In this document: positions 1 to 64,000 of the stretch, one piece after another
Layout of the letters: each line of letters begins with the position of its first letter
How positions within the stretch are numbered: the first letter of the stretch is position 1
From: Polyangiaceae bacterium
GTDB lineage: Bacteria > Myxococcota_A > Polyangia > Polyangiales > Polyangiaceae
Reading direction: 5' to 3'
DNA: 64,000 nt
Assembly: GCA_016933275.1 (NCBI GenBank)
Contig: JAFGBI010000225.1
Coordinates: 94,622 to 158,621 of the forward strand
Made by a program: the position numbers and the translations under genes
Notes under the pieces: generated by a model
The model's database searches: none
What the model was told of the DNA's origin: nothing
The model's input: the letters and a program-made list of their open reading frames with translations, nothing else

Positions 1-830
1 CGGCTCCACCTTTCCGCATGGCTCGCCCCTCCTCCCCGTCAGTCTCGGTGCGTTCGACGAGTTCGTCCAGTGACGACGTAGACAAAGCGGGATCGCCGGC
101 GCAGAAGCGCGCGAACGACACCGAACAGGTAACGGGCAGGAGGTCACCCTTGGACGTGACCAGGGGCGTCCCCACCACCGCCTTGCGCATCGCCTCGGCC
201 TGGGTGGCGGTCTGCTCCGGAGTGACGCCCTCCACGGTCACGAGGAACATCCCCTCGCGCAGGTGGGTGACACGACCCGAAGCGCCGGCTGCGGCAACGA
301 GCCGGCTGCCGGCGAGCATGGCAACCGCTAGCGGAGAATCCGCGCGCGCAGAGGAGCCCGACACCTCGACGCGCACGACGAACACGGTGGTCGCACTCCC
401 CGCCGCAGCGCCGCCCACGACCGACTCGTGACGATGGAGACGCGCGGGGCGAAGGCTCGGCGTCGAGTAGGGAACGGCGTCGGCTCGCCCCGGGATCAAC
501 GCGTCCGCGCGCCGCGGCGGATCGGGACAGGCAGTGAATGGATGCGGCGGCTCGCCCGCCGTCGCATCGAGCGGCCGCGCCCCGTTCGGCGAGCCTGCCC
601 TGCGGCGAGCGAGCTCGCGCCAGAGAAGGACCGTCACCAGCACGGCAAGAACGATCGTTGCCCACGTCACGACCAAGGAGAGGATGGCGCTGCCGAGACG
701 GAATTGGAAGCTCGTCGCGGCCTTTCTCCCGACCGCTCCAGTTCTGGCCGGTCCCGGACGAGAGCCCGCGCTCCTCGACGAGAGCGGGTGGGGTGGCGGT
801 ATCGGCCAACCTCCGCCGGCGCCGCGGCGC
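1..830 (-). CDS. Membrane protein with degenerate GGDEF-like domain (3' partial at window edge; start codon uncertain)
   Basis: Minus-strand frame reads a TM segment (FRLGSAILSLVVTWATIVLAVLVTVLLWRELARRR) then a GGDEF-like C-terminus (..SPLAVAMLAGSRLVAAAGASGRVTHLREGMFLVTVEGVTPEQTATQAEAMRKAVVGTPLVTSKGDLLPVTCSVSFARF..LDELVERTETDGEEGRAMRKGG); GGDEF signature replaced by REGMF. Frame open at base 1. Confidence 0.5.
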
Positions 831-909
831 TACGGCTCGGAAGGCGTACAGACGTCCGACTACCCTGGCAGGCGCAATCGGCCGACGCCCAGTCGGGGTG
901 GGTCAGCGA

Positions 910-1318
910 ACGGCGCTCGCCCTCTCAGTCGAACTCGACGGTGACTCGAGGGCGTCACGCATTGGTTCGAGCGCCATCGCTTCACTGCCGCTGTTGTCGG
1001 CGACCAGGATCACATCGAGGCGGTGAGGTCCGACGAAGTGTCCGCCTCCACGCCGGTCAGCACCTCCCAGGGTCCGCCCTCCACGCTCGCTTCCACGACG
1101 GGGCTCGGATTGGCCGCTGCGAGGTCCACCGGCTCGCCGTCATCCTTCTTCGAAACGCTGACCGCCGCTCCCAGCATCGCCGCCTCGTCACCCCCGGGCT
1201 GGCTGATCCGCAGCGCGAGCGAGCCCGTGCTCGATGGTTCGGGGTCACCACCGCACCCGAGGAGAGGCAGCAGGATGGGCGTCAGCGCGAGGAATTGCGG
1301 CAGGAGGCGTGAGCTCAC
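910..1318 (-). pseudogene. Lipoprotein with Ig-like domain, reading frame apparently broken twice near the 3' end
   Basis: ORF 1010..1318 has a lipobox (LLPLLGCGGD) and stops at DLTASM*. The adjacent frame continues GGHFVGPHRLDVILVADNSGSEAMALEPMRDALES and a third frame ends RVTVEFD*, together resembling one Ig-like domain. Confidence 0.45.
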
Positions 1319-1477
1319 AACCTACCAAGTAGCAGCGTGTTTGGCGCCCTCCACGGCCCCGGAGAGGATTCGTCGCAGGTCCACCCGAGTTGTCGCACCA
1401 GTCGGGCCCGCGCCCGCCGAGCGAGACGGGTCGGTCCCGACCCATGGCTCGCGCCGCGAGCGCCCGGAGCGCCACGA

Positions 1478-3886
1478 TCAGGGCTTTTTCTCTGGGATCC
1501 TGGCGGCCGGAGGCAAGGCGACCACGGCAGCGGCCGGCTCTGGCTCGACGCGCGGGCGCGCGCGAACCAGGCTCGCCGTGAGACGGATCCCCCACCCTTC
1601 CTCCTGCCTGAAAGCGACGGAGCCGTGACTGTTCTCGACCGCGCGGGTGAGGGCACCGAGCCCGAGGAGGCCTGGCGGTGGCTGGCTGGGCGCGAGAAGC
1701 GTCCGCCTGACGGCGCCCGTGGGCGCGCCCAGCTGCACGTCCATGATGGTCAGCTCGATCCGATACTGACGTTCCTTGAGCGTGAGGATGGGCGCCGAGC
1801 GCTTCCCATCGGCCCCGGCCGCCTCGGTGAGGAAATCGACCAGTGCGGCAGTGAGCTCCCGGCGGTGTCCGACGACGTGCGCGAGGATACGCGGTGTCTG
1901 CAGCTTGATGCGACCCTGCGTGCGACGTGAGACGTCGTCAACGACGTCCCGGAGGAGCTGCGCGAGCGAGAAGACGACCAGCGGGTCACCACGATCGGGG
2001 AGGCGCTCGATATTGGTCGAGGAGGTCTCGATGGTCGACGCGCCAGCGGCTTCCACCAACGAGACGATGGTGCCCGGCACGTCCTGGTGCACGAAACGGC
2101 GCACCGCGACCAGGAGCGCGCTGTCCGTGGGAGGTTCTCTGTGGGAGCCGATGACGACGAAGGACACCGGCTCTTCCGGCAGCGCTTCGAGGTGGAGCGC
2201 TGCCTGACCCCCCGCCCGCGTCAGCACGTCGAGGACCTCGGCGAGGGTGAGCACGCCAGGGGGGAAGTTGCCCCCCGCACCAGGAGCTGGCGCCGTCCCC
2301 CCGACCGTGAGGTAGAGACGGCGAAACGCTTCGCTCATCAGGCGGACGTCTCCGAAGGCGTCGGCGTGGACCAATCCCACGGGCGCCGCGGCGATCACCT
2401 CGTGAGCGAGGGCAAGCCGATGGAGTGCGCCGCGCGCACCATCGACCATGCTCGTGGCCCCCTGCATGGTCGTCTCCACGTCGAGCCCACCAGGCCGCCG
2501 CCACTCGGCAGCGCGATGTCGGGCGAGGCGTCGATGCCGAATGAGGTGGGCGAGGTCGTCGGCGATGCGTTGGGTGACCTCGGGATGCTGAAGGAATGCT
2601 TGCTCTGCGCTCTGACCGATCAGGCAGAGGTATCCCTCCGGCTCGCCCTGCGCCTCGAGGGGAACGAGCACCGTGGGGACATCCTTCATCGCCACGAACC
2701 CACGGTGTACATGGGGACGCCGAGCCCCAGACTCGTCCGTGAACGGCGTCCGGCGGATGTCGCGGCGCCGTTCGCTGATGATGGCCTCGGTCAGATCCCC
2801 GTTGGGGTGAACCCGCAGCCGCCAAGCGGATGCAGGCAGCTCCGCGACGAGCACTCCCTCGGCCGGGTGTACCTGGGCGACTCGGCGGGGTAGCGAGGCC
2901 CAGAACTCGCTGTCGGCGAGCTCGGTCGTCGAGGCGGGCCCGAGCTCCGCGATCTCGTGGAGCATCCTGCGAGCAGCGGCGTCGGCGCGTCGAGCCGCGA
3001 GGAACGGCGGGAGCGCCGCGAGCGACAGGCCGCTCCCGAGCGCGAGAACCGCGGAGGGGATCCCCAGGAGATAGCCGTGACCGAGGAGCCCTGCGCCCAC
3101 GAAGCCGAGCGCCCCGCCGACGGGGACCAAGCTCCCGATCAGGCGGAAGGGTGCGCGCCAGCGAGAGCGGGCGACCAAGAGCAGGAGCGCCGCCAGCACG
3201 GTGGTACCGAGGGCGGTGAACCCCGACGCGAGGTGCCGTCGCGGGCGATCCTCGACGGCGGCAGCGACCGCCGCCGCCACCCGGTTCGCGAACGGGCCAC
3301 GCCCGACGCCGACGCTCCACATCGGCTCCTCGATGGCGACGACGGCGATCCGCTGGCGGAGCGCGCCTTCGGGCACGCGCCCGGACGTGACCTCGGACAG
3401 GGGAACGGCGGGGATGGCCTGGAAGCTCCGCGGCGCCACCCAAGGCGCCTTCTCTATCCCGAACGCGGCCAGCGTCGCCCGGTCTGCCGCCCGCGGAACC
3501 CACCCCACCACGTAGCCACCCGCCGTGGTCCGAACCGCCCCGCGAGGCAGGGCGGCGACCGGCCGTCGCCCGCCGATGCTGTCCGCTATCCGACAGAGAT
3601 CCTGCGCGGGTGGGACCACGAGCGCCCCTTTGGCGCCTCCGCGCTGAAGCGCGTCGGTGAGCCGCCCCGCGCATCCGTCTCGAATAGCGACGTCATCCAG
3701 CATCAGGAGGATGACGCTGGCCGGTGGCTCGCTGCGCCCGAGGGCCACCAAGAGCTGTCCGTTGACCAGATCATCGAGCCGCTGGAGGGGAGCGAGGACC
3801 CCGACGAGGAACACGACGGCGCACGCGATCGCTTCGAGGGGAACCACGCTCCAGAACGGGTGCTGACTCCGAGTCGGGGTCTGCAT
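1478..3886 (-). CDS. CHASE2-like sensor protein with three TM helices and C-terminal histidine-kinase-like region
   Basis: Within ORF 1478..4219; start MQTPTRSQHPFW at 3886. CHASE2-like VFLVGVLAPLQRLDDLVNGQLLVALGRSEPPASVILLMLDDVAIRD, three hydrophobic helices, C-terminal ATPase-like LGLGALTRAVENSHGSVAFRQEEGWGIRLTASL. Confidence 0.7.
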   Translation of the reverse strand: MQTPTRSQHPFWSVVPLEAIACAVVFLVGVLAPLQRLDDLVNGQLLVALGRSEPPASVILLMLDDVAIRDGCAGRLTDALQRGGAKGALVVPPAQDLCRIADSIGGRRPVAALPRGAVRTTAGGYVVGWVPRAADRATLAAFGIEKAPWVAPRSFQAIPAVPLSEVTSGRVPEGALRQRIAVVAIEEPMWSVGVGRGPFANRVAAAVAAAVEDRPRRHLASGFTALGTTVLAALLLLVARSRWRAPFRLIGSLVPVGGALGFVGAGLLGHGYLLGIPSAVLALGSGLSLAALPPFLAARRADAAARRMLHEIAELGPASTTELADSEFWASLPRRVAQVHPAEGVLVAELPASAWRLRVHPNGDLTEAIISERRRDIRRTPFTDESGARRPHVHRGFVAMKDVPTVLVPLEAQGEPEGYLCLIGQSAEQAFLQHPEVTQRIADDLAHLIRHRRLARHRAAEWRRPGGLDVETTMQGATSMVDGARGALHRLALAHEVIAAAPVGLVHADAFGDVRLMSEAFRRLYLTVGGTAPAPGAGGNFPPGVLTLAEVLDVLTRAGGQAALHLEALPEEPVSFVVIGSHREPPTDSALLVAVRRFVHQDVPGTIVSLVEAAGASTIETSSTNIERLPDRGDPLVVFSLAQLLRDVVDDVSRRTQGRIKLQTPRILAHVVGHRRELTAALVDFLTEAAGADGKRSAPILTLKERQYRIELTIMDVQLGAPTGAVRRTLLAPSQPPPGLLGLGALTRAVENSHGSVAFRQEEGWGIRLTASLVRARPRVEPEPAAAVVALPPAARIPEKKP

Positions 3887-4067
3887 CGGGCGCGGGCGCA
3901 GATACCGGCGCGGCACGCGATGCTTGCGGGGCGAGAGGCCGAACAAGATGACCCAACCCTGGCGCTGCGAGCACTTATCGAAGCGATCGTGCCGAGCAGA
4001 ACCAAAGGATGATACTACCCGAGCGCTGGCTAGGCGGCCAACCAGGAGTCGCGTAGCCTTGTCGGCG

Positions 4068-7000
4068 GTGCTGACGACTGGCTTGCTGGAACTCGGGACC
4101 GCGGCTCTCGCGCCGTTCGACCTCGGGGGGTTCGTGATCCAGGCCCTGCCCTCGAACGGGCTCGACCGGAGCCTGCACGCCCCCGTACTGATCGGGCTCG
4201 TCTTCCTCACCTTCTTCAAGGAGACCTACGGCTGGACCTACGCTGGCATCGTGGTGCCCGGGTACCTCGCCACGGTCTTCGTCGTGGCTCCCATCACGGG
4301 GATCCTCGTCTGCGTTGAGTCGGTGGTGGCCTACCTCCTCGCCGCCCTCGCCGGGCGCTGGATCCCGACGACCGGCGCCTGGTCGAGCTTCTTCGGGCGG
4401 GAGCGTTTCCTCCTCATCATCATCTGCGCCGTGCTCGTCCGCCTCGCCATGGAGGCGTCCTTCATCCCGCGATTGGTCGACGCGATGGAGCTGCCCCACT
4501 CACGGGAGCTCTACAGCATCGGTCTGGTGCTGATCCCCTTGGTCGCGAACAGCTTCTGGAACGCGGGGCTCATCTCGGCTCTCCCGCGCGTCGCGATCTC
4601 GACGGCGCTCACCGGGGCGACGGTGGTCTTCGTCCTGATGCCGTTCACCAACTTCACGGTCTCGCGGTTCCAGGTAGCCAACGAGAGTGTCTCGCTCCTG
4701 TTCCTCGAGACGCCGCACGCCTATGTCATCCTGATCCTCGGTTCGATCATCGCAGCTCGCGACAACGTCAACTACGGCTGGGACTACAACGGGATCCTCG
4801 TTCCCGCGCTGCTCGCGGTCGCGTGCTACCAACCGACCAAGCTCGTCACGACGGTGATCGAGGCGCTGATCGTGCTGTGGCTGTCCGAGTTCATCACCAA
4901 GCACGGCCCCTTGTCGCGAGTGCTGATGGTCGGGTCACGCCGCATGCTGCTCGCCTACTCCGTCGGCTTCGTCGTCAAGTGGGTGCTGGGACAAATCGCC
5001 CTCGTCGTCGCCCCTGACGTCGAGATGATCGACTACTTCGGCTTCGGGTACCTGCTGCCGACCCTCCTCGCCGTCAAGATGTGGAACTCGGACCGCATCG
5101 GCGCGACATTGATGCCGACGATCCAGGTAGCAGTCACCGCCTTTCTCGCGGGAAATATCCTGGCCTTCGGCCTGCGAACCATCTTCCCCCAGCAGACGTC
5201 GACCGAGTGGCGCAGCAACCCGAGCACCGCGACCCACGAAGTCTCTCTCGAACTGATGCTGGGAGACAGCGCACCTGCCCCGACGCCCGTGCGAGCCGCC
5301 TGGGGCAAGGTCACGCCAGGCCAACAGGCGCTCGCCATCCTTGAGGAGCTCGTGGGAGCGGAGGAGCCCAAGACGCAGCTGGCCGCCGAATGGAGCCCGG
5401 GGATCGCCCTCACGCGCCGCGACTCGGGTTGGTGGACGTTGGTGCCGCGCTCGACCGATCCGGACGCGGACGAGATCGCGCCACGCATCGCGTTCCGTTT
5501 GCCGGTGGGCAGAACCGCACCTTGGCTCGTGGTCGTCGATGCGGACAGGGTTGCGGCGCCCGCGATCGTCGTCGCCACCGAAGTCGCAGAACGAACGCGC
5601 GCACGTGCAGTCGTGGTCCGGTCGCGTCTGTCTTCGGTGAAGAGCCATGACGATGCCTTCCTCGCCGCCGCCGCGCCGCTGCTCGGGGTCGCGCACATCC
5701 TCCAGCTCACCTCGGGCGGCACGACGCCGAGCCTGGAGCTGTCCGGGAATCTCCCCGCCGGCCTCGATCTCGCCTGGGTCAGTGAGCTGCTCGGACACGA
5801 GGTGAGCCTCTCCTGGCGCGCGTCGGCGAACACCGACAGCCCCCTGGCCGAGGCGTTGGTCTTGCGCGTGCCCGACGGCATGTCCACTGCCGCGGCGGCC
5901 AAGATATGGGGCACGCCTCCCCTCGACGACTGGGAAGGGTCGCTCGCGGGTGCGCTCGGGGAGCGGATCGAGGCGCTCACCACCGTGGCGCCCGGCGCAT
6001 TTCGCCGGCCGACCGTCGAGGAGCTGCGCGTCTACGGCAAGGGCCTGCTCCCGCTCGTCCTTGAAGGGAGGGAGCCGACGCCATGGGCACGAGCGCTCGC
6101 CCTCCACCTCGGGTTCTCGTTCGCTCGCGTGGATGACGACGCAGGCTGGGTCCTCTACGAGCCGCCGAGCGCGGAGCGGCGTGGCGCGGCCACGGTCGCC
6201 GTGCAGGCAGCGGCCCGCGCGAAGGCCCGCGCCTCCGGCGGTCGTGTCCTCATCGAGATCGCAGCACCCCGCTGGGAATCCGGGGTGGTGGACGCCGGAT
6301 TCGCGCTGGCACGCGCGGTCCGTGCCGACGGCTTGCTCATCCACGGCGCGTTGCCGACGGCGGGGCCGAACCGGGTCGCGGACGTGCGCCATGCCAACGG
6401 CGCCCAATCGTATTTCCAGCTCGCTCACGAGATCTGGCTGCAGGGTGGAAACCACACGGCGGTCGTCTACGGGATCGCGCCAGGTCGCCAGGTGAGCGCC
6501 GACGTCGTCGTCGCCTTCGATCGCCCTCTCCCGTCAGCGACGGTAGGACCGGACTGGAGTCGCCGGGTCATCGACCCCCTGGTCGCTTCCGGACTCACCG
6601 TCAAGGCCGTCGACCGCAGCCTCGAGCTCGAACCGTTCATGGCCGCGACGGACCCTACCATGGGGTACTCGCGTCGGTTCGCGCCGGATCAGTCCCTCGT
6701 CGTGTGGCTGACGGAGCGAACCCGCGAGGAGCTCCTGGCGGGGCTGGACGATCGGATCGCGAGCGAGCGGCTCGAGCGGCTCGGGCGCACGTTCGCCACC
6801 GCCTCCGTCGCGGGGCGCGCCCTCGAGCTCGCGCGCTGTCTGCCGCAAGCCGTGCGGCCCGCGGCAGACTGTCCGAGATTGCCGAGCACATGCCAGAGCT
6901 CCCTTCTGGTGGACGGGCTCGTGGCCCATGCAGAGAACAACAACCCATTTGCCCTGCGCGCGGCCCTCGCCGGTCCCCACGGTTGCCACGTGGAGACGCT

Positions 7001-7178
7001 CCGTGACGTGGTGTCGGAGCGCGCCTGGGTGCTCGTGGCCGGAGGCGATCGAGTCGAGCTCGTACCCCTGCGCCATGGCGCCATCGCCGCGCCCACGCGC
7101 ACGGTGACTTCGCGACCAGAGGTGGAGGCAGCGATGGCGCTCGCCTTGCGCCGGATCCGGGTCGGGGTCGCGCCATGA
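4068..7178 (+). CDS. PgsC/CapC-like poly-gamma-glutamate-type membrane protein with two PgsC-like repeats and a large C-terminal soluble region
   Basis: Two PgsC-like modules (KETYGWTYAGIVVPGYLATVFVV.. and NVNYGWDYNGILVPALLAVACYQP..), each followed by several TM helices; ~550 aa soluble C-terminus. Probable GTG start at 4068 (track ORF starts at 3924). Confidence 0.7.
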   Translation: MLTTGLLELGTAALAPFDLGGFVIQALPSNGLDRSLHAPVLIGLVFLTFFKETYGWTYAGIVVPGYLATVFVVAPITGILVCVESVVAYLLAALAGRWIPTTGAWSSFFGRERFLLIIICAVLVRLAMEASFIPRLVDAMELPHSRELYSIGLVLIPLVANSFWNAGLISALPRVAISTALTGATVVFVLMPFTNFTVSRFQVANESVSLLFLETPHAYVILILGSIIAARDNVNYGWDYNGILVPALLAVACYQPTKLVTTVIEALIVLWLSEFITKHGPLSRVLMVGSRRMLLAYSVGFVVKWVLGQIALVVAPDVEMIDYFGFGYLLPTLLAVKMWNSDRIGATLMPTIQVAVTAFLAGNILAFGLRTIFPQQTSTEWRSNPSTATHEVSLELMLGDSAPAPTPVRAAWGKVTPGQQALAILEELVGAEEPKTQLAAEWSPGIALTRRDSGWWTLVPRSTDPDADEIAPRIAFRLPVGRTAPWLVVVDADRVAAPAIVVATEVAERTRARAVVVRSRLSSVKSHDDAFLAAAAPLLGVAHILQLTSGGTTPSLELSGNLPAGLDLAWVSELLGHEVSLSWRASANTDSPLAEALVLRVPDGMSTAAAAKIWGTPPLDDWEGSLAGALGERIEALTTVAPGAFRRPTVEELRVYGKGLLPLVLEGREPTPWARALALHLGFSFARVDDDAGWVLYEPPSAERRGAATVAVQAAARAKARASGGRVLIEIAAPRWESGVVDAGFALARAVRADGLLIHGALPTAGPNRVADVRHANGAQSYFQLAHEIWLQGGNHTAVVYGIAPGRQVSADVVVAFDRPLPSATVGPDWSRRVIDPLVASGLTVKAVDRSLELEPFMAATDPTMGYSRRFAPDQSLVVWLTERTREELLAGLDDRIASERLERLGRTFATASVAGRALELARCLPQAVRPAADCPRLPSTCQSSLLVDGLVAHAENNNPFALRAALAGPHGCHVETLRDVVSERAWVLVAGGDRVELVPLRHGAIAAPTRTVTSRPEVEAAMALALRRIRVGVAP

Positions 7179-9586
7179 CCCGCTGGCTCATCGTGGCCTT
7201 TCTGCTCGGCATGGTCGGGCTGGCCCTCGTGGGGATTCGATCCAGCAGCACTGGCAAGGGGCCGAGCGACGAGATCCTGAGCTACGAGCTGTCCGGCGGG
7301 CGGGGCGTAGCGGTAGGAGTCCCCGCGGGGATCCCGCGGGTGTTCCTCACCTCCTGGCTCGTGATCGCACCGGAGACCGCACACGACCCGACCCACCAAT
7401 ACTCCTACGGCATCGACATCGAGCTGATCGGCATCGACGGCGCGCTGGTGTCGCACGAGCGTGAGGATGTGGTGAGTCGGGTGAGCGGCGAGCCGGATTC
7501 ACCCATCGAGCTCGGTCGTTTCAGCGCCCGTCTCGTCGATTCCCCTGAGTGGGTGACCGACTCACGCTCGCGCACCGTCGAATTGAGCGCGCTCGCCGGC
7601 AAGCGAGGCTCGGTTCGCGTCCGTGCGACTGGTGACCGTCCGGTGCTCGTCCGCCTCGTCTACGCGGAGCCGCGATCGAGCCTCGCACGGAGGTTGCGGG
7701 AACGGACTCTGAACGCCCGAGAGCGCGCCCGCCGGGTGGATGGACGATCCGCGCTGGGTTTCGGTGATCTCACTGCGGACGCGCACGACCGCGCGCTGGG
7801 CGCCTGGGGACGCCGCCTCACGGCACGAGGCCGCGCGGGAACCGATTTCGTGAGTCGACGCCTCCTCGTCGGGGACTTCCGGGCCGACACCAACGATCCA
7901 CACGTGCCCGACCCGGTGGTCATCGGACCGGAGCGGCTCGCCGTCTTCAACGCGAACGGCCCCCTCACCCTGCGCGTCGAGGCGCCTCCCCGCACCCAGA
8001 TCATCGCCGTCGAGGGTACCGCCGAGCCGACTACCCAAGTGGTGGGCGACAGCGGGCTCGTGGACCTCACGCTCCTTGGTGCGGGCCCGCGCGCGGTGCG
8101 GATCAGCGCTGCCCCCCCGGTTGCCGCTCGCTTCGAGGCGAGCCTCGCGGACGCGGCGCGGCTCCTGGGGGTAGTGCCGAAGCGCCCCCGCGGCACCCTG
8201 CTCGAGGTTTCCCCGGCCGTGCTGCGACACCGCTACTTCGCGTTGGATCCGACGGGCCCGGTCCTGCTAGACGTGTTTCCGGGGCAGGACCGGGTGGGGT
8301 TGACCGTTCGGGGAGTGGCAGAAGGCGGGGGCCGGGATCCCCTGCCCGTGGAGCTGACGGTGAAGTGGATCGGAACGGGACCGATGCCCATCGAGGCCGT
8401 GGAGCGAACGAACCTCGATCGGTCCGTCATCGAGCGAATCGGCGAAACCGCGGTGAGCGAGCCGCTCATGGCCCTCTTGCGCGTCCCGAAGGGCGCGGCA
8501 CGCCTGGAGATCACCGGCTCGGCGGCGACCCTCGCGAGCTTCTGGACGCGGGAACCGGACGTGGCAGATCCGCTCCCCTTGCCCGGATACGACGTGGAGC
8601 TCGGACCCGAGCTCACGTTTCGCTACGCGCCGCGACAACCGCGCACCTGGGCCACGCTCCTCCCGGCCAACACGGGGGCGCTGGCGCGCGCGGGACGGGA
8701 GGTGCGAGTCGAGGTGTACCCGCGGATCGATCCCTTGCGGAGTCGTGCGGGGGCGTTGGCCTTCGATCGCCCGCTCCAGCCCCGCGGGGACCCGCTCTCC
8801 CGACGTCTGCTCACCCCGATCTGGTTTGGCGCGGGAGCTCCATTCGAGTCGCACTACCTGACGCCCCTCTACGAGAAGCCCACTCGGGTCACGGTCCCCG
8901 AGCGAGGGCTCAGGGCTGGCCGCCTGGCGATACTGTACCGAACCGAGGCGGAGCGGCTGGGCGAGGAGCTCACCCTGCTGGCGGGAGGCGAGGTGGTGGC
9001 GAAGCGCGAGATCCTGTCTCGAAATGGGGAGCTCCAGGTGCTCCTCACCCCGGGCAGCCGGGAGCTCCAGCTGGTGGGGCTCGGCGAGGGTGGGTTTGGC
9101 CTGGTCGATGCGCCGCCAACGAGCGGGGGCGAGGTATTCCGCTCCCAGCGGGTCGTAGCCCTCATGCCGGGCAGCGAGGTATCCTTCGGCTTCGACTGGC
9201 GCGCAGGAGAGCTCGGGAGCCTGCGGCTATTCTTCGTGAGCGAGGGCGGCCCGGCGCCGTATCGAGTGGGGTTCATGATCGACCGGGGCGACGTAGGGCG
9301 GGCGGAGAGCAGGCTCCTCCGCCGGATCACGGAGCTCGAGGGAACCATCGGGGGCCGCACGGGGACGAGGGGCCGCGGCTTGCTCTGGGAGGCCGGCAGC
9401 CGACCGGGTGAGGGTCGCTGGTCCGATGCCGTGGGATCGGCGCGGATCGCCATTGGCGACGATCTCGGCCCCGGCCGACACGAGCTCGTCCTCCGCGGGC
9501 TTCCGGTTCAGGGAGCCGCTCCGCTCTGGGTGCGTGGCGTGGTCGTCGGTGCGTTCGAGAGCCCCGCGGAGGAGGCGGGGCCGTGA
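7175..9586 (+). CDS. Membrane-anchored periplasmic protein in pgs-like operon
   Basis: ATGA overlap with upstream gene; N-terminal TM MTRWLIVAFLLGMVGLALVGIRSS; rest beta-rich, no recognised family. Confidence 0.6.
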   Translation: MTRWLIVAFLLGMVGLALVGIRSSSTGKGPSDEILSYELSGGRGVAVGVPAGIPRVFLTSWLVIAPETAHDPTHQYSYGIDIELIGIDGALVSHEREDVVSRVSGEPDSPIELGRFSARLVDSPEWVTDSRSRTVELSALAGKRGSVRVRATGDRPVLVRLVYAEPRSSLARRLRERTLNARERARRVDGRSALGFGDLTADAHDRALGAWGRRLTARGRAGTDFVSRRLLVGDFRADTNDPHVPDPVVIGPERLAVFNANGPLTLRVEAPPRTQIIAVEGTAEPTTQVVGDSGLVDLTLLGAGPRAVRISAAPPVAARFEASLADAARLLGVVPKRPRGTLLEVSPAVLRHRYFALDPTGPVLLDVFPGQDRVGLTVRGVAEGGGRDPLPVELTVKWIGTGPMPIEAVERTNLDRSVIERIGETAVSEPLMALLRVPKGAARLEITGSAATLASFWTREPDVADPLPLPGYDVELGPELTFRYAPRQPRTWATLLPANTGALARAGREVRVEVYPRIDPLRSRAGALAFDRPLQPRGDPLSRRLLTPIWFGAGAPFESHYLTPLYEKPTRVTVPERGLRAGRLAILYRTEAERLGEELTLLAGGEVVAKREILSRNGELQVLLTPGSRELQLVGLGEGGFGLVDAPPTSGGEVFRSQRVVALMPGSEVSFGFDWRAGELGSLRLFFVSEGGPAPYRVGFMIDRGDVGRAESRLLRRITELEGTIGGRTGTRGRGLLWEAGSRPGEGRWSDAVGSARIAIGDDLGPGRHELVLRGLPVQGAAPLWVRGVVVGAFESPAEEAGP

Positions 9587-10680
9587 CCCAACGGCGGCGT
9601 CGCTTGGTCCCGACCGAGGGCCGATCGGCTCGCCGGCGGCGACGGTGTCCTCCGAGGCGAAGGGGCGTCCCGATGGATATCCGCGCCCGCGACCGACGCT
9701 CGACGGCCCATTTCCTCCCCACGATCATCCTGACCGCCGCGTTGACACCGGCCCTCCTGCCCGCCTGCCGCTGCGAACGGGCAGAGGACCACGAGTCGTT
9801 GCCTGGCCCCCCGGCGAGCTCGTCGGCGACACCGACAGGCCCGACGATCCCTCTCCTCGCTACCGTTCGGGACCTCCGGAGCCGCGGCAAGGCAGAGTAT
9901 CGAGCACCCACGGAGGACGAGGCGAAGGAGTACCGCGTGTGGGTCGGCGCGATCGCCAAGGCGGCTTGGACGGACCGGCTCCCCACGCACCCGGCGCCGG
10001 AGGGCTTCTCGGGACGCCTGGGGAACGCCGGGGCGTTGTGGCTCCTTCAAGAGCAGCCGACGCGCAAGCGCGGCGCCGGGGTCGTGGTGATTCGGCCGAG
10101 CCGGGGGACATCCGTATTGGTCGAAGCGCCACACACCTTCTTCGACGAGGGGACGCTCGAGATCGCGCTGTCTATCTTCCACGGCATCGGAGCGCGCGGC
10201 CTGTTGGCGAACACCATGCATCGCTACGTGACCGTGCCCGAGACCCTACGCGGCGACAAGGACGAGGTCAGGAACGCGGTCAGCGATTTGGCGCACGAAG
10301 ACCGCACCTATTTCTCCGCCGCGCATCGCAGCCTGCTCGGCGTCGAGGCGCTGACCACGCTCCAGATCCACGGCTTCGCGGACGCCACTGCGCCCGGCGT
10401 GATGGCGGTGGTCAGCGCGGCGCGGACGACCGGAGATGCCCTCGCGGTGGCGCGGGCGTTGCGCGACGCGCTCGGCGACGATGTGGTGCGGGTCTACCCC
10501 GACGAGATCGATGTCCTGGGCGGCACCACCAACGTTCAAGCGAAGGCGTCACGGGAGCTCGGCCTCCCCTTCATCCACGTCGAGCTCTCGCGTTCGTTGC
10601 GCGATTCCGTCCGCGAGGACCCCGCGCTGGCGGCTCGGCTCGTCGAGGCATTTCGGACCCTGGAAGGGGCTGCTCGGTGA
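9583..10680 (+). CDS. Lipoprotein/periplasmic protein, possible amide hydrolase, sharing a domain with the PgsC-like C-terminus
   Basis: GTGA overlap with upstream gene; signal/lipobox-like TIILTAALTPALLPACRCE; motif DLAHEDRTYFSAAHR parallels DVRHANGAQSYFQLAHE in the PgsC-like protein. Confidence 0.6.
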   Translation: MTQRRRRLVPTEGRSARRRRRCPPRRRGVPMDIRARDRRSTAHFLPTIILTAALTPALLPACRCERAEDHESLPGPPASSSATPTGPTIPLLATVRDLRSRGKAEYRAPTEDEAKEYRVWVGAIAKAAWTDRLPTHPAPEGFSGRLGNAGALWLLQEQPTRKRGAGVVVIRPSRGTSVLVEAPHTFFDEGTLEIALSIFHGIGARGLLANTMHRYVTVPETLRGDKDEVRNAVSDLAHEDRTYFSAAHRSLLGVEALTTLQIHGFADATAPGVMAVVSAARTTGDALAVARALRDALGDDVVRVYPDEIDVLGGTTNVQAKASRELGLPFIHVELSRSLRDSVREDPALAARLVEAFRTLEGAAR

Positions 10681-10682
10681 GG

Positions 10683-13600
10683 ATGGGGGTTCGGCCTGAG
10701 AAACGCAGCGCCGAGCCGCGCGTCGAGATCGCTTGGGCCCGGCCACTTCCTGCCCTGGTGGCGTTCCTATTGCTGCTCCTCTCCCCGAGACACGCCGGAG
10801 CGACGCCGCCCGATCTCGCGTGGGTCCCGCCTTCCGAGCTGAGGCTGGTCGAGCTCTCGCATCCGACCCCTTCCGCCACCCTCGAAGAGGTGACAAACCT
10901 CGCGGAAGCGATCCCAATCGGGAAGGGAGAGGCGCTCCTCGTTCCCTCAGCGGGCGGCGAGCTCGTCCGCCTCGAAGGCGACGAGCTCGAGGTAGGGTTC
11001 GGCACGGGGATCGGCCCAACCCCCGACGCGGTGGTGTGGCCGCCGGCAAACGATCCGGGGCGCGTGCGCGAGATCCGCGTCCCGACCTGGGGGATGACCC
11101 AGTGCGTGGTCGTCCGCGGTCGCGACCACCGGCCCGTGACCGCCGTGGTCCGCGTCGCGGCGCGACGCGCGGATCCGATGCGATGGTTCCGCACCGACCA
11201 GGAGATCGCCGCTTGGTTGCGCGACCCCACGGCACCAACGCCGACCCTCGCCAATCCACTCGAGGATGCGCAGTCGATCGTAGACTTCCTCGCGGCCGCT
11301 CGGGATTCGTTCGAAGCGGCTGCGGGCCTCCCAGCGGTCCGGTGGCTTCTGCTCGAGCGATGGCTCGCTGACTCGGCCCGCTTTCGCCCACTCGACGCGC
11401 CGTTCTTCGCCAGCGGCGTGCCGCAGGTCACCGGGGGGACCGTCCCGCCGCCGAGCTCGCTCCGCCCCGTCGGACCGCGAGCAGCCCAGCGCATCGTCGA
11501 GACTGGACGATCGCTCCTTATTGACGCAAACGGCCTCGACGTCATCACGTTCCAGCTCGAGACGCGCGCCGATCGAGGATCCGTGGTTCGGATCCGGCAA
11601 GGGGAGGCCCTCGTCGCCGAGCTTCGCACGGATGTGCCCCAGCTCGCCCGAGACCGCGCCCGCTTCACCGCGCCGAGGGGAGTTCGGGCGGTCCCCTCCC
11701 AGGGTAGGGTCCGGCTCGAGGTCGCGGTGGGGACGGTGCGCGTCACGGTTCGGGGCTACGCGCAGCGCAATTCCGCGGGAGCGCCGTCGCTGCGCGAACG
11801 GAAGCGCCTGCTCCGACGGGCGGCCGCTGCGGAGCAAACCTCGGGGGCGAGCTCGAACACGTTGCGGGTAGTGGCGGCCCTCGCCAATGCCGAGGCGAAC
11901 CAGACGCGAAACGCGGTGACGGATGTGCTCGCACTGGCCGCGGATCCCGGAGTCCCGGCTGGTATGAGGGCGCTCCTGGTCCATGACGCCATCCGCAACG
12001 GGCTGGAGCTGTCGACGCTGGGGGAGCGGCTCGGCAAGCTCGCGGCAGCGACCTCGGGACTCCCCGCGACGCAGTCCGGTCCACTGCGGCGTTCGGCGCT
12101 CGAGTTCGTCGCCAGGGCGACCACGACCGTGCCCGATGACCTTCGCCCCCGAGATCTCTCCGGATTTCTGGCCGGCTCGGTCGAGCCTTCGGAGGCCGAA
12201 GAGATCCGGTTGTTGGTCGAGCTCCTGCTCCCGCCCCGGGATCGCGCCCGTTCGCTGACGACCGCGCGTGCCGAGGAGAGGGCGGCACGCTCGGCCAGGA
12301 GCCCCAACGTCACGAACCTCGCGGACCTCGCGTGGCGCCGGATTGCCCCATGGTCAAACCTCAAGGCAGGAGACAAAAGCCCGACGGTGCAGCGATTCGC
12401 CGCGGTCTTTGCGGAGCCGGACTCGAACGGACGGTGCTCGTGGAACGGCGCGGCGGGGTTGCGCTGGCTGGCGCTCGGCGAGGACGCCGAGGTCGACGTC
12501 AGCGAACGTGGCGGCACCCACACCCAGGTGGCGCTGGTGGGAGATCCTTCCGAGCCGCCCCATGATTCGCTGGTCGAGATCGAGGGGCAGCCCATGGCGG
12601 TCCACGGCGGCGCGAACCTCGGGAGTCGCATCGCCGTGCGTCCCGGCCGGCGTCTGTTCTCGCTCCGAAGCGGCGCCGGCGTGCTCGCCAAGATCCCGTC
12701 GGAGGGCGAGATCGACTGCGAACGGCTCCGCGACGAGGTCACCTGGGTGGTGGTGCGAGGGACGGCCGCCTTCCCGCTCCCCGGGGGTCCGGCGCTCACG
12801 GTGGCGAACGTCCTCGTGTCTCCGGAGACCCTCACCGGTCCGTCCGAGGTCGAGATCGAGGTCGGCGCCACGACCTACCGCGGGTGGGTTCACCCTCCGG
12901 CGACCGGCGGTCTCGAGGTGCCGATCCCACCGGACGCCACCCTGATGCGAGTTCGCGCGTCCCAGCCGCTCATGGTCCGGGTGCTCATGAGGATGCACCG
13001 TTGGCCGGAGCCCCCGCCTCCGAAAGCCGCGCCATCGACCGTGACGCCGCCGGCCGAGGCGGAGCTGATCGAGCAGATCCGTCAGGCCACGCGCGCGCTC
13101 CGACGGGCCACGGGAGCGCCGGGACGGATCGCTGCGTGGCGGGACCGAGCTCGGGCGCTGGAGGCCCTCACGTTCCTGCGCTACGCCGCGGCCGACCGCG
13201 GCCGACTGCTCGCGGCCGGCGGGGAACCCGACCCCGCGCCCGCCGCGCTCGGAGCCCCCCTCGCGATCGACCTCCTGCCCGGCAGCGGCGACGTCGAGCC
13301 GCTGGGTTCGCTACCGCTCATCCCGCCGCTCCCCCAGCCCAAGAACCCTGCCCCGCTGCGGGATGTGCTCAACGCCCGTGATCGCGGGGTGGAGCCGCGG
13401 ATCCTGCTCGAGAAGCTCGCCCCGAGCGCCGAGCGCTCGAACGCTGTCGATGCCCTGCTGCTCGCGGTCCTCGCCGAGGATCTCGGGGAGTCGAGCCTGG
13501 CGGCGCATGCCTATGAGCGGATCGGCCGCGCCCACGATTCCCCGCGTGCCCTCGCGCTCGCCAGCGGATTGAACGCCGATGCGGCGGTGGCCAACGACGA

Positions 13601-15602
13601 TCTCAAGGCAACCCTCGATGCCTACGTGCTCGCGCGGGAGGTCGCCGAACGGGACCCCCGCGCGGCGGGCGTGTTGGCGCGGCTCCAGGACTCGATGGAT
13701 TGGGAGGCCGTGGGCGCCGACGAGACGGCCGGCACCGCGCTCGTCGAGGCGTACCGCTACACGGATCCCGAGACAGCGCCGCTCGGCGTTCGGGTGCGAT
13801 CCGCGTTGCTCGATGGTCCCAGCTATGCGGTCCTAAGCTTCGGCGATCCCATCACTACGACGGTGCGCGCCGGTTCGAGCTACCGTGTCGATGCCCTGTG
13901 TCACGCGGTGGAGGGCCCGCACGAGGGCTGCCCGGTTCGGCTCGAGCTCGATGGCAAACCCACGCGCTGCCGGACGCTCGAAGACGATGGGGTGTCGTCG
14001 CCGGCCGGCGAGGACCAGCCGTCGCCTCCGCTGGAGATCGGGCTGGTCGGGTCGGACCGAACGATAGCCCACGAGCATTCCTGCTGGGTCGAGGCCCCGG
14101 AGATGGACGGACGCCTCGTGGTCACGCCGCCTTCGGATCGGGAGGTGCTGGCCTGGGTGGCCGTGCGCAGGTTCACCGAACAGGGACTGGAGCCCGTTAC
14201 CATCGTCGGACGGTGGTCGGAGGCCACGCGCGAGATGCCGTTCCGGATCCTCGTACGCGGCCCGACCGTGCTCCGGGTATCGGTCCGGGGCGAGAGTGGC
14301 ATCCTGCAGAACCTCGAGCGAGAGATCGCGATCGCCAACGCGGCCGGCGAAGCGGCCACGATACCTCTCGATCAGCGCTCCGACGACTACGCATGGCGGC
14401 GACCCGGTCGGGAACCGGTCGGGGTGGCCTCCACGAACTACGTCGTGCTCACGGAGCCCGGGTTGCACTCGGTGACGCTGGCGCCCGACCGCGGGCGAGC
14501 ATTCCTGAGGGTCGAGGTCGCCCGCGCGCGTCGAACACCCCGTCCCCGAGCGTCGGCGGCGAAGGACTCCGTCACCCCACCACTCGCGGGGACGAACGGC
14601 GGGCTGCCGCCCGTAGTGATACCCGCCGTCGGTTGGGATCCGGAGCTCGGGATGCTCACCCTCGGCGCGGAGGCCAGCTTCGTCGTGGCCGATCTGTCGG
14701 AAGGAGATCGGGATCCACAGTCGGACTACTTCCAACTCACGCTCGCTGCCCGGCGCTCCTTCGACGCGCTCCCGACCTCCCTGAGGTTCGCGCTGCTCGG
14801 TCGCGCCCGCCACGGACCGGAGACCATGGGAACCGAAGCGAGGATCGGGTTCAGACGGACCGCGTGGACCCCTGCGGCCTTCGCGTTCGGACGCCTCCTC
14901 GCGCAGCGTTTCCCCTCGGTGACCGCGGCCGGCTTCTATGGCCTCGTCGGCGTTTCGCACGCGGAGCGGCTCGCTCGTGACCTCAACCTGGTGTCGCTGG
15001 GCTCGGCCGCGCTGCGCGTGGTGGACCGCCGGGCAGCAGACCTCGACGAGGTCGACCCCGGGATCTACGCTCCCTACTCGGCGGCCCACCCGACATCCCT
15101 CGACCTGCAGGTCCGGCTGGAGGAGAGGCCGTTCGTCGACCTGCGGGGGCGGGTCGGCTCGATCGCTCGTTTCCTCCCCGAGAAGCGGACCCTCGATCGA
15201 GTCGAGGGCTTCGTGCAGGGCACGCTCCTCGGTGGCAACGGGCTCGCCCCAGAGATCGACCTGGAGCTCAGCGCCAGCATCCGCCCCACCACGGTCGCGC
15301 GCGACGAGGCCTTCATCCGCTATGTGGCGGCCTCTTCCGTGGGTTTTTCTGCCTGGGCGAGCGACTCCAGCTACCTCGCGCTGCTCGGCTCCCTGACCTT
15401 CTTCGCTGACGCGCCGCCGACCAACGCGCGAGGTAGCGGGGTCGCGGGGATGATCGGGCTCAGCTACGACCATGTCTCGCGCCGCGGCGTACGGGATCTC
15501 GACGCGGGAGCGCGGTCCTTCCCGGACCGACGGGAGGAGGGCCATGCCCCACCGAACCGAATCCCGCCGCGCGGCCATCCATTCTGGGAGCCCTCTCGGT
15601 GA
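10683..15602 (+). CDS. Very large (~1639 aa) secreted protein with predicted C-terminal outer-membrane beta-barrel
   Basis: In-frame ATG at 10683 (the track ORF from 9408 is an artefactual extension through upstream genes). Signal peptide LPALVAFLLLLLSPRHAGA; helical/TPR-like middle; alternating-strand C-terminus (YFQLTLAARRSF.. VGLVGVSHAERLARDLNLVSLGSAALRVV..). Confidence 0.6.
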   Translation: MGVRPEKRSAEPRVEIAWARPLPALVAFLLLLLSPRHAGATPPDLAWVPPSELRLVELSHPTPSATLEEVTNLAEAIPIGKGEALLVPSAGGELVRLEGDELEVGFGTGIGPTPDAVVWPPANDPGRVREIRVPTWGMTQCVVVRGRDHRPVTAVVRVAARRADPMRWFRTDQEIAAWLRDPTAPTPTLANPLEDAQSIVDFLAAARDSFEAAAGLPAVRWLLLERWLADSARFRPLDAPFFASGVPQVTGGTVPPPSSLRPVGPRAAQRIVETGRSLLIDANGLDVITFQLETRADRGSVVRIRQGEALVAELRTDVPQLARDRARFTAPRGVRAVPSQGRVRLEVAVGTVRVTVRGYAQRNSAGAPSLRERKRLLRRAAAAEQTSGASSNTLRVVAALANAEANQTRNAVTDVLALAADPGVPAGMRALLVHDAIRNGLELSTLGERLGKLAAATSGLPATQSGPLRRSALEFVARATTTVPDDLRPRDLSGFLAGSVEPSEAEEIRLLVELLLPPRDRARSLTTARAEERAARSARSPNVTNLADLAWRRIAPWSNLKAGDKSPTVQRFAAVFAEPDSNGRCSWNGAAGLRWLALGEDAEVDVSERGGTHTQVALVGDPSEPPHDSLVEIEGQPMAVHGGANLGSRIAVRPGRRLFSLRSGAGVLAKIPSEGEIDCERLRDEVTWVVVRGTAAFPLPGGPALTVANVLVSPETLTGPSEVEIEVGATTYRGWVHPPATGGLEVPIPPDATLMRVRASQPLMVRVLMRMHRWPEPPPPKAAPSTVTPPAEAELIEQIRQATRALRRATGAPGRIAAWRDRARALEALTFLRYAAADRGRLLAAGGEPDPAPAALGAPLAIDLLPGSGDVEPLGSLPLIPPLPQPKNPAPLRDVLNARDRGVEPRILLEKLAPSAERSNAVDALLLAVLAEDLGESSLAAHAYERIGRAHDSPRALALASGLNADAAVANDDLKATLDAYVLAREVAERDPRAAGVLARLQDSMDWEAVGADETAGTALVEAYRYTDPETAPLGVRVRSALLDGPSYAVLSFGDPITTTVRAGSSYRVDALCHAVEGPHEGCPVRLELDGKPTRCRTLEDDGVSSPAGEDQPSPPLEIGLVGSDRTIAHEHSCWVEAPEMDGRLVVTPPSDREVLAWVAVRRFTEQGLEPVTIVGRWSEATREMPFRILVRGPTVLRVSVRGESGILQNLEREIAIANAAGEAATIPLDQRSDDYAWRRPGREPVGVASTNYVVLTEPGLHSVTLAPDRGRAFLRVEVARARRTPRPRASAAKDSVTPPLAGTNGGLPPVVIPAVGWDPELGMLTLGAEASFVVADLSEGDRDPQSDYFQLTLAARRSFDALPTSLRFALLGRARHGPETMGTEARIGFRRTAWTPAAFAFGRLLAQRFPSVTAAGFYGLVGVSHAERLARDLNLVSLGSAALRVVDRRAADLDEVDPGIYAPYSAAHPTSLDLQVRLEERPFVDLRGRVGSIARFLPEKRTLDRVEGFVQGTLLGGNGLAPEIDLELSASIRPTTVARDEAFIRYVAASSVGFSAWASDSSYLALLGSLTFFADAPPTNARGSGVAGMIGLSYDHVSRRGVRDLDAGARSFPDRREEGHAPPNRIPPRGHPFWEPSR

Positions 15603-18600
15603 CCCCGAGCAGCCCGGCCGAGGCCGTGCTTCGCAGACTGGAGGGTGCGGTGCCGCCCCTCCAGGTGAGGCTGCGGCGCCCGACCCTCGCGGCGCTCGCG
15701 GGACGGGTGCTCGCCCTGACCGCGGGCACCGTGGACAGCCCGGGCCAGCTGGTCAACACCTTGCTCCGAGCCGCAGCGGAGGCCCTGACCCGACGTGACC
15801 AGCTCGAGCAACGCAGTCAGACGATCGCCCGAGAAGCGAGCGCCGCCCTCAGCGACGTCGAGCGGTCGCGGCACTTGGTCGAGCTCCTCGGCACCATCGT
15901 CGGCGACCACGTCGAGTTGCTCCGAGACCTCGGGGCGATGCGGCGCTGGCTCGACCACGAGGCGATCCTCGATCGTATCGGGGGGCTCGCCGCGGCCGAA
16001 CTCGACGAGGTCGAAGTCGCCTGCTTGGCCGCGGCGGGCCTGGTGACGGAGCTCGATTCCGCTGCGGTGATGGATCTGGATCCCGCCGCGACCGTCACGC
16101 TCGCGCTGAACCTCGCGAAGCGCGCCCAGGTGGAGGTCGTGGTCGTGGCCGCCCTGCGGGCAGCCACGGCCATCCTCGGTCGCCTTCCGGGACCCGAACG
16201 CCTGATGGTGCTCGGCCTCGTCGGGTTCCGCGAGCTGTGCGGCTGGGTCGACGACGAACGGCGGGAGCCTTGGATACGGGCGGCCGCCCTGGAGGCGGCC
16301 GTCAAGGCCGCCCCGAACGACGCGCGCACGATCCTCGCCAGCGCCCTCGCACAGCGCGAGGGTCGCGACGGGATGATCGTGCGGAGCGCCGCGTTGCGGC
16401 TCACGGCGACCGCCGAGTCCGGCGGCGCGTGGCAACACGGGGTCGCCTGGACGGCGGCTGAGGATCCGAGCGAGCACGTGCGCCAAACCCTGGCCTGCTC
16501 GCTCGTCACCATCGGCGGCCGCAGAGCCGCGGAGCATCTGACCCATCTCGCAACCCAGGATCCGGCGGAGCGGGTCCGCGCGTTCGCCCTGCGGGAGCTT
16601 TACCGAGGAGCAGCCCGGCGGCAGGAACTCGCCAGAGCAGCCTTCGGCTGCACGCTCACCCTGCTCGACGCCGCCGCGACCGAGCCCGACAAGGTCGGTC
16701 GCCTCATCGTCCTCGTGATGGCGCTCGAGTTACCGCGGATCGCGTGCGGCGTCGGGGCCCCGTTGCCCGCCGCCGAGTTCGTCGAGCCGCTCAGCGTCCT
16801 GGTCCAAAAGGCGAGCCTCGATCCGGATCTCGTGGAGCGCCTCGCCGCGGTCCTTCGCGCCATGGAGGTCGCCGCTCATCCGGAGCTCGAGGACATGCGG
16901 CGGTTGTTCGCCGGCGAGCTCGCCGATCTGGTCGAGAACCATCGGGTCGTCGTCGAGCTCTTCCCCGAGACGCCGACGGGACAGATCGAGAAGGCCCTCG
17001 CGGTGGCGGCTCGCGACGACCTGTCCGTCTCGCTCGATCCGCTTCGTCCCGGGCGGTTCCGCCTGGTGCGGGGGGAGCCGCAGCGCTTTCGGTGGTGGCG
17101 CTGGCTCTTCGAGCTCAGGACACCCGAACCCGACAAGCGCCAGGCGTTCCTGCACAGCTACGCCGCCGCCGACCGCTCCCAATTCGTCGTGCCTCCGTTC
17201 GGCATGGGAGAGGTGACCCCGACCCGGGTCCCGGGGATGCGCCGCATGATCGCGGCCATCAAGAGCTGGGGGGTGTTTCTGCCCCGCGTGGACGACTTCT
17301 TCGCGGCGCTCTCTGGGCGCCAACGTGAGCGAAGGGTGGTAACGACCCTCGGCACCCTGGTGATCGCAGCTCCGCCCACGGCCTGGCAGCGCTGGAAGGC
17401 GCGCGGGGTGCTCGTCCTGCGCTACGTCAAGCTGGCACGCCTGCGTGAGGTAGCCCTCGCGGCCAGCGACGCCAAGACTCAAAGATCCTATGTCGGCGCC
17501 TTTCGCGACCTCGGCTTCGCGGTCCACGTCGAGAACACATCGGGCACGATCGGAGGCGTCAACTACGAGCTCGGAACGACCCTCACCGGACGGTATCTCT
17601 CGATGCTCGCGGGTCTGCCAACCTTCATCGATCCGATCGTGAACGAGTTTCTGCGGCCGACTGGGAGCTCGGCGCTCCATCTCTCGCTGGTCGCCTGGAC
17701 GGCCTTCGCGTGGATGATCGTGCGCGCGGCGTGGATCCGCGCCCGCATCGAGCATTCCCGCCGGGCCGTGCCGCTGACCGTGGGCGGCTGGGGCAGCCGT
17801 GGCAAGAGCGGTTCGGAGCGGATCAAGTCGGCGCTCTTCCACGCGCTTCGCTTCGATGTCGTGGTCAAGACCACCGGTTGCGAGGCGATGTTCATCCACG
17901 CGCGCCGGGACCGCCCCGCCCGGGAGATCTTCGTCTATCGACCGTACGGCAAGGCTACGATCTGGGAGCAACGCGCGCTCTTGGGATACGCGGAATCGCT
18001 CCACGCGCAGGTCTTCATGTGGGAGTGCATGGCGCTCCGGCCGCAATTCGTCGAGCTGTTGGAGAGCGAGTGGATGCGTGACGACGTGACGACGCTGACC
18101 AACGCCTATCCCGACCACGAAGACGTGATGGGGCCGTCCGGCGAAGACGTGGCTCGGGTCATCGCGACGTTCATGCCGCACGGCGGGACGGTCCTCACCG
18201 CCGAACAGGAGCTGCTGCCGATCATCGACGAGTCGGCGCGACGGCGAGGGAACCGCTTCGTGCCCGTCCCGGACCTCGAGGCGCTCCTGCTCCCCGCCGA
18301 CATGCTCGCGAGGTACCCCTACGCCGAGCACCCGCGCAACATCGCGCTGGCGCTGGCCCTCGCGGAGCATTTCGGCGTCGACCGCGAGTGGGCGCTCGCC
18401 AAGATGGCCGACCACGTGGTCCCCGATCTCGGCGTCCTCAAGACCTACCCCACGGTGGTCCATCGTGGACGCAGCCTCACCTTCATGAATGGCATGAGCG
18501 CCAACGAACGCGCGGGGTTCATGTCGAACTGGGTCCGGCTTGAGCTGGACAAGATCGACCCGGACGAGCACGCCGGCACCGTGACCGTGGCGGTGGTGAA

Positions 18601-19789
18601 CAACCGCGCCGACCGTGTCCCGCGCTCCCGCGTCTTCGCGGAGATCCTGACGCGCGACGTCACATTCGACCACGTCGTCGTCATCGGCAGCAACCTGAGC
18701 GGGATGGCGCAATTCCTCGAGGAGTCTCTCGACCGGTGGCTCGCCACCGTGAGCGTCGGATCCGAGACGAAGGAGACCGCGCACGGGAACCTCCACGAGC
18801 TCATCAAGCGCCTCCGCGTCGTTCACCACCCGAAGACGCTCGGGCGGCGCCTCGACCTGATCCTCGAGGCCGCGGGTGTCCCCGACGAGACGCGTGGTGC
18901 GCGGGTCGGCGTGCTCGTCGGGGTCGCCACCGCCCCCGGCGAGGCGGACGCCGAATCCGTCGCGCGGGACGCCCTCGCGACCGGAGATGCTGCGAGCGAA
19001 GCGAACCAGGACGCTCTCCCCCACCTCTTACGCCTCGTCCGCGAGTATCGCAGCGCCCACGAGCAGCTCTCTCGGGTCCACTGCGCGATCGAGAAGGGGG
19101 ATCCCGCGCAGGCGGACCGCCTGCTCCGCGCATGGCTCCGCGCCCTCGCGCTCGCCCGCAACACCCAGGTGACGGACTACCATGCCACTGGGGACCAGAT
19201 CATCGACCACGTGGCGCGCCAGGTCCCTCCCGGTCACGACGCGCGGGTCCTCGGATGCCAGAACATCAAGGGGACCGGCCTCGACTTCGCCTACCGCTGG
19301 GTGAGTGTCGGTGACGTGGACACGGCGTTGCGCCGGCTCGAATCGGAGCCCGGACGCCGCGCGGACGCCATCCGCTGGCTGCGCTCGCACGGCGACTACG
19401 GCCTATGCGACTCGAGGATGGCTCGCGCCAGGGTGGCCGCGATCCGCGACGACGAGGCGACCGAGTGGGATCCCTTTCGCGCCGATCTGAACGCCCTCGT
19501 CGCCCACCTCGACCAGGTGGTAGCGGCGAGACTCACCCGGCTCGCCGCCGCTCCGAAGCGGTCCTGGTTCGCAAAGGCGCTCGACACGATCGAGCCGTTC
19601 GTCGACCACCTCGACTCGATCCGCCGCCACCGCACCTCGCGCCGGATCATGCAGGATCTCTTCGCCCAACGCGTCAGCCAGAGCCGGGCCGCGGTGCTCC
19701 TCCGCGAGCTCACCGATCGCAGCAAGGGCGGATGGCTCGCGAAGGACTTCGAGAACTGGAAGAAGCGGAGGCGGAAGCGGCGAGCGTGA
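15599..19789 (+). CDS. PgsB/CapB-like Mur-ligase-family synthetase with ~700-aa N-terminal HEAT-like repeat region
   Basis: P-loop and PgsB motifs: GGWGSRGKSGSERIKSALFHALRFDVVVKTTGCEAMFIH; TTLTNAYPDHEDVMGPSGEDVARVI; VVNNRADRVPRSRVFAEIL. GTGA overlap with upstream gene. Confidence 0.75.
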   Translation: MTPSSPAEAVLRRLEGAVPPLQVRLRRPTLAALAGRVLALTAGTVDSPGQLVNTLLRAAAEALTRRDQLEQRSQTIAREASAALSDVERSRHLVELLGTIVGDHVELLRDLGAMRRWLDHEAILDRIGGLAAAELDEVEVACLAAAGLVTELDSAAVMDLDPAATVTLALNLAKRAQVEVVVVAALRAATAILGRLPGPERLMVLGLVGFRELCGWVDDERREPWIRAAALEAAVKAAPNDARTILASALAQREGRDGMIVRSAALRLTATAESGGAWQHGVAWTAAEDPSEHVRQTLACSLVTIGGRRAAEHLTHLATQDPAERVRAFALRELYRGAARRQELARAAFGCTLTLLDAAATEPDKVGRLIVLVMALELPRIACGVGAPLPAAEFVEPLSVLVQKASLDPDLVERLAAVLRAMEVAAHPELEDMRRLFAGELADLVENHRVVVELFPETPTGQIEKALAVAARDDLSVSLDPLRPGRFRLVRGEPQRFRWWRWLFELRTPEPDKRQAFLHSYAAADRSQFVVPPFGMGEVTPTRVPGMRRMIAAIKSWGVFLPRVDDFFAALSGRQRERRVVTTLGTLVIAAPPTAWQRWKARGVLVLRYVKLARLREVALAASDAKTQRSYVGAFRDLGFAVHVENTSGTIGGVNYELGTTLTGRYLSMLAGLPTFIDPIVNEFLRPTGSSALHLSLVAWTAFAWMIVRAAWIRARIEHSRRAVPLTVGGWGSRGKSGSERIKSALFHALRFDVVVKTTGCEAMFIHARRDRPAREIFVYRPYGKATIWEQRALLGYAESLHAQVFMWECMALRPQFVELLESEWMRDDVTTLTNAYPDHEDVMGPSGEDVARVIATFMPHGGTVLTAEQELLPIIDESARRRGNRFVPVPDLEALLLPADMLARYPYAEHPRNIALALALAEHFGVDREWALAKMADHVVPDLGVLKTYPTVVHRGRSLTFMNGMSANERAGFMSNWVRLELDKIDPDEHAGTVTVAVVNNRADRVPRSRVFAEILTRDVTFDHVVVIGSNLSGMAQFLEESLDRWLATVSVGSETKETAHGNLHELIKRLRVVHHPKTLGRRLDLILEAAGVPDETRGARVGVLVGVATAPGEADAESVARDALATGDAASEANQDALPHLLRLVREYRSAHEQLSRVHCAIEKGDPAQADRLLRAWLRALALARNTQVTDYHATGDQIIDHVARQVPPGHDARVLGCQNIKGTGLDFAYRWVSVGDVDTALRRLESEPGRRADAIRWLRSHGDYGLCDSRMARARVAAIRDDEATEWDPFRADLNALVAHLDQVVAARLTRLAAAPKRSWFAKALDTIEPFVDHLDSIRRHRTSRRIMQDLFAQRVSQSRAAVLLRELTDRSKGGWLAKDFENWKKRRRKRRA

Positions 19790-20248
19790 GGACGGCGGGG
19801 GCAGGCCCCACCGCTCGATCGGTGGCGAAAACCGCCGGTCGGCGCGACATTGGATGCCGCGCTGCGTCGTCGCCGGGCACCCCGCCATGGGGCCGGTGGG
19901 GAGAGCAGACCAGGACGCCGCCGCCCCACCGGTCTCGCGGACCGAACCACGAGGCAGGGGTTTCCCCGAGGAGCTGCGGGCGATCCCGGAGCCTGGTCTT
20001 CGCGCGGACCGCGCTCGCCTCGGCGCGCAGGGGCGGACGCGCTGTGGACGGCGGGTCGATAGGCCAGCGCCCTCGCCGCACCGACCGCCCGTCGCGGGAA
20101 ACCCGCCGGAAGCCCCTGCCCGTCGCGATCCCGCTGCGGCACCGAAGCCGACGCCAAGGCCCGCAGACGGCGATCCAGAGCCCGGGATCGCCAGCGAAAA
20201 GCCGGGCCACCGCTACCTTCACGCCGGGGTCGAAGCTAGGATGGCCCG

Positions 20249-21664
20249 GTGACCGCGCGGAAGCTGGGGCTGTGGTCGGGCGTGGGGCTGACCATGGCGG
20301 ACATGGTCGGCGTGGGCGTGCTGACCACCGCGGGGTTCATGGCGCTCGACCTGTCACCGCGGCTCATCCTTCTCGACTGGCTGCTCGGTGGGCTGCTCGC
20401 CGTGTGCGGCTCGCTGGCGTACGCGCGCCTCGCCTGGATGGTGCCACGATCCGGCGGCGAGTATCGGTACCTCTCGAGCATGCTCCATCCCGCGGTCGGG
20501 TACTTCGCCGGGTGGACATCCCTCCTCGTCGGCTTCTCCGTCCCCGTGGCGTTGGCGGCCCTCGGCGCGGGTGCGTTCGGGGAAACCGTGCTGGTCGGCG
20601 CCGACGGTCGCCTCATCGCCGCCGCGCTGATCGTCGGCGTCACCATCGCCCACGCCGTCGGGTTGCGGGCCGCGAAATGGACGCAGGACCTGCTCGCGGC
20701 GACGAAGGCGGTGCTCATCGTCGCCTTCATCGCCCTGGGCATCACCTTCGGGACCAATCGGCTGCCCGAGTGGACCCCTGCTGATCCCGAGGCTGGCTTC
20801 CCCCTGCGCGCGTTCTTCACGTCGCTCATCTTCATCACGTTCTGCTACACGGGCTGGAACGCTGCGACCTACGCCTCCGAGGAGTTCGAAAACCCGCGCC
20901 GCGACGTGCCACGCGCGATGCTCGTCGGTTGCCTCATCGTCACGGGGCTCTACCTGGTCGTAAACTGGGTGTTCGTCACCAACCTGACCCAGAGCGACTT
21001 GTCGCAGTGGATCAAGGGCGACACCGACCGCGTGACGCTGGCGCACCTGGTGGTGAAAAACCTCCTCGGGTCGAGGGCTGCCGTCGCGATGTCCATCGTG
21101 GTCATGATCGCGCTCACCTCGGCGATCAGCGCGATGACCCTGATCGGGCCACGGGTGTACGCCGCCATGGCGGCCGACCATTTCCTCCCCTCCGTGTTGG
21201 CCGCCCGCGCCGGGAAGCCGCCGATCGGCTCGTTGGTGCTGCAATGCTCACTGGCAACGAGCCTGGTGTTCCTCTCGGGGTTCCGCGAGCTGCTCAACAA
21301 CGTGGGCTCGATCCTGGCCATCGTGTCTGCGATCACGGTGCTCTCGCTCTTTCGGCGGCGGCGGTGGCGACGGGGCGAACGTCCGCCGCTCTCGGCGATG
21401 ATCGGAGCCTTGGCCTACGCGGGCATGTCCGCGTGGATGGTCTGGTTCTCGATCCAGTCCTCCAAGCGGGTCGACGTGATCGGTTTCGGCGTCCCGACGG
21501 TCGTGCTGTGGATGATCGGGATCTTCGTGGTGGCGATGGCAGCCTACGGCCTGACACGCGCGCTTCGTCCCGATGCCGGCGCGGCCGCGCCCCGCCGCAA
21601 CTCCGATCGTTCAAACGAAGGGTTCGTGGCCGTACGAGCGTCGATGATCCCTCCTGGCGAGTAG
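20249..21664 (+). CDS. APC-superfamily amino acid permease
   Basis: ~12 TM; LGLWSGVGLTMADMVGVGVLTTAGFMALDLSPRLILLDWLLGGLLAVCGSLAYARLAWMVPRSGGEYRYL. Confidence 0.8.
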   Translation: MTARKLGLWSGVGLTMADMVGVGVLTTAGFMALDLSPRLILLDWLLGGLLAVCGSLAYARLAWMVPRSGGEYRYLSSMLHPAVGYFAGWTSLLVGFSVPVALAALGAGAFGETVLVGADGRLIAAALIVGVTIAHAVGLRAAKWTQDLLAATKAVLIVAFIALGITFGTNRLPEWTPADPEAGFPLRAFFTSLIFITFCYTGWNAATYASEEFENPRRDVPRAMLVGCLIVTGLYLVVNWVFVTNLTQSDLSQWIKGDTDRVTLAHLVVKNLLGSRAAVAMSIVVMIALTSAISAMTLIGPRVYAAMAADHFLPSVLAARAGKPPIGSLVLQCSLATSLVFLSGFRELLNNVGSILAIVSAITVLSLFRRRRWRRGERPPLSAMIGALAYAGMSAWMVWFSIQSSKRVDVIGFGVPTVVLWMIGIFVVAMAAYGLTRALRPDAGAAAPRRNSDRSNEGFVAVRASMIPPGE

Positions 21665-21885
21665 GAGCTCCCTCCTGGCGAACAACCGGCGAACGGAGCG
21701 ACGAGGAGGCGCGCCTGACGCCCCGTGAGCGGAGCGCCCGATTCCGCCACCGCCTGCCCGTGACGGCGGCGGCCTCAGCGACGACCCTGATAGCCCGGTC
21801 ACCGCCCGACCGAGGTGGAGCGCTGCCAACCGGAAGGAAGACCCGCCGCCGGAGTCCGCCGTCGCGGACGACCAAGGACAGTCCT

Positions 21886-22386
21886 TCAGAACCCGAACGT
21901 CTTGCGGTTGGGTTCCTGAAACAGCGCCCATCCGATCACGATGCCGAACGGAAGACAGCCGCTCGGCAGGTAGAGGACCGCGAGCCCGAGCCCGAGCACG
22001 TAGCCCCATTTGGTACGCCGGCGAACACCGACCATGGCCGCGAAGTTCAGCGCGGTCAGAGCGACGCCGATCACGCACAGGAGCGCGCCGTAGCCGACGA
22101 GCACCCAGGCGCCCGCGTCCTGCTGCGGCAGCTCCGTGAACGGCACCACCACGGCGGCCGCCAGGCCACCGAGCGCGAACAGGAGGTAGCAGCCGCCGAC
22201 GATCGCGAGGCACACCTCGGCCGCGAGAAGCCAGCGCTCGTTCTGCCGTGAGGGAGACGTCTCGATCTGCATGGTCATGTGATCCCTCGAGCCCCCGAAT
22301 ACCACGGAGACGACGGCGGGTACCAACGCCGCTCCGCCCGCAGTCACGACGGGGGCGAGCGCGAGGCGTTCCGCGATGCTCGCCAT
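21886..22386 (-). CDS. Small membrane protein
   Basis: 166 aa ORF with four hydrophobic helices. Confidence 0.55.
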   Translation of the reverse strand: MASIAERLALAPVVTAGGAALVPAVVSVVFGGSRDHMTMQIETSPSRQNERWLLAAEVCLAIVGGCYLLFALGGLAAAVVVPFTELPQQDAGAWVLVGYGALLCVIGVALTALNFAAMVGVRRRTKWGYVLGLGLAVLYLPSGCLPFGIVIGWALFQEPNRKTFGF

Positions 22387-22472
22387 CGACCGGCAGGTGG
22401 GGCCGGCTCCTCCCAGCCGACTCGGGACCGCGGTGCTGGCGGCGATTGACGAGACCCTAAGGGTATCGTTTC

Positions 22473-22928
22473 ATGAGGCGCATGAGGAAAGCCGAGGCTT
22501 GGCTGGTGGTAGTCGTCGGGTTGGGGCTGGTGGGCGGCTGCGGTGATGACGGAGGCGAGGACGACGGTGGTGGCTCGGGGGGACGAGCCGCGACCGGCGG
22601 GACGAGCAATGGCGGCAGCGGGCCAGCCGGGACTACGAACGGCGGCTCCGGAGCCGGGATGGATGGCACGGGGGCGACGGGCGGCGGCGAGGACCCCTGC
22701 GAGCGTGGTTGCGTCGAGACGATGGCGGCAAGCTGCGAGAACGGGCCGAGTTCTCAGGGCGAATGCGTGAGCGACTGCCACGCCCTCCAGGACGGCGATT
22801 GTGGGGCCGAGTACGACGCGTTCCAGGCCTGCGCCGAAGGGGAGACCATCACCTGTAGCTCGCTGGGGATCCCCATGGTCGAGGCGTGCATGACGGAGCA
22901 GCTCGCGTTCATCGCGTGCCTGACCTGA
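22473..22928 (+). CDS. Cys-rich lipoprotein
   Basis: Lipobox GLGLVGGCGDDGG, Gly/Ser/Thr-rich linker, Cys-rich C-terminus. Confidence 0.6.
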   Translation: MRRMRKAEAWLVVVVGLGLVGGCGDDGGEDDGGGSGGRAATGGTSNGGSGPAGTTNGGSGAGMDGTGATGGGEDPCERGCVETMAASCENGPSSQGECVSDCHALQDGDCGAEYDAFQACAEGETITCSSLGIPMVEACMTEQLAFIACLT

Positions 22929-22985
22929 TCGAAACCCCGCCAGGCCCTCGGCGCGCACCGAGCGCACACCGGAGCCACTCCGGCG

Positions 22986-23792
22986 CTACCCACTCGGCAG
23001 CACGGGCTCGGGGCCGTCACCCGCGATCTCGCGGTAGACGCGGACGAGGAGAGCGATGGGGAACATCGGCCCGATCACGGGTACGTACTGGGCAACCATC
23101 GTGACGAGGAGGTAGACGAGGAAGAACCTCAGGTACCAGCCGAGATCGCTCCTCACTTCCCGCGCGGACCGGCGGAGCGCGGCCCCGACCGGCAGCCCGT
23201 GCAGCATGACGAGCGGCGAGGCAAGCAGCAGCAGGAAGGCGACGATGAGGCCGGGGACATAGCAGAAGAGCGCACCGAGCACGGAGAGCGTCATCACCGC
23301 CACCGTCACCCCCACGCTGGCCCCGAGGCGCTGTCGCGCCGTCGAGAACGCCGTCCCGAACCCCAGCGCTGCCTCGCCCCGCTGGTGGGCGGCGATGCCG
23401 CGCAACAGGCTCGCGTAGAACGCGGCGCTCACCACCGAGAGCACGAGGACCAGGCCGATGATCCCGACGGACATGCCCACCAAAACGAGCGCCGACATCG
23501 CCTCGCCAGAGCCGCCGCTGGCTTGATTCGCGGAGTCCGCGATGACGGCGACCATGATCACCGCGCCATACAGCAGCATGATGACCAGGGCCAGACCCAT
23601 GGCCACCACCATGAAGCCCAGTCCAGCCAGCGCGTAGGGACCGAGATCGCGCATGAATTCCTGCATCGTCTCGTTGAAGACGCGACCGATCTCCGGCTTC
23701 TGGCCGCCGGGACGGCGAACCGGGTCGGGAGCGGGCGCGCCGGGGCTCCCGTACCCCGAGCCCGGCGGTGGAACGTAGATCGACGGCTGCAT
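22986..23792 (-). CDS. Polytopic membrane protein
   Basis: 268 aa, ~6 hydrophobic helices after a Pro-rich N-terminus. Confidence 0.65.
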   Translation of the reverse strand: MQPSIYVPPPGSGYGSPGAPAPDPVRRPGGQKPEIGRVFNETMQEFMRDLGPYALAGLGFMVVAMGLALVIMLLYGAVIMVAVIADSANQASGGSGEAMSALVLVGMSVGIIGLVLVLSVVSAAFYASLLRGIAAHQRGEAALGFGTAFSTARQRLGASVGVTVAVMTLSVLGALFCYVPGLIVAFLLLLASPLVMLHGLPVGAALRRSAREVRSDLGWYLRFFLVYLLVTMVAQYVPVIGPMFPIALLVRVYREIAGDGPEPVLPSG

Positions 23793-23816
23793 CGCAGTGA
23801 ATCCTCGAGGTGAATC

Positions 23817-23882
23817 GGCCAGCTGTCAAAGCGTTCCGCCGTTCGCGCACCCTCGATCGGCGGCACGCTTTGACAGCTGGCC
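23817..23882. repeat. Long imperfect palindrome (24-nt arms, one mismatch, ~18-nt loop)
   Basis: GGCCAGCTGTCAAAGCGTtCCGCC ... GGCGGcACGCTTTGACAGCTGGCC; outer 17 nt are exact reverse complements. Confidence 0.9.
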
Positions 23883-23985
23883 GTTCGCGGACCGATCCGA
23901 GCGTACCCGAGGTGGCGGCAGTGGCTCACCAAGCCGGCGATCGGATCCACGCGCGGCCGAGCCTACGACGCTCCGCCATCGCGCC

Positions 23986-25437
23986 TCAGTACCCGAAGTC
24001 GACCCCTCGCCGGGGTGGTGCCGGGGGTCGCGGCGCCACCGGGTTCGGTCGTGGCGCTGGCGACTCGGCGCGCCCCGCGGGGCTGACCGGCGGACGCGCG
24101 GCCGTCGCCCTGAGCGCGGCCGAGGGGGCAGCTGAGGCGCTCGCGCTCGGCGATGACTCGGGACCGTTCTCGGGCTCCGCCGACGCGGGCGCTTCTGCCG
24201 ACGTGGATCCTTCGGGCACGCCAGGGCCCTCTGCGGAGGCCGGCACCTCGAGCGCCGAGGGAACAGGCTCCGTGGCCGTGGCCGAGGCCGCGAGTGCCCC
24301 ATCCGTGGAGGCGCCGCGTCCGAACAAGAAGAAGAGGCCGATCGCGACACCGCTGACGAACAGGACGGCGACCGCGCCGAAGCCGAGCAGGATCGGCAGG
24401 AAGCTTCGCTTGACCGGCGTCTCCTCCGCTTGGCTCGCGGACCAGTTGACGCGCGTGCCGCCCCCCGCGAGGCCGGAGTCGCCGGGCTCGAACCCGGTCG
24501 CCGCGGGCGCCGGCGGGCGGGGGGCGCCGGGCACGAGCTCGGAGACGTCACCCGGTGGAGGGACGGTGACGGCGGCTCCCTGCGCCATCCAGGCCTCGAT
24601 GGCCGTGGCCATCTCCTGCGCGGTCTGGAAGCGATGATTCACGTCGCGTGCCATCGCCTTGAGGATGATGCTCACGAACGCGGGATCGAGGTCGGGAACG
24701 ATGGTGAGCGGGGAGGGCACCTCCTCGAGCACGATCTTGAACATCAGCTGATTGAACGTCTGGGCGTCGAACGGTACCCGTCCGGTCACCGCCTCGTACA
24801 GGATCACCCCGACCGAGTAGAGGTCGCTGCGCGCGTCGGCGTCCCGGCTGCCGCTCGCCTGCTCCGGTGCCATGTAATAGGGCGTGCCCATCACCGCTCC
24901 GGTGCGGGTCATGCGCATGCCGTCGTTGGCGAGGGGCTGGAACTTGGAGATCCCGAAATCGATGATCTTGACGAAGTCGCGGACGCCCGCCTTCTCCTTG
25001 AGGACGAAGATGTTGTCGGGCTTGAGGTCCCGGTGGACGATGCCAGCCGCGTGGGCTGCCGCCAGGCCTTTCAAGACCTGCCAGGCCAGCGGGGCGACCT
25101 GCTGGGGTGTTATCCGTCCCGTTCGATGGATCCGATGGGAGAGCGGCTCGCCATCGAGGTACTCCATCACCATGAAGCGTTCTCCATCGGACAACGCCCC
25201 GAGATCGAGGACCTCCATGATGTGATCGCTGCCGATCCGGCCGGCCGCCTGCGCCTCGCGCTCGAACCGCTGCACCGCCTCGTTGCTCTCCCCGAAGCTC
25301 GGGTGCAGGACCTTGATGGCCACTCGCCGATTGATCCGCTCGTTCTCCCCTTCGAAGACCGCGCCCATCCCGCCCTCCCCAATGAGCGCGACGATCCGGT
25401 ACTTGCCTTCGATGATGTCGCCGATGTTGAAGGCCAT
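23986..25437 (-). CDS. Ser/Thr protein kinase (Pkn family) with TM and Pro/Ala-rich extracytoplasmic tail
   Basis: MAFNIGDIIEGKYRIVALIGEGGMGAVFEG..VAIKVL, IVHRDLKPDNIF, IIDFGIS, GTPYYMAPEQ; start at 25437. Confidence 0.9.
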   Translation of the reverse strand: MAFNIGDIIEGKYRIVALIGEGGMGAVFEGENERINRRVAIKVLHPSFGESNEAVQRFEREAQAAGRIGSDHIMEVLDLGALSDGERFMVMEYLDGEPLSHRIHRTGRITPQQVAPLAWQVLKGLAAAHAAGIVHRDLKPDNIFVLKEKAGVRDFVKIIDFGISKFQPLANDGMRMTRTGAVMGTPYYMAPEQASGSRDADARSDLYSVGVILYEAVTGRVPFDAQTFNQLMFKIVLEEVPSPLTIVPDLDPAFVSIILKAMARDVNHRFQTAQEMATAIEAWMAQGAAVTVPPPGDVSELVPGAPRPPAPAATGFEPGDSGLAGGGTRVNWSASQAEETPVKRSFLPILLGFGAVAVLFVSGVAIGLFFLFGRGASTDGALAASATATEPVPSALEVPASAEGPGVPEGSTSAEAPASAEPENGPESSPSASASAAPSAALRATAARPPVSPAGRAESPAPRPNPVAPRPPAPPRRGVDFGY

Positions 25438-25823
25438 GGTCTTTCCCCAGCTCGGGCGATGTATTTCGGGACCCACCGCCATTACGGTCTGAATCAGCTT
25501 ACGGAATTCTGCAACGAGGTTCTTCGCCCACCCTAGCCGACGCCCGCCTCCGCCGTCCCCGAGACCGCGCCGCGCCGCGGGGGGCATGGCTCGTCCCGAA
25601 CCCCACGCCGCGGGAGCGCTGGCGGCTCAGATCCGAACACTTCCGATGCCTTGGCAGATAGTCGCCCGGTTCCTCCCCACCGGCGGCCGGCGCCGACGGC
25701 CGATGGTGCTGCCACCCCATCACCCGACGAGATCGCGGGCAGAACCACGGGTCACCCTGGGCAAGCCCCCGAGACCACCCCACAGGATGCCCTGCTCGGA
25801 CCCTCGCCCTCCCCCGCGCCGTC

Positions 25824-26897
25824 GTGTTAGCCTCCACGGTCATGGTGGGCCTGACGAGGTTGGTCGTACCGTTCGCCGTCGCCGCGGCGCTTGGTCTGGT
25901 GTCAATGGGTGCGTTCGGGCAGTCCGATACCGAACGCGCTGGCGCCCGCGCTGCGGCCGAGGCCGGAGTCCGGGCCTACAGCGAGGAGAAGTATCAGGAG
26001 GCGCTCGACCTCTTCACCCGAGCCGAGAGCCTGGTCCACGCTCCCCCCCACCTTCTATACATCGCCCGGTCCGAGGAGAAGCTCGGCCACCTGGTGGCGG
26101 CCAAGGAGGCCTACAACAAGATCGTCCGCGAGGCGGTGCCGGCATCGGCGCCGCTAGCGTTCGTGAACGCGAGGACCGACGCGGAGAGGGAGCTGGCCGC
26201 CCTCGAGCCGCGGATCCCAGTCGTCACGGTGGTGGTGGAGGGAAACGGGGCGAACGAGGCCATGGTGACGGTGAACGGCGAGGAGCTCCCCAAGGCCCTG
26301 GTCGGGATCCCGCATCCCATGGACCCAGGCGAACACCACTTTCAGGCCAAGATCGGCAATGCGGCCAGTGAGGTGGTGACCAGAACGGTAGCAGAGCGGT
26401 CCGCCGAGACCATCACCCTCACCCTGGTCGGCGATCCCGGGACCGCGGCGACCGCAGCGACGGCCCAAGCGGAGCAGCCTGCGGTCGCGCCGCCCGTGGA
26501 ACCCCAACCGTCCGCGGCGGCCGACGCCGATCGGGGCACCAAACCGAGCAAGATCCCGGCCTACGTCGCCTTCGGCGTCGGTGGCGTCGGTGTCATCGCC
26601 GGCACGGTGTTCCTCGTCGTGCGGGGGAGCAAGCAATCCGAATCGGACTCGCTGTTCGACGAGTGTCTCGGCCGCGTGTGCTCCCAGGACGAGCGAGACG
26701 ACATCGTCGACATGGACAAGAGCGCGGCGAGCGCGGGTACCATGAGCTGGGTTGGCTACGCCGTGGGCGCAGCGGGGATCGGTACCGGGGTGGCGCTGCT
26801 CGTCACGAGCAAGCAGGGCAAGCGAGAGCAGGCCGAAGGCACGTTCGTGCGACCCTTCGTGGGCGCGGCGCACGCCGGGCTCTACGGTCGTTTCTGA
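25824..26897 (+). CDS. TPR/PEGA-like periplasmic protein with TM helices
   Basis: Signal-like N-terminus, YSEEKYQEALDLFTRAESLVHAPPHLLYIARSEEKLGHLVAAKEAY, C-terminal TM region. Confidence 0.6.
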   Translation: MLASTVMVGLTRLVVPFAVAAALGLVSMGAFGQSDTERAGARAAAEAGVRAYSEEKYQEALDLFTRAESLVHAPPHLLYIARSEEKLGHLVAAKEAYNKIVREAVPASAPLAFVNARTDAERELAALEPRIPVVTVVVEGNGANEAMVTVNGEELPKALVGIPHPMDPGEHHFQAKIGNAASEVVTRTVAERSAETITLTLVGDPGTAATAATAQAEQPAVAPPVEPQPSAAADADRGTKPSKIPAYVAFGVGGVGVIAGTVFLVVRGSKQSESDSLFDECLGRVCSQDERDDIVDMDKSAASAGTMSWVGYAVGAAGIGTGVALLVTSKQGKREQAEGTFVRPFVGAAHAGLYGRF

Positions 26898-26909
26898 AAG
26901 GCGATTCGA

Positions 26910-29225
26910 ATGGCGACGAACGGGCTGGGACTGCGACGGTGGGCGGTGGTTTCCGGGATCGGGGCGATCTGGGTGTTCGCGTGCACGGCGAAGGACCGAG
27001 ATCTCTCCGAGTTGATGGATGACGAGGGGACGGAGACGGGAGCCAGGGGCGGAGCAGCGGGCGCGGATGCCGGGACGAACGGCGGCGGGGGCGGGGAGCC
27101 TGGCGTCGGCGGCAGTGGAGCCACGGTACCCGGTGGGGCCGCGGGTGCGGAGCCGGGTGGCACCGCGGGGACCGGGGCCACGGAACCGGGTGGCGCCGCA
27201 GGCGCGGAGCCGGGTGGCACCGGTGGCCAGGCGGGACAAGGCGCCGGCAGCGCTGGGGAAGCGGGGGCGATGGGAGGCGGCGCGGGTGGCGTCGTCGCCT
27301 GCGTGGATCCCCAGACGATGTGCCTCGGGGTGTGCACGGATCTCGCCACGGACGCAGCCAACTGCGGCGTCTGCGGCAACGACTGCGGGGAGGGCAAGAC
27401 CTGCGCGGACCATGTCTGCGTCTGCGACGACGAGCACCTGAATTGCGCCGCCGTCTGCATCGACCCGAACACCGACGACGACAACTGCGGCGGCTGCGGG
27501 ACCGAATGCCCTGACGACCGCGCCTGCGCCGAGGGGATCTGTACCTGCGCGGCGCCGCTGATCGAGTGCGACGGTCGGTGCGTCTACCCCGCCTCGGACA
27601 TCACCAATTGCGGGGAGTGCGGCCGTCGCTGCAGCGTGGGGGCATCCTGTATCGACTCGGATTGCCGTTGCCCGGAGGGCCGCGAGCTCTGCGAGGTCGA
27701 GGGCATCGAGCTTTGCCTCGACACGTCCTCCGACACCAACAACTGCGGTGGCTGCGGCGATGCCTGCGGCGCCAACCAGGTGTGCGCGAACAGCGAGTGC
27801 GAGTGCACCGGCGGGCTCGCGCTCTGCGACGGCGAGTGCGTCAACACCAACGCCGACGGTGAGAATTGCGGCCAGTGTAACCACACGTGCACGGGCGGTA
27901 CGTACTGCGTGGGGGGCAATTGCCAGTCGGACTGCGTGTTGGACATCTGCGGCGCCTCCTGCGTGGACCTCGACACCAACATCCAGCACTGCGGCCAGTG
28001 CGACCACGCCTGTGCGCTGCCGCATGCCACCCAAATCTGTTCGGACGGAGTCTGCGGCCTCGGCCCCTGCGACACGAACTGGTACGACCTCGACCAGGAC
28101 GTGGACACGGGCTGCGAGTACCTCTGCACGTCCGATCCACTCGTAACGGAGTCCTGCTCCGACCCGAACCTCTCGAGGGACGGCAGCGACAACGACTGCG
28201 ACGGAGACACCGACTGCGCGTTCATCGAAGCGACCTTCCCGGAGTCCGGCAAGGCGGCCGCCGCCGAGGACGTGTTCATCAAGATCCAGAAGCTCTACGA
28301 TGCGGCGGTCACCTTCCAGTGTCGCTCGGCCAAGGTGGGCTCGGAGCTGCCGCCGACCTGGTCGCCCTGCCCCACCGCCGCCAGCGACCCGTACAAGGTC
28401 CTGCCCTGGACAGCAGACCAGTCGTCGGACCCGGCGAACGACGGGCGCTGGATGACCCAGGTGCGGATGCGGTTCACGGCCAACGGGCACGTGAGCGCGC
28501 CCACACCCGTGTTCCAGTATTACCTTCACCACAGCCTCAGCGGCGAGAAGGCCGAGATTTGCAAGCCGGCGGCCACCGACGCGGCCTTCTTCTCGGCAGC
28601 GAGTCCGTATCTGCTCGCCGGGATCGGCAGGCCGCCGACCTTCGCCGAGGCCGAGACGTACATCGCGAACCCGTTCATCAACGTGCCGTTCTCGCCGCCC
28701 ACCGTGCAGACGCTGTCCTGGGACCTCAACGGCCGGGACCGAACCATCGAGATGCTCTCGCTGAGGCGGCGGTTCGTGCTCGACGCGGCCCGCACGCTCC
28801 TGCTCGTCACGCGGGTCTATACCTCGAGGCGGGGCTCGGACGAGCGGATGGCTTGCGAGGTCGGCATGATCCACAAGCACGACTATTTCGACGGCTCCAC
28901 CTACGACATCAACCGTCAGTTCTACAACCACTGCGATGCCTGGGTGCTAAACCGGGCGGGCGCGGGCGTCTGTCTCGACGTCCAGTCGAGCGGGACGATT
29001 CGGGTCATGAACCCGACCAGCGCTCAGCTCAAGAAGCGCTTCCCCGCCACGGTCCTGTTCGACGACGCGGACAACCTCATGTGGAGGAAGCTCCAGGCGG
29101 GCGGTGCCTCCTCCTCGGACCACTTCTCGCCCAAGTGCTACACCGCGCCGGACTGCCCGCGCTCGGAAGAGGAGCTCTATCTGCCCGACCGAGACCTGTT
29201 CCCGGGTCTGCCGGATCTGCCCTGA
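26910..29225 (+). CDS. Large Cys-rich lipoprotein with repeated NCGxCGxxC modules
   Basis: Lipobox IWVFACTAKD; Gly/Ala/Thr linker; ~7 repeats of the type CxDxxxDxxNCGxCGxxCxxGxxCxxGxCxC. Confidence 0.75.
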   Translation: MATNGLGLRRWAVVSGIGAIWVFACTAKDRDLSELMDDEGTETGARGGAAGADAGTNGGGGGEPGVGGSGATVPGGAAGAEPGGTAGTGATEPGGAAGAEPGGTGGQAGQGAGSAGEAGAMGGGAGGVVACVDPQTMCLGVCTDLATDAANCGVCGNDCGEGKTCADHVCVCDDEHLNCAAVCIDPNTDDDNCGGCGTECPDDRACAEGICTCAAPLIECDGRCVYPASDITNCGECGRRCSVGASCIDSDCRCPEGRELCEVEGIELCLDTSSDTNNCGGCGDACGANQVCANSECECTGGLALCDGECVNTNADGENCGQCNHTCTGGTYCVGGNCQSDCVLDICGASCVDLDTNIQHCGQCDHACALPHATQICSDGVCGLGPCDTNWYDLDQDVDTGCEYLCTSDPLVTESCSDPNLSRDGSDNDCDGDTDCAFIEATFPESGKAAAAEDVFIKIQKLYDAAVTFQCRSAKVGSELPPTWSPCPTAASDPYKVLPWTADQSSDPANDGRWMTQVRMRFTANGHVSAPTPVFQYYLHHSLSGEKAEICKPAATDAAFFSAASPYLLAGIGRPPTFAEAETYIANPFINVPFSPPTVQTLSWDLNGRDRTIEMLSLRRRFVLDAARTLLLVTRVYTSRRGSDERMACEVGMIHKHDYFDGSTYDINRQFYNHCDAWVLNRAGAGVCLDVQSSGTIRVMNPTSAQLKKRFPATVLFDDADNLMWRKLQAGGASSSDHFSPKCYTAPDCPRSEEELYLPDRDLFPGLPDLP

Positions 29226-29239
29226 GCTCGGGTTTCGTT

Positions 29240-29449
29240 GGGCCTCGGGTGGCGCTACCATGGCTCCCGCCGGAGCGCCGGCGGCCCTCGCGACCCAGGT
29301 CGCGACCGTCCACGAGTCGTCATGGGGACCGCGGTCCCGGACGGCTCTCATACGGTCCCACTCGCCGGCGATCCGTACCTTCCCGCCGTCCGCTCCGGCA
29401 GTTCGTCCTTCCGACGTTGGTTGTTCGACGCCAGGCTGGCTGAGCAAAG
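29240..29449 (+). other. Hairpin-rich intergenic region upstream of RT gene; candidate ncRNA or 5'UTR
   Basis: TCGCGACCCAGGTCGCGA (29288-29305) immediately followed by outer stem CCGTCC (29306-29311)/GGACGG (29339-29344) enclosing perfect palindrome GGGACCGCGGTCCC (29325-29338). Confidence 0.35.
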
Positions 29450-30877
29450 ATGCCGCCATCCGCGCTCGCGGGGCTCTTCGCCCCCAAGCTCTACCTGAGG
29501 AAGCTCGCCGAGCTCGAGGCGCGCTGGCGTGAGCGGCGGCGTCTCGATCGGGTGACGAGCGGCGGGCTCTCGCTGCTCGACCTCGGCGCCCGCGGACCCG
29601 AGCTGGTGAGCGAGATCGTGCGGGCGGTGCGACGAGACGAGTACGAACTCGGCCCGCTCCACGAGGTCGAAGCACGGGTCGAGGGCAAGCGGCGCACGCT
29701 CTATCTCCCAAACCTCACGGACGCGCTGGTGCTCGCGGTGCTGGCCGATCGGCTCGCCGCGATCCTCGAGCCGTCGCTCTCGCCCCACCTCTACTCGTAT
29801 CGACGGGGGCGCTCTTCGTGGCAGGCGCTCCGGGGTCTCCAAGGGTTCCTGGCCGAGCACCGGGCCCGGCTGCCGGTCCGCGAACGTGGCCTCTACGGTC
29901 TTCACCGCGACGTCGCTCGATATGGCGAGTCGATCCCGACTGGCCGCGGGGCACCGATCCACGAGAAGGTCGAGCGATTGCTCGCGCCCCATCGGGCCGA
30001 GACCGAGGCACCGGTGTTCGAGCGACTCCTCAAGGCCGCCATCCGGCCGCGAGTCGTCAGGGACGGGGCGCGGTCTCATCGGTTGAAGCGGGGGCTCCCC
30101 ACGGGATCGCCCATCCAGCCCGCCCTCTGCAACCTCTACCTCGCGGGGCTCGACCAGGAGCTCGAGCGCCTCCCCGGTGCCTTCTACGCTCGTTTCGGCG
30201 ACGACATCCTGTTCTTGCACCCTGACGCCGCCGTGGTGCAGAGCGCGAGCGAGCTCGTCGATCGCGAGCTAGCCCGGCTGGGACTCACGACCAAGCCCGA
30301 GAAGCGCCGAGACTTCTACCTGAACGGCTGCGGCCGTTCGGGAGCGGCGTGGCCCACGGCTCGAGCGGGCACGGACCTCGAGTATCTCGGCGCGCGGGTG
30401 GCGTTCACGGGCAACATCGGGCTCAAGCGCGAGAAGCTGCGGAGGCTGCTCGGTCGGCTGCGACGACGCCTCCGCAACACGGCGGTGCTCCTCCGCGCGG
30501 AGTCGCGCGAGGAGCGGGCGCGAACCCTGTGCGCGGTCGTGGAGGTTGCCCTCGACCCGACGTCGCCCCTGGCGGAGCCGACCACGATGCTCCTCCATTT
30601 CGTCCTCGACGACCGGCGTGGGCTTCGCCAGGTAGACCATCTGATCGCGCTCGCCGTGGCCGAGCTCGTCGCCGGACGCCGCGGGCCGCGCGCCTTTCGC
30701 CAGGCGCCTCCCCGGTGGCTGCGAGCGCTCGGCCTGCCCTCGCTCGAGGACCGGCGCAACACGATGGGGGGGAAAGCTCGCACGGCCCCACACACCACGC
30801 CGCCCGTCACCGACGACCCCTCGATCCACGGATCCTACCGCGATCTTTCGACGGACGACGACGGGGGTGACCCGTGA
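29450..30877 (+). CDS. Reverse transcriptase, non-canonical and unclassified
   Basis: RT motifs: RTLYLPNLTDALVLAVLADRLAAILEPSLSPHLYSYRRGRSSWQAL; motif A-like GLYGLHRDVARYGESI; GLPTGSPIQPALCNLYLAGLDQEL; catalytic YARFGDDILFLHPD; thumb-proximal LEYLGARVAFTGNIGLKREKLRRLL. In-frame TGA at 29441 fixes ATG 29450. Confidence 0.85.
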   Translation: MPPSALAGLFAPKLYLRKLAELEARWRERRRLDRVTSGGLSLLDLGARGPELVSEIVRAVRRDEYELGPLHEVEARVEGKRRTLYLPNLTDALVLAVLADRLAAILEPSLSPHLYSYRRGRSSWQALRGLQGFLAEHRARLPVRERGLYGLHRDVARYGESIPTGRGAPIHEKVERLLAPHRAETEAPVFERLLKAAIRPRVVRDGARSHRLKRGLPTGSPIQPALCNLYLAGLDQELERLPGAFYARFGDDILFLHPDAAVVQSASELVDRELARLGLTTKPEKRRDFYLNGCGRSGAAWPTARAGTDLEYLGARVAFTGNIGLKREKLRRLLGRLRRRLRNTAVLLRAESREERARTLCAVVEVALDPTSPLAEPTTMLLHFVLDDRRGLRQVDHLIALAVAELVAGRRGPRAFRQAPPRWLRALGLPSLEDRRNTMGGKARTAPHTTPPVTDDPSIHGSYRDLSTDDDGGDP

Positions 30878-32946
30878 AGACGCTCCGCGCCTGGCTCGCT
30901 CGGGAGCGACGCCGCCTGGAACGAACACCTCGCCTGGCGGACGCGCTCGTCACCGACCGAGGCCTTTGGTACGCGGCGTATCGGCTCCGGTACGGGGTCG
31001 TTCGCGTCGCTCTGCGCACAGCGCTCCACGTCGTGGAGCTCGCCCTGCTCTCGCTGGTGTTCCCCTTGTCCTGGCTCGCCCCCGTGTTCATCGTGCGCAC
31101 GGCGAGCTCCCTCTTCGCGGTGCTCTGGTGGGGAGGGCTCGAGGCCCTCCGGGAGCAGGTCCGTCGGCTCGCGCGCGAACGCCGAGGCGACGCCGTGGGC
31201 GGAGTCATCGACGACTGGCTCGTCTTGAGCGTGATCGTGGCGGCCGCGCTGCAGCTCGTCGCCGTGGGCTGGGCGGCGTTCGGTCCGGATCCCGTGGGCG
31301 GCTTCAGCATCTTCGACGCCTACGCCATCGCCGCGGGGATCCGGGTCGGGCTGGAAACCATCGCCCGCACCTACCACTCTGGCATCTTCGCCCTGCGCCG
31401 CATCTATCGGCCCCTCTGGACCCTGCTCCTGATCGATGTCTTCGACTTGCTCGGCCCGCTCCTGCTCTGGCGGGCCGTCGGTACCTGGTCGTTTGCTACA
31501 AGCATCCTGGCGGTGGGGCTCCTCAGGGTGGGGATCCTCCTTCACTACACCCGCCGCGGCTACCGAGGGGCGCGCTTGGCAGACCGTCAGCTGCTTCAGG
31601 CGGCGCGCCGAGCACCGCGACGCCTCGCCAAACTCGGGCTCGGCACCGCAGCCAGCCACGCGCTCGCCGCCGCTGCCGGACAGGTGGATTCGCTCGTGCT
31701 GATGGCGCTCGTCGCGGGCTCGCGCGCCGGGACGTCGCTCCGCCTGGCGGCCACCCTGTTCGTGCTCTCTCCGTTGCTCGGGGCCGGTGTGGGCTGGGCC
31801 CGGGTGTTCTACTTCGATTTCAAGCGCCTCCAGCGCGGCGCCCCGCTCTTCCTCGTGGAGCGCTTCGAGGGCCTGGTGGGCAACGTCGCTGGTGGGTTCC
31901 CCATCCTCTGCTGGGCGCTCGGGTTCGCTTCCGCCAGCCTCGTCGCGCCGGAGGTGGTGAACGCGGGATCCCTCGTCCTACTGCCGTTTCTGGTGGCTCG
32001 GTCGCTGTTTGCCCTCCGGCACGTCCAGGCCTTCGCCTACCAGGACCACCGCGTCCAGGCCGCGCTCGCCCTGGCGGTGCTCGTGGGCCTCGGGCTCGTG
32101 GTCGTCCTACCAGAAGACGAACACCTCTTGTTGGGTGCGCTCACCCTGGTGCTGGTGGTGGCGATCGTGGCGGTGCCGGCTGCGCGTCGCCCGGCGTCGG
32201 GGCCATCCCTCGACAGCGTCCCGGAATTGCCCCTGCTCCGCTGGCTGCCCGCGGGGGTCGCCGCCGAGCTGCCGGCGCGGATCTGGAGGGTGCGCCATGA
32301 CCGCCGGCTCGCGTCGGGCGGGAAGCTGCGCGTCGCGCTCCGGCGGGTGGTCGGCGCGGGCGCATTCACCAGCCCCGCCGCCGATTCGCTGCTGCTGCTC
32401 TCGCTCGGGGAGGCGGAGCGCGACCGGGAGCGACGGTCTCTGATCCGCGCCGCTGGCGGGTGCATCCTCGCGATCGACTGCCTGGGCGCCGGACCGAACG
32501 GGCGCAGCGCGATCGCTGCCGCAGTCCGCGAGCCCGCGCTCGTGGAGGCGCTCGGCGGCGCCGACACCGGGCGCCGACGCACCAGGCGCGCAGACGACCC
32601 GCCGGGCTCATCGATCCCCGACGCCCTGTGCGCGGAATTCGGGCGCCGGTTCCCCGATGGTGAGATCCTGCGGATGGACCGACGCGCGGACGCGCGCTTC
32701 CGGCGGAAGAAACCGGCAGACGTGCGCCAGCTCGTCGCGCTCGTCACCGGAGTGAGTTCACCTCGCCCGGTCGAACGGGTGTGGGGGGCGGAGGTGGACG
32801 GAGCCGTCTACGCACCACTCGGCGAGCCCGAGCTGGTCTTCGTCATGCGCCGGAGCTCGCCCCAGGAACCCAGGGGGAACTTCAAGCGGAGGGTCTGGGC
32901 AGCGAGCCTCGCGGCCTCGCTCATCGTCCTCGAGCTCACGGAATGA
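30874..32946 (+). CDS. Polytopic membrane protein (~690 aa) coupled to RT; flippase/MATE-like TM half plus ~230-aa soluble C-terminus
   Basis: GTG start overlaps the RT stop (GTGA). About 12 hydrophobic helices in the first ~455 aa, then a charged soluble region (RMDRRADARFRRKKPADVRQLVALVTGV). Confidence 0.8.
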   Translation: MKTLRAWLARERRRLERTPRLADALVTDRGLWYAAYRLRYGVVRVALRTALHVVELALLSLVFPLSWLAPVFIVRTASSLFAVLWWGGLEALREQVRRLARERRGDAVGGVIDDWLVLSVIVAAALQLVAVGWAAFGPDPVGGFSIFDAYAIAAGIRVGLETIARTYHSGIFALRRIYRPLWTLLLIDVFDLLGPLLLWRAVGTWSFATSILAVGLLRVGILLHYTRRGYRGARLADRQLLQAARRAPRRLAKLGLGTAASHALAAAAGQVDSLVLMALVAGSRAGTSLRLAATLFVLSPLLGAGVGWARVFYFDFKRLQRGAPLFLVERFEGLVGNVAGGFPILCWALGFASASLVAPEVVNAGSLVLLPFLVARSLFALRHVQAFAYQDHRVQAALALAVLVGLGLVVVLPEDEHLLLGALTLVLVVAIVAVPAARRPASGPSLDSVPELPLLRWLPAGVAAELPARIWRVRHDRRLASGGKLRVALRRVVGAGAFTSPAADSLLLLSLGEAERDRERRSLIRAAGGCILAIDCLGAGPNGRSAIAAAVREPALVEALGGADTGRRRTRRADDPPGSSIPDALCAEFGRRFPDGEILRMDRRADARFRRKKPADVRQLVALVTGVSSPRPVERVWGAEVDGAVYAPLGEPELVFVMRRSSPQEPRGNFKRRVWAASLAASLIVLELTE

Positions 32947-33079
32947 GCCCGGGGCAGGCCGGGGATCCATGACCGTGGCGTGGTTGGTTGGCAAGCTCGA
33001 GGGAGCACCTTCCTCGGGTGGCGCCGCTGCTGTAGCCTCCTATGAGCGCCGTGCGCTCGCCAGACCAGGAGAACGACCC

Positions 33080-33793
33080 ATGAATGCCTCGACAGTGATC
33101 CTGATCGCGCTCGTGACCTCGGTGGTTACCACGGTCGGTACGGTGTACGTGGTGGAACGATACGACATCGTCCCGCACGCAGCTCCATCGGCGCCGGAGA
33201 CGGTGGTGCCGAATTTCGTGGGCCAGATGGAGGCGGACGCCCGCAGCAACGCCGCGGCGGCGAACCTGACGATCGCCGTGTCCTCCCAAGAGGCCACCGA
33301 TGACCTCAAACCCGGTACGGTGCTGCGCCAATCTCTACCTGCTGGCCAGCGAGTATCCCCCCAGCAGACCATCGACGTCGTCCTGGCCCAAGCCCTCCCG
33401 AAGGTACCCACGTTGACGGGCCTCAGCGTGGAGGCGGCCACGGAACGGCTCAAGGAGGCAGGCTATTTTGCGCAGTTTGCCGGCACGGTAGCAGATGCCA
33501 AGATCGCCGCGGGGTTGGTCGCGAGACAGCTGCCGTCGGCGGACGCGGCATATGTGAAAGGGGCTGCCATCACCCTGCAGCTCTCGGGTGGCCCGGCCGA
33601 CGTCGAGATGCCAAAGCTCCTCGGCCGGCCCTATGTCGAAGCGACCAAAGCCGTCGAGGCGCTGGGGCTCAAGCCGGTCGTCGGTTGGATCAGCGAGGGC
33701 GAGACCCCCGCATACGTCATCCTGCAACAGACGCCCGCGGCAGGCGAGAAGGTCGAACCCGGCGGCGTGGTGCGCTTCGTCGTGAATCGATGA
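33080..33793 (+). CDS. Membrane-anchored PASTA-domain protein (three PASTA-like repeats)
   Basis: MNASTVILIALVTSVVTTVGTVYVV then VPNFVGQMEADARSNAAAANL.., VPTLTGLSVEAATERLKEAGYF.., MPKLLGRPYVEATKAVEALGLKPVV.. Confidence 0.8.
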   Translation: MNASTVILIALVTSVVTTVGTVYVVERYDIVPHAAPSAPETVVPNFVGQMEADARSNAAAANLTIAVSSQEATDDLKPGTVLRQSLPAGQRVSPQQTIDVVLAQALPKVPTLTGLSVEAATERLKEAGYFAQFAGTVADAKIAAGLVARQLPSADAAYVKGAAITLQLSGGPADVEMPKLLGRPYVEATKAVEALGLKPVVGWISEGETPAYVILQQTPAAGEKVEPGGVVRFVVNR

Positions 33794-33882
33794 CCAAACG
33801 AGCGGGCGGTCCGGCTCCCGGGCTGAACACTCCTAGAGCGCCTGCTCGATTCTTAGATGGCGAACAAATCCACTCACACTAA

Positions 33883-33906
33883 CCAACCGGGCAGTCACAC
33901 GGTTGG
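33883..33906. repeat. Hairpin in AT-enriched intergenic island
   Basis: CCAACCG-GGCAGTCACA-CGGTTGG, 7-bp perfect stem. Confidence 0.7.
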
Positions 33907-34035
33907 CGAAACGGAGCTTTTTCCTGGCGATTCTTGTTTGGATCCACAACCAGAGACAAAAATCGGAACAGGCATCCTCGAAGGCGCCGTTTTGTGCTTT
34001 GCTTTTCGCCCTGGGCGTTTGCCGGAGGGCTGCCC

Positions 34036-35607
34036 ATGCAGCGTCGTGATGGAAACCGTCAGCCGCTGGCCGTGTCGGCCAGTCGCGATCCCGACTGGGA
34101 CCGCGACACGCTGCCGTTTTTCGAGGGCGCGCAGGTTCTGGCCATCCATCGCGCGGTAAACGCGGAGAGCGATCCGTCCGCGGGAGAGGCAACCGAGGAG
34201 GAGAAGACGGGGGTGGTCGAGCGCAGCTCGCGGGAAGCACCGCTCTCCATCCGCCCCCCGCTCAAAGAGGATCACACCGCCGAGTGGTATGTGCGGCTGC
34301 GGCTGCGCGAGGATCGGGTCGCGCGCCTCTGGCTGGAAGGGCACACCCGGCACGATGTGCTCGTGTGGCGCGACGACGCCGAGTCATGGGCGCCGCTGCT
34401 GACGGTGCCGCAGCTCCGCAACGCCATTCATGTGCAGCGCGCGCTGAGCGAACCGCCTCCGCGCGTGCCGGAGACCGTGCGCCACGAGGTCGCGGAATCG
34501 GCAGCGAACCCGGAACGGGCAACGCCATCGAGCTGCGCGCCGGTGGTGGTCGATTCCGGGCCGGTCGTGATCCCCGGAGCCCCCCGTGTCCCCGATTTCG
34601 CGGCCTTCCTCATCTCGGGCTCGGCAGCGACCACGGCGCCCGAGCTTCCACCACCGGGAACCGTCCCTGGCACGAAGCGGATCACCACCCGCCCCCCGCC
34701 ACCGAGCGCTCGGGTGGGCACGACGACGGCAAGGATGCCCATCGCCACGGCACCGCCCGTCGTTGGCCCGAGGCCCACGACCGCTCGGCTCATCGCTCCC
34801 GTCCCGGTGGCACGCGCAGCGAGACCTCAGCGGGTGACGCTGGCTACCCTCCTCGGTGGCGACGCACGGCTGGCGCAGACCGAACGCCTCGCGTGGATGG
34901 CTGCCGTCGTGGCGGTTTCGTCGTTCGCCGTCGTCACCGTGGTCATGCACAAGCGCGATGCGGCAAGGGTGACGGCACTCGCCGAGCTCCGGGCCATCGC
35001 GGCGCTGGCGACCATTCCCGCCGTCGCCGCCAATGCCCCATCTGAAGCGCCGGCGTCCGAGGCCTCGACCAGGACCGAACCGGCGCCCAGCACGGACAGC
35101 TCGACCGACGCGAAGACCGCTGAGACCACGGCCGGCGCGAAGACCGTCGGCGCCAAGGCTACCGGGGTCGATGCGAAGGTCGATGGGCAAGAGGGGCCCA
35201 AGTCCAAGGACGACACCCCGGCGGCGCGGACCGTGCGCGGGCGGCCTCGTGGGGTCGCGGGCGCCGTTGCGGCCACCCCGCCCCCAACGGCGGTGACAGC
35301 CGCCCCCCGACCTCCGACCGAGGACTCGGTGGCCCCGGCGACCGGCGGCAGCGCTTTCGACAAGGCCGCCGCTCGCAATGCTGCGATCAGCGCAGCCCAA
35401 CGCGTCCGCTACTGCACCGAGGGCAAGGCATCGGGCACCGTGGTCATCACCTTCGCACCCTCTGGGTTGGTGTCGAACGCCTCGATCCTGTCCCTGAAGG
35501 GTGATGACATCCGACAGGACTGCGTCCTCCGCTCGTTCCAGGCCGCGAGGGTGAACCCCTTCGTGGGCCCGCCCGTGACCGTGCAGAAGAGCTTCTCCGT
35601 GAAGTGA
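34036..35607 (+). CDS. GYF_2-like N-terminal domain plus AgmX/TonB-like C-terminal domain protein
   Basis: AEWYVRLRLREDRVARLWLEGHTRHDVLVWRDDAESWAPL (GYF_2-like); C-terminus KASGTVVITFAPSGLVSNASILSLKGDDIRQDCVLRSFQAARVNPFVGPPVTVQKSFSV. Confidence 0.7.
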   Translation: MQRRDGNRQPLAVSASRDPDWDRDTLPFFEGAQVLAIHRAVNAESDPSAGEATEEEKTGVVERSSREAPLSIRPPLKEDHTAEWYVRLRLREDRVARLWLEGHTRHDVLVWRDDAESWAPLLTVPQLRNAIHVQRALSEPPPRVPETVRHEVAESAANPERATPSSCAPVVVDSGPVVIPGAPRVPDFAAFLISGSAATTAPELPPPGTVPGTKRITTRPPPPSARVGTTTARMPIATAPPVVGPRPTTARLIAPVPVARAARPQRVTLATLLGGDARLAQTERLAWMAAVVAVSSFAVVTVVMHKRDAARVTALAELRAIAALATIPAVAANAPSEAPASEASTRTEPAPSTDSSTDAKTAETTAGAKTVGAKATGVDAKVDGQEGPKSKDDTPAARTVRGRPRGVAGAVAATPPPTAVTAAPRPPTEDSVAPATGGSAFDKAAARNAAISAAQRVRYCTEGKASGTVVITFAPSGLVSNASILSLKGDDIRQDCVLRSFQAARVNPFVGPPVTVQKSFSVK

Positions 35608-35764
35608 CGCGTTCGAGCGCGGCGCTCGTCGGTGACGCCGAGGCTGCTGACGGGCACGCCTGTCTGCCCGTCGCCCGGCGTCTCCACGCCCTCCTCACCG
35701 GGCTCCGCAAGGGGGGGTGCGCAGAGGCGAACGTTCAGGTTCCGGTTCAGGTTGAGGAGCGGGC

Positions 35765-35826
35765 CCTGCCTCGCGGGGACGCGTCTTCAGCGCTGCCGTT
35801 GCGGTTGGCAACCTGATCGGTGCTCT
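35765..35826 (-). repeat. Partial, inverted copy of the CTAGAGCACCGA-type intergenic repeat
   Basis: ACGCGTCTTCAGCGCTGCCGTTGCGGTTGGCAACCTGATCGGTGCTCT matches the reverse complement of the left half of the copy at 61960-62119. Confidence 0.7.
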
Positions 35827-35921
35827 GGCGCGGGCACGATCCGCCGCCGTGCCAGGATTTCTGGCCTGCGACGCGCTAGGGCGCAGGCGGCTCGGCGCCG
35901 ATGTCGCTGGCGATCGTGGCT

Positions 35922-37238
35922 TCAGGGTCGCCGCGTGATGATAAGGTGCGGCTTCTTGTCCTGGTCGGGGTAGCCGAAGAGGAACTCGAGCGGGCGAGGC
36001 GGATGGTTCGCGAAGAGCGCGACGAAGTCGGCATTGTACTGGGGGTGGGAGCCCTGGTCGCTCGGTTCGTAGGCTCCCGAGAAGACTCCGTAGGTCTCCT
36101 GCACGAGACCGGCGGCCGTCGCGGACGGGGGAGGCAACCCGGTCGAGTCCGAAGGCATCCACACGAGGTTCTGCGCCAGGTAGTCGCGAATCACCGAGAA
36201 GTACGGCTCCCAGAGGAGGTGCGACGCGGCGCGCGTGAGCGCGCAGACCGGGCCCTTCGACTCGAGGTGCGCGATGAGCGATGGGTCCTTGGTCAGATGC
36301 TCGCGGTCACGAGTGATGAAGTTGTCCGAGAGGTTGGCCGCGACGTGTCGGAACACCTTGACCGGTCCTCCATCGCGCTTCCTGAAGCGGATCTCGGCGT
36401 TCGAGAAGGCCTTCGAGTAGTCCGGAGCCCCCCATTGCCGCAGCGCCTCTGGGCGTCGGTCCGCGAGCGCCTCGATCTCGGAGACATCCAGGTAGTCGAG
36501 CGTGCCGTCCCGGCGGAACGCGAAGAACCGGAGGGACAGGGGCTCGTAGCCGTGGATCACCATCGCGCCGAGCGCGTACACGAGCTGATCCGGCACGCCG
36601 GCGCGCTGCGTCTCCTCCATGTTCCGCGTCCAGTTCCAGCCGCCACGCAGCTGGGTTCCCATCGCCTCTTCGATGAGCTTGAAGCCCTTCGCGAGATCCT
36701 GTTTCGAGCTCTTGGCGAACCGCCTGGGGTCGCCCGCGTACTCGAGGGAGATGGTCGTGTACTCGAGCGCATCGGGGAAGACGATCAGCGCCCAGAGGAG
36801 GTCTCCGCCCCCGAATGGATACACGACCGCTGGGGGTAGATCGTGGGGGCGAATCCCAGCGAAGAAGGGGACCGCCTTGGACATGGTCTTGTCTCGGAAT
36901 CCCTGCATGAGGGGTCGCATCACCTTGCAGTGTGCCTCCACTGCCTTGGGATCGGAGAGCTTTGGCTCAATGCCGAAGCCGCATGCGGCCGCCACGTACA
37001 GGAGATCGAGGTCGGATTTGTACTGTTGGCCGCTGTTCGGCTCGGGATCGGTGTCTACGGGAATGAAGCTCGGTTTCTGGGTGGTCGCGGGCGCGGCAAT
37101 CGCCACGGGCGCCGCGGAAGCAGGCGGCGCGGGGGACGGCGCGGGGGGCGGGCTCTCACTCGGTGCAGGTGTCGTTCCGGCACACGCCACACCCCAACAG
37201 ACCAGCGCACAAGCGAGGCTCCGGATGGTCGTCGACAT
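35922..37238 (-). CDS. Hypothetical lipoprotein
   Basis: 438 aa; lipobox ALVCWGVACAG, Pro/Ala linker, globular domain. Confidence 0.6.
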   Translation of the reverse strand: MSTTIRSLACALVCWGVACAGTTPAPSESPPPAPSPAPPASAAPVAIAAPATTQKPSFIPVDTDPEPNSGQQYKSDLDLLYVAAACGFGIEPKLSDPKAVEAHCKVMRPLMQGFRDKTMSKAVPFFAGIRPHDLPPAVVYPFGGGDLLWALIVFPDALEYTTISLEYAGDPRRFAKSSKQDLAKGFKLIEEAMGTQLRGGWNWTRNMEETQRAGVPDQLVYALGAMVIHGYEPLSLRFFAFRRDGTLDYLDVSEIEALADRRPEALRQWGAPDYSKAFSNAEIRFRKRDGGPVKVFRHVAANLSDNFITRDREHLTKDPSLIAHLESKGPVCALTRAASHLLWEPYFSVIRDYLAQNLVWMPSDSTGLPPPSATAAGLVQETYGVFSGAYEPSDQGSHPQYNADFVALFANHPPRPLEFLFGYPDQDKKPHLIITRRP

Positions 37239-37606
37239 CGTGTGGGTAGGTTATCCTGTGCGGATTCAGCTGTAAACTTGGCTTTCTGGGGCGCCCTGGC
37301 CTGCCCCCGACCCATCTCAAGGTGAGCGCCGTGGTCACCCGTTGGCGGCGCTCCTCGGCCGTCAGTGCGCGATTGGCCGTTTCTCGCCAGGGTCCCCATG
37401 ATCGGTGCCCCAGACCACGCCAAGCACACCGGGCGCCGCTTGCACTTCGGGTTCGTGGAGCGGCCTCGAGCTACGCCGGGTGCAGTCCCCGGATTGCTGA
37501 AAGAATCCCAAATGAGATCGATCGGTTAGCGCGTGCGGGGTGAAACGTGGGTCCCGATTCCGGCACATGTCCGGCTGCAGCACACGAAAGCACCGGAAGG
37601 AGCCCC

Positions 37607-37967
37607 ATGCAGGCGATCGTCAATCGAGCCAAGCGAGATGTCCAGCGCTCCGTCGAGCACGCACGCAAGTGCGCGGACGGGGCCACGCCGAGGCCGCTGG
37701 CGGAGGTCGAGGGAGAGCTGTGGAGCGCGGTGCTGGCGCTCGGCGGAGCGCTGATCGTGTTGTTCCTCGTGCGACGAGCGACGGCGCTGCGGCCGGGCAT
37801 CGTACGAGGCCGCCGGTTCGCGCTACTTTTTGGACACCAAGGGGTCGAGGGACCGATCAACAAGCGCCTCATCGCCACCTTCGAGAGCCACGACGCTCTG
37901 TTCCGTTGGCTCCGTGAGCACGCCGATCGCCGCGGTTACGGCCGCAAGCGCACCATCTTCCTACATA
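37607..37967 (+). pseudogene. Internally deleted remnant of ISKra4-type transposase
   Basis: N-terminal-like AEVEGELWSAVLALGGALIVLFLVRRATALRPG joined to internal-type GVEGPINKRLIATFESHDALFRWLREHADRRGYGRKRTIFL, then coding similarity ends. Confidence 0.65.
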
Positions 37968-38020
37968 CACTACGACCCCATGCCGATAGGCGTTTGGCTG
38001 CGCGTGGGGGATCAGGACAG

Positions 38021-39199
38021 CTACGCCTCGGTCACTGGTGGCCGGACAGGCAGGGTGAACCAAAAGGTGGTCCCTCGATCCGGCTCGCTCTCCACTCCGA
38101 TGCGACCGCCGTGGGCGTCCACGACCAGCTTGCAGAACGCGAGGCCGACCCCCACCGAGTGATACGACAGGGCTTCCCGCGCCCGCAGCGATGCGTACTT
38201 CTCGAAGATCCGGTCGCGGAGCGTGGCGGGCACCCCAGCTCCCTCGTCGTGGACCGTCACCCGAACCCCCTCGTCGGTCGAGCCGAAGACGACGAGGATC
38301 GGACGCGAGGTGGGCGAGTGTTTGCGGGCGTTGTTGAGCAGATTCTCGACCAGGCGGCCAACCAAGGCCTGATCGCAGATCCAGCGCAGGGGGCCCTGAC
38401 CTTCGATGCTCACGAGGGAAGCATCTCTCGCCGCGAACACGTTATTTACCGAGCTTCGGATCAGCAACGCAAGGTCGCATTCTTCGAAGTCGATGGGCAG
38501 CCCTTGAGCTTCGAATCGGCTCACGTCCAATAGGTCGTTCGTCATGCGAATCACGTGGCGCGTGCACCGAACCGCTTCGCCGACGACCTCGGCGTCCAAG
38601 CTGCCGGCATCCCCAACGAACTCATCCTGGAGCGTCTGGAGATCCACCAACAGCACGGAGAGCGGAGAGCGCATGTCGTGCACCATCATGTGGACGAGAC
38701 CGTCGCGCAGACGCTCCGCCTCACAGAGCTTTTCGTATGCCGCGCGGAGCGCCGCCTGTCGCCATCGCAGCTCGAGGTGGGTCGCCATCCGGGCGCGGAT
38801 CTCCTCGAAGTGGAAGGGCTTGGCGACGTAATCGACGCCACCTGCGGAGAACGCCTCCACCTTGTCCCAGGTGTCCGAGAGCGCGCTGATGAAGATCACC
38901 GGGATCTCGGAGAGCAAGGGATCGGCCTTCAGCCGACGACAGACCTCGTAGCCGTTCATCTCCGGCATGTCGACGTCGAGGAGCACGAGATCCGGCGGAC
39001 GCGCCCGGGCCGCCTGGAGGGCCAGCTCGCCGCTTGGTACGGGACGAACACGGTATCCGCAGCTCCGAATCATTGAGGCGAGCAGGGTCAGATTGGCCGA
39101 CGTGTCGTCGACCACGAGCACCTCGGCGACCTGTCCGCCAGGGCTGGCCGGGGTCGCGGGCGCCCCGCCTGCCCCCGCTACCGAGGTGGGTCCCGTCAC
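38021..39199 (-). CDS. Response regulator-histidine kinase hybrid (REC-HisKA-HATPase)
   Basis: VLVVDDTSANLTLL..DLVLLDVDMPEMNGYEV..YVAKPF; MVHDMRSPLSVLLVDL; HATPase VTVHDEGAGVP..GVGLAFCKLVVDAHGGRIGVES. Confidence 0.9.
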   Translation of the reverse strand: MTGPTSVAGAGGAPATPASPGGQVAEVLVVDDTSANLTLLASMIRSCGYRVRPVPSGELALQAARARPPDLVLLDVDMPEMNGYEVCRRLKADPLLSEIPVIFISALSDTWDKVEAFSAGGVDYVAKPFHFEEIRARMATHLELRWRQAALRAAYEKLCEAERLRDGLVHMMVHDMRSPLSVLLVDLQTLQDEFVGDAGSLDAEVVGEAVRCTRHVIRMTNDLLDVSRFEAQGLPIDFEECDLALLIRSSVNNVFAARDASLVSIEGQGPLRWICDQALVGRLVENLLNNARKHSPTSRPILVVFGSTDEGVRVTVHDEGAGVPATLRDRIFEKYASLRAREALSYHSVGVGLAFCKLVVDAHGGRIGVESEPDRGTTFWFTLPVRPPVTEA

Positions 39200-41019
39200 G
39201 TCCCCTCGCTGTCGATCAGCAGACGTAGCATCCGTTCGTACTCGAACCCGGCCGCGAGGCGGCGGAGCGCTTGGACGATCTGCGGATCGTGCGCCTCCGC
39301 GCGCTGGAGAAGCTCCATCAGGCGGTCAAGATCTGCCGCCACGATGGCTTCTTCCATCTCTTCTCGGAGTCCGGGAGGCAGGCGTCCCCTCGGACCCTGC
39401 GCCCTCGTCGTCCCGGACAGGCGGACAGGGTCGTGGTCCGCACCGGTCGGGTCACCGTAGTCGTACTCGACCCCGAGGACCCCACGGAGCTTGCCAAAGA
39501 GCTCGTCTTCGCGCAAAGGCCTGCCCAGAAAGTCATCGGCACCGGAGGCAAGTGCCTCATGTCGGTCCTCCTCGAACGCGGGATCGATGACCGATAGGAT
39601 CCGCACTTCCTGCCCCCCGGGGAGCGCGCGCAGACGACGGACGGTCTCCTGGCCATCGCCCCCCTGCATGCGGGGGTCCACCAGGACGAGATGCGGCCTG
39701 AAGGTGGACTGCTCGCGCAGGATGTCCTCCCCGCCGGTGACTACCCGCGTCACGAAACCCGCGTCGGCGAGGCGTCTGGAGAGGAACGCGCGGTCTTCTG
39801 CCTGGGCGACCGCGACGAGGGCCCGAACCTCGGGCGTACCCCGGCGAATGGCCTTCACTCGCCCAGGTCGCATCGGCTGCGAAACCCAGCCGCGGTCACC
39901 CTCCCCGACCGTGATCTCGAAGCGAAAGACGCTGCCGCGATCGAGCGCGCTCTGCACCGAGATCCCTCCGCCCAGGATCCGGACGAATTCCTGGCAAAGG
40001 GCGAGGCCGAGGGCCGCATCGCCGCCCATTCGTCGCCCCGCTTCACCCCGCTCGGATAGGCTGAACAGACGCGGAATGTCCTCCTCGGCGATGCCGGTGC
40101 CGGTGTCCTCCACCTCGAACGCCAACCGATAGCGCCGAGGTGACACGGCATCTGCGCGGACGCGAACCGCGACGCCACCGACCTCGGTCGAGGTCAGCGC
40201 GTTCTCCACCAGACGCCGGAGGATCTGCCGAAGCTTCGCCTCGTCGGTGCGCACGAGACTCGGGAGTTCCCCGACCGGCTCCACGATCATGCGCAAGCCC
40301 TTGGCCATCGCGCGGACCCGGAAGGCCTGTTCGAGGTCGGTCAGCAGCCCCCGGAGGTCGAAGGTGGAGAGGTGGAGCTTCCCCCATCCCGCCTCGATCC
40401 GGGAGATCTCCATGATGTCATCGAGCAAGGCCAGAAGCTCGGATCCGCTCCGGGCGATGGTCTCGAGGTACTCCCGCTGGCGAGCCGTGGCCCCCGAATC
40501 GCGCAGGAGCAGCTCGGAGAACCCGAGGATCGCGTTCAAGGGAGTCCTGATCTCGTGTGATAGACCAGCGAGCAGCGGGGCCTCGGCCCGGCCGGGACGC
40601 TCGGGGGCTCCCTTCGCGGCAGCAACGTCGGCGGTCGGCACGCGCTCGCTGATGTCGATCGACAGGATGGCCACGCCGGCGGCCACCGGTTCCAGACGGA
40701 GCTCGAACCGGTGGCGCGAGCCGTCCGAGAACACGACCTCCTCCTCCAAGGTGCGTGGGAGGCGATCCTCCATGCACCGGCGGAGGCTCCCGAACATCGC
40801 CGTGCCCTCGATCCCCGGCGAGCAGTCGGTCATCTTCCGACCGAGGAGGGCTTCGACGGTCGAGCGCCCGTGCCTGGCGGCGGCAGCGTTGAGGTAGACA
40901 TAGCGGAAGTCGTGATCCACGACCTGGCACCCCTCGAGCAGATCGTCGAGGATGCCTCGGTCCGGCCCCTCTCCGGTGTGTCCGCGCCTCAGTCTCCCGT
41001 CGCCCGACCCCTCCGCCAT
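39196..41019 (-). CDS. PAS-HisKA-HATPase-REC hybrid histidine kinase
   Basis: PAS-like N-terminus, AGLSHEIRTPLNAILGFSELL, FEVEDTGTGIAEEDIPRLF, REC-like C-terminus; overlaps the downstream gene by 4 nt. Start uncertain (41019 or 41085). Confidence 0.85.
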   Translation of the reverse strand: MAEGSGDGRLRRGHTGEGPDRGILDDLLEGCQVVDHDFRYVYLNAAAARHGRSTVEALLGRKMTDCSPGIEGTAMFGSLRRCMEDRLPRTLEEEVVFSDGSRHRFELRLEPVAAGVAILSIDISERVPTADVAAAKGAPERPGRAEAPLLAGLSHEIRTPLNAILGFSELLLRDSGATARQREYLETIARSGSELLALLDDIMEISRIEAGWGKLHLSTFDLRGLLTDLEQAFRVRAMAKGLRMIVEPVGELPSLVRTDEAKLRQILRRLVENALTSTEVGGVAVRVRADAVSPRRYRLAFEVEDTGTGIAEEDIPRLFSLSERGEAGRRMGGDAALGLALCQEFVRILGGGISVQSALDRGSVFRFEITVGEGDRGWVSQPMRPGRVKAIRRGTPEVRALVAVAQAEDRAFLSRRLADAGFVTRVVTGGEDILREQSTFRPHLVLVDPRMQGGDGQETVRRLRALPGGQEVRILSVIDPAFEEDRHEALASGADDFLGRPLREDELFGKLRGVLGVEYDYGDPTGADHDPVRLSGTTRAQGPRGRLPPGLREEMEEAIVAADLDRLMELLQRAEAHDPQIVQALRRLAAGFEYERMLRLLIDSEGT

Positions 41020-41035
41020 TGTCCCCCGAGCTACG

Positions 41036-42253
41036 TCACCGCCCGCCCCCAACCGGTGCGGCGCGCGAAGGCCAAGCTGCGGCACCGAATCCAGCGGCAG
41101 GCCTGGCGATCAAGTAACCCTGGAACAGGTCGCAGCCGAGATCGAGCAGATTGTCCCGTTCGCCGGTGGTCTCGACGCCCTCCGCCACCACCGTCACGTC
41201 GAGCTCGTGGCAGAGCTTGACGATGCCATCGAGGATCTGCGCTTTTCTCCGGTCTTGGTCGACTCCCCGTACCAGAGACATGTCAATCTTCACGATATCC
41301 GGCTCGATCTGCGCGAACGTCGTCAAGCCCGCATACCCCGCCCCGAGGTCGTCCACGGCGACGCGGCATTCTCGCTCACGTAGCTGGGCAATCAGTCTAC
41401 GAGGATCGGGGAGGCGGTCCAGCGTCTCTCGCTCGGTCACTTCCAGGACCACACGCGCACCGTACACATCGAGCAGAGAGTCTTTGCTCAGAAGCGCCGG
41501 ATCACCAAGGTCGCTCGGATGGAGATTCACGAAGCAGGAAAGGCCCCCGGGAAGCTCGGGCAGCGATTCGGCGATGAGGGAGCGTGTGCGTCGGCCGACG
41601 TCGGGCAGTCTCCCGAGCCGCTCCGCGGCCGAGAGGATCGCTCCGGGATGGGGGAGCGCCGTCTCCCCCGAGCGCATGAGCGCTTCGTAGCCATAGAGCG
41701 AGCCGTCCCGTCGCACGATGGGCTGATACGCCATCCAGAGCCGCTCCAGCGTGCGGGTCAGGGCGAGGTCGAGCCCGATCAGGTCCCCGGGTTCCTCCGA
41801 AGGTCGGCCGAAGGCGGCCTGCGCCTCCCGTTTGAGGCGACCGAGCCGAGTCATGGCTCCGGCGCGCGCAACGACCTGGCGAATGGAGTCCGCCGCCTCC
41901 GCCTTCTCCAGGTAGTCGAACACCCCTAGTCGCAACGCCTCCACGGCGGAATCGACGTCTGGGCGCCCCGTAACGATGACGCACGCGACATCGAGGTGCT
42001 TCTCGCGGACCGCGCGGACGACGTTGAGCCCGTGCTCGCCAGGCAGCGTGAGATCTGCGAGCACGACATCGAACTCTGACGCGGTGAGCGCCTCGACCGC
42101 CCTGGCGACACTGTCAACCGCGATGACCTTGGCACCCCCGCCAGTTAGCCGCCGGGCAAACGCGCGGCGCACGGGTTCCTCGTCGTCGACGAGCAGGACG
42201 CGCAGCCCCTCCAGGGAAGGGGCGGCTCCCTGAGCTACGGCATCGGACGCCAT
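41036..42253 (-). CDS. Response regulator with EAL (c-di-GMP phosphodiesterase-type) output domain
   Basis: LRVLLVDDEEPVRRAF..VVLADLTLPGEHGL; EAL signatures YGYEALMR, CFVNLHPSDL, VVLEVTERETL, VAVDDLGAGYA, DIVKIDMSLV, VVAEGVET. Confidence 0.9.
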   Translation of the reverse strand: MASDAVAQGAAPSLEGLRVLLVDDEEPVRRAFARRLTGGGAKVIAVDSVARAVEALTASEFDVVLADLTLPGEHGLNVVRAVREKHLDVACVIVTGRPDVDSAVEALRLGVFDYLEKAEAADSIRQVVARAGAMTRLGRLKREAQAAFGRPSEEPGDLIGLDLALTRTLERLWMAYQPIVRRDGSLYGYEALMRSGETALPHPGAILSAAERLGRLPDVGRRTRSLIAESLPELPGGLSCFVNLHPSDLGDPALLSKDSLLDVYGARVVLEVTERETLDRLPDPRRLIAQLRERECRVAVDDLGAGYAGLTTFAQIEPDIVKIDMSLVRGVDQDRRKAQILDGIVKLCHELDVTVVAEGVETTGERDNLLDLGCDLFQGYLIARPAAGFGAAAWPSRAAPVGGGR

Positions 42254-42584
42254 GGGGAGGAGTCTACACGGAACGTCCGGGGTCCGCTCGGCCCTGCGGC
42301 GCGGGAACGTCTCCACGCCGGCTCCTGCCAACATCGAAGCGCCGCGACGACAGGGAACGCGCGCGCCACCGGCAACGAGAGCTGCTCCGCGACGCGGCCA
42401 CCGAGACCCAGGGAAGGGCGCGGCTCGGCCCTGGGCTCGGCCTCCTACCAGAATGAGACGGCGCCCGGACCCCTCAGGAATGACCCACCCTGTCCCACCC
42501 GGCAGCACCCCGCCTCCGCCCTATCGCGCCGGGTATCGACGGACTCCAACCGATCGGCAAGGATCCCTTTCCAGGGAGAGGGGC

Positions 42585-44030
42585 ATGCGCAACGACGACA
42601 GACCTGACACGGCGTCCAGGTCGGACCCAGCCGTGACCGCTCCCCAACCCAGCCCGAGCGGCACGGGTGGTGGAGCGGGGCTTGCGCGAAACGAACGAGA
42701 TGCCGCCGCGTCCGCCCCCAGCGCGGAAGCGCCCGTGCCGTCGCCGTCCCCGGCGTTCCCGGAGATCGGCCCGGGTACGGTGATCGATCGTCGGTACCGC
42801 CTGCATCGCCTCATCGCCCGAGGCGGCGGAGGCACCGTCTACGAGGCAGAGCACATTGTCTTCGGTCGGCGCGTCGCGCTCAAAATCATCACGCCCAGGG
42901 ACGCAGGGTGGGTCCAGAAGCGCGCACGGCTCGCGCGCGAAGCCCGTGCCCTCGCCATGGCGCAGCAGCCCAACGTCGTGGAGGTGCTCGATGCAGGCGT
43001 CGACTCGGCCGGCATCCCCTACCTCGCCATGGAGCTGCTCGAGGGCCGCGGGCTCGACGGGATCCTGGCCAGCAAGCGGTGCCTCGACGAGGCCGACGCG
43101 ATCGGGCTCGGCGTCGAGCTGGGCCGTGCACTCGGCCACGCGCACCACCGCGGGCTCTTACACCGCGACGTCAAACCCAGCAACGTATTCATCGCACGGA
43201 GCGCGATCGGAGAAGAACAGGTGAAGCTCATCGACTTCGGGATCGCACGCATGCGCGACGAGGGCCCGACCGACGTGCGCATCACGCGCGTGGGAGAGAT
43301 AGTGGGAACCCCCGAGTACTTCTCGCCCGAGCAGATGCTCGCCCCCGAGACCTGTGACCACCGAACCGACGTCTACTCGCTCGGCGTGCTCCTCTTCGAG
43401 TGTGTGACCGGAGCCGTGCCCTTCGAGGGCAGCTTCGGGGAGATCGTGCTGCGCGTGAACACCGAACCTACGCCCACCGTTCGGTCGCGCAACCCCGCGG
43501 TGTCCGCCGAGCTCGATGCCATCGTCCAGCGAGCCCTCGCGCGCAATCCTGCGGATCGCTTCGCGGACATGTCCGCGATGGCGGCAGCGCTCGGCGCGCT
43601 CGCGGCGCCGGGACCGCGGCGGCCCATCCTCGTCGGCCGGCCTCCAGGATCCACAGAGTCGCCGCCGCGAGCTCCCGTCGCGGCGCCGGATGACGCGCCC
43701 TTCGCCGCGCAACGCCGGCAATTCCCCCGCGTCCCGTACATCACCCCGATCCAGCTCATGCTGCGCGACGGCACCGTGATCGACGGACGAACCGAGGACA
43801 TCGGAGAAGGGGGCGTGCTCGTAATCCTCCCGCGTCCGTTCGACGCCGAGCTGCTCGCACAAGTGCGCCTCGCCATGCCGGTGACTGGACGGATCGCGAC
43901 CGTGCAGGCCCGGACTCGATGGCTGCGGATCGCCCGCACGGGCACCGCGGCCGGCATCGAGTTCGTGGATCCAACACCCGAGCTCGGCGCGGCGGTGCGG
44001 TCCTGTGTCGACCTGGCCCGCGGCGAGTAG
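42585..44030 (+). CDS. Ser/Thr protein kinase with C-terminal PilZ-like domain
   Basis: Kinase motifs (LIARGGGGTVYEAEH, ALKI, LLHRDVKPSNVF, LIDFGIARM, GTPEYFSPEQM); PilZ-like C-terminus RRQFPRVPYITPIQLMLRDGTVIDGRTEDIGEGGVLVILPRPF. RBS-like AGGGAGAGGGG before ATG 42585. Confidence 0.85.
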   Translation: MRNDDRPDTASRSDPAVTAPQPSPSGTGGGAGLARNERDAAASAPSAEAPVPSPSPAFPEIGPGTVIDRRYRLHRLIARGGGGTVYEAEHIVFGRRVALKIITPRDAGWVQKRARLAREARALAMAQQPNVVEVLDAGVDSAGIPYLAMELLEGRGLDGILASKRCLDEADAIGLGVELGRALGHAHHRGLLHRDVKPSNVFIARSAIGEEQVKLIDFGIARMRDEGPTDVRITRVGEIVGTPEYFSPEQMLAPETCDHRTDVYSLGVLLFECVTGAVPFEGSFGEIVLRVNTEPTPTVRSRNPAVSAELDAIVQRALARNPADRFADMSAMAAALGALAAPGPRRPILVGRPPGSTESPPRAPVAAPDDAPFAAQRRQFPRVPYITPIQLMLRDGTVIDGRTEDIGEGGVLVILPRPFDAELLAQVRLAMPVTGRIATVQARTRWLRIARTGTAAGIEFVDPTPELGAAVRSCVDLARGE

Positions 44031-44049
44031 CAGCCACTCGAATCCATCT

Positions 44050-44209
44050 CTAGAGCACCGATCCCGTTGCCGACAGCAACGGCAGCGCTGGAAACACGTC
44101 CGTGCAAGGCGAGGACGCGTTTCCAGCGCTGCCTCCGGAGAGGTCTGCTGCCGGTTCGGTGCTCTAGGTTGTTGACTTGACGCAGCAATCAACCTGATTG
44201 CTGCTCTAG
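44050..44209 (+). repeat. CTAG-bounded hairpin repeat, full 160-bp copy
   Basis: CTAGAGCACCGA..(GGCAGCGCTGGAAAC..GTTTCCAGCGCTGCC)..TCGGTGCTCTAG then GCAGCAATCAacctGATTGCTGCTCTAG. Confidence 0.9.
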
Positions 44210-45466
44210 GGATGGGGCGAGGGAGCGCCGTCCATCGGAGCCTGCCCTCCCCGCAGTCGCTCGCCGAGCTCCTCGGCGGGCAATGGACGAGCAAAGAGGA
44301 AGCCCTGCAGGAGGTCGCAGGACATCCGATCCGGGGCGCACCAGGGGAAGGTCCTCAGCAACCGAAGCTGTGCGTCCGTCTCGACCCCTTCGGCGACGAC
44401 CTCGAGGTGCATGCCCCGCGCAATCGCCATGATGGCCCCCACCACGACCCGCTGGCTCTCGTCCGCAACGATGTCCTGGATCAGGAGGCGATCGATCTTG
44501 ATTCCATCGACGGGCAGCCCGGCGAGGTATCGGAGTGATGAGCAGGTCGCCCCGACGTCGTCGAGATGGATCCGGACGCCCTGGCCACGCAGGGCGGCAA
44601 GGACCGAGAGGGTTTCGTCGTTGAGCGCCACCGCGGCGCTCTCGGCTATCTCGAGCACCAAGCACCTGGGCGAGAGCCCGGTTCGATCCAATACGTCGGT
44701 GATGGAGCTCACTCTCGTACTGAGTGGCGATAAGCGTCTGCGTCTCTAGCTCGCGCCGGCGGCCGGCTTCCGCGATCTGTTCGCCCAGCACGCGATCGAG
44801 CAGCACCGAGATGGCATGGCTCAACAGCAAGACGAACAACAGCTCCGCCGAGACCACCACGAAGTTGGTGGTCGGCTCGGTGACGAAGACCGGGATGACC
44901 TGTCCAGTGAGCTGAAGGCTCCCGATGATGACGTACGACGCCAGCAGCGCGGAGGCCACGATGTGGTAGTCCCGGCCGCGCAGCAGCACGCTCGTCTCGA
45001 CGATGGTGAGCACGTAGAGGGTGGTGGTGCCGATGTCGGTGACGCCCCACCCAATGTGAAGGGCGACGCAGAAGACGGAGCCGAGCAGGCTAAACACGAG
45101 GATTGCCGGGCGCGCGCCGTGGCGCCGTGATACCCAGCGGATGCCGAGGAGAAAGCCGATGGCGAGGAGCAGGACGCCAATCAGCGCCGTGGCACCCTCT
45201 CCGTTCCCCCAGAGTGCGGAGACCAAGCCCGCGAGCAGGGCCACGGTGCAGAAGGCGAGGAGGGCAAGGACCAGGCGGTGGAGAACGCGCCCGCGCCAGA
45301 CGAGCTCGGGATCCGCCGAAGCTTGGCTGGTCTCCCCAGAGCTCGAGACCACCAGCTGCTGCAACCAACCTCTCATGACTCGCTTCGGCCTATCCCGAGG
45401 ATCCCCTGGCGAGGGGACGTTTGGCGAGACAACGTTCCATCGCTCCCCACCTACGCCCGTCCTCAC
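44206..45466 (-). pseudogene. TM sensor joined to C-terminal half of an EAL domain, with missing N-terminal EAL region and a frameshift
   Basis: N-terminal ORF (to ..ELETQTLIATQYESELHH) carries six-plus TM helices. The adjacent frame 44206..44712 encodes VSSITDVLDRTGLSPRCLVLEIAES..IHLDDVGATCSSL..DGIKIDRLLI..EVVAEGVET, an EAL C-terminal half. No EALMR-type start region present. Confidence 0.7.
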
Positions 45467-45514
45467 GCAAGCCTAGCCGATGAGAGACACCCGCGAAACG
45501 GGCTCGCTGCCCCT

Positions 45515-45632
45515 CTAGAGCACCGATCAGGTTGCCGACAGCGCCGGCAGCGGCAAGAAAGCGCCTGTGCGAAGCGGGGACGCTTCTCCAGCGCTGCCCG
45601 TGGCGAGATCTGCCGCCGGTTCGGTGCTCTAG
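45515..45632 (+). repeat. CTAG-bounded hairpin repeat, short copy without second hairpin
   Basis: CTAGAGCACCGATCAGGTTGCCGACAGCGCCGGCAGCG .. CCAGCGCTGCC .. TGCCGCCGGTTCGGTGCTCTAG. Confidence 0.85.
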
Positions 45633-48600
45633 GTAGTCCCGTCCGTCCCGCGGTGGGACCTCGCGGCCAACGTCAGGTCGGCGACGAGACGACGGAGCTC
45701 CTGCCGCTCGAAGGGCTTCTCGAGACGCCGGTTCTCCGTCTTCGCCAGGTATTCGAGGGCGCTCGGCGTGAAGGCACCCCCGGTCATGAACACGAGCCGG
45801 TCCGCCAGGCCCGGCTCGAGCTTCACGATCCAGGAGTGAAGGTCCATCCCCGAGCACCCGGGCATCATGAGATCACAGAAGATCACGTCGAATCGGCGGT
45901 CCTGCTCGAGTAGTTCCTGCGCTTCATCGCCCGAGGCGACCGCCACGACGTCGTGTTCGTTGCCAAACAGCCGGAGGAAGATACCGCGAATCCCGGCCTC
46001 GTCGTCGACCACCAGGATGCGCCCGCGGGGCGCGGCCGTCGATGACGGCGAGACCCTGCGCGCCGGCTCCGCGCGGGTGTCGTCCGCGGTCGCGAGCGAA
46101 GCACCACGGTGCTGGGTCGCGCACGGCAGCTTGACCCAGAATCGGGTGGGCCGACCTGGCTCGCTCGAGAACCCGATCCGACCGCCGAAGCCATCCATGA
46201 TGTTACGACAGATGGCGAGGCCGAGGCCGGTGCCGACACCGACGCCCTTGGTAGTGAAGAAGGGCTCGAACAGCCGATCCTGGAGGTGGACCGGAACACC
46301 TCGGCCCGTATCGCTGACCTCCGCACAGACCCAGTCCCCGTCCCGCCAGGTTCGCACCCTGATCTCGTTCCCTTGGACGTCTCCTTCGTCGATCGCCTGC
46401 GCAGCGTTGAGCGCAAGGTTGAGGAAGACCTGCGCGAGCTTGCCGTCGACGGCGAGCACCTTGGGCACCGGCGCGAGATCCTTGACCAAGCGCGCCCGGT
46501 ACTTGATCGTGTTGCCCGCCATGCGCAACGCGGTCTCGATACTGTCGTTGAGATCGACGGGTGCAACGACCGCGCCGTCGGCACGAGAGAAGGTGGCGAG
46601 CCCTCGGGCGATCTCCCGGATGCGGTGCGCGCCATCGACGACCGAACCGAGGCTCTCCAAAACGTCGTCGAGTCTCGGGCGTTCCGGGGAAGGCGGTTCC
46701 ATTCGTCGTCCCGCCGGGATTGCCTCGGTTCCCGTCCGACCGGTGCTGGCGCCGGACCATCCGCGCAGATCCTCGAGGAGCCTCGGGAGATCCTCGGCCA
46801 GATCCTCCGCGCTGCAGAGCATGTACGCGAGAGGGTTGTTGATCTCGTGAGCCACCGCGGCAGCCATCATGCCCATGCTGATCAGACGATCCGACTGGGC
46901 CAGGCTCGCCTGGAGGTCACGGCGTGCCATCTCGGCCTGCTTGCGCTCGGTGATGTCGATCGTGTACCCGGCGAGGAGCATCTTCTCGCCAAAGGCGATG
47001 GGAAACTTTATGGTCGTGTAGTGACGATCGCCGAGATCCTCGTCGAGCTGGAGCACTTCGCCGTTCGCCACCACCTCCCAGTCATCGGCGCTGATCTTGG
47101 CCGCGAACTCCGGAGGGAACAGCTCCGGCATCGTCTTGCCCGCCATCTGCGACCCAGGCAGCCCGATCATGTCCTGGAAGCTCTCGCTCGCCACCAGAAC
47201 TCGACTCTCGTGGGGGGTCACGTCCTTGATGAATGCGTAGACGGGCGAGTGCTTCACGAACGCCGAAAGGAGCGCGTTGCTCTGGCTAACGACGTCCTCC
47301 GCTCGCTTCCGCTCCGCTATGTCCCAGGCGAGATCGGCGAGGAAGGACACCGCTTCGACGTCGCCCTCCGTGTACTCGGTCGCCTTGTTGCCGACGCCGA
47401 GGACGGCGACGACCCGCTCCGAACGAAGGACGGGCACGATGAGCTCGCGAACCAACGGGGTGTGTCCCTCGGGCAGCCCCCTCCAGTGCGGGAGGGAGGC
47501 GCAGTCGTTGTGCACGACAGGCCGCCGCTGGCGGACGCAGTCCGCCCACACTCCCGCCGTCTCGATGGGGTAGTGCAGTCCTTCCTTGTCGGTTCGACGG
47601 AAGTGGGCAACCGTACTCGTCGACCAGGCTTGCAGCGAGATGGTCTGCTCTCCGTCTTCGACGAAATGGAGGAAGCCCGCGTGGCTTTCCGTGAGCCGCT
47701 CTACTTCGTCCAGGGTTCGCTGCAGCAGCTCGTGGAGCGAGTGCGCCCCGGCGAACTCATGCAGGCGGAGGCGCAGTCTGGTAAGCTCGGCGCCGCGCCT
47801 CTCTTCGGTGACGTCGTGGCAGATCCCCTCGATGGCCACGAGTCGGGTGTCCTCGAAGACGGGGTGCTGGGTGACCTCGATCGTCCGCTTGGTGCCCTCC
47901 GAACGAGCCACGACCATCTCCACGATTTCGGGGGGCTCTCCCGGGGAATGCACGTCGTCGCCGGCTTCCGTGGGTCGAATCGACGAGAGGTCCAGGCCGA
48001 GCTCACGCCAGTCGTGCCCCACGACCTCCTCGGGGCTCCTCCCGATGAGGGCCCGGATGCTCGGGCTCGCGTAGCTGACTTCGCCATCCAGCTTCCGGGA
48101 GAACACCGCGTACCGACTCCCGAGCCCCTCGATGAGGCGACGGTACTTTGCCTCCGACTGCTCCAGCCGCGCCTGGTCCCTGCGCTGCTCGGTGACGTCG
48201 TGGGCAATGGACAGCGCACCGACCACCGCTCCGGCCTCGTCCTTCAGCACGCGGCACCACCACGCGAGCAGGCGCTTCTCCCCGTCGCGACGCCGCTGCC
48301 AGCTCTCGACGTAGTAGGTCTGCTCGTCACCGTCGAACAGGGGACCCACGTGATCGTAGGTGGCCTGCGCACCTTCGAAGAAATCCCTCGCCTCCTTGCC
48401 CAAGACGTCGTTGCCGAAAAACTCTCGGCCGGCGTCGTTGGTCCAGGTGTAGATTCTGCGCGCGTCCACCTCCATGATGATGTCCGGCAGGGCAGCGAGC
48501 AGGGACTCGTAGCGCTGCAGCAACGAAACCCTGGCGTGTTCGGCGGCGCGCGCCGCGCTTCGGTCCCGAATCAGCAGGACGAGACCGGCGACGATCCCCT

Positions 48601-48952
48601 GTTCGTCACGGATGGACGCGGTCGAGCCCGCGATGGATCGCTCCTGCCCATCGCGAGCAACCAGGAGGCCTGGCTGGAGCGCCATTGGCCCCTGGCCCGC
48701 CTCGGGGGGCATCCGCGCGAAGGGACTGACCAGCGGCGCGCGCGTCCCCTCGCCGACGACGCGAAAAATCTCGTCGAGGGGCCGGCCGCGAGCCTCGGCG
48801 GCGGTCCATCCGGTCAGCGCTTCCGCGGCCGGATTCATGAACTCGACGAAGCCTCGTACGTCGGTCGAGATCACCGCGTCCCCGATGCTGCGCAGGATCG
48901 CGGCGAACAGCCCCCCCTGGGCGGTCACGACCGTCGGTGTTGCCTCCCGCAT
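45629..48952 (-). CDS. Multi-PAS/GAF hybrid histidine kinase with C-terminal REC domain
   Basis: Several PAS domains, GAF-like segment, AAAVAHEINNPLAYMLCSAEDL, VSDTGRGVPVHLQDRLFEPFFTTK, REC ILVVDDEAGIRGIF..VIFCDLMMPGCSGMDL. ATG at 48952. Confidence 0.9.
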   Translation of the reverse strand: MREATPTVVTAQGGLFAAILRSIGDAVISTDVRGFVEFMNPAAEALTGWTAAEARGRPLDEIFRVVGEGTRAPLVSPFARMPPEAGQGPMALQPGLLVARDGQERSIAGSTASIRDEQGIVAGLVLLIRDRSAARAAEHARVSLLQRYESLLAALPDIIMEVDARRIYTWTNDAGREFFGNDVLGKEARDFFEGAQATYDHVGPLFDGDEQTYYVESWQRRRDGEKRLLAWWCRVLKDEAGAVVGALSIAHDVTEQRRDQARLEQSEAKYRRLIEGLGSRYAVFSRKLDGEVSYASPSIRALIGRSPEEVVGHDWRELGLDLSSIRPTEAGDDVHSPGEPPEIVEMVVARSEGTKRTIEVTQHPVFEDTRLVAIEGICHDVTEERRGAELTRLRLRLHEFAGAHSLHELLQRTLDEVERLTESHAGFLHFVEDGEQTISLQAWSTSTVAHFRRTDKEGLHYPIETAGVWADCVRQRRPVVHNDCASLPHWRGLPEGHTPLVRELIVPVLRSERVVAVLGVGNKATEYTEGDVEAVSFLADLAWDIAERKRAEDVVSQSNALLSAFVKHSPVYAFIKDVTPHESRVLVASESFQDMIGLPGSQMAGKTMPELFPPEFAAKISADDWEVVANGEVLQLDEDLGDRHYTTIKFPIAFGEKMLLAGYTIDITERKQAEMARRDLQASLAQSDRLISMGMMAAAVAHEINNPLAYMLCSAEDLAEDLPRLLEDLRGWSGASTGRTGTEAIPAGRRMEPPSPERPRLDDVLESLGSVVDGAHRIREIARGLATFSRADGAVVAPVDLNDSIETALRMAGNTIKYRARLVKDLAPVPKVLAVDGKLAQVFLNLALNAAQAIDEGDVQGNEIRVRTWRDGDWVCAEVSDTGRGVPVHLQDRLFEPFFTTKGVGVGTGLGLAICRNIMDGFGGRIGFSSEPGRPTRFWVKLPCATQHRGASLATADDTRAEPARRVSPSSTAAPRGRILVVDDEAGIRGIFLRLFGNEHDVVAVASGDEAQELLEQDRRFDVIFCDLMMPGCSGMDLHSWIVKLEPGLADRLVFMTGGAFTPSALEYLAKTENRRLEKPFERQELRRLVADLTLAARSHRGTDGTT

Positions 48953-49227
48953 GGGTCCCTCCGCGGCCAATGGTGACGGATCCTTGCCCGAAAAGCGATC
49001 CGAGCGGAGAGCCCGGACGATCCGACGGCGCTCGGGACGCCGTCCACGGGTCGTCAGCGGCACGCCGTGGCGGTCCTCTCCCTACCGAGAGGTCGACCGA
49101 GCAAGGATCGGTGACCGAGACGGTCTGCTGCCGACCCCAAAACCCAGCTGCCCGACCCGGCAGAGCCCTACCGATCCTGCAGAGAGGGCGTCACTCGTGG
49201 GGTGACCAACCTTCCTTGGCCCCTTGG

Positions 49228-50940
49228 CTAGAACGGGTACTCCGTCACCAGGCCGGGGGCGGTCTTGGCAGGCGCGGACGGTGCCGCCGCCGGGCTCCTT
49301 CGCGCAGAATCGACCATGAGCGTTGGCTTCGGCGGCAGGCTGGACCCTGTTGGCCGCGGGTCCGTCCTGGCAGTGGCGGCCGTCGCTACCTCCGCGGTCG
49401 GTGATGGGGAGCTCGCTGCACGGGCGGCGAGCGGCGGACGTTCGCCGCTCGCGCTGGCGTCGCCCTTCACGAGCGGCACGACGACCCCGCGGTCGCGGTC
49501 GGGCGTAACGGTGAGGGTGACCGGCGCGAACCCCGCGGCGAGGACGTCGACGGCAACGGGCCTCGTGCCACGCGGAACACCGCGCCGCGCCGGACGATCG
49601 GCCACGAGCTCTCCCCCAACCAGAATGCGTGCGGGTACGGGCGGCTGGAGCTGTACGTCGATCTGCACTAGATCCGGAGGGGACGGTGGGGTAGCCGCGG
49701 GCTCCACGGCGACCGGGGGCGCCTCCACCACGACGTCGCCACCCATCAGCGCGATGGCCGTGACGATGCCGAACACCAGGAGCAGCCCGGCGACGGCCAA
49801 CGGAGTCATCCGCTGGCGCCAAGCCCGCGGGAGCGCCACGGGAGCCGGCACGAGGACGGCATCGTCGGTCTGGCGGTCGTCCAGCGCGCGGAGCTCAGCG
49901 ACGGCTTGCGCGAGCTCCCGACGCTCCTCGACGAAGAGGGTATCGAGGATCTCGGCGAGACGCTCGCGCTGATCGTTACGTCCGCTCGCCTGGACGACAC
50001 CGTCGAGGTCGCGAGCGAGCTCGGCCGCGGACTCCTGACGAGCATCGGGGTCCACCGCGAGCGCTCGCGAGAGGACGGGCGCAAGCCCGGTGGGTGGATG
50101 GCGGCGCTCGGCGAAGAGCTCCGCGGGAGCTCCCCGGAGGACCCTCCCGAGCGTGTCAGCCTCATCCACCCCGTCGAACAGGGGACGGCCGTGCACCCCC
50201 TCGCCGAGGGTGGCGCCGAGCGCGAAGACGTCCACTCGGTGGTCGAGCGCGCGCCCCAGCGCCTGCTCGGGCGCCATGTACCGGTACTTGCCCTTGATGT
50301 GCCCGAGGGCCGTGGTGGTCATTCGACCGACGGCACGCGCGATGCCGAAGTCGATCACCTTGACGTGCCCCTCGTAGGTGACAAACACGTTCTCGGGGCT
50401 CACGTCGCGATGCACGAGGGCGACCGGAGCGCCCTGGTCATCCGCGAGCTGGTGCGCGTGATGCAGCGCCTCGGCCACCCGCGCGCCGATGAAGGCGAGG
50501 ACGTCCGGGGGCAGGGCGCCACCCCGCGTGGAAAGAGCCCGATAGAGGTGCGACAGCGGCTGTCCGTCGAGATACTCCATGGCGATGAACAGCACGTCGC
50601 CTTCCCGCCCGAGCTCGTAGACGTGCACCACGTTCGGGTGCGCGAGGCGCGCGGCGAGCCTGGCCTCGTCGAGGAACATGGCAACGAATTCGGGCTCGTC
50701 CGCGAGGTGCTCGTGGATCACCTTGACCGCGGCGATGCGCTCGAACTGGTGCGGCCCGCTGAAGCGGGCAAGGTAGACGGTCGCGGCACCGCCGGCCCCC
50801 AGGCGGGCACCGAGGCGAAACCGGCCCACCCGTGTGCCCGAGAGGCGGCCTCGTCGCCTGAGCCCAGCCGCGCCAGCCGTGGATCGAACGGGGGACTCCC
50901 GGTCCTCGCTGGCCAGCTCCCGCCAGACACGCGCGCTCAC
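49228..50940 (-). CDS. Ser/Thr protein kinase with TM and PEGA-like extracytoplasmic domain
   Basis: ARLGAGGAATVYLARF..AAVKVI, LVHRDVSPENVFV, VIDFGIARA, YMAPEQALG; PEGA-like RILVGGELVADRPARRGVPRGTRPVAVDVLAAGFAPVT. Confidence 0.9.
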   Translation of the reverse strand: MSARVWRELASEDRESPVRSTAGAAGLRRRGRLSGTRVGRFRLGARLGAGGAATVYLARFSGPHQFERIAAVKVIHEHLADEPEFVAMFLDEARLAARLAHPNVVHVYELGREGDVLFIAMEYLDGQPLSHLYRALSTRGGALPPDVLAFIGARVAEALHHAHQLADDQGAPVALVHRDVSPENVFVTYEGHVKVIDFGIARAVGRMTTTALGHIKGKYRYMAPEQALGRALDHRVDVFALGATLGEGVHGRPLFDGVDEADTLGRVLRGAPAELFAERRHPPTGLAPVLSRALAVDPDARQESAAELARDLDGVVQASGRNDQRERLAEILDTLFVEERRELAQAVAELRALDDRQTDDAVLVPAPVALPRAWRQRMTPLAVAGLLLVFGIVTAIALMGGDVVVEAPPVAVEPAATPPSPPDLVQIDVQLQPPVPARILVGGELVADRPARRGVPRGTRPVAVDVLAAGFAPVTLTVTPDRDRGVVVPLVKGDASASGERPPLAARAASSPSPTAEVATAATARTDPRPTGSSLPPKPTLMVDSARRSPAAAPSAPAKTAPGLVTEYPF

Positions 50941-51980
50941 TGCACCTCCGTCGTCACGCAGACATCGTCGATGTACGCGACCAGTTGAGCGGGGAACGAC
51001 AACACGATGCGCGCGGTCGCTGCCCCTTCCGGGACCGGCGAAGGATGGAACGCTACACTCCTGAATCCAACGCTCTGCTCGAACTCGACCGCCGACGGAG
51101 CGCCTCCGATCAGCACATCGCCGGCGTCTCGGAACTCGAGCCAGGCTTCCGAAGCGAGACCGGTGGTCCTCGACGAAACCGACGACGCGAAGGCGCCGCC
51201 AAGCGCCGTCTCCGGGGGCGGGAGGCCCTGGAGCTCGGCCACGACCAGTAGACGGAAGTTCGGGAAGACACCGGCATCGACCGCTGATGTGTCTACCGCG
51301 AGCGCGTGGCTTCCCGAGGTCGTCCGGTCCGATTGCACCACCGCCGTACCGCCTTCACCATCCAGGCGTTCGAGGACCCACCGCTTGTTGCCAAAGACCA
51401 CCCCGCCGTCGAAGTAGCCGTTCTTCAGGAGAGTCCCGGAGCAGCCGTCGTACGGGTCGACGTACTGCGCGCCCTCCGCGCCGCCGCCGTTCGTGCCGCC
51501 CGATACTGCACCCCCGGCGCCGTCCGTTCCCGCGCCCCCATTGGCCACGCCGCCCTGCTCCGCGCCACCTCCAGCGCCGCCGGCCCGACCCATCCACGCT
51601 GCCCCCACGCCACCACCGACAGTGCCGGCGTCGCCCGGCGCCGCGCCCGCTGCGCCACCTCCAGCGCGGCCGGCGTCGCCCATCCACACGGCACCCGCGC
51701 CACTACCCGTGCCGCCGCTGCCATCATCTGCGGCACCACCGCCGGCGAGACCCAACGCAGCGACAGCACCGCCCGCCTCCTCGACGCCACCAGTGGTCGG
51801 GTCGGACGGGGCGCCGCCGCCGGACGGGGACGGCGCGCCACCGGCGCCCCCCCTTGCCGAACTGGGGTGGACGACATCCCTCACTCCCTCCCAGTCGTAG
51901 CTGCAAGCCACCACCGTGAGCAGCGTCAGCGCGGATGCCCAAGCTCTTCTGCACGACTCGACGCGCATCGCCTCTCTCAT
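50937..51980 (-). CDS. Lipoprotein with long Gly/Ala-rich linker and C-terminal carbohydrate-binding-like beta domain
   Basis: Lipobox TLLTVVACSYDW; ~110 aa Gly/Ala-rich; LLKNGYFDGGVVFGNKRWVLERLDGEGGTAVVQSDRTTSGSHAL.. Confidence 0.6.
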   Translation of the reverse strand: MREAMRVESCRRAWASALTLLTVVACSYDWEGVRDVVHPSSARGGAGGAPSPSGGGAPSDPTTGGVEEAGGAVAALGLAGGGAADDGSGGTGSGAGAVWMGDAGRAGGGAAGAAPGDAGTVGGGVGAAWMGRAGGAGGGAEQGGVANGGAGTDGAGGAVSGGTNGGGAEGAQYVDPYDGCSGTLLKNGYFDGGVVFGNKRWVLERLDGEGGTAVVQSDRTTSGSHALAVDTSAVDAGVFPNFRLLVVAELQGLPPPETALGGAFASSVSSRTTGLASEAWLEFRDAGDVLIGGAPSAVEFEQSVGFRSVAFHPSPVPEGAATARIVLSFPAQLVAYIDDVCVTTEVQ

Positions 51981-52039
51981 ACCACTGGATCTTGCCACCG
52001 TCGGGCCCGTCGAGCTGCCGATTCCTGGTACGCGGACGA

Positions 52040-52230
52040 CCCGAGCACCGATCGGGTTGCCGAAGGCGACGGCGCCGCGGATCACCTACCCCTGGCCAGG
52101 TAACCAACGGTGCCAGTGGTTGCCAGCGGCGAGGTTTCGTTTCCAGCAGCGCCGCTGGCGAGATCTGCTGCCGGTTCGGCAGCTCCAGGCTGTTGATCCG
52201 TCGCAGCGATCGACCTGATCACTGGTCTAG
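52040..52230 (+). repeat. Diverged, longer copy of the CTAG-bounded repeat
   Basis: GAGCACCGATCGGGTTGCCGA .. GTTTCCAGCAGCGCCGCTGGCGAGATCTGCTGCCGGTTCGG .. GTTGATCCGTCGCAGCGATCGACCTGATCACTGGTCTAG. Confidence 0.75.
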
Positions 52231-53285
52231 AATCGCCCCATCACGGCCGCCATCCCTGGCGAGATCAGGAGGCTCATCCGCTGCGTCCGCGCGCGTGGAC
52301 GCAGCGAGACCACGACGAGGACACCGGTAGTCAAGGCTACTACACCGGTGAGCCCGAGGAGTACATTGGTGCGAAGCTCCCGCCGTTCGCCATCTTCGAC
52401 GCGGTCCTGACGTTCGGCCTCGGTGAGACCCGATACGTCCCCCTCGAACTCGCGAAAAGCTCGCCGGGTGTCGAGGCCGCTCGCCAGCGAGGCCACCCCC
52501 AACCCCGCGGTGGCCCCACCGGAGACCAGGACCCAAGATCGGAGCGGCGAGCGCGGACGTGGAGCGGCCGCTCGGACCTCCGGCTCGGCGGTAACGACAG
52601 CAGGGGGACGGGGGGTGGGTGAAGCTGGCGCCGGAGGAGGGTGCCGGGGCGCGGTGATCGCCAAGCGGAGACGCTCCCCTGGCACCACCACCGCCTCCCG
52701 CTCCGAGACGATCTCCCCGTCGATCTCGACCCGGATCCGGTGCGCTCCGGGGTTCACCCTCGCCGACGGCGGATCGCCGTCGGCCCGCTCGCCGTCCACG
52801 GTGAGCACAGCCTCCGAATCCTCCACCGTGATCAGGGCAACCTTGGCCTCGACCTGGTCCCGGAGGGCGCTGACTTCGGGGAGCATGCCGTCCGGTGTCG
52901 CCGGATCGGCGTACACCTCGCGGACGTGCGCGGCGGCTTCGAGGAAGAACCCGAGCTTCGCCTCGGCGAGCGCCACGTTGTAGAGCACGACCGGATGCGC
53001 CTTCAGCGACTGGGCAGAGCGAAAGTGACGGAGCGCGAGCTCGTAGTCCTCCGCCTCGTACGCCATGACGCCCGCGGCGAAGGCTGCCCTTCCGCACTCC
53101 GCTGGCGTCCCCGCGCAGGCCGGGGCGGCTGGTTCGCCGTTCGGCTCCGCGCCCACGGCGCTCGCCATGAGGGTGACCGCACCGAGGAGGCACGGCATCA
53201 GCACCTTTCGCCACGAGCTCACCGAGCGTGGCTTATTCCCCAGGACAGCGGTTACCAAGGCCTCGGCGCGCACGACGAACACCAT
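52227..53285 (-). CDS. TPR/PEGA-like periplasmic protein with two TM helices
   Basis: Signal-like segment; YEAEDYELALRHFRSAQSLKAHPVVLYNVALAEAKLGFFLEAAAHV; two TM near C-terminus. Start uncertain. Confidence 0.6.
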   Translation of the reverse strand: MVFVVRAEALVTAVLGNKPRSVSSWRKVLMPCLLGAVTLMASAVGAEPNGEPAAPACAGTPAECGRAAFAAGVMAYEAEDYELALRHFRSAQSLKAHPVVLYNVALAEAKLGFFLEAAAHVREVYADPATPDGMLPEVSALRDQVEAKVALITVEDSEAVLTVDGERADGDPPSARVNPGAHRIRVEIDGEIVSEREAVVVPGERLRLAITAPRHPPPAPASPTPRPPAVVTAEPEVRAAAPRPRSPLRSWVLVSGGATAGLGVASLASGLDTRRAFREFEGDVSGLTEAERQDRVEDGERRELRTNVLLGLTGVVALTTGVLVVVSLRPRARTQRMSLLISPGMAAVMGRF

Positions 53286-53737
53286 CTTCGGGGATCCGGC
53301 CCCGCCGCGTGAGAAAAAAATAGCGGGACCCCGCGCGCCGTACCGCGTCGAGGTCCGGACAGGCGAATCCGGCAAGAGCCCCTCGACGCCACCCGGTTCC
53401 TGGTGCTAAAGCCCGCGCGTCCAAGGCGGCAACCGTGTCCACCCCCGCCGGTGTCTCGCGATCCGCCGCCGGTCTCTCCGTCGCCCCGTGGCGCGGGACC
53501 CGGCAAGCCACGCGGCCTTGCGCACCATTGCGCGGGCGGGCGGACGAACCCTGATCTCACACTGATTCCTGCCGAATCCGGGTCCATGCGACCACGATAC
53601 GTCATAATGGTGGGTGGCGGCCCGCTCACCATCGGGAGACTGGACCGCCGGTCGCGCGTCCATGACCGCGCTCCTGCCCCGTCGAGGCGCGCATTGGACG
53701 GGGATGCCGTCGGTGGCACGGCGATGGCGGTGGCACC

Positions 53738-54436
53738 GTGAAGCTCAACCAAGGCGAGGCCGCCAATCTGGTCGGCGTCTCGGAAGGAGCCATCATCCGA
53801 CTCGCCAAGGACGGCGCCATCCCCTGCCAGCGTCTGGAGGGTGAATACTGGTTCCACCGCGCCGAGCTCCTGGAGTGGGCCACCGCGCGCGGGTTCGCCG
53901 TGGCCACCGACGCCTTCTCGGCGTCCCGCCGCGCCAACGACCTGCCCCTCCCGCGGTTCGCGCACGCGCTCCAGATCGGAGGGATCCACCACGGCATCAC
54001 TGCGCGCAACCGTGACGAGGCGTTGCGCGCGGTGGTCGATTGCCTTCCGGTGGAGGACGAGAGCGAACGCGAGCTCCTGCTTGCCGTGATGGCCGCCCGG
54101 GAGGCGATGGGCTCGACGGGCATCGGGGACGGGATTGCCATCCCGCACGCCCGCGCCCCTGTCCTGCTCGAGACCCGTAACCCTTCGATCGTGCTCTGTT
54201 TCCTCGAGCAGCCGGTCTCGTTCGGCGCCGTCGACGGACGCCCCGTACACACGCTCTTCTCGATGGTCACCCACACCGTCCGCTCACACCTCCACCTGCT
54301 CGCTCGCCTCGCTGCGTCCCTGCGAGACCCGGACTTTCGCCGCACCGTCCTCGAGCGAGCGCCCGCTCCCCGGATCCTGGCCGAGGCGACGCGCGTGGAG
54401 CTCCAGCTCGGCCATCCGGGACCGGAGGAGCGATGA
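53738..54436 (+). CDS. HTH (excisionase/MerR-like) plus PTS EIIA-type domain protein
   Basis: LNQGEAANLVGVSEGAIIRLAKDGAIPCQRLEGEYWFHRAELLEWA; EIIA-like SGIGDGIAIPHAR-type motif (TGIGDGIAIPHAR). Confidence 0.75.
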   Translation: MKLNQGEAANLVGVSEGAIIRLAKDGAIPCQRLEGEYWFHRAELLEWATARGFAVATDAFSASRRANDLPLPRFAHALQIGGIHHGITARNRDEALRAVVDCLPVEDESERELLLAVMAAREAMGSTGIGDGIAIPHARAPVLLETRNPSIVLCFLEQPVSFGAVDGRPVHTLFSMVTHTVRSHLHLLARLAASLRDPDFRRTVLERAPAPRILAEATRVELQLGHPGPEER

Positions 54437-54479
54437 GCGCACCGTGCGGCTGTACAAGCCTCCCCGTCCGAGGACGAGC

Positions 54480-56444
54480 GTGAACGAGCTCTTGGTACTC
54501 TGTGCGATCGGGATCGTGGCCACGAGCGGGCTCGGCGCGCTCCCGTTCGGGACGCGTTCGGTGACGGGTGACCGGATCTTCGCGGCGTGGTTCGGGGCCG
54601 GGGCGGGGCTCGGCGCCGTCGCAGCAGGACGCGCCCTCGCGGGTGTCCCGGCCACCCCGATATCCCTACCCTGGCAGGTGCCGGGCGGTGAGCTCGCGAT
54701 CGCGCTCGATGCGCTGTCGGCGGTGTTCTTGCTCCAGATCTGCCTGGTGGGGAGCCTCGGCACGGTCTTCGGCCTCGCCTACTGGTCCGCGCGGGAGCAT
54801 CCGGAGTCGGCGGCCCAGCTCCGCGTCTTCTATGGGCTCCTGGTCGCGGGGATCGCGCTCCTCCTCGTCGCCAAGAACGCGGTCCTGTTCCTCGTCGGCT
54901 GGGAGATCATGGCCCTCGCCGCGTTCTTCGCCATCACCACCGACGACACCGACGCCGAGGTCCGCGCGAGTGGGTACGTCTACCTCGTCGCCACGCGCGT
55001 CGGCTCGCTCTTCCTCATCGCGACGTTCGCGGTGCTCCGCTCGTTGACGGGGTCGTTCTCACTCGCCATCACTGGACTCTCGGGAGACACGGCGGCGGGA
55101 ACCGCGATCTTCGCGTGCGGACTCGTCGGGTTCGGAATGAAAGCCGGGATGATGCCCCTCCATGTCTGGCTCCCTGGCGCGCACGCCAACGCGCCGAGCC
55201 ACGTCTCGGCCCTGATGAGCGGCGTGCTGATCAAGATGGGCATCTACGGCCTCTTCCGGATCACGGGCTGGTTCTCGACCGTGCCGCTCGCCTGGGGGCT
55301 CGCGCTGTTCGCGCTCGGTGCGTTGTCCGCGGTCCTCGGCGTCGCCTTCGCGCTCGGACAGCACGATCTCAAGCGCCTCCTCGCGTACCACAGCGTCGAG
55401 AACATCGGGATCATCGGGATGGGGCTCGGGATCGCCCTCATTGGGCGTTCGCTCCAGCAGCCGACGCTGGTCGCCCTAGGGTTCGCTGGTTCACTGCTCC
55501 ACGTGTTCAACCACGGCCTCTTCAAATCGCTCCTCTTCTTCGCCGCCGGTGCCACCATCCGCGCGACCCACACCCGCGAGATCGATCGCCTCGGCGGACT
55601 CATCCGGCAAATGCCACGAACCGCCGTCGCCTTCCTCGTGGGGGCGGTGGCGATCTCGGGGCTCCCGCCGCTCAACGGCTTCGTGAGCGAGCTCTTCCTC
55701 TATCTCGCGATGTTCCGCTCCCAAACGCTCGATCTCGGCGCCGCCGGGCTCTTCGTCGCGCTCGGCGCCCCGGTGCTCGCCCTGGTCGGCGCGCTCGCCG
55801 TTGCCTGCTTCGCAAAGGTCTTCGGCATCGTGTTCTTGGGGCTCCCACGCGCCCCCCAACCCGCGAACCTTCGCGACGCGCCCCCGGCGATGCTGGCGCC
55901 GATGGTGGTGCTCGGGCTAGCCTGCGTCGCGATCGGCGTCGTACCGAGTTGGGTCGGCCCGCTGCTCGAGCGGAGCCTCGCCGCGTGGACGGGGGAGCCC
56001 ACGTCACTCGTGGGGCTAGCCCCGCTCTCGACCCTCTCGTGGCTGAATGCCCTACTGCTCGCCAGCCTCCTGGTCTTCGGTTTCGCCCTCGTGTCGGCGA
56101 CCGCGAGGAAGGCCGACCGCCAACCAACCTGGGACTGCGGCTACGCAGCGCCGACGCCCCGCATGCAGTACACGGCGTCCTCCTTCGCGGACGGCCTCGT
56201 CGAGCTCTTCTCCCACGTACTCCGCCCGGAACGCCACACGGCCCTCATCGACGGCCCGTTCCCGCGGCCGAGCTCCTTCTCGAGCCACGTCCCCGATCTC
56301 GTGCTCGACCGGATCCTGACCCCCGTGGCCGCGCGCCTGGCGCGCGGCGCCACGTGGTTCCGCTGGATCCAGCGGGGAACCGTGCACCTCTATCTGCTCT
56401 ACCTGCTCGTCACGTTGATCCTCATGTTCGTCGTGTGGCGCTAG
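54480..56444 (+). CDS. HyfB-like proton-translocating membrane subunit
   Basis: NADH dehydrogenase/Mrp-type: GFGMKAGMMPLHVWLPGAHANAPSHVSALMSGVLIKMGIYGLFRI; QHDLKRLLAYHSVENIGIIGMGLG. Probable GTG start. Confidence 0.85.
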   Translation: MNELLVLCAIGIVATSGLGALPFGTRSVTGDRIFAAWFGAGAGLGAVAAGRALAGVPATPISLPWQVPGGELAIALDALSAVFLLQICLVGSLGTVFGLAYWSAREHPESAAQLRVFYGLLVAGIALLLVAKNAVLFLVGWEIMALAAFFAITTDDTDAEVRASGYVYLVATRVGSLFLIATFAVLRSLTGSFSLAITGLSGDTAAGTAIFACGLVGFGMKAGMMPLHVWLPGAHANAPSHVSALMSGVLIKMGIYGLFRITGWFSTVPLAWGLALFALGALSAVLGVAFALGQHDLKRLLAYHSVENIGIIGMGLGIALIGRSLQQPTLVALGFAGSLLHVFNHGLFKSLLFFAAGATIRATHTREIDRLGGLIRQMPRTAVAFLVGAVAISGLPPLNGFVSELFLYLAMFRSQTLDLGAAGLFVALGAPVLALVGALAVACFAKVFGIVFLGLPRAPQPANLRDAPPAMLAPMVVLGLACVAIGVVPSWVGPLLERSLAAWTGEPTSLVGLAPLSTLSWLNALLLASLLVFGFALVSATARKADRQPTWDCGYAAPTPRMQYTASSFADGLVELFSHVLRPERHTALIDGPFPRPSSFSSHVPDLVLDRILTPVAARLARGATWFRWIQRGTVHLYLLYLLVTLILMFVVWR

Positions 56445-56457
56445 GAGGCGCCATCCC

Positions 56458-57372
56458 TTGCCCGTCCACCAGGTCGTCCTCCACCTTCTCTGCCTGCTGA
56501 CGCTGCCGCCGCTTCTGGTCGGCATCATCGTCAAGGTCAAGGCGCTCTTCGCGGGACGCGTCGGGGCGCCGCTCCTCCAGCCGTACCTCGACCTGTTCCG
56601 CCTCTACCGGAAGGGCACCGTCCTCAGCAGGACCTCGACATGGCTCTTCGTCGCCAGCCCCGTGGTGGCGATCGTGACCATGCTGCTCGCGGGTCTCCTC
56701 GTGCCCTTCGGGTACCCGAGCGCGCCCCTCGCCTTCACCGGGGACTTGGTGCTCTTCGCCTACCTCCTCGGGCTCGCGCGGTTCTTCACCCTGCTCGCGG
56801 CCCTCGACACGGGATCGGCCTTCGAAGGGATGGGTGCCGCCCGAGAAGCCACCTGGGCCTCGCTCGCCGAGCCGGCGCTCTTCCTTGGCCTGCTCGCGCT
56901 CGTGCGGCGCTCCGGCTCGATGTCCCTGTCCACCGTGCTCGACGTGTCGCTGGATCGTGGCTGGGGCGAGAGCTCCGCGGTGCTCTTGCTGGTCTTCGTC
57001 AGCCTCTTCGTGGTGTTCCTGGCGGAGAACTGCCGCATCCCGTTCGATGATCCGAACACCCACCTCGAGCTTACGATGATCCACGAGGCGATGGTGCTCG
57101 ATCACAGCGGTCCCGCCCTCGGTCTCATCCTCCAGGGCGCGGCCACCAAGCTCTTCGTCCTCGGCGCCCTGGTCGTGCACACCATCCTGCCCATGAGTCG
57201 GGGCTCGAGCGTCGTTGGCTGGGCGAGCTTCCTCGGGGCGATGATCGGGCTGGCCGTGGCGGTCGGCGTCATCGAATCGACCATGGCCCGCGTCCGCATG
57301 AAACGCGTCGCTAGCCTGCTCATCGCCGCATGCGTACTCGCCGGCTTCGGCGTGATCCTGACCGCGAGGTAG
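56458..57372 (+). CDS. HyfC/HycD/NuoH-like membrane subunit
   Basis: RVGAPLLQPYLDLFRLYRKG; AENCRIPFDDPNTHLELTMIHEAMVLDHSGP. TTG start. Confidence 0.85.
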   Translation: MPVHQVVLHLLCLLTLPPLLVGIIVKVKALFAGRVGAPLLQPYLDLFRLYRKGTVLSRTSTWLFVASPVVAIVTMLLAGLLVPFGYPSAPLAFTGDLVLFAYLLGLARFFTLLAALDTGSAFEGMGAAREATWASLAEPALFLGLLALVRRSGSMSLSTVLDVSLDRGWGESSAVLLLVFVSLFVVFLAENCRIPFDDPNTHLELTMIHEAMVLDHSGPALGLILQGAATKLFVLGALVVHTILPMSRGSSVVGWASFLGAMIGLAVAVGVIESTMARVRMKRVASLLIAACVLAGFGVILTAR

Positions 57373-57374
57373 TC

Positions 57375-58019
57375 GTGACCGCCCTCGTCGATAGTCTCCT
57401 CATCCTCGTCCTACTCCTGAACTTCTTCTCGCTGGGAACGACCCGCGTGAAGGCGCTGATCAACGGCTCGGCCGCGCAAGGGGTGGTGATCGGCTTCGTG
57501 GCCCTGTTCTCGCAAGGCGAGCTCACCGTCGAGACGGCGGTGGTGGCGGTGAGCGCAGTGACGCTCAAGGGGATCGTCATCCCTCGCCTGCTGCTGCGCG
57601 CCCTTCGCGACGTGCGCATTCGGCAGAACATCGAGCCCTTCATCGACTACGTCCCCTCCTTGCTCATGGGCGCGGTGGGTAGCGGCCTCGCGATCCTCTT
57701 CGCGAACACCCTCCCGCTCGCCCCGGAGCACGAGGGCGCGCTCCTCGTCCCCACCTCACTCTCGACCGTGCTCACCGGATTCCTCCTCCTTACCACGCGG
57801 CGGAAGGCGATCAGCCAAGTCATCGGCTACCTCGTGCTGGAAAACGGGGTGTTCATCCTGGGCCTCACGCTGGTCGGCGCCATGCCGTTCCTGGTCGAGC
57901 TCGGCGTCCTTCTGGATCTGCTCGTCGGAATCTTCGTCATGGGCATCATGGTCAACCACATCGGCCGCGAGTTCTCGTCGCTCGACACCTCCCGCCTCGC
58001 TCAGCTCAAGGAGGAGTAG
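57375..58019 (+). CDS. HyfE-like membrane subunit
   Basis: TM protein in hyfE position; GYLVLENGVFILGLTL. GTG start at 57375. Confidence 0.75.
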   Translation: MTALVDSLLILVLLLNFFSLGTTRVKALINGSAAQGVVIGFVALFSQGELTVETAVVAVSAVTLKGIVIPRLLLRALRDVRIRQNIEPFIDYVPSLLMGAVGSGLAILFANTLPLAPEHEGALLVPTSLSTVLTGFLLLTTRRKAISQVIGYLVLENGVFILGLTLVGAMPFLVELGVLLDLLVGIFVMGIMVNHIGREFSSLDTSRLAQLKEE

Positions 58020-58022
58020 GCG

Positions 58023-59453
58023 GTGGCCCTGGCGCTAGTCCTCGTTCCGTGGTGCTTCGCGGCGGTGATCTTCGCGATCCGAGGGCAGCGTGCCCGCCCC
58101 TACCTCGTGGCCGCCGGAACATTGGTGCAGGCGATCCTGGTCCTGATTGCGCTGTTCCTGCCGGAGGTCACCGCGATCGAGGGATGGCTCCGTCTCGACG
58201 CCCTCGGCCGGCTCGTCCTCGGCACGACCACGGTGCTCCTTCTGGCAACCGCCGTATACCTTCCCGCCTACCTCGAGCAGCACCCCACCAAGTCGAACCG
58301 CGGTTTCTGCACCTGCATGATGGCGTTCGCCGGGGTCGTCGGCCTGATGACGCAGGCGTACCACCTGGGGCTGCTCTGGGTCGGGCTCGAGGCGAGCACC
58401 CTGGCGGTCGCGCCGCTCATCTACTTTCACCGCACGCCACGCTCCCTGGAGGCGGTGTGGAAGTACCTGCTCATCGGCTCGGTGGGGATCGCGCTGGCCC
58501 TGTTCGGTTCCTTTTTGCTTGGCTATGCGGTGCTCCACGGGGGCGGGCATCCCTCGCTCCTGCTCCCGGACCTCGTCGCGAGCGCGCCGAGGATGTCACG
58601 TCCCTGGCTGCATGCCGCGCTGCTCGTGTTGCTCGTCGGCTATGGCACCAAGATGGGGCTTGCCCCGATGCACACGTGGAAGCCGGACGCCTACGGCGAG
58701 GCACCCGGCGTGGCCGGCGCGCTGCTCGCGGGGGCCGTGACCAACTGTGCGTTCCTGGCGGTGCTACGGGTCCATCGCGTCGCGGTCGCCGCGGGCGAGG
58801 CCGATTTCGCCCGTCGACCGCTGCTCGCGCTCGGCCTCCTTTCCATGCTCGTCGCTGGCATCTTCACGGTGCGCCAGAAGGACTACAAGCGCCTGCTCGC
58901 CTACTCGAGTGTCGAGCACATGGGGATCCTGGCCATCGGGATCGGCATCGGAGGTGGGGCCGTATTCGGGGCGCTGCTCCACATGGTGAACAACGCCCTC
59001 GCCAAGGGGACGCTGTTCCTCACGGCCGGAAACCTGCACCGAGCCTTCGGCAGCAAGTCAACCGACCAGGTGAGGGGGGCCATCCGGCGGGTTCCGGCCT
59101 CTGCAGCGCTGCTCCTGGCCGGATTCTTCGCGATCACGGGGTCACCTCCGTTCGGACCGTTCCTGAGTGAGCTCACCATAGTCGGCGCTGCGATCGACCG
59201 CGGACACATCCTGGTGGCGGGCACCTTCCTCGCCCTCCTCGCCGCCGTGTTCGTCGGCATGGGGGCCACGATGCTCGCCGTCGTGCAGGGCAACGCGGAT
59301 GGGACCGACTCGACCCCGCCTGTCCGCGAACCGGTGGCGCTGGTGGCCCCCGCCGCCTGCCTTCTCTGCCTCGTGCTCCTCCTCGGGCTCCACGTCCCCG
59401 AGCCCCTCGCCGCACTGCTTCGAGAGGCCGCCGCCGAGCTGGATGCGCCATGA
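58023..59453 (+). CDS. HyfF-like proton-translocating membrane subunit
   Basis: GYGTKMGLAPMHTWKPDAYGEAPGVAGALLAGAVTNCAF; RQKDYKRLLAYSSVEHMGILAIG. Confidence 0.85.
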   Translation: MALALVLVPWCFAAVIFAIRGQRARPYLVAAGTLVQAILVLIALFLPEVTAIEGWLRLDALGRLVLGTTTVLLLATAVYLPAYLEQHPTKSNRGFCTCMMAFAGVVGLMTQAYHLGLLWVGLEASTLAVAPLIYFHRTPRSLEAVWKYLLIGSVGIALALFGSFLLGYAVLHGGGHPSLLLPDLVASAPRMSRPWLHAALLVLLVGYGTKMGLAPMHTWKPDAYGEAPGVAGALLAGAVTNCAFLAVLRVHRVAVAAGEADFARRPLLALGLLSMLVAGIFTVRQKDYKRLLAYSSVEHMGILAIGIGIGGGAVFGALLHMVNNALAKGTLFLTAGNLHRAFGSKSTDQVRGAIRRVPASAALLLAGFFAITGSPPFGPFLSELTIVGAAIDRGHILVAGTFLALLAAVFVGMGATMLAVVQGNADGTDSTPPVREPVALVAPAACLLCLVLLLGLHVPEPLAALLREAAAELDAP

Positions 59454-61063
59454 CCCGCAGCGACGAGCAAGATCCCGGCCGAGACGGCAACGATCCGGGC
59501 GCCCTCGGCGGCGAAGGACGCGTCGATCCCCGGGCGCATGAGCCGGGACCCGCGCTCGCCGCGTTCCGCAACGGGCGGTCGCTGGCGCTCGAGGAGATCC
59601 CGGTGCTCTCGCTCGAAGAGCTCCGCAATGCCGTGATCCAGGCGCCGAACGGCCATGGCCGAGTGTCAGCGCTCTTCGCTGTACCCGCGGCCGATGGGTT
59701 CACGCTCTATGCCGTGTTGTCCTGCGAGGCCGATGGCCTGATCCGCGTGGGGCGCGCCGCGCTCGCCGAGCCGAGCTTTCCGTCGATGACCCCAGAATGC
59801 CCGCAGGTGCACCTCTTCGAGCGGGTGCTCGCCGAGCGCTGGGGCCTCGTGCCCGAGCAACACCCCTGGCTGAAGCCCGTCCGCTTCGCTCCGCCTTGGA
59901 GCCGAGAGCCAGACCTCGACCCCCCTCTCTCCGCCGAGCGCTCCGCCATCGCCCTCGAGCATCCATATCGCATCGACGGCTCCTCCGTGCACGAGGTCGC
60001 CGTCGGCCCCGTCCACGCCGGAGTGATCGAACCCGGGCATTTTCGCTTCCAGTGCCACGGAGAGCTGGTAATGCACCTCGAGATCAGCCTCGGCTACCAG
60101 CACCGCGGGATCGACCGCGCGCTCGCCGGCGGTCCGGCGCCACGCACCATCCCCTACGTGGAAACCCTCGCGGGGGACACGACGATCGGACACACCCTCG
60201 CCCATTGCGAGCTCGTCGAGGCGCTCTCGGCGACCCGGGTGCCGCCGCGGGCGCTCTCGATTCGGGCGATCGCGCTCGAGCTCGAGCGGCTCGCCAACCA
60301 CGTGGGTGATCTCGGCGCGCTCGCCGGCGATGTGGGCTACCTGCCAACGGCGTCCTTCTGCGGCCGCCTACGCGGCGATCTCCTCAACCTCTCGGCGGCC
60401 CTCTGTGGCAGCCGGTTCGGGCGTGGGCTGGTCCGTCCCGGAGGGGTCGCCTTCGACCTCGAGCCGGAGCGCGTCGAGCGGATCGCCAAGGGCCTCGAGG
60501 CGACGCTCGGCGACGTCGGGAGCGCGGTGACCCTGCTCTGGGAGAGCCCCTCGGTGATGGAGCGCTTCGAGAACACCGGCGTCCTGACGCCCGACACCGC
60601 CGACGCGCTCGGCCTCGTGGGAGTCGTGGCCCGAGCCGCTGGCCTCGACCGCGACGTGCGCCACGACTTCCCCGCCGGGATGTACCGCCTCGCACAGATC
60701 CCGACCTCGGTGGCCCGCACCGGCGACGTGTTCGCCCGGGCCTATGTCCGCTGGCTCGAGGTTCAGCGTTCGGGAAGGTTCCTCCACGAGCAACTCCGTG
60801 CACTCCCTGCCGGCCCCGTTCGACGGCCCGCCGCCGAGCTTCGTCCGGGCCGCCTCGCCGTCTCGCTCGTCGAGGGTTGGCGCGGCGAGATCTGCCACGT
60901 CGCCATCACCGACGCCCAGGGCCGCTTCGCCGCCTACGAGGTCGTCGACCCCTCCTTCCACAATTGGACGGGCCTCGCCCTCGCCCTCCGCGACCAGGCT
61001 ATCTCCGATTTCCCTCTCTGCAACAAGAGCTTCAACCTCTCGTACTGCGGCCACGACCTCTGA
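59450..61063 (+). CDS. HyfG/HycE-like (NuoC-NuoD-type) large subunit lacking canonical NiFe cysteine pairs
   Basis: MHLEISLGYQHRGIDRALAGG..VETLAGDTTIGHTLAHC (no RxCGxC); C-terminus SDFPLCNKSFNLSYCGHDL (no DPCxxC). ATGA overlap with the upstream gene. Confidence 0.8.
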   Translation: MTRSDEQDPGRDGNDPGALGGEGRVDPRAHEPGPALAAFRNGRSLALEEIPVLSLEELRNAVIQAPNGHGRVSALFAVPAADGFTLYAVLSCEADGLIRVGRAALAEPSFPSMTPECPQVHLFERVLAERWGLVPEQHPWLKPVRFAPPWSREPDLDPPLSAERSAIALEHPYRIDGSSVHEVAVGPVHAGVIEPGHFRFQCHGELVMHLEISLGYQHRGIDRALAGGPAPRTIPYVETLAGDTTIGHTLAHCELVEALSATRVPPRALSIRAIALELERLANHVGDLGALAGDVGYLPTASFCGRLRGDLLNLSAALCGSRFGRGLVRPGGVAFDLEPERVERIAKGLEATLGDVGSAVTLLWESPSVMERFENTGVLTPDTADALGLVGVVARAAGLDRDVRHDFPAGMYRLAQIPTSVARTGDVFARAYVRWLEVQRSGRFLHEQLRALPAGPVRRPAAELRPGRLAVSLVEGWRGEICHVAITDAQGRFAAYEVVDPSFHNWTGLALALRDQAISDFPLCNKSFNLSYCGHDL

Positions 61064-61072
61064 GGGACGAAC

Positions 61073-61840
61073 GTGTTCAAAGAGCTCTTCGCCCGCGCCC
61101 GTCAGGGCCACCACACCATCCCCTACCCGCGGTCGCTCCCGGTCCTCCCCGACCGCCTCCGCGCCGCCCCAGAGCTCGACCCCGCGCGCTGTCCGGCGGA
61201 CTGCCGCGCCTGCGTCGAGACCTGCCCGACCGCCGCCATCCTGCGCGACGCCACCGGCCCCATCCTCGATCTTGGCCGATGCCTCTTCTGCGGTGACTGC
61301 GCCGCCGCCTGCCCCGCAAACGCCCTGCGCTTCACTCCCGACCACCGCCTCGCCACCCGCAGTCGCGAGGCCCTGGTCCTCCGTGACCGCCAGCACCGCG
61401 GTGATCTCCGCCTCGAAGCGGCCCGTCGCAGGCTCTTCGGCCGCTCGCTGAAGCTCCGCCAAGTGAGCGCCGCCGGCTGCAACGCTTGCGAGGCGGACCT
61501 CAACGTCCTGACCACTATCGGCTTCGACCTCGGCCGCTTCGGGATCCAGTTCGTCGCCTCGCCGCGCCACGCAGACGGCATCGTCGTCACCGGGCCGGTG
61601 TCCGAGAACATGAAGCTTGCCCTCGAGAAGACCTACGCTGCCGTCCCTGCCCCGAAGCTCGTCATCGCCGTCGGCGCCTGCGCCATCGCGGGCGGTCCGT
61701 TCGCAGGGCACGCCGAGGTCCGCGGTGGCGTATCGGCAGCAATCCCGGTACCGATCGATCTATTCGTCCCCGGTTGCCCGCCGCATCCGATGACGATCCT
61801 CGATGGACTGCTCGGACTGCTCGGGAGAGGCCCTCGCTAG
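61073..61840 (+). CDS. Ferredoxin-type 2x[4Fe-4S] domain fused to NuoB/HyfI-like small subunit
   Basis: CPADCRACVETCP, CLFCGDCAAACP; AAGCNACEADLNVLTTIGFDLGRFGIQFVASPRHADGIVVTGPV..VIAVGACAIAGGPF..VPGCPPHP. Confidence 0.85.
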   Translation: MFKELFARARQGHHTIPYPRSLPVLPDRLRAAPELDPARCPADCRACVETCPTAAILRDATGPILDLGRCLFCGDCAAACPANALRFTPDHRLATRSREALVLRDRQHRGDLRLEAARRRLFGRSLKLRQVSAAGCNACEADLNVLTTIGFDLGRFGIQFVASPRHADGIVVTGPVSENMKLALEKTYAAVPAPKLVIAVGACAIAGGPFAGHAEVRGGVSAAIPVPIDLFVPGCPPHPMTILDGLLGLLGRGPR

Positions 61841-61959
61841 CGTTCCCAAGGCGGCGAGCCGGGACCATTCAACCTGGATTTCGCGCCCTCTAGTCCGCCG
61901 TGCCGCACTCCTCGCATCTTTCGGTCTTCTCCGCGCCCGTCCTGCTCGAATGAGTGCTG

Positions 61960-62119
61960 CTAGAGCACCGATCAGGTTGCCAACAGCAACGGCAGCGCTG
62001 GAAACGCGTCCGTGCGAAGCGAGGACACTCTTCCAGCGCTGCCTCTGGAGAGGTCTGCTGCCGGTTCGGTGCTCTAGGTTGTTGGTTCGACGCAGCAATC
62101 AACCTGATTGCTGCTCTAG
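61960..62119 (+). repeat. CTAG-bounded hairpin repeat, full 160-bp copy
   Basis: CTAGAGCACCGATCAGGTTGCCAACAGCAACGGCAGCGCTGGAAACGCGTCC..TTCCAGCGCTGCC..TCGGTGCTCTAG..GCAGCAATCAACCTGATTGCTGCTCTAG; same length as the 44050 copy. Confidence 0.9.
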
Positions 62120-62294
62120 TGCACTGCGCCTCCGCCGCTCCCTCGCTGGGCTCGGGCCGTGGTCTTCCGTGGACTCGTGCAGCAGGCTGCACTCGCTCCA
62201 CTCCGGCTCTGTGCGCGCCGAACGCGGATAAGGCTCGAAATCTGCGTCGGATTCCGGCATGTCCTCCGTCGTCGGCGCGAAACCTAGGTTCAAG

Positions 62295-62400
62295 AGCCAC
62301 CGGCCAGCCGCCAGCCATCAGCCATCAGCCATTGGCCAGCCCTCAGCCATCTGCCAGCCAGCCGTCAGTCCTCTGCCAGCCGCCAGCCATCAGCTTCTCC
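62295..62400. repeat. CAGCCATCAGCCAT/CAGCCGCCAGCC low-complexity repeat tract
   Basis: ccagccgccagccatcagccatcagccattggccagccctcagccatctgccagccagccg... Confidence 0.8.
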
Positions 62401-62607
62401 GCGTGCTGCCTCGCTGCTGACCGCTGATCGCTGATGGCCTGGCCTGTCTGGTTCCGGCTCCGCGGGCTTAGGTAGGTGCAACCCCGATGGGCTCCCCGCG
62501 GGAGTCGCGAGGGGGAGCCATACTACCGGCAACCCCTCGCAGCCGCTCGGATCTCGCCGTGGAGCAGGAGGGAAGCTCACGTGGCGACGGCTGGCCTTCC
62601 GCCCGCG

Positions 62608-64000
62608 CTACTTTCTCCGAGTCACTCGCCGCCGCGCGACGGCGAACGCCAGCCCCGCCAGGGCGAGGAACCCAGCCCCGGACGATGGCCTCTGACCAGC
62701 GGTCCGACAGCCACAGCCTCCCTTCTTGCCATCCTTGCCGTCTTCCCCGTCTTCCCCATCCTGTACCGTGGCGCTCGCGCCGTCCTCGCAAGAAATGGTC
62801 TGGGTACCATCTTCGTTGTCGATGACCGTGCAGGAAGACCCGTCCTCGCCGTCGGCGATGGTGACGCTCGTACCATCGGTGCACGAAATGGTCGCCGTCC
62901 CATCGTCGTTGTCCGCGACCGTGCAGGGGGAAGTCCCGACGGCGGCGCCCGCGCCGCCGGCTCCGCCGGCACCGCCGTGCAGAACGACCGGCAACGATAC
63001 GCGGGTGCCATCCTCGCAAGACAGCGTTGCGGTCCCATCGCCGTTGTCGGTGACGGTACAGCTCGTGCCATCGGTGCCGTCGGTCCCGTCCATGCCGTCG
63101 GTCCCGTCCATGCCGTCGGTCCCGTTGGCCCCGTCGGCCCCGTCAGCGCCGTCAGCGATCGTCGCCGAGGTGCCGTCCTCGCAGCTGATGGTGGCGGTCC
63201 CGTCGTCGTTGTCGCTCACAGAGCAGCTGGTGCCGTCCACGCCATCCGCTCCATCCGAGACGACGACCGAGGTGCCGTCCTCGCAGCTCACGGTGGCGGT
63301 CCCATCGCCGTTGTCGCTCACGGTGCAATTGGCGCCATCTGCACCGTCGGAGACGGTGGCCGAGGTGCCGTCGTCACAGCTGATGGTGGCGGTCCCATCG
63401 CCGTTGTCGCTCACGGTGCAGCTGGTCCCGTCGAGCCCGTTGGTGCCGTCGATACCCTCGGTGATGACGACCGAGGTGCCGTCGTCGCAGGCGACGGTGG
63501 CGGTCCCATCGCCGTTGTCGCTCACGGTGCAGCTCGTGCCATCGAGCCCATTGGTGCCATCAGCGCCGTCGTAGACGGTGGCGGAGGTGCCGTCGTCGCA
63601 GCTGATGGTCGCCGAACCATCCCCGTTGTCACTGACGGCGCAGCTCGTCCCGTCGAGCCCGTTGGTGCCATCGAGCCCGTCAGCACCGTCGTAGACGGTG
63701 GCGGAGGTCCCGTCCTCGCAGCTGATGGTCGCCGAACCATCCCCGTTGTCGGCGACGGTGCAGCTGGTCCCGTCGAGCCCGTTGGTGCCATCGAGCCCGT
63801 CGGTGCCATCGATCCCGTCGGTGCCATCGATCCCGTCGGCGCCATCGTAGACGGTCGCGGAGGTCCCGTCCTCGCAGCTGATGGTCGCCGAGCCATCCCC
63901 GTTGTCCGCGACGGTGCAGTTCGTGCCGTCGATCCCGTTCGTGCCGTCGATCCCGTTCGTGCCGTCGATCCCGTTCGTGCCGTCGATCCCGTTCGTGCCG
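62608..64000 (-). CDS. Surface protein of collagen-like Gly-X-Y segments and SCTVxDNGDGTATISCxDGT modules with MYXO-CTERM-like C-terminus (5' partial)
   Basis: Tandem DGTSCTVSDNGDGTATISCDDGTSATVSDGADG units; C-terminus GGCGCRTAGQRPSSGAGFLALAGLAFAVARRRVTRRK; minus-strand frame stays open to the window end. Confidence 0.75.
   Translation of the reverse strand, partial: GTNGIDGTNGIDGTNGIDGTNGIDGTNCTVADNGDGSATISCEDGTSATVYDGADGIDGTDGIDGTDGLDGTNGLDGTSCTVADNGDGSATISCEDGTSATVYDGADGLDGTNGLDGTSCAVSDNGDGSATISCDDGTSATVYDGADGTNGLDGTSCTVSDNGDGTATVACDDGTSVVITEGIDGTNGLDGTSCTVSDNGDGTATISCDDGTSATVSDGADGANCTVSDNGDGTATVSCEDGTSVVVSDGADGVDGTSCSVSDNDDGTATISCEDGTSATIADGADGADGANGTDGMDGTDGMDGTDGTDGTSCTVTDNGDGTATLSCEDGTRVSLPVVLHGGAGGAGGAGAAVGTSPCTVADNDDGTATISCTDGTSVTIADGEDGSSCTVIDNEDGTQTISCEDGASATVQDGEDGEDGKDGKKGGCGCRTAGQRPSSGAGFLALAGLAFAVARRRVTRRK
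63920..64000. repeat. 18-bp perfect tandem repeat inside repeat-protein gene
   Basis: TTCGTGCCGTCGATCCCG repeated about four times up to the window edge (encodes DGTNGI). Confidence 0.9.

What the first reader, a model, noticed from the sequence alone, without database searches (positions are those of the whole stretch)
4068..19789. Non-canonical Gram-negative poly-gamma-glutamate-type polymer operon lacking PgsA but with a giant barrel protein
Five same-strand genes are joined by 4-nt overlaps or a 2-nt gap (7175/7178, 9583/9586, 10680/10683, 15599/15602). The first is PgsC/CapC-like and the last PgsB/CapB-like (Mur ligase family). No CapA/PgsA-type metallophosphatase is present. The middle genes are a periplasmic anchored protein, a possible hydrolase lipoprotein and a ~1639-aa protein with a barrel-like C-terminus. 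Inference: a synthesis-plus-export machine for a poly-amino-acid polymer across two membranes.
Basis: partly seen in the sequence, partly recalled or inferred. Interest (0 to 1): 0.82.

Follow-up and report, generated by a model that had tools for sequence, protein, structure and literature searches.

The report
Giant two-membrane polyglutamate-type synthesis operon
A five-gene block that is kept together and in the same order across many myxobacterial families probably makes a nylon-like amino-acid polymer inside the cell and passes it through both cell membranes; it is a large, apparently undescribed relative of the machinery that makes the poly-glutamate slime and capsules of Bacillus.

Summary
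Five same-strand ORFs (4068-19789) abut or overlap as stated. Gene 1 carries two tandem CapC domains (PF14102) and gene 5 carries a PgsB-type Mur-ligase domain with its motifs intact. No PgsA/CapA is linked.

Lacking PgsA is not new: the same genome has an ordinary PgsA-less pgsB-pgsC-pgsW locus. New is the giant conserved architecture with a candidate outer-membrane exit. Best reading: a polyamide counterpart of synthase-dependent exopolysaccharide export. Shown: homology, synteny. Inferred: polymer, export, barrel. Distribution outside Myxococcota is untested.

The parts
4068..7178 (+). g1: tandem-CapC protein (1036 aa), about 400 aa of transmembrane CapC region plus a soluble C-terminal half
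   Evidence: PF14102 8e-44 with two stretches; hydropathy segments at aa 58-372; 43-44% identical orthologues in L029 and L032
4191..4577 (+). first CapC domain of g1
   Evidence: PF14102 2.1e-24
4740..5093 (+). second CapC domain of g1
   Evidence: PF14102 6.4e-21
5940..6740 (+). g3-like domain of g1 (aa 625-891) without the catalytic motifs of g3; a weaker second copy may precede it
   Evidence: hhalign with the g3 profile 96.7%, 4.5e-10; wider profiles 98.9%, 2.9e-17, and 42.8%, 2.5e-4 for the preceding copy; motif scan of 35 homologues
7175..9586 (+). g2: periplasmic protein with an N-terminal membrane segment, no known family
   Evidence: one hydrophobic segment at aa 1-25; no Pfam or NCBIfam hit; orthologues in the same place
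9583..10680 (+). g3: lipoprotein (possible start ATG 9673), probable zinc amidase/carboxypeptidase fold
   Evidence: invariant PHxxxD, HR, HG and HxE positions in 18 homologues; AF2 pLDDT 54.6, pTM 0.60; Foldseek 3A9L 7e-5, 2ODF 2e-5, phage poly-gamma-glutamate hydrolase 1.7e-5
10683..15602 (+). g4: secreted 1639-aa protein, beta-rich C-terminal region, candidate outer-membrane exporter
   Evidence: signal segment aa 14-34; beta periodicity z 2-4.5 from aa 1055 to about 1564; weak LapB/TPR match E about 0.5
14505..15602 (+). C-terminal candidate barrel of g4 (aa 1275-1639)
   Evidence: AF2 all-beta but pLDDT 32; the best Foldseek matches are nearly all porins, low weight
15599..19789 (+). g5: giant PgsB: HEAT repeats, PgsB ligase domain, insert, C-terminal extension (1396 aa)
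   Evidence: TIGR04012 1.2e-60; HEAT_2 1.3e-4 and alphaRep structures down to 3e-8; 8-member alignment
17666..18733 (+). PgsB/Mur-ligase-type domain of g5 with the conserved motifs
   Evidence: motif alignment with canonical PgsB

Best explanation
The five genes encode one envelope-spanning machine that polymerises an amino acid (most likely glutamate, through gamma-amide bonds) at the cytoplasmic face and exports the chain across both membranes. g5 is the ATP-dependent amide ligase; its HEAT repeats and extra domains probably hold partners. g1, with two CapC units, forms the inner-membrane part of the synthase and conduit; its fused, catalytically dead hydrolase-like domain may bind the emerging chain. 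g2 is an anchored periplasmic adaptor. g3, a lipoprotein amidase, trims or frees the chain, as hydrolases do in exopolysaccharide export systems. g4 spans the periplasm and ends in an outer-membrane barrel through which the polymer leaves. Shown: homologies, retained ligase motifs, domain duplication and fusion, conservation of gene order. Inferred: substrate, polymer, direction of transport, barrel, enzymatic activity of g3.
For: PgsB and CapC homology with ligase motifs intact. Same five-gene order in relatives across the phylum; where g4 is too diverged to detect, one open frame of 1316-1387 codons fills its place in 5 of 5 loci checked. In five genomes where the operon is broken up, g1 and g2 are still adjacent (5 of 5), g4 was seen further along in 2, and g5 is retained about 30-200 kb away. 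g3 fold match to zinc amidases including poly-gamma-glutamate hydrolase. g1 soluble domain related to g3. Secretion or anchor segments on g2, g3, g4. Beta-periodicity of g4. Precedent: a Cetobacterium pgsB-pgsC-pgsW locus is preceded by a gene annotated succinylglutamate desuccinylase, a family that also appears among the g3 fold matches.
Against: No direct evidence of polymer or export. g5 and g1 fall below the curated PgsB and PgsC equivalog cut-offs and the g5 ligase sits on a very long branch (4.58 changes per site), so the substrate may have changed. g3 and PF05908 give no significant profile match and g3 has no Pfam hit; the g3 model rests on two sequences with pLDDT 54.6. The barrel model is unusable by confidence. 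No amino-acid racemase or gamma-glutamyltransferase was noticed in the operon.
Confidence: 0.55

Rival explanations
1. The machine does not make a free polymer but attaches one or a few amino acids (a gamma-linked tail) to an envelope component such as a lipid, lipoprotein, peptidoglycan or polysaccharide; g3 edits the tail and g4 is a surface or scaffold protein.
For: g5 is a deep separate clade of the PgsB family. In at least three genomes (G000, G009, G033) it coexists with an ordinary PgsB, so it may have another product. g5 and g1 fail the equivalog cut-offs for PgsB and PgsC.
Against: A CapC-type partner, here duplicated, is so far tied to polymer synthesis and export (general knowledge of the family); the ligase motifs of PgsB are all kept.
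Confidence: 0.2
2. It makes poly-gamma-glutamate that stays in the periplasm or at the inner membrane (osmotic or metal buffering); g4 is a periplasmic or outer-membrane-attached beta protein rather than a pore.
For: The barrel is unproven; the beta-periodicity of g4 begins at aa 1055, before the predicted barrel, so part of it must be a soluble beta domain.
Against: The extreme C-terminus is long-stranded and beta-amphipathic, and even the poor model resembles porins rather than soluble folds.
Confidence: 0.15
3. An ordinary poly-gamma-glutamate synthase that happens to lie next to three unrelated envelope genes.
For: CapC and PgsB are the only genes with family hits.
Against: The five-gene order is kept across families and beyond the class, and g1 itself carries a g3-derived domain.
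Confidence: 0.03

Closest known systems
PgsBCA / CapBCA poly-gamma-glutamate synthase (Bacillus)
   Same: Mur-ligase-type PgsB with its motifs, CapC membrane protein, adjacent genes
   Different: No PgsA/CapA; PgsB fused to HEAT repeats and extra domains (1396 aa against about 400); CapC duplicated and fused to a hydrolase-like domain; three extra envelope proteins; both homologues below the equivalog cut-offs
PgsA-less pgsB-pgsC-pgsW loci (TIGR04332; Fusobacteriota, and contig C356 of this same genome)
   Same: PgsB and PgsC without PgsA in a Gram-negative; in Cetobacterium a desuccinylase-family gene stands just before pgsB
   Different: No PgsW homologue (hhalign of g3 with TIGR04332 members 0.3%); giant fused proteins; own five-gene order
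PghP / zinc amidase-carboxypeptidase fold (PF05908, N-formylglutamate amidohydrolase, AstE/AspA)
   Same: Predicted fold of g3; order of the His/Asp/Glu motifs
   Different: No Pfam match; profile comparison with PF05908 not significant; the g1 copy has lost the motifs
Synthase-dependent exopolysaccharide secretion (Pga, Pel, alginate; PMC9384988, PMC12141448)
   Same: Plan: inner-membrane synthase, periplasmic hydrolase, large periplasmic scaffold with a candidate barrel
   Different: Ligase instead of glycosyltransferase; no sequence homology detected; barrel and TPR only weakly supported
Tandem-CapC PgsC of Chroococcidiopsis plasmid pCHRO.01
   Same: Two CapC stretches in one protein
   Different: 333 aa without the soluble hydrolase-like half; pgsB of ordinary size beside it

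Membership tests
PgsBCA/CapBCA poly-gamma-glutamate synthase | PgsB/CapB Mur-ligase-type domain with P-loop and catalytic motifs | tested here: met
   TIGR04012 1.2e-60; motifs aligned with canonical PgsB
PgsBCA/CapBCA poly-gamma-glutamate synthase | PgsB and PgsC equivalog score cut-offs | tested here: not met
   205.2 against 222.7 bits and 72.9 against 96.45 bits
PgsBCA/CapBCA poly-gamma-glutamate synthase | CapC membrane protein (PF14102) | tested here: met
   8e-44, two stretches
PgsBCA/CapBCA poly-gamma-glutamate synthase | PgsA/CapA (PF09587) in the operon | tested here: not met
   only an unlinked copy in the genome; no hit in g1-g5
PgsBCA/CapBCA poly-gamma-glutamate synthase | product is poly-gamma-glutamate | not testable with these tools
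   needs chemical analysis
PgsA-less pgsB-pgsC-pgsW system | PgsW (TIGR04332) beside pgsB and pgsC | tested here: not met
   single genome copy lies in the other locus; g3 is unrelated by profile
PghP-type poly-gamma-glutamate hydrolase | PF05908 match or significant profile match | tested here: not met
   no Pfam hit; hhalign with four PF05908 members 2%
PghP-type poly-gamma-glutamate hydrolase | zinc amidase/carboxypeptidase fold with His-Asp/Glu-His and catalytic Glu | tested here: inconclusive
   Foldseek to 3A9L 7e-5, prob 1.00 and to a phage hydrolase 1.7e-5, from a two-sequence model with pLDDT 54.6; candidate ligands invariant in 18 homologues
Synthase-dependent exopolysaccharide secretion system | glycosyltransferase synthase in the inner membrane | tested here: not met
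   the operon's synthase is a Mur-ligase-type PgsB; no other family found
Synthase-dependent exopolysaccharide secretion system | TPR scaffold plus outer-membrane beta-barrel | tested here: inconclusive
   weak TPR-type hits E about 0.5; beta-periodicity z 2-4.5; porin matches on a pLDDT 32 model

The most novel reading that the evidence does not exclude
A dedicated two-membrane secretion machine for a poly-amino acid, conserved over a whole phylum: the polyamide counterpart of the Pga/Pel/alginate exopolysaccharide exporters, with its own outer-membrane porin and with a dead hydrolase-like domain built into the CapC channel.
Probability: 0.45. Interest if true: 0.8.

Novelty: new variant of a known kind. 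Interest (0 to 1): 0.62.

Why it matters
How Gram-negative bacteria move poly-glutamate-type polymers across the outer membrane is, to my knowledge, unknown; the searches of the paper library made here returned nothing on it. This operon names a candidate porin, adaptor and hydrolase that travel with the synthase across Myxococcota, so the question becomes testable by gene removal. It also shows a large elaborated branch of the PgsB family, and a CapC fused to a relative of a polymer-cleaving enzyme, which suggests how the chain is handled as it leaves the membrane.

Tried and rejected
PDB sequence searches with profiles of g1, g2, g3 and g4 gave no credible relative, and for g5 only HEAT repeats. 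Pfam and NCBIfam gave nothing for g2, g3, g4. I tested whether g3 is PgsW (TIGR04332): no. I tested whether PF05908 relates to g3 by profile: motif regions align in register but without significance. Promoter and terminator scans gave nothing above chance. Paper searches found no description of this operon. Of the two flanking genes checked, the divergent upstream one recurs in 4 loci and the downstream amino-acid permease in none.
Full report
OBSERVATION. The five ORFs exist exactly as described, with 4-nt overlaps at 7175/7178, 9583/9586 and 15599/15602 and a 2-nt gap at 10680/10683. The start of g1 could be TTG 4059, which has an AGGAG 10 nt upstream, instead of GTG 4068. g3 may start at ATG 9673, which gives a cleaner lipoprotein signal; its relative in L029 starts right at the end of g2.

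THE TWO RECOGNISABLE GENES. g1 has two tandem CapC domains (PF14102, total 8e-44) and scores 72.9 bits against the PgsC equivalog (cut-off 96.45). g5 matches the PgsB equivalog at aa 703-1042 with 1.2e-60 and 205 bits (cut-off 222.7). The conspicuous motifs of canonical PgsB are kept: GxRGKS, KTTG, ECMAL, TN..DH..VMGP, EH..N, NG..AN, N.R.DR..R and, after an insert of about 160 residues, NI.G.G. The N-terminal part holds HEAT repeats (HEAT_2 1.3e-4; alphaRep structures down to 3e-8). So g5 is an elaborated ligase that is probably active, not a remnant.

THE SAME GENOME HAS AN ORDINARY SYSTEM. At contig C356 there is a canonical PgsB (455 bits), a PgsC (115 bits) and a TIGR04332 poly-gamma-glutamate system protein (PgsW; 320 bits). 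A Cetobacterium plasmid shows the same pgsB-pgsC-pgsW order. Fusobacterium nucleatum is cited as the first Gram-negative shown to produce polyglutamate (Candela et al. 2009, in the reference list of PMC4497714). Therefore 'lacks PgsA' does not by itself make a locus new. The only CapA-type gene found in the genome is unlinked.

CONSERVATION. tblastn found the whole operon in order in two relatives at once. With iterated profiles on the neighbourhoods of about 50 loci, the order g1-g2-g3-g4-g5 recurs in relatives from the same family, other families of the order, other orders of the class and elsewhere in the phylum. Many other loci are cut by contig ends. In five further loci g4 is not detected by profile, but one uninterrupted frame of 1316-1387 codons fills its slot. 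Giant-PgsB matches occur in about 38 of 386 genomes drawn over the phylum and in some 34 of 186 drawn from the order. In five genomes of two genera (G169, G170, G171, G019; G097) g5 lies about 30 to 200 kb from g1-g2 (distances read from the coordinates). There g1 and g2 stay adjacent, g4 appears further along in two of the stretches fetched, and g3 was not found in them. A tree of the ligase domain puts all giant PgsB on one side of a long, fully supported branch (4.58 changes per site, 100/100) from 15 ordinary PgsB; the single exception in the group table is a giant PgsB whose frame is split (L033) and which my length rule had mislabelled. Long-branch effects are possible for the three plasmid rows.

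g3. No family hit. The AF2 model (two sequences, pLDDT 54.6, pTM 0.60, best part about residues 185-290 of the modelled stretch) matches solved zinc metallopeptidases and amidases: a putative metallopeptidase 3B2Y, Atu2144 (2ODF; N-formylglutamate amidohydrolase family by my own knowledge), carboxypeptidases, succinylglutamate desuccinylase, and the phage poly-gamma-glutamate hydrolase 3A9L at 7e-5 with probability 1.00. In the viral library the third match is a Bacillus phage poly-gamma-glutamate hydrolase. The conserved pattern over 18 homologues is PHxxxDxxT, HR, QxHG and FxHxE, which is in the order expected of such enzymes; PghP is described as a zinc metallopeptidase related to carboxypeptidase A (PMC4497714). 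Profile comparison with PF05908 is not significant. I call the fold probable and the substrate inferred.

g1 SOLUBLE HALF. The g3 profile matches g1 at aa 625-891 (hhalign 96.7%, 4.5e-10; 98.9%, 2.9e-17 with wider profiles, plus a weaker copy before it at 42.8%, 2.5e-4). In the motif scan the PHxxxDxGT-type motif is found in 1 of 35 homologues and QxHGF in none, so these are probably binding or structural domains. To my knowledge a CapC fused to a hydrolase-fold domain is undescribed. Tandem CapC alone is not unique: a cyanobacterial plasmid PgsC has two stretches too.

g4 AND g2. g4 has a signal segment, weak TPR-type similarity around aa 920-985 (LapB, E about 0.5), and beta-periodicity from aa 1055 to about 1564 (z 2-4.5 in most windows), stronger than in the other four proteins. 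The barrel model is of unusable confidence (pLDDT 32); that almost all of its best Foldseek matches are outer-membrane porins is only a hint. g2 is anchored or secreted and has no known relative.

MECHANISM. I favour a synthase-dependent polyamide export machine: ligase (g5), CapC2 conduit (g1), adaptor (g2), trimming lipoprotein (g3), outer-membrane exit (g4). Known exopolysaccharide systems pair a synthase, a periplasmic hydrolase or modifier, and a TPR-porin (for example PgaA in PMC9384988 and PelBC in PMC12141448; titles and abstracts only). The resemblance is of plan, not of sequence. The main rival is that the ligase modifies another envelope component; coexistence with an ordinary PgsB in the same genome (G000, G009, G033) keeps this open.

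VERDICT. A real, conserved and apparently undescribed variant of the poly-gamma-glutamate synthase kind. What the polymer is and whether it is exported must be tested at the bench.

Noticed in passing
window 1478-4093 (-): Divergently transcribed neighbour of g1, a membrane protein I read as CHASE2-sensor-like but with no Pfam hit; homologues lie next to the g1 side in three or four relatives (L032, L109, L082, possibly L124), so it may regulate the operon.
   Followed up: partly
window 29450-30877 (+): Reverse transcriptase (RVT_1 2e-14); best PADLOC matches are generic RT and unknown-group (UG26, UG4) defence-type RTs.
   Followed up: partly
L037 4141-8688 (+), just upstream of the ordinary pgsB at G000:C356: 1515-residue open frame with FecR, VIT and VWA domains and TPR similarity directly before the canonical pgsB-pgsC-pgsW locus; a possible partner of that locus.
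   Followed up: no
window 26910-29225 (+): 771-aa protein with four STIG1-like cysteine-rich stretches (PF04885 1e-22), a family named from plants.
   Followed up: no
window 20249-21664 (+): APC-family amino-acid permease about 460 nt after g5 on the same strand; no homologue seen in the fetched neighbourhoods of relatives, so probably not part of the machine.
   Followed up: partly
L081 16028-17107 (-): An extra g3-like gene directly upstream of g1 in one relative (G086), with partly changed motifs.
   Followed up: no

What the first reader, a model, noticed from the sequence alone, without database searches (positions are those of the whole stretch)
29450..32946. Two-gene operon: unclassified reverse transcriptase overlapping a large polytopic membrane protein
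Seen: an RT with recognisable motifs A-D (LHRDVARYGESI; GLPTGSPIQPALCNLYLAGLD; ARFGDDILFL) but divergent (RFGDD for YxDD, LPTGSPIQP for the usual PQGxxxSP). It has no group II intron maturase/HNH region and no retron-type VTG evident. Its stop overlaps the GTG of a ~690-aa protein with ~12 TM helices plus a soluble tail. Knowledge: domesticated RTs of the UG/Abi/DRT and retron groups act in phage defence, often with a linked effector that may be membranous. Inference: a candidate RT plus membrane-effector system, possibly abortive infection. I cannot assign it to a named UG/DRT class.
Basis: partly seen in the sequence, partly recalled or inferred. Interest (0 to 1): 0.87.

Follow-up and report, generated by a model that had tools for sequence, protein, structure and literature searches.

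The report
Reverse transcriptase, RNA and flippase-like cassette
In a myxobacterium-like genome, an unclassified DNA-copying enzyme (reverse transcriptase) sits in a conserved cassette with its own structured RNA, a transporter-like membrane protein and usually a surface lipoprotein; the same cassette recurs in predatory and intracellular bacteria, so it is probably a new RNA-to-DNA signalling or defence system.

Summary
The RT (29450-30877) and the overlapping 690-aa membrane gene (30874-32946) are real and linked in all 35 related loci where the contig continues (38 RT loci; Myxococcota, Bdellovibrionota, Coxiellales). The RTs lie on one side of a fully supported branch, apart from the group II intron and other RTs sampled, and match no UG/DRT/retron model at family strength.

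Two partners were missed. (1) A structured noncoding RNA of about 100-190 nt (window 29269-29399): a long closing stem P1 around several hairpins, one with a YGCG tetraloop. It covaries, and lies before the RT, after the membrane gene, after the RT, or beside the lipoprotein gene, sometimes in two copies, so it is not merely an RT leader. (2) A lipoprotein (26910-29225) whose C-terminal head occurs in exactly the 4 of 97 relatives that carry the RT.

The membrane protein has a MOP-superfamily (MATE/Wzx/MurJ) fold plus a soluble tail. Best reading: a new ncRNA-guided RT system, architecturally like DRT9/DRT10 and retrons, acting on a flippase-like envelope protein. Phage defence is plausible but untested; no defence island was seen, and no DGR repeats.

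The parts
26910..29225 (+). UP: secreted lipoprotein (771 aa; lipobox Cys25), STIG1-like Cys-rich stalk, conserved C-terminal head domain at about 28200-29222
   Evidence: Head domain profile found in exactly the 4 of 97 relatives that carry the RT; once per genome in most carriers, 3 copies in G141; beside or near the RT on the same contig in 17 loci; the protein aligns as variable stalk plus conserved head; Stig1 Pfam hit to the stalk only.
29269..29399 (+). Candidate noncoding RNA: closing stem P1 (29269-29284 with 29383-29399) enclosing P2 (29288-29305), P3 (29314-29347) and P4 (29351-29377)
   Evidence: Fold; same architecture in about 30 related loci. On its own the window copy is not significant against shuffles (P1 p=0.27, MFE z=-1.0); support comes from position, the P3 motif and covariation in relatives.
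29325..29336 (+). P3 core GGGACCGCGGTC with YGCG tetraloop at 29330-29333
   Evidence: Pattern GRGAYYGCGGTC: this palindromic site is the only one in 64 kb (0.46 matches expected by chance, both strands counted); the same motif lies at the cassette of six further members (L036, L037, L038, L039, L040, L041).
29450..30877 (+). Reverse transcriptase, 475 aa; catalytic Asp154 (codon at 29909) and Asp251-Asp252 (codons at 30200-30205)
   Evidence: RVT_1 E=2e-14; catalytic residues conserved across the 38-member family; family is one side of a branch with 100/99 support.
30874..32946 (+). MEM: polytopic membrane protein with MOP-superfamily (MATE/Wzx/MurJ) fold and soluble C-terminal domain (about 32233-32943)
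   Evidence: Adjacent to the RT in 35 of 35 loci with sequence left; AF2 model matches MATE and WzxE structures, E down to 2.4e-5, probability 1.00, TM to target about 0.5-0.6; no Pfam, PADLOC or PDB sequence match for the window protein.

Best explanation
This is a new reverse transcriptase-ncRNA-membrane protein cassette, usually with a surface lipoprotein. Shown here: conserved gene linkage, a structured covarying RNA that travels with the cassette, intact RT catalytic residues, and a MOP-type transporter fold for the membrane protein. Inferred: the RT binds the ncRNA and copies part of it into DNA, as DRT9, DRT10 and retrons do; the RNA-protein complex or its cDNA then gates the MOP-fold protein at the inner membrane through its soluble tail; the lipoprotein carries the conserved head outward on a variable stalk and acts as surface sensor or target. 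The most likely use is an immune or envelope-stress response, for instance against phage.
For: MEM adjacent to RT in 35/35. UP head in exactly the 4 of 97 relatives with the RT. P1 stem significant (p<=0.03) in 15 of 31 upstream regions against 1 of 33 control windows. Covariation: 12 pairs changed on both sides in the L077/L105/L106/L107 group, 0/500 shuffles; P3 across Myxococcota, Oligoflexia and Coxiellaceae, 7 pairs, covariation score 0/500. The RNA changes place but stays with the cassette: after MEM (L041, L075, L112), after RT (L115 twice, L116), beside UP (L029), two tandem copies in L082. MOP fold of MEM. The paper on DRT10 describes a 137-nt ncRNA with a large central stem-loop bearing four smaller ones and a membrane partner, SLATT (PMC12632851). 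Weak but best defence-type hits are UG26, UG4, UG17 (= DRT10), DRT9 and DRT2.
Against: No evidence of RNA expression, RT-RNA binding or cDNA. No defence island around the window. An exported lipoprotein does not fit a simple abortive-infection pair. The ncRNA was not found in L034, L104, L110, L113 and L114. The window's own copy is not significant alone. UP is absent in Coxiellales and some Bdellovibrionota. Genomes are mostly MAGs. The P3 core motif is absent or altered in part of the family.
Confidence: 0.5

Rival explanations
1. A cell-envelope system not aimed at phage: the RT-ncRNA complex regulates a flippase-like exporter that builds or displays a surface polymer or the lipoprotein, for instance in predation or contact with prey or host.
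For: MOP-fold transporters flip lipid-linked polymers or export small molecules (established knowledge; fold). Lipoprotein with a variable stalk and conserved head. Distribution centres on Myxococcota and Bdellovibrionota, groups with many predators, and Coxiellales.
Against: No glycan or secretion genes were noticed consistently beside it (not systematically tested). UP is lacking in Coxiellales although RT and MEM remain. No known precedent for an RT in such a role.
Confidence: 0.25
2. A diversity-generating retroelement: the RT rewrites the lipoprotein head from a template repeat.
For: RT next to a surface protein gene, and tandem UP copies in L035 and L080.
Against: No template/variable repeat pair; mismatches between UP repeats are not biased to adenine; no second copy of the UP end plus ncRNA region in the genome; the UP head is conserved across phyla.
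Confidence: 0.03
3. The RNA is only a cis-acting leader (for example a riboswitch or attenuator) of the RT gene.
For: In many loci it ends 0-72 nt before the RT start.
Against: In L041, L075 and L112 it follows MEM, in L115 and L116 it follows the RT, in L029 it sits beside UP about 5 kb from the RT; two tandem copies in L115 and L082.
Confidence: 0.05
4. A decayed group II intron or other selfish element.
For: Closest solved relatives are group II intron RTs and RT-Cas1; TIGR04416 hit of 80 bits.
Against: Far below the 300-bit cut-off, whereas nine of ten background RTs scanned pass it; family separate in the tree; Rfam finds no intron RNA in the window; conserved partners.
Confidence: 0.02

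Closest known systems
DRT10 (UG17 RT + 137-nt ncRNA + SLATT membrane protein)
   Same: RT, structured ncRNA with one large stem-loop bearing smaller hairpins, and a membrane partner (PMC12632851).
   Different: RT matches the UG17 model at only 50 bits; membrane partner is a MOP-fold 12-TM protein, not SLATT; an exported lipoprotein is added; the ncRNA position varies.
DRT9 (UG28 RT + ncRNA) and DRT2
   Same: Stand-alone RT with a cassette ncRNA.
   Different: Family-level matches absent (48 and 46 bits for the window RT); conserved MOP-fold gene and lipoprotein.
Retrons (RT + msr/msd ncRNA + effector)
   Same: ncRNA beside the RT, closed by complementary ends, plus an effector gene.
   Different: Retron RT models match at no more than about 27 bits; msDNA not tested; Rfam has no hit in the window.
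Group II intron and group II-like RTs (GsI-IIC RT, G2L4, RT-Cas1)
   Same: Nearest sequence relatives of the RT domain.
   Different: No intron RNA found in the window; the family lies outside the sampled group II intron clade.
MOP superfamily transporters (MATE, WzxE, MurJ)
   Same: Predicted fold of MEM.
   Different: No detectable sequence similarity; extra soluble C-terminal domain; genetically tied to an RT.

Membership tests
UG/DRT reverse transcriptases | Match to a UG/DRT family model at family strength | tested here: not met
   Best UG hit 67 bits (UG26); other RTs in the phylum score up to 117 bits on UG26 and a true UG4 scores 353 bits on its model.
UG/DRT reverse transcriptases | Cassette ncRNA (Class 2 DRT) | tested here: met
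   Structured, covarying RNA with the cassette in about 30 loci; binding to the RT not shown.
UG/DRT reverse transcriptases | Anti-phage activity and defence-island setting | tested here: inconclusive
   Activity not testable; window neighbours hit defence models only through generic kinase/PASTA domains.
Retrons | Retron-type RT | tested here: not met
   At most about 27 bits to retron RT models; the NCBIfam cut-offs are 235 bits and more.
Retrons | msDNA with 2'-5' branch | not testable with these tools
   Needs RNA and DNA from cells.
Diversity-generating retroelements | Template/variable repeats with adenine-specific changes | tested here: not met
   None in 24 loci plus the window, nor genome-wide for the UP-end/ncRNA stretch.
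Group II introns | RT/maturase at family strength plus intron RNA | tested here: not met
   80 bits against a cut-off of 300; no Rfam hit in the window.
MOP superfamily | 12-TM MOP fold | tested here: met
   AF2 model and Foldseek: 17 PDB matches at E<=0.001, all MATE/MOP or WzxE entries. Transport not tested.
Bacterial lipoproteins | N-terminal signal with lipobox Cys | tested here: met
   Hydrophobic start and Cys25, invariant in A3; judged by eye, no signal-peptide program.

The most novel reading that the evidence does not exclude
A trans-envelope RT system: an RT makes cDNA on a dedicated ncRNA that directly gates a MOP-superfamily flippase-like protein paired with a surface lipoprotein, i.e. 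nucleic-acid control of a flippase, in predatory and intracellular bacteria.
Probability: 0.3. Interest if true: 0.93.

Novelty: new variant of a known kind. Interest (0 to 1): 0.82.

Why it matters
If right, it adds an RT clade, a ncRNA family, a MOP-fold membrane partner and a lipoprotein head domain that the libraries searched do not hold, joined in one cassette. It would extend the emerging theme that RT-made DNA controls membrane proteins to flippase-type proteins, and give a directly testable case in Myxococcota and Bdellovibrionota.

Tried and rejected
Rfam on the window (gathering) and on the L044 intergenic stretch: no hit. DGR repeat search: the first run failed silently because of unsupported BLAST scores, rerun; only domain repeats, tandem UP copies, and in L082 tandem ncRNA copies. 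A single MAFFT alignment of the RNAs across lineages keeps P3 but not P1 in register, so no covariance model was built. UG26 as parent family rejected because other RTs in the phylum match that model better. Viral contigs: no relative. PDB fold search with the UP head gave only partial immunoglobulin-like matches. Seven paper searches found no description of this cassette; the UG/Abi survey (10.1093/nar/gkac467) is not held, so prior mention there cannot be excluded.

Full report
What was checked. The RT is recognised by Pfam. Its motif A aspartate is present in 38 of 38 family members and the RxGDD/RYCDD motif in 37 of 37 that reach it, so the family is probably catalytically active. The window's membrane protein has no match in Pfam, PADLOC or PDB sequences.

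Relatives. A search of 97 related genomes found three close orthologues (38-42% identity), clearly separated from other RTs. Searches of GTDB contigs and further genomes brought in Polyangiaceae, Kofleriaceae, Oligoflexia and other Bdellovibrionota, and Coxiellaceae and their order. Iterated profiles on these loci give 38 RTs. The membrane gene is adjacent in every one of the 35 loci whose contig continues; in two loci of the Coxiellales group the order is reversed. The distribution is patchy (16 of 369 genomes in the Bdellovibrionota search, 8 of 36 in the Coxiellales search) and some genomes hold two or three divergent copies.

The lipoprotein. The gene before the RT in the window encodes an exported protein with a lipobox cysteine. 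Stalks differ between relatives (STIG1-like, EGF, collagen-like, MopE, Ig-like), while a C-terminal domain of about 325 residues is shared. That domain occurs in exactly the 4 of 97 relatives that have the RT; random placement would give this once in about 3.5 million draws, ignoring kinship. It is on the same contig as the RT in 17 loci, doubled in L035 and L080, and absent from the Coxiellales genomes tested. G141 has a further copy away from an RT. Its model (pLDDT 75, pTM 0.78) has no convincing full-length PDB match.

The noncoding RNA. Regions before the RT share an architecture although their sequences differ: a long closing stem P1 around several hairpins. A long-range stem test gave p<=0.03 in 15 of 31 regions against 1 of 33 control windows; P1 has 17 perfect pairs in L109 and 18 pairs in L116. 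Covariation is clear in the L077/L105/L106/L107 group (12 two-sided pairs, 0 of 500 shuffles, P1 98% paired) and for hairpin P3 across Myxococcota, Oligoflexia and Coxiellaceae. P3 carries a YGCG tetraloop in many lineages. Shuffle counts overstate significance when sequences are related, as the tool warns.

The position of the RNA. Where the space before the RT is missing or unstructured, the RNA was looked for elsewhere in the cassette and found after MEM (L041, L075, L112), after the RT (L116; two tandem copies in L115), or next to UP far from the RT (L029). L082 has two tandem copies before the RT, which explains the direct repeats seen. This argues that the RNA acts in trans as a component. 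It was not found for L034, L104, L110, L113 and L114. In the window itself the RNA (29269-29399) is not significant alone, because the region is very GC-rich; it rests on position, architecture and the P3 core, whose only site in 64 kb is here.

The membrane protein. AlphaFold2 with 30 sequences gives pLDDT 80.5 and pTM 0.69. Foldseek places it in the MOP superfamily, with MATE, WzxE and MurJ structures among the matches. The soluble tail has a beta-alpha-beta-beta-alpha-beta order; its function is unknown.

Classification of the RT. Nine of ten background RTs scanned pass the group II intron model's cut-off of 300 bits; the window RT scores 80. UG, DRT and retron models match only weakly. In a maximum-likelihood tree the family is one side of a branch with 100/99 support against 28 other RTs, including group II introns and a true UG4. 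The background lacks named DGR, Abi and most UG references, so the deeper placement is open.

How it probably works. By analogy with DRT9, DRT10 and retrons, the RT should bind the ncRNA and make cDNA from it. DRT10 has a ncRNA of similar size and layout and a membrane partner (PMC12632851). That the product controls the MOP-fold protein, and that UP senses or acts outside the cell, is inference. Phage defence is one likely use. An envelope or predation role is the main rival. No defence island was seen.

Novelty. None of the searched libraries holds the RT family at family strength, the MEM family, or the UP head domain, and Rfam has no model matching the RNA where it was tested (window and L044). 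The kind of system (RT, ncRNA, membrane partner) is known; this RT clade, RNA, MOP-fold partner and lipoprotein are, as far as could be checked, new. One key survey could not be read.

Noticed in passing
window 23986-25587 (-) and 25824-26897 (+): A Ser/Thr kinase gene and a signal-bearing gene lie beside the cassette; homologues of both flank the cassette in L036, L038 and L033, and the second one in L040. Possible regulators, or a shared chromosomal neighbourhood.
   Followed up: partly
L115:7683-7802 and 7929-8046; L082:2842-3025 and 3128-3314: Tandem copies of the ncRNA; in L115 the two P1 arms differ in sequence while P2 and P3 stay conserved.
   Followed up: partly
L036, L076, L029 and L042 ncRNAs, unpaired stretch 3' of P3: This stretch often holds CCAC, sometimes twice; it might be a template of the A-B-A' kind seen in DRT10. 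Seen by eye only.
   Followed up: no
L110, L113, L114: A Coxiellales subgroup has RT and MEM but no detectable ncRNA nearby; G825 and G829 also carry a second copy that has one, so RNA may be shared in trans.
   Followed up: no
L083:2007-9044: A 2345-aa protein in G141 ends in the UP head domain without an RT in the 16 kb fetched around it.
   Followed up: no
L036:8001-8031 and L038:7970-8001: RT homology extends upstream of the first ATG/GTG/TTG in frame (L036), so a non-standard start such as CTG is possible.
   Followed up: no
window 54135-61840: Run of membrane and ferredoxin-like genes that looks like a hydrogenase or complex I-type operon; judged from translations only.
   Followed up: no
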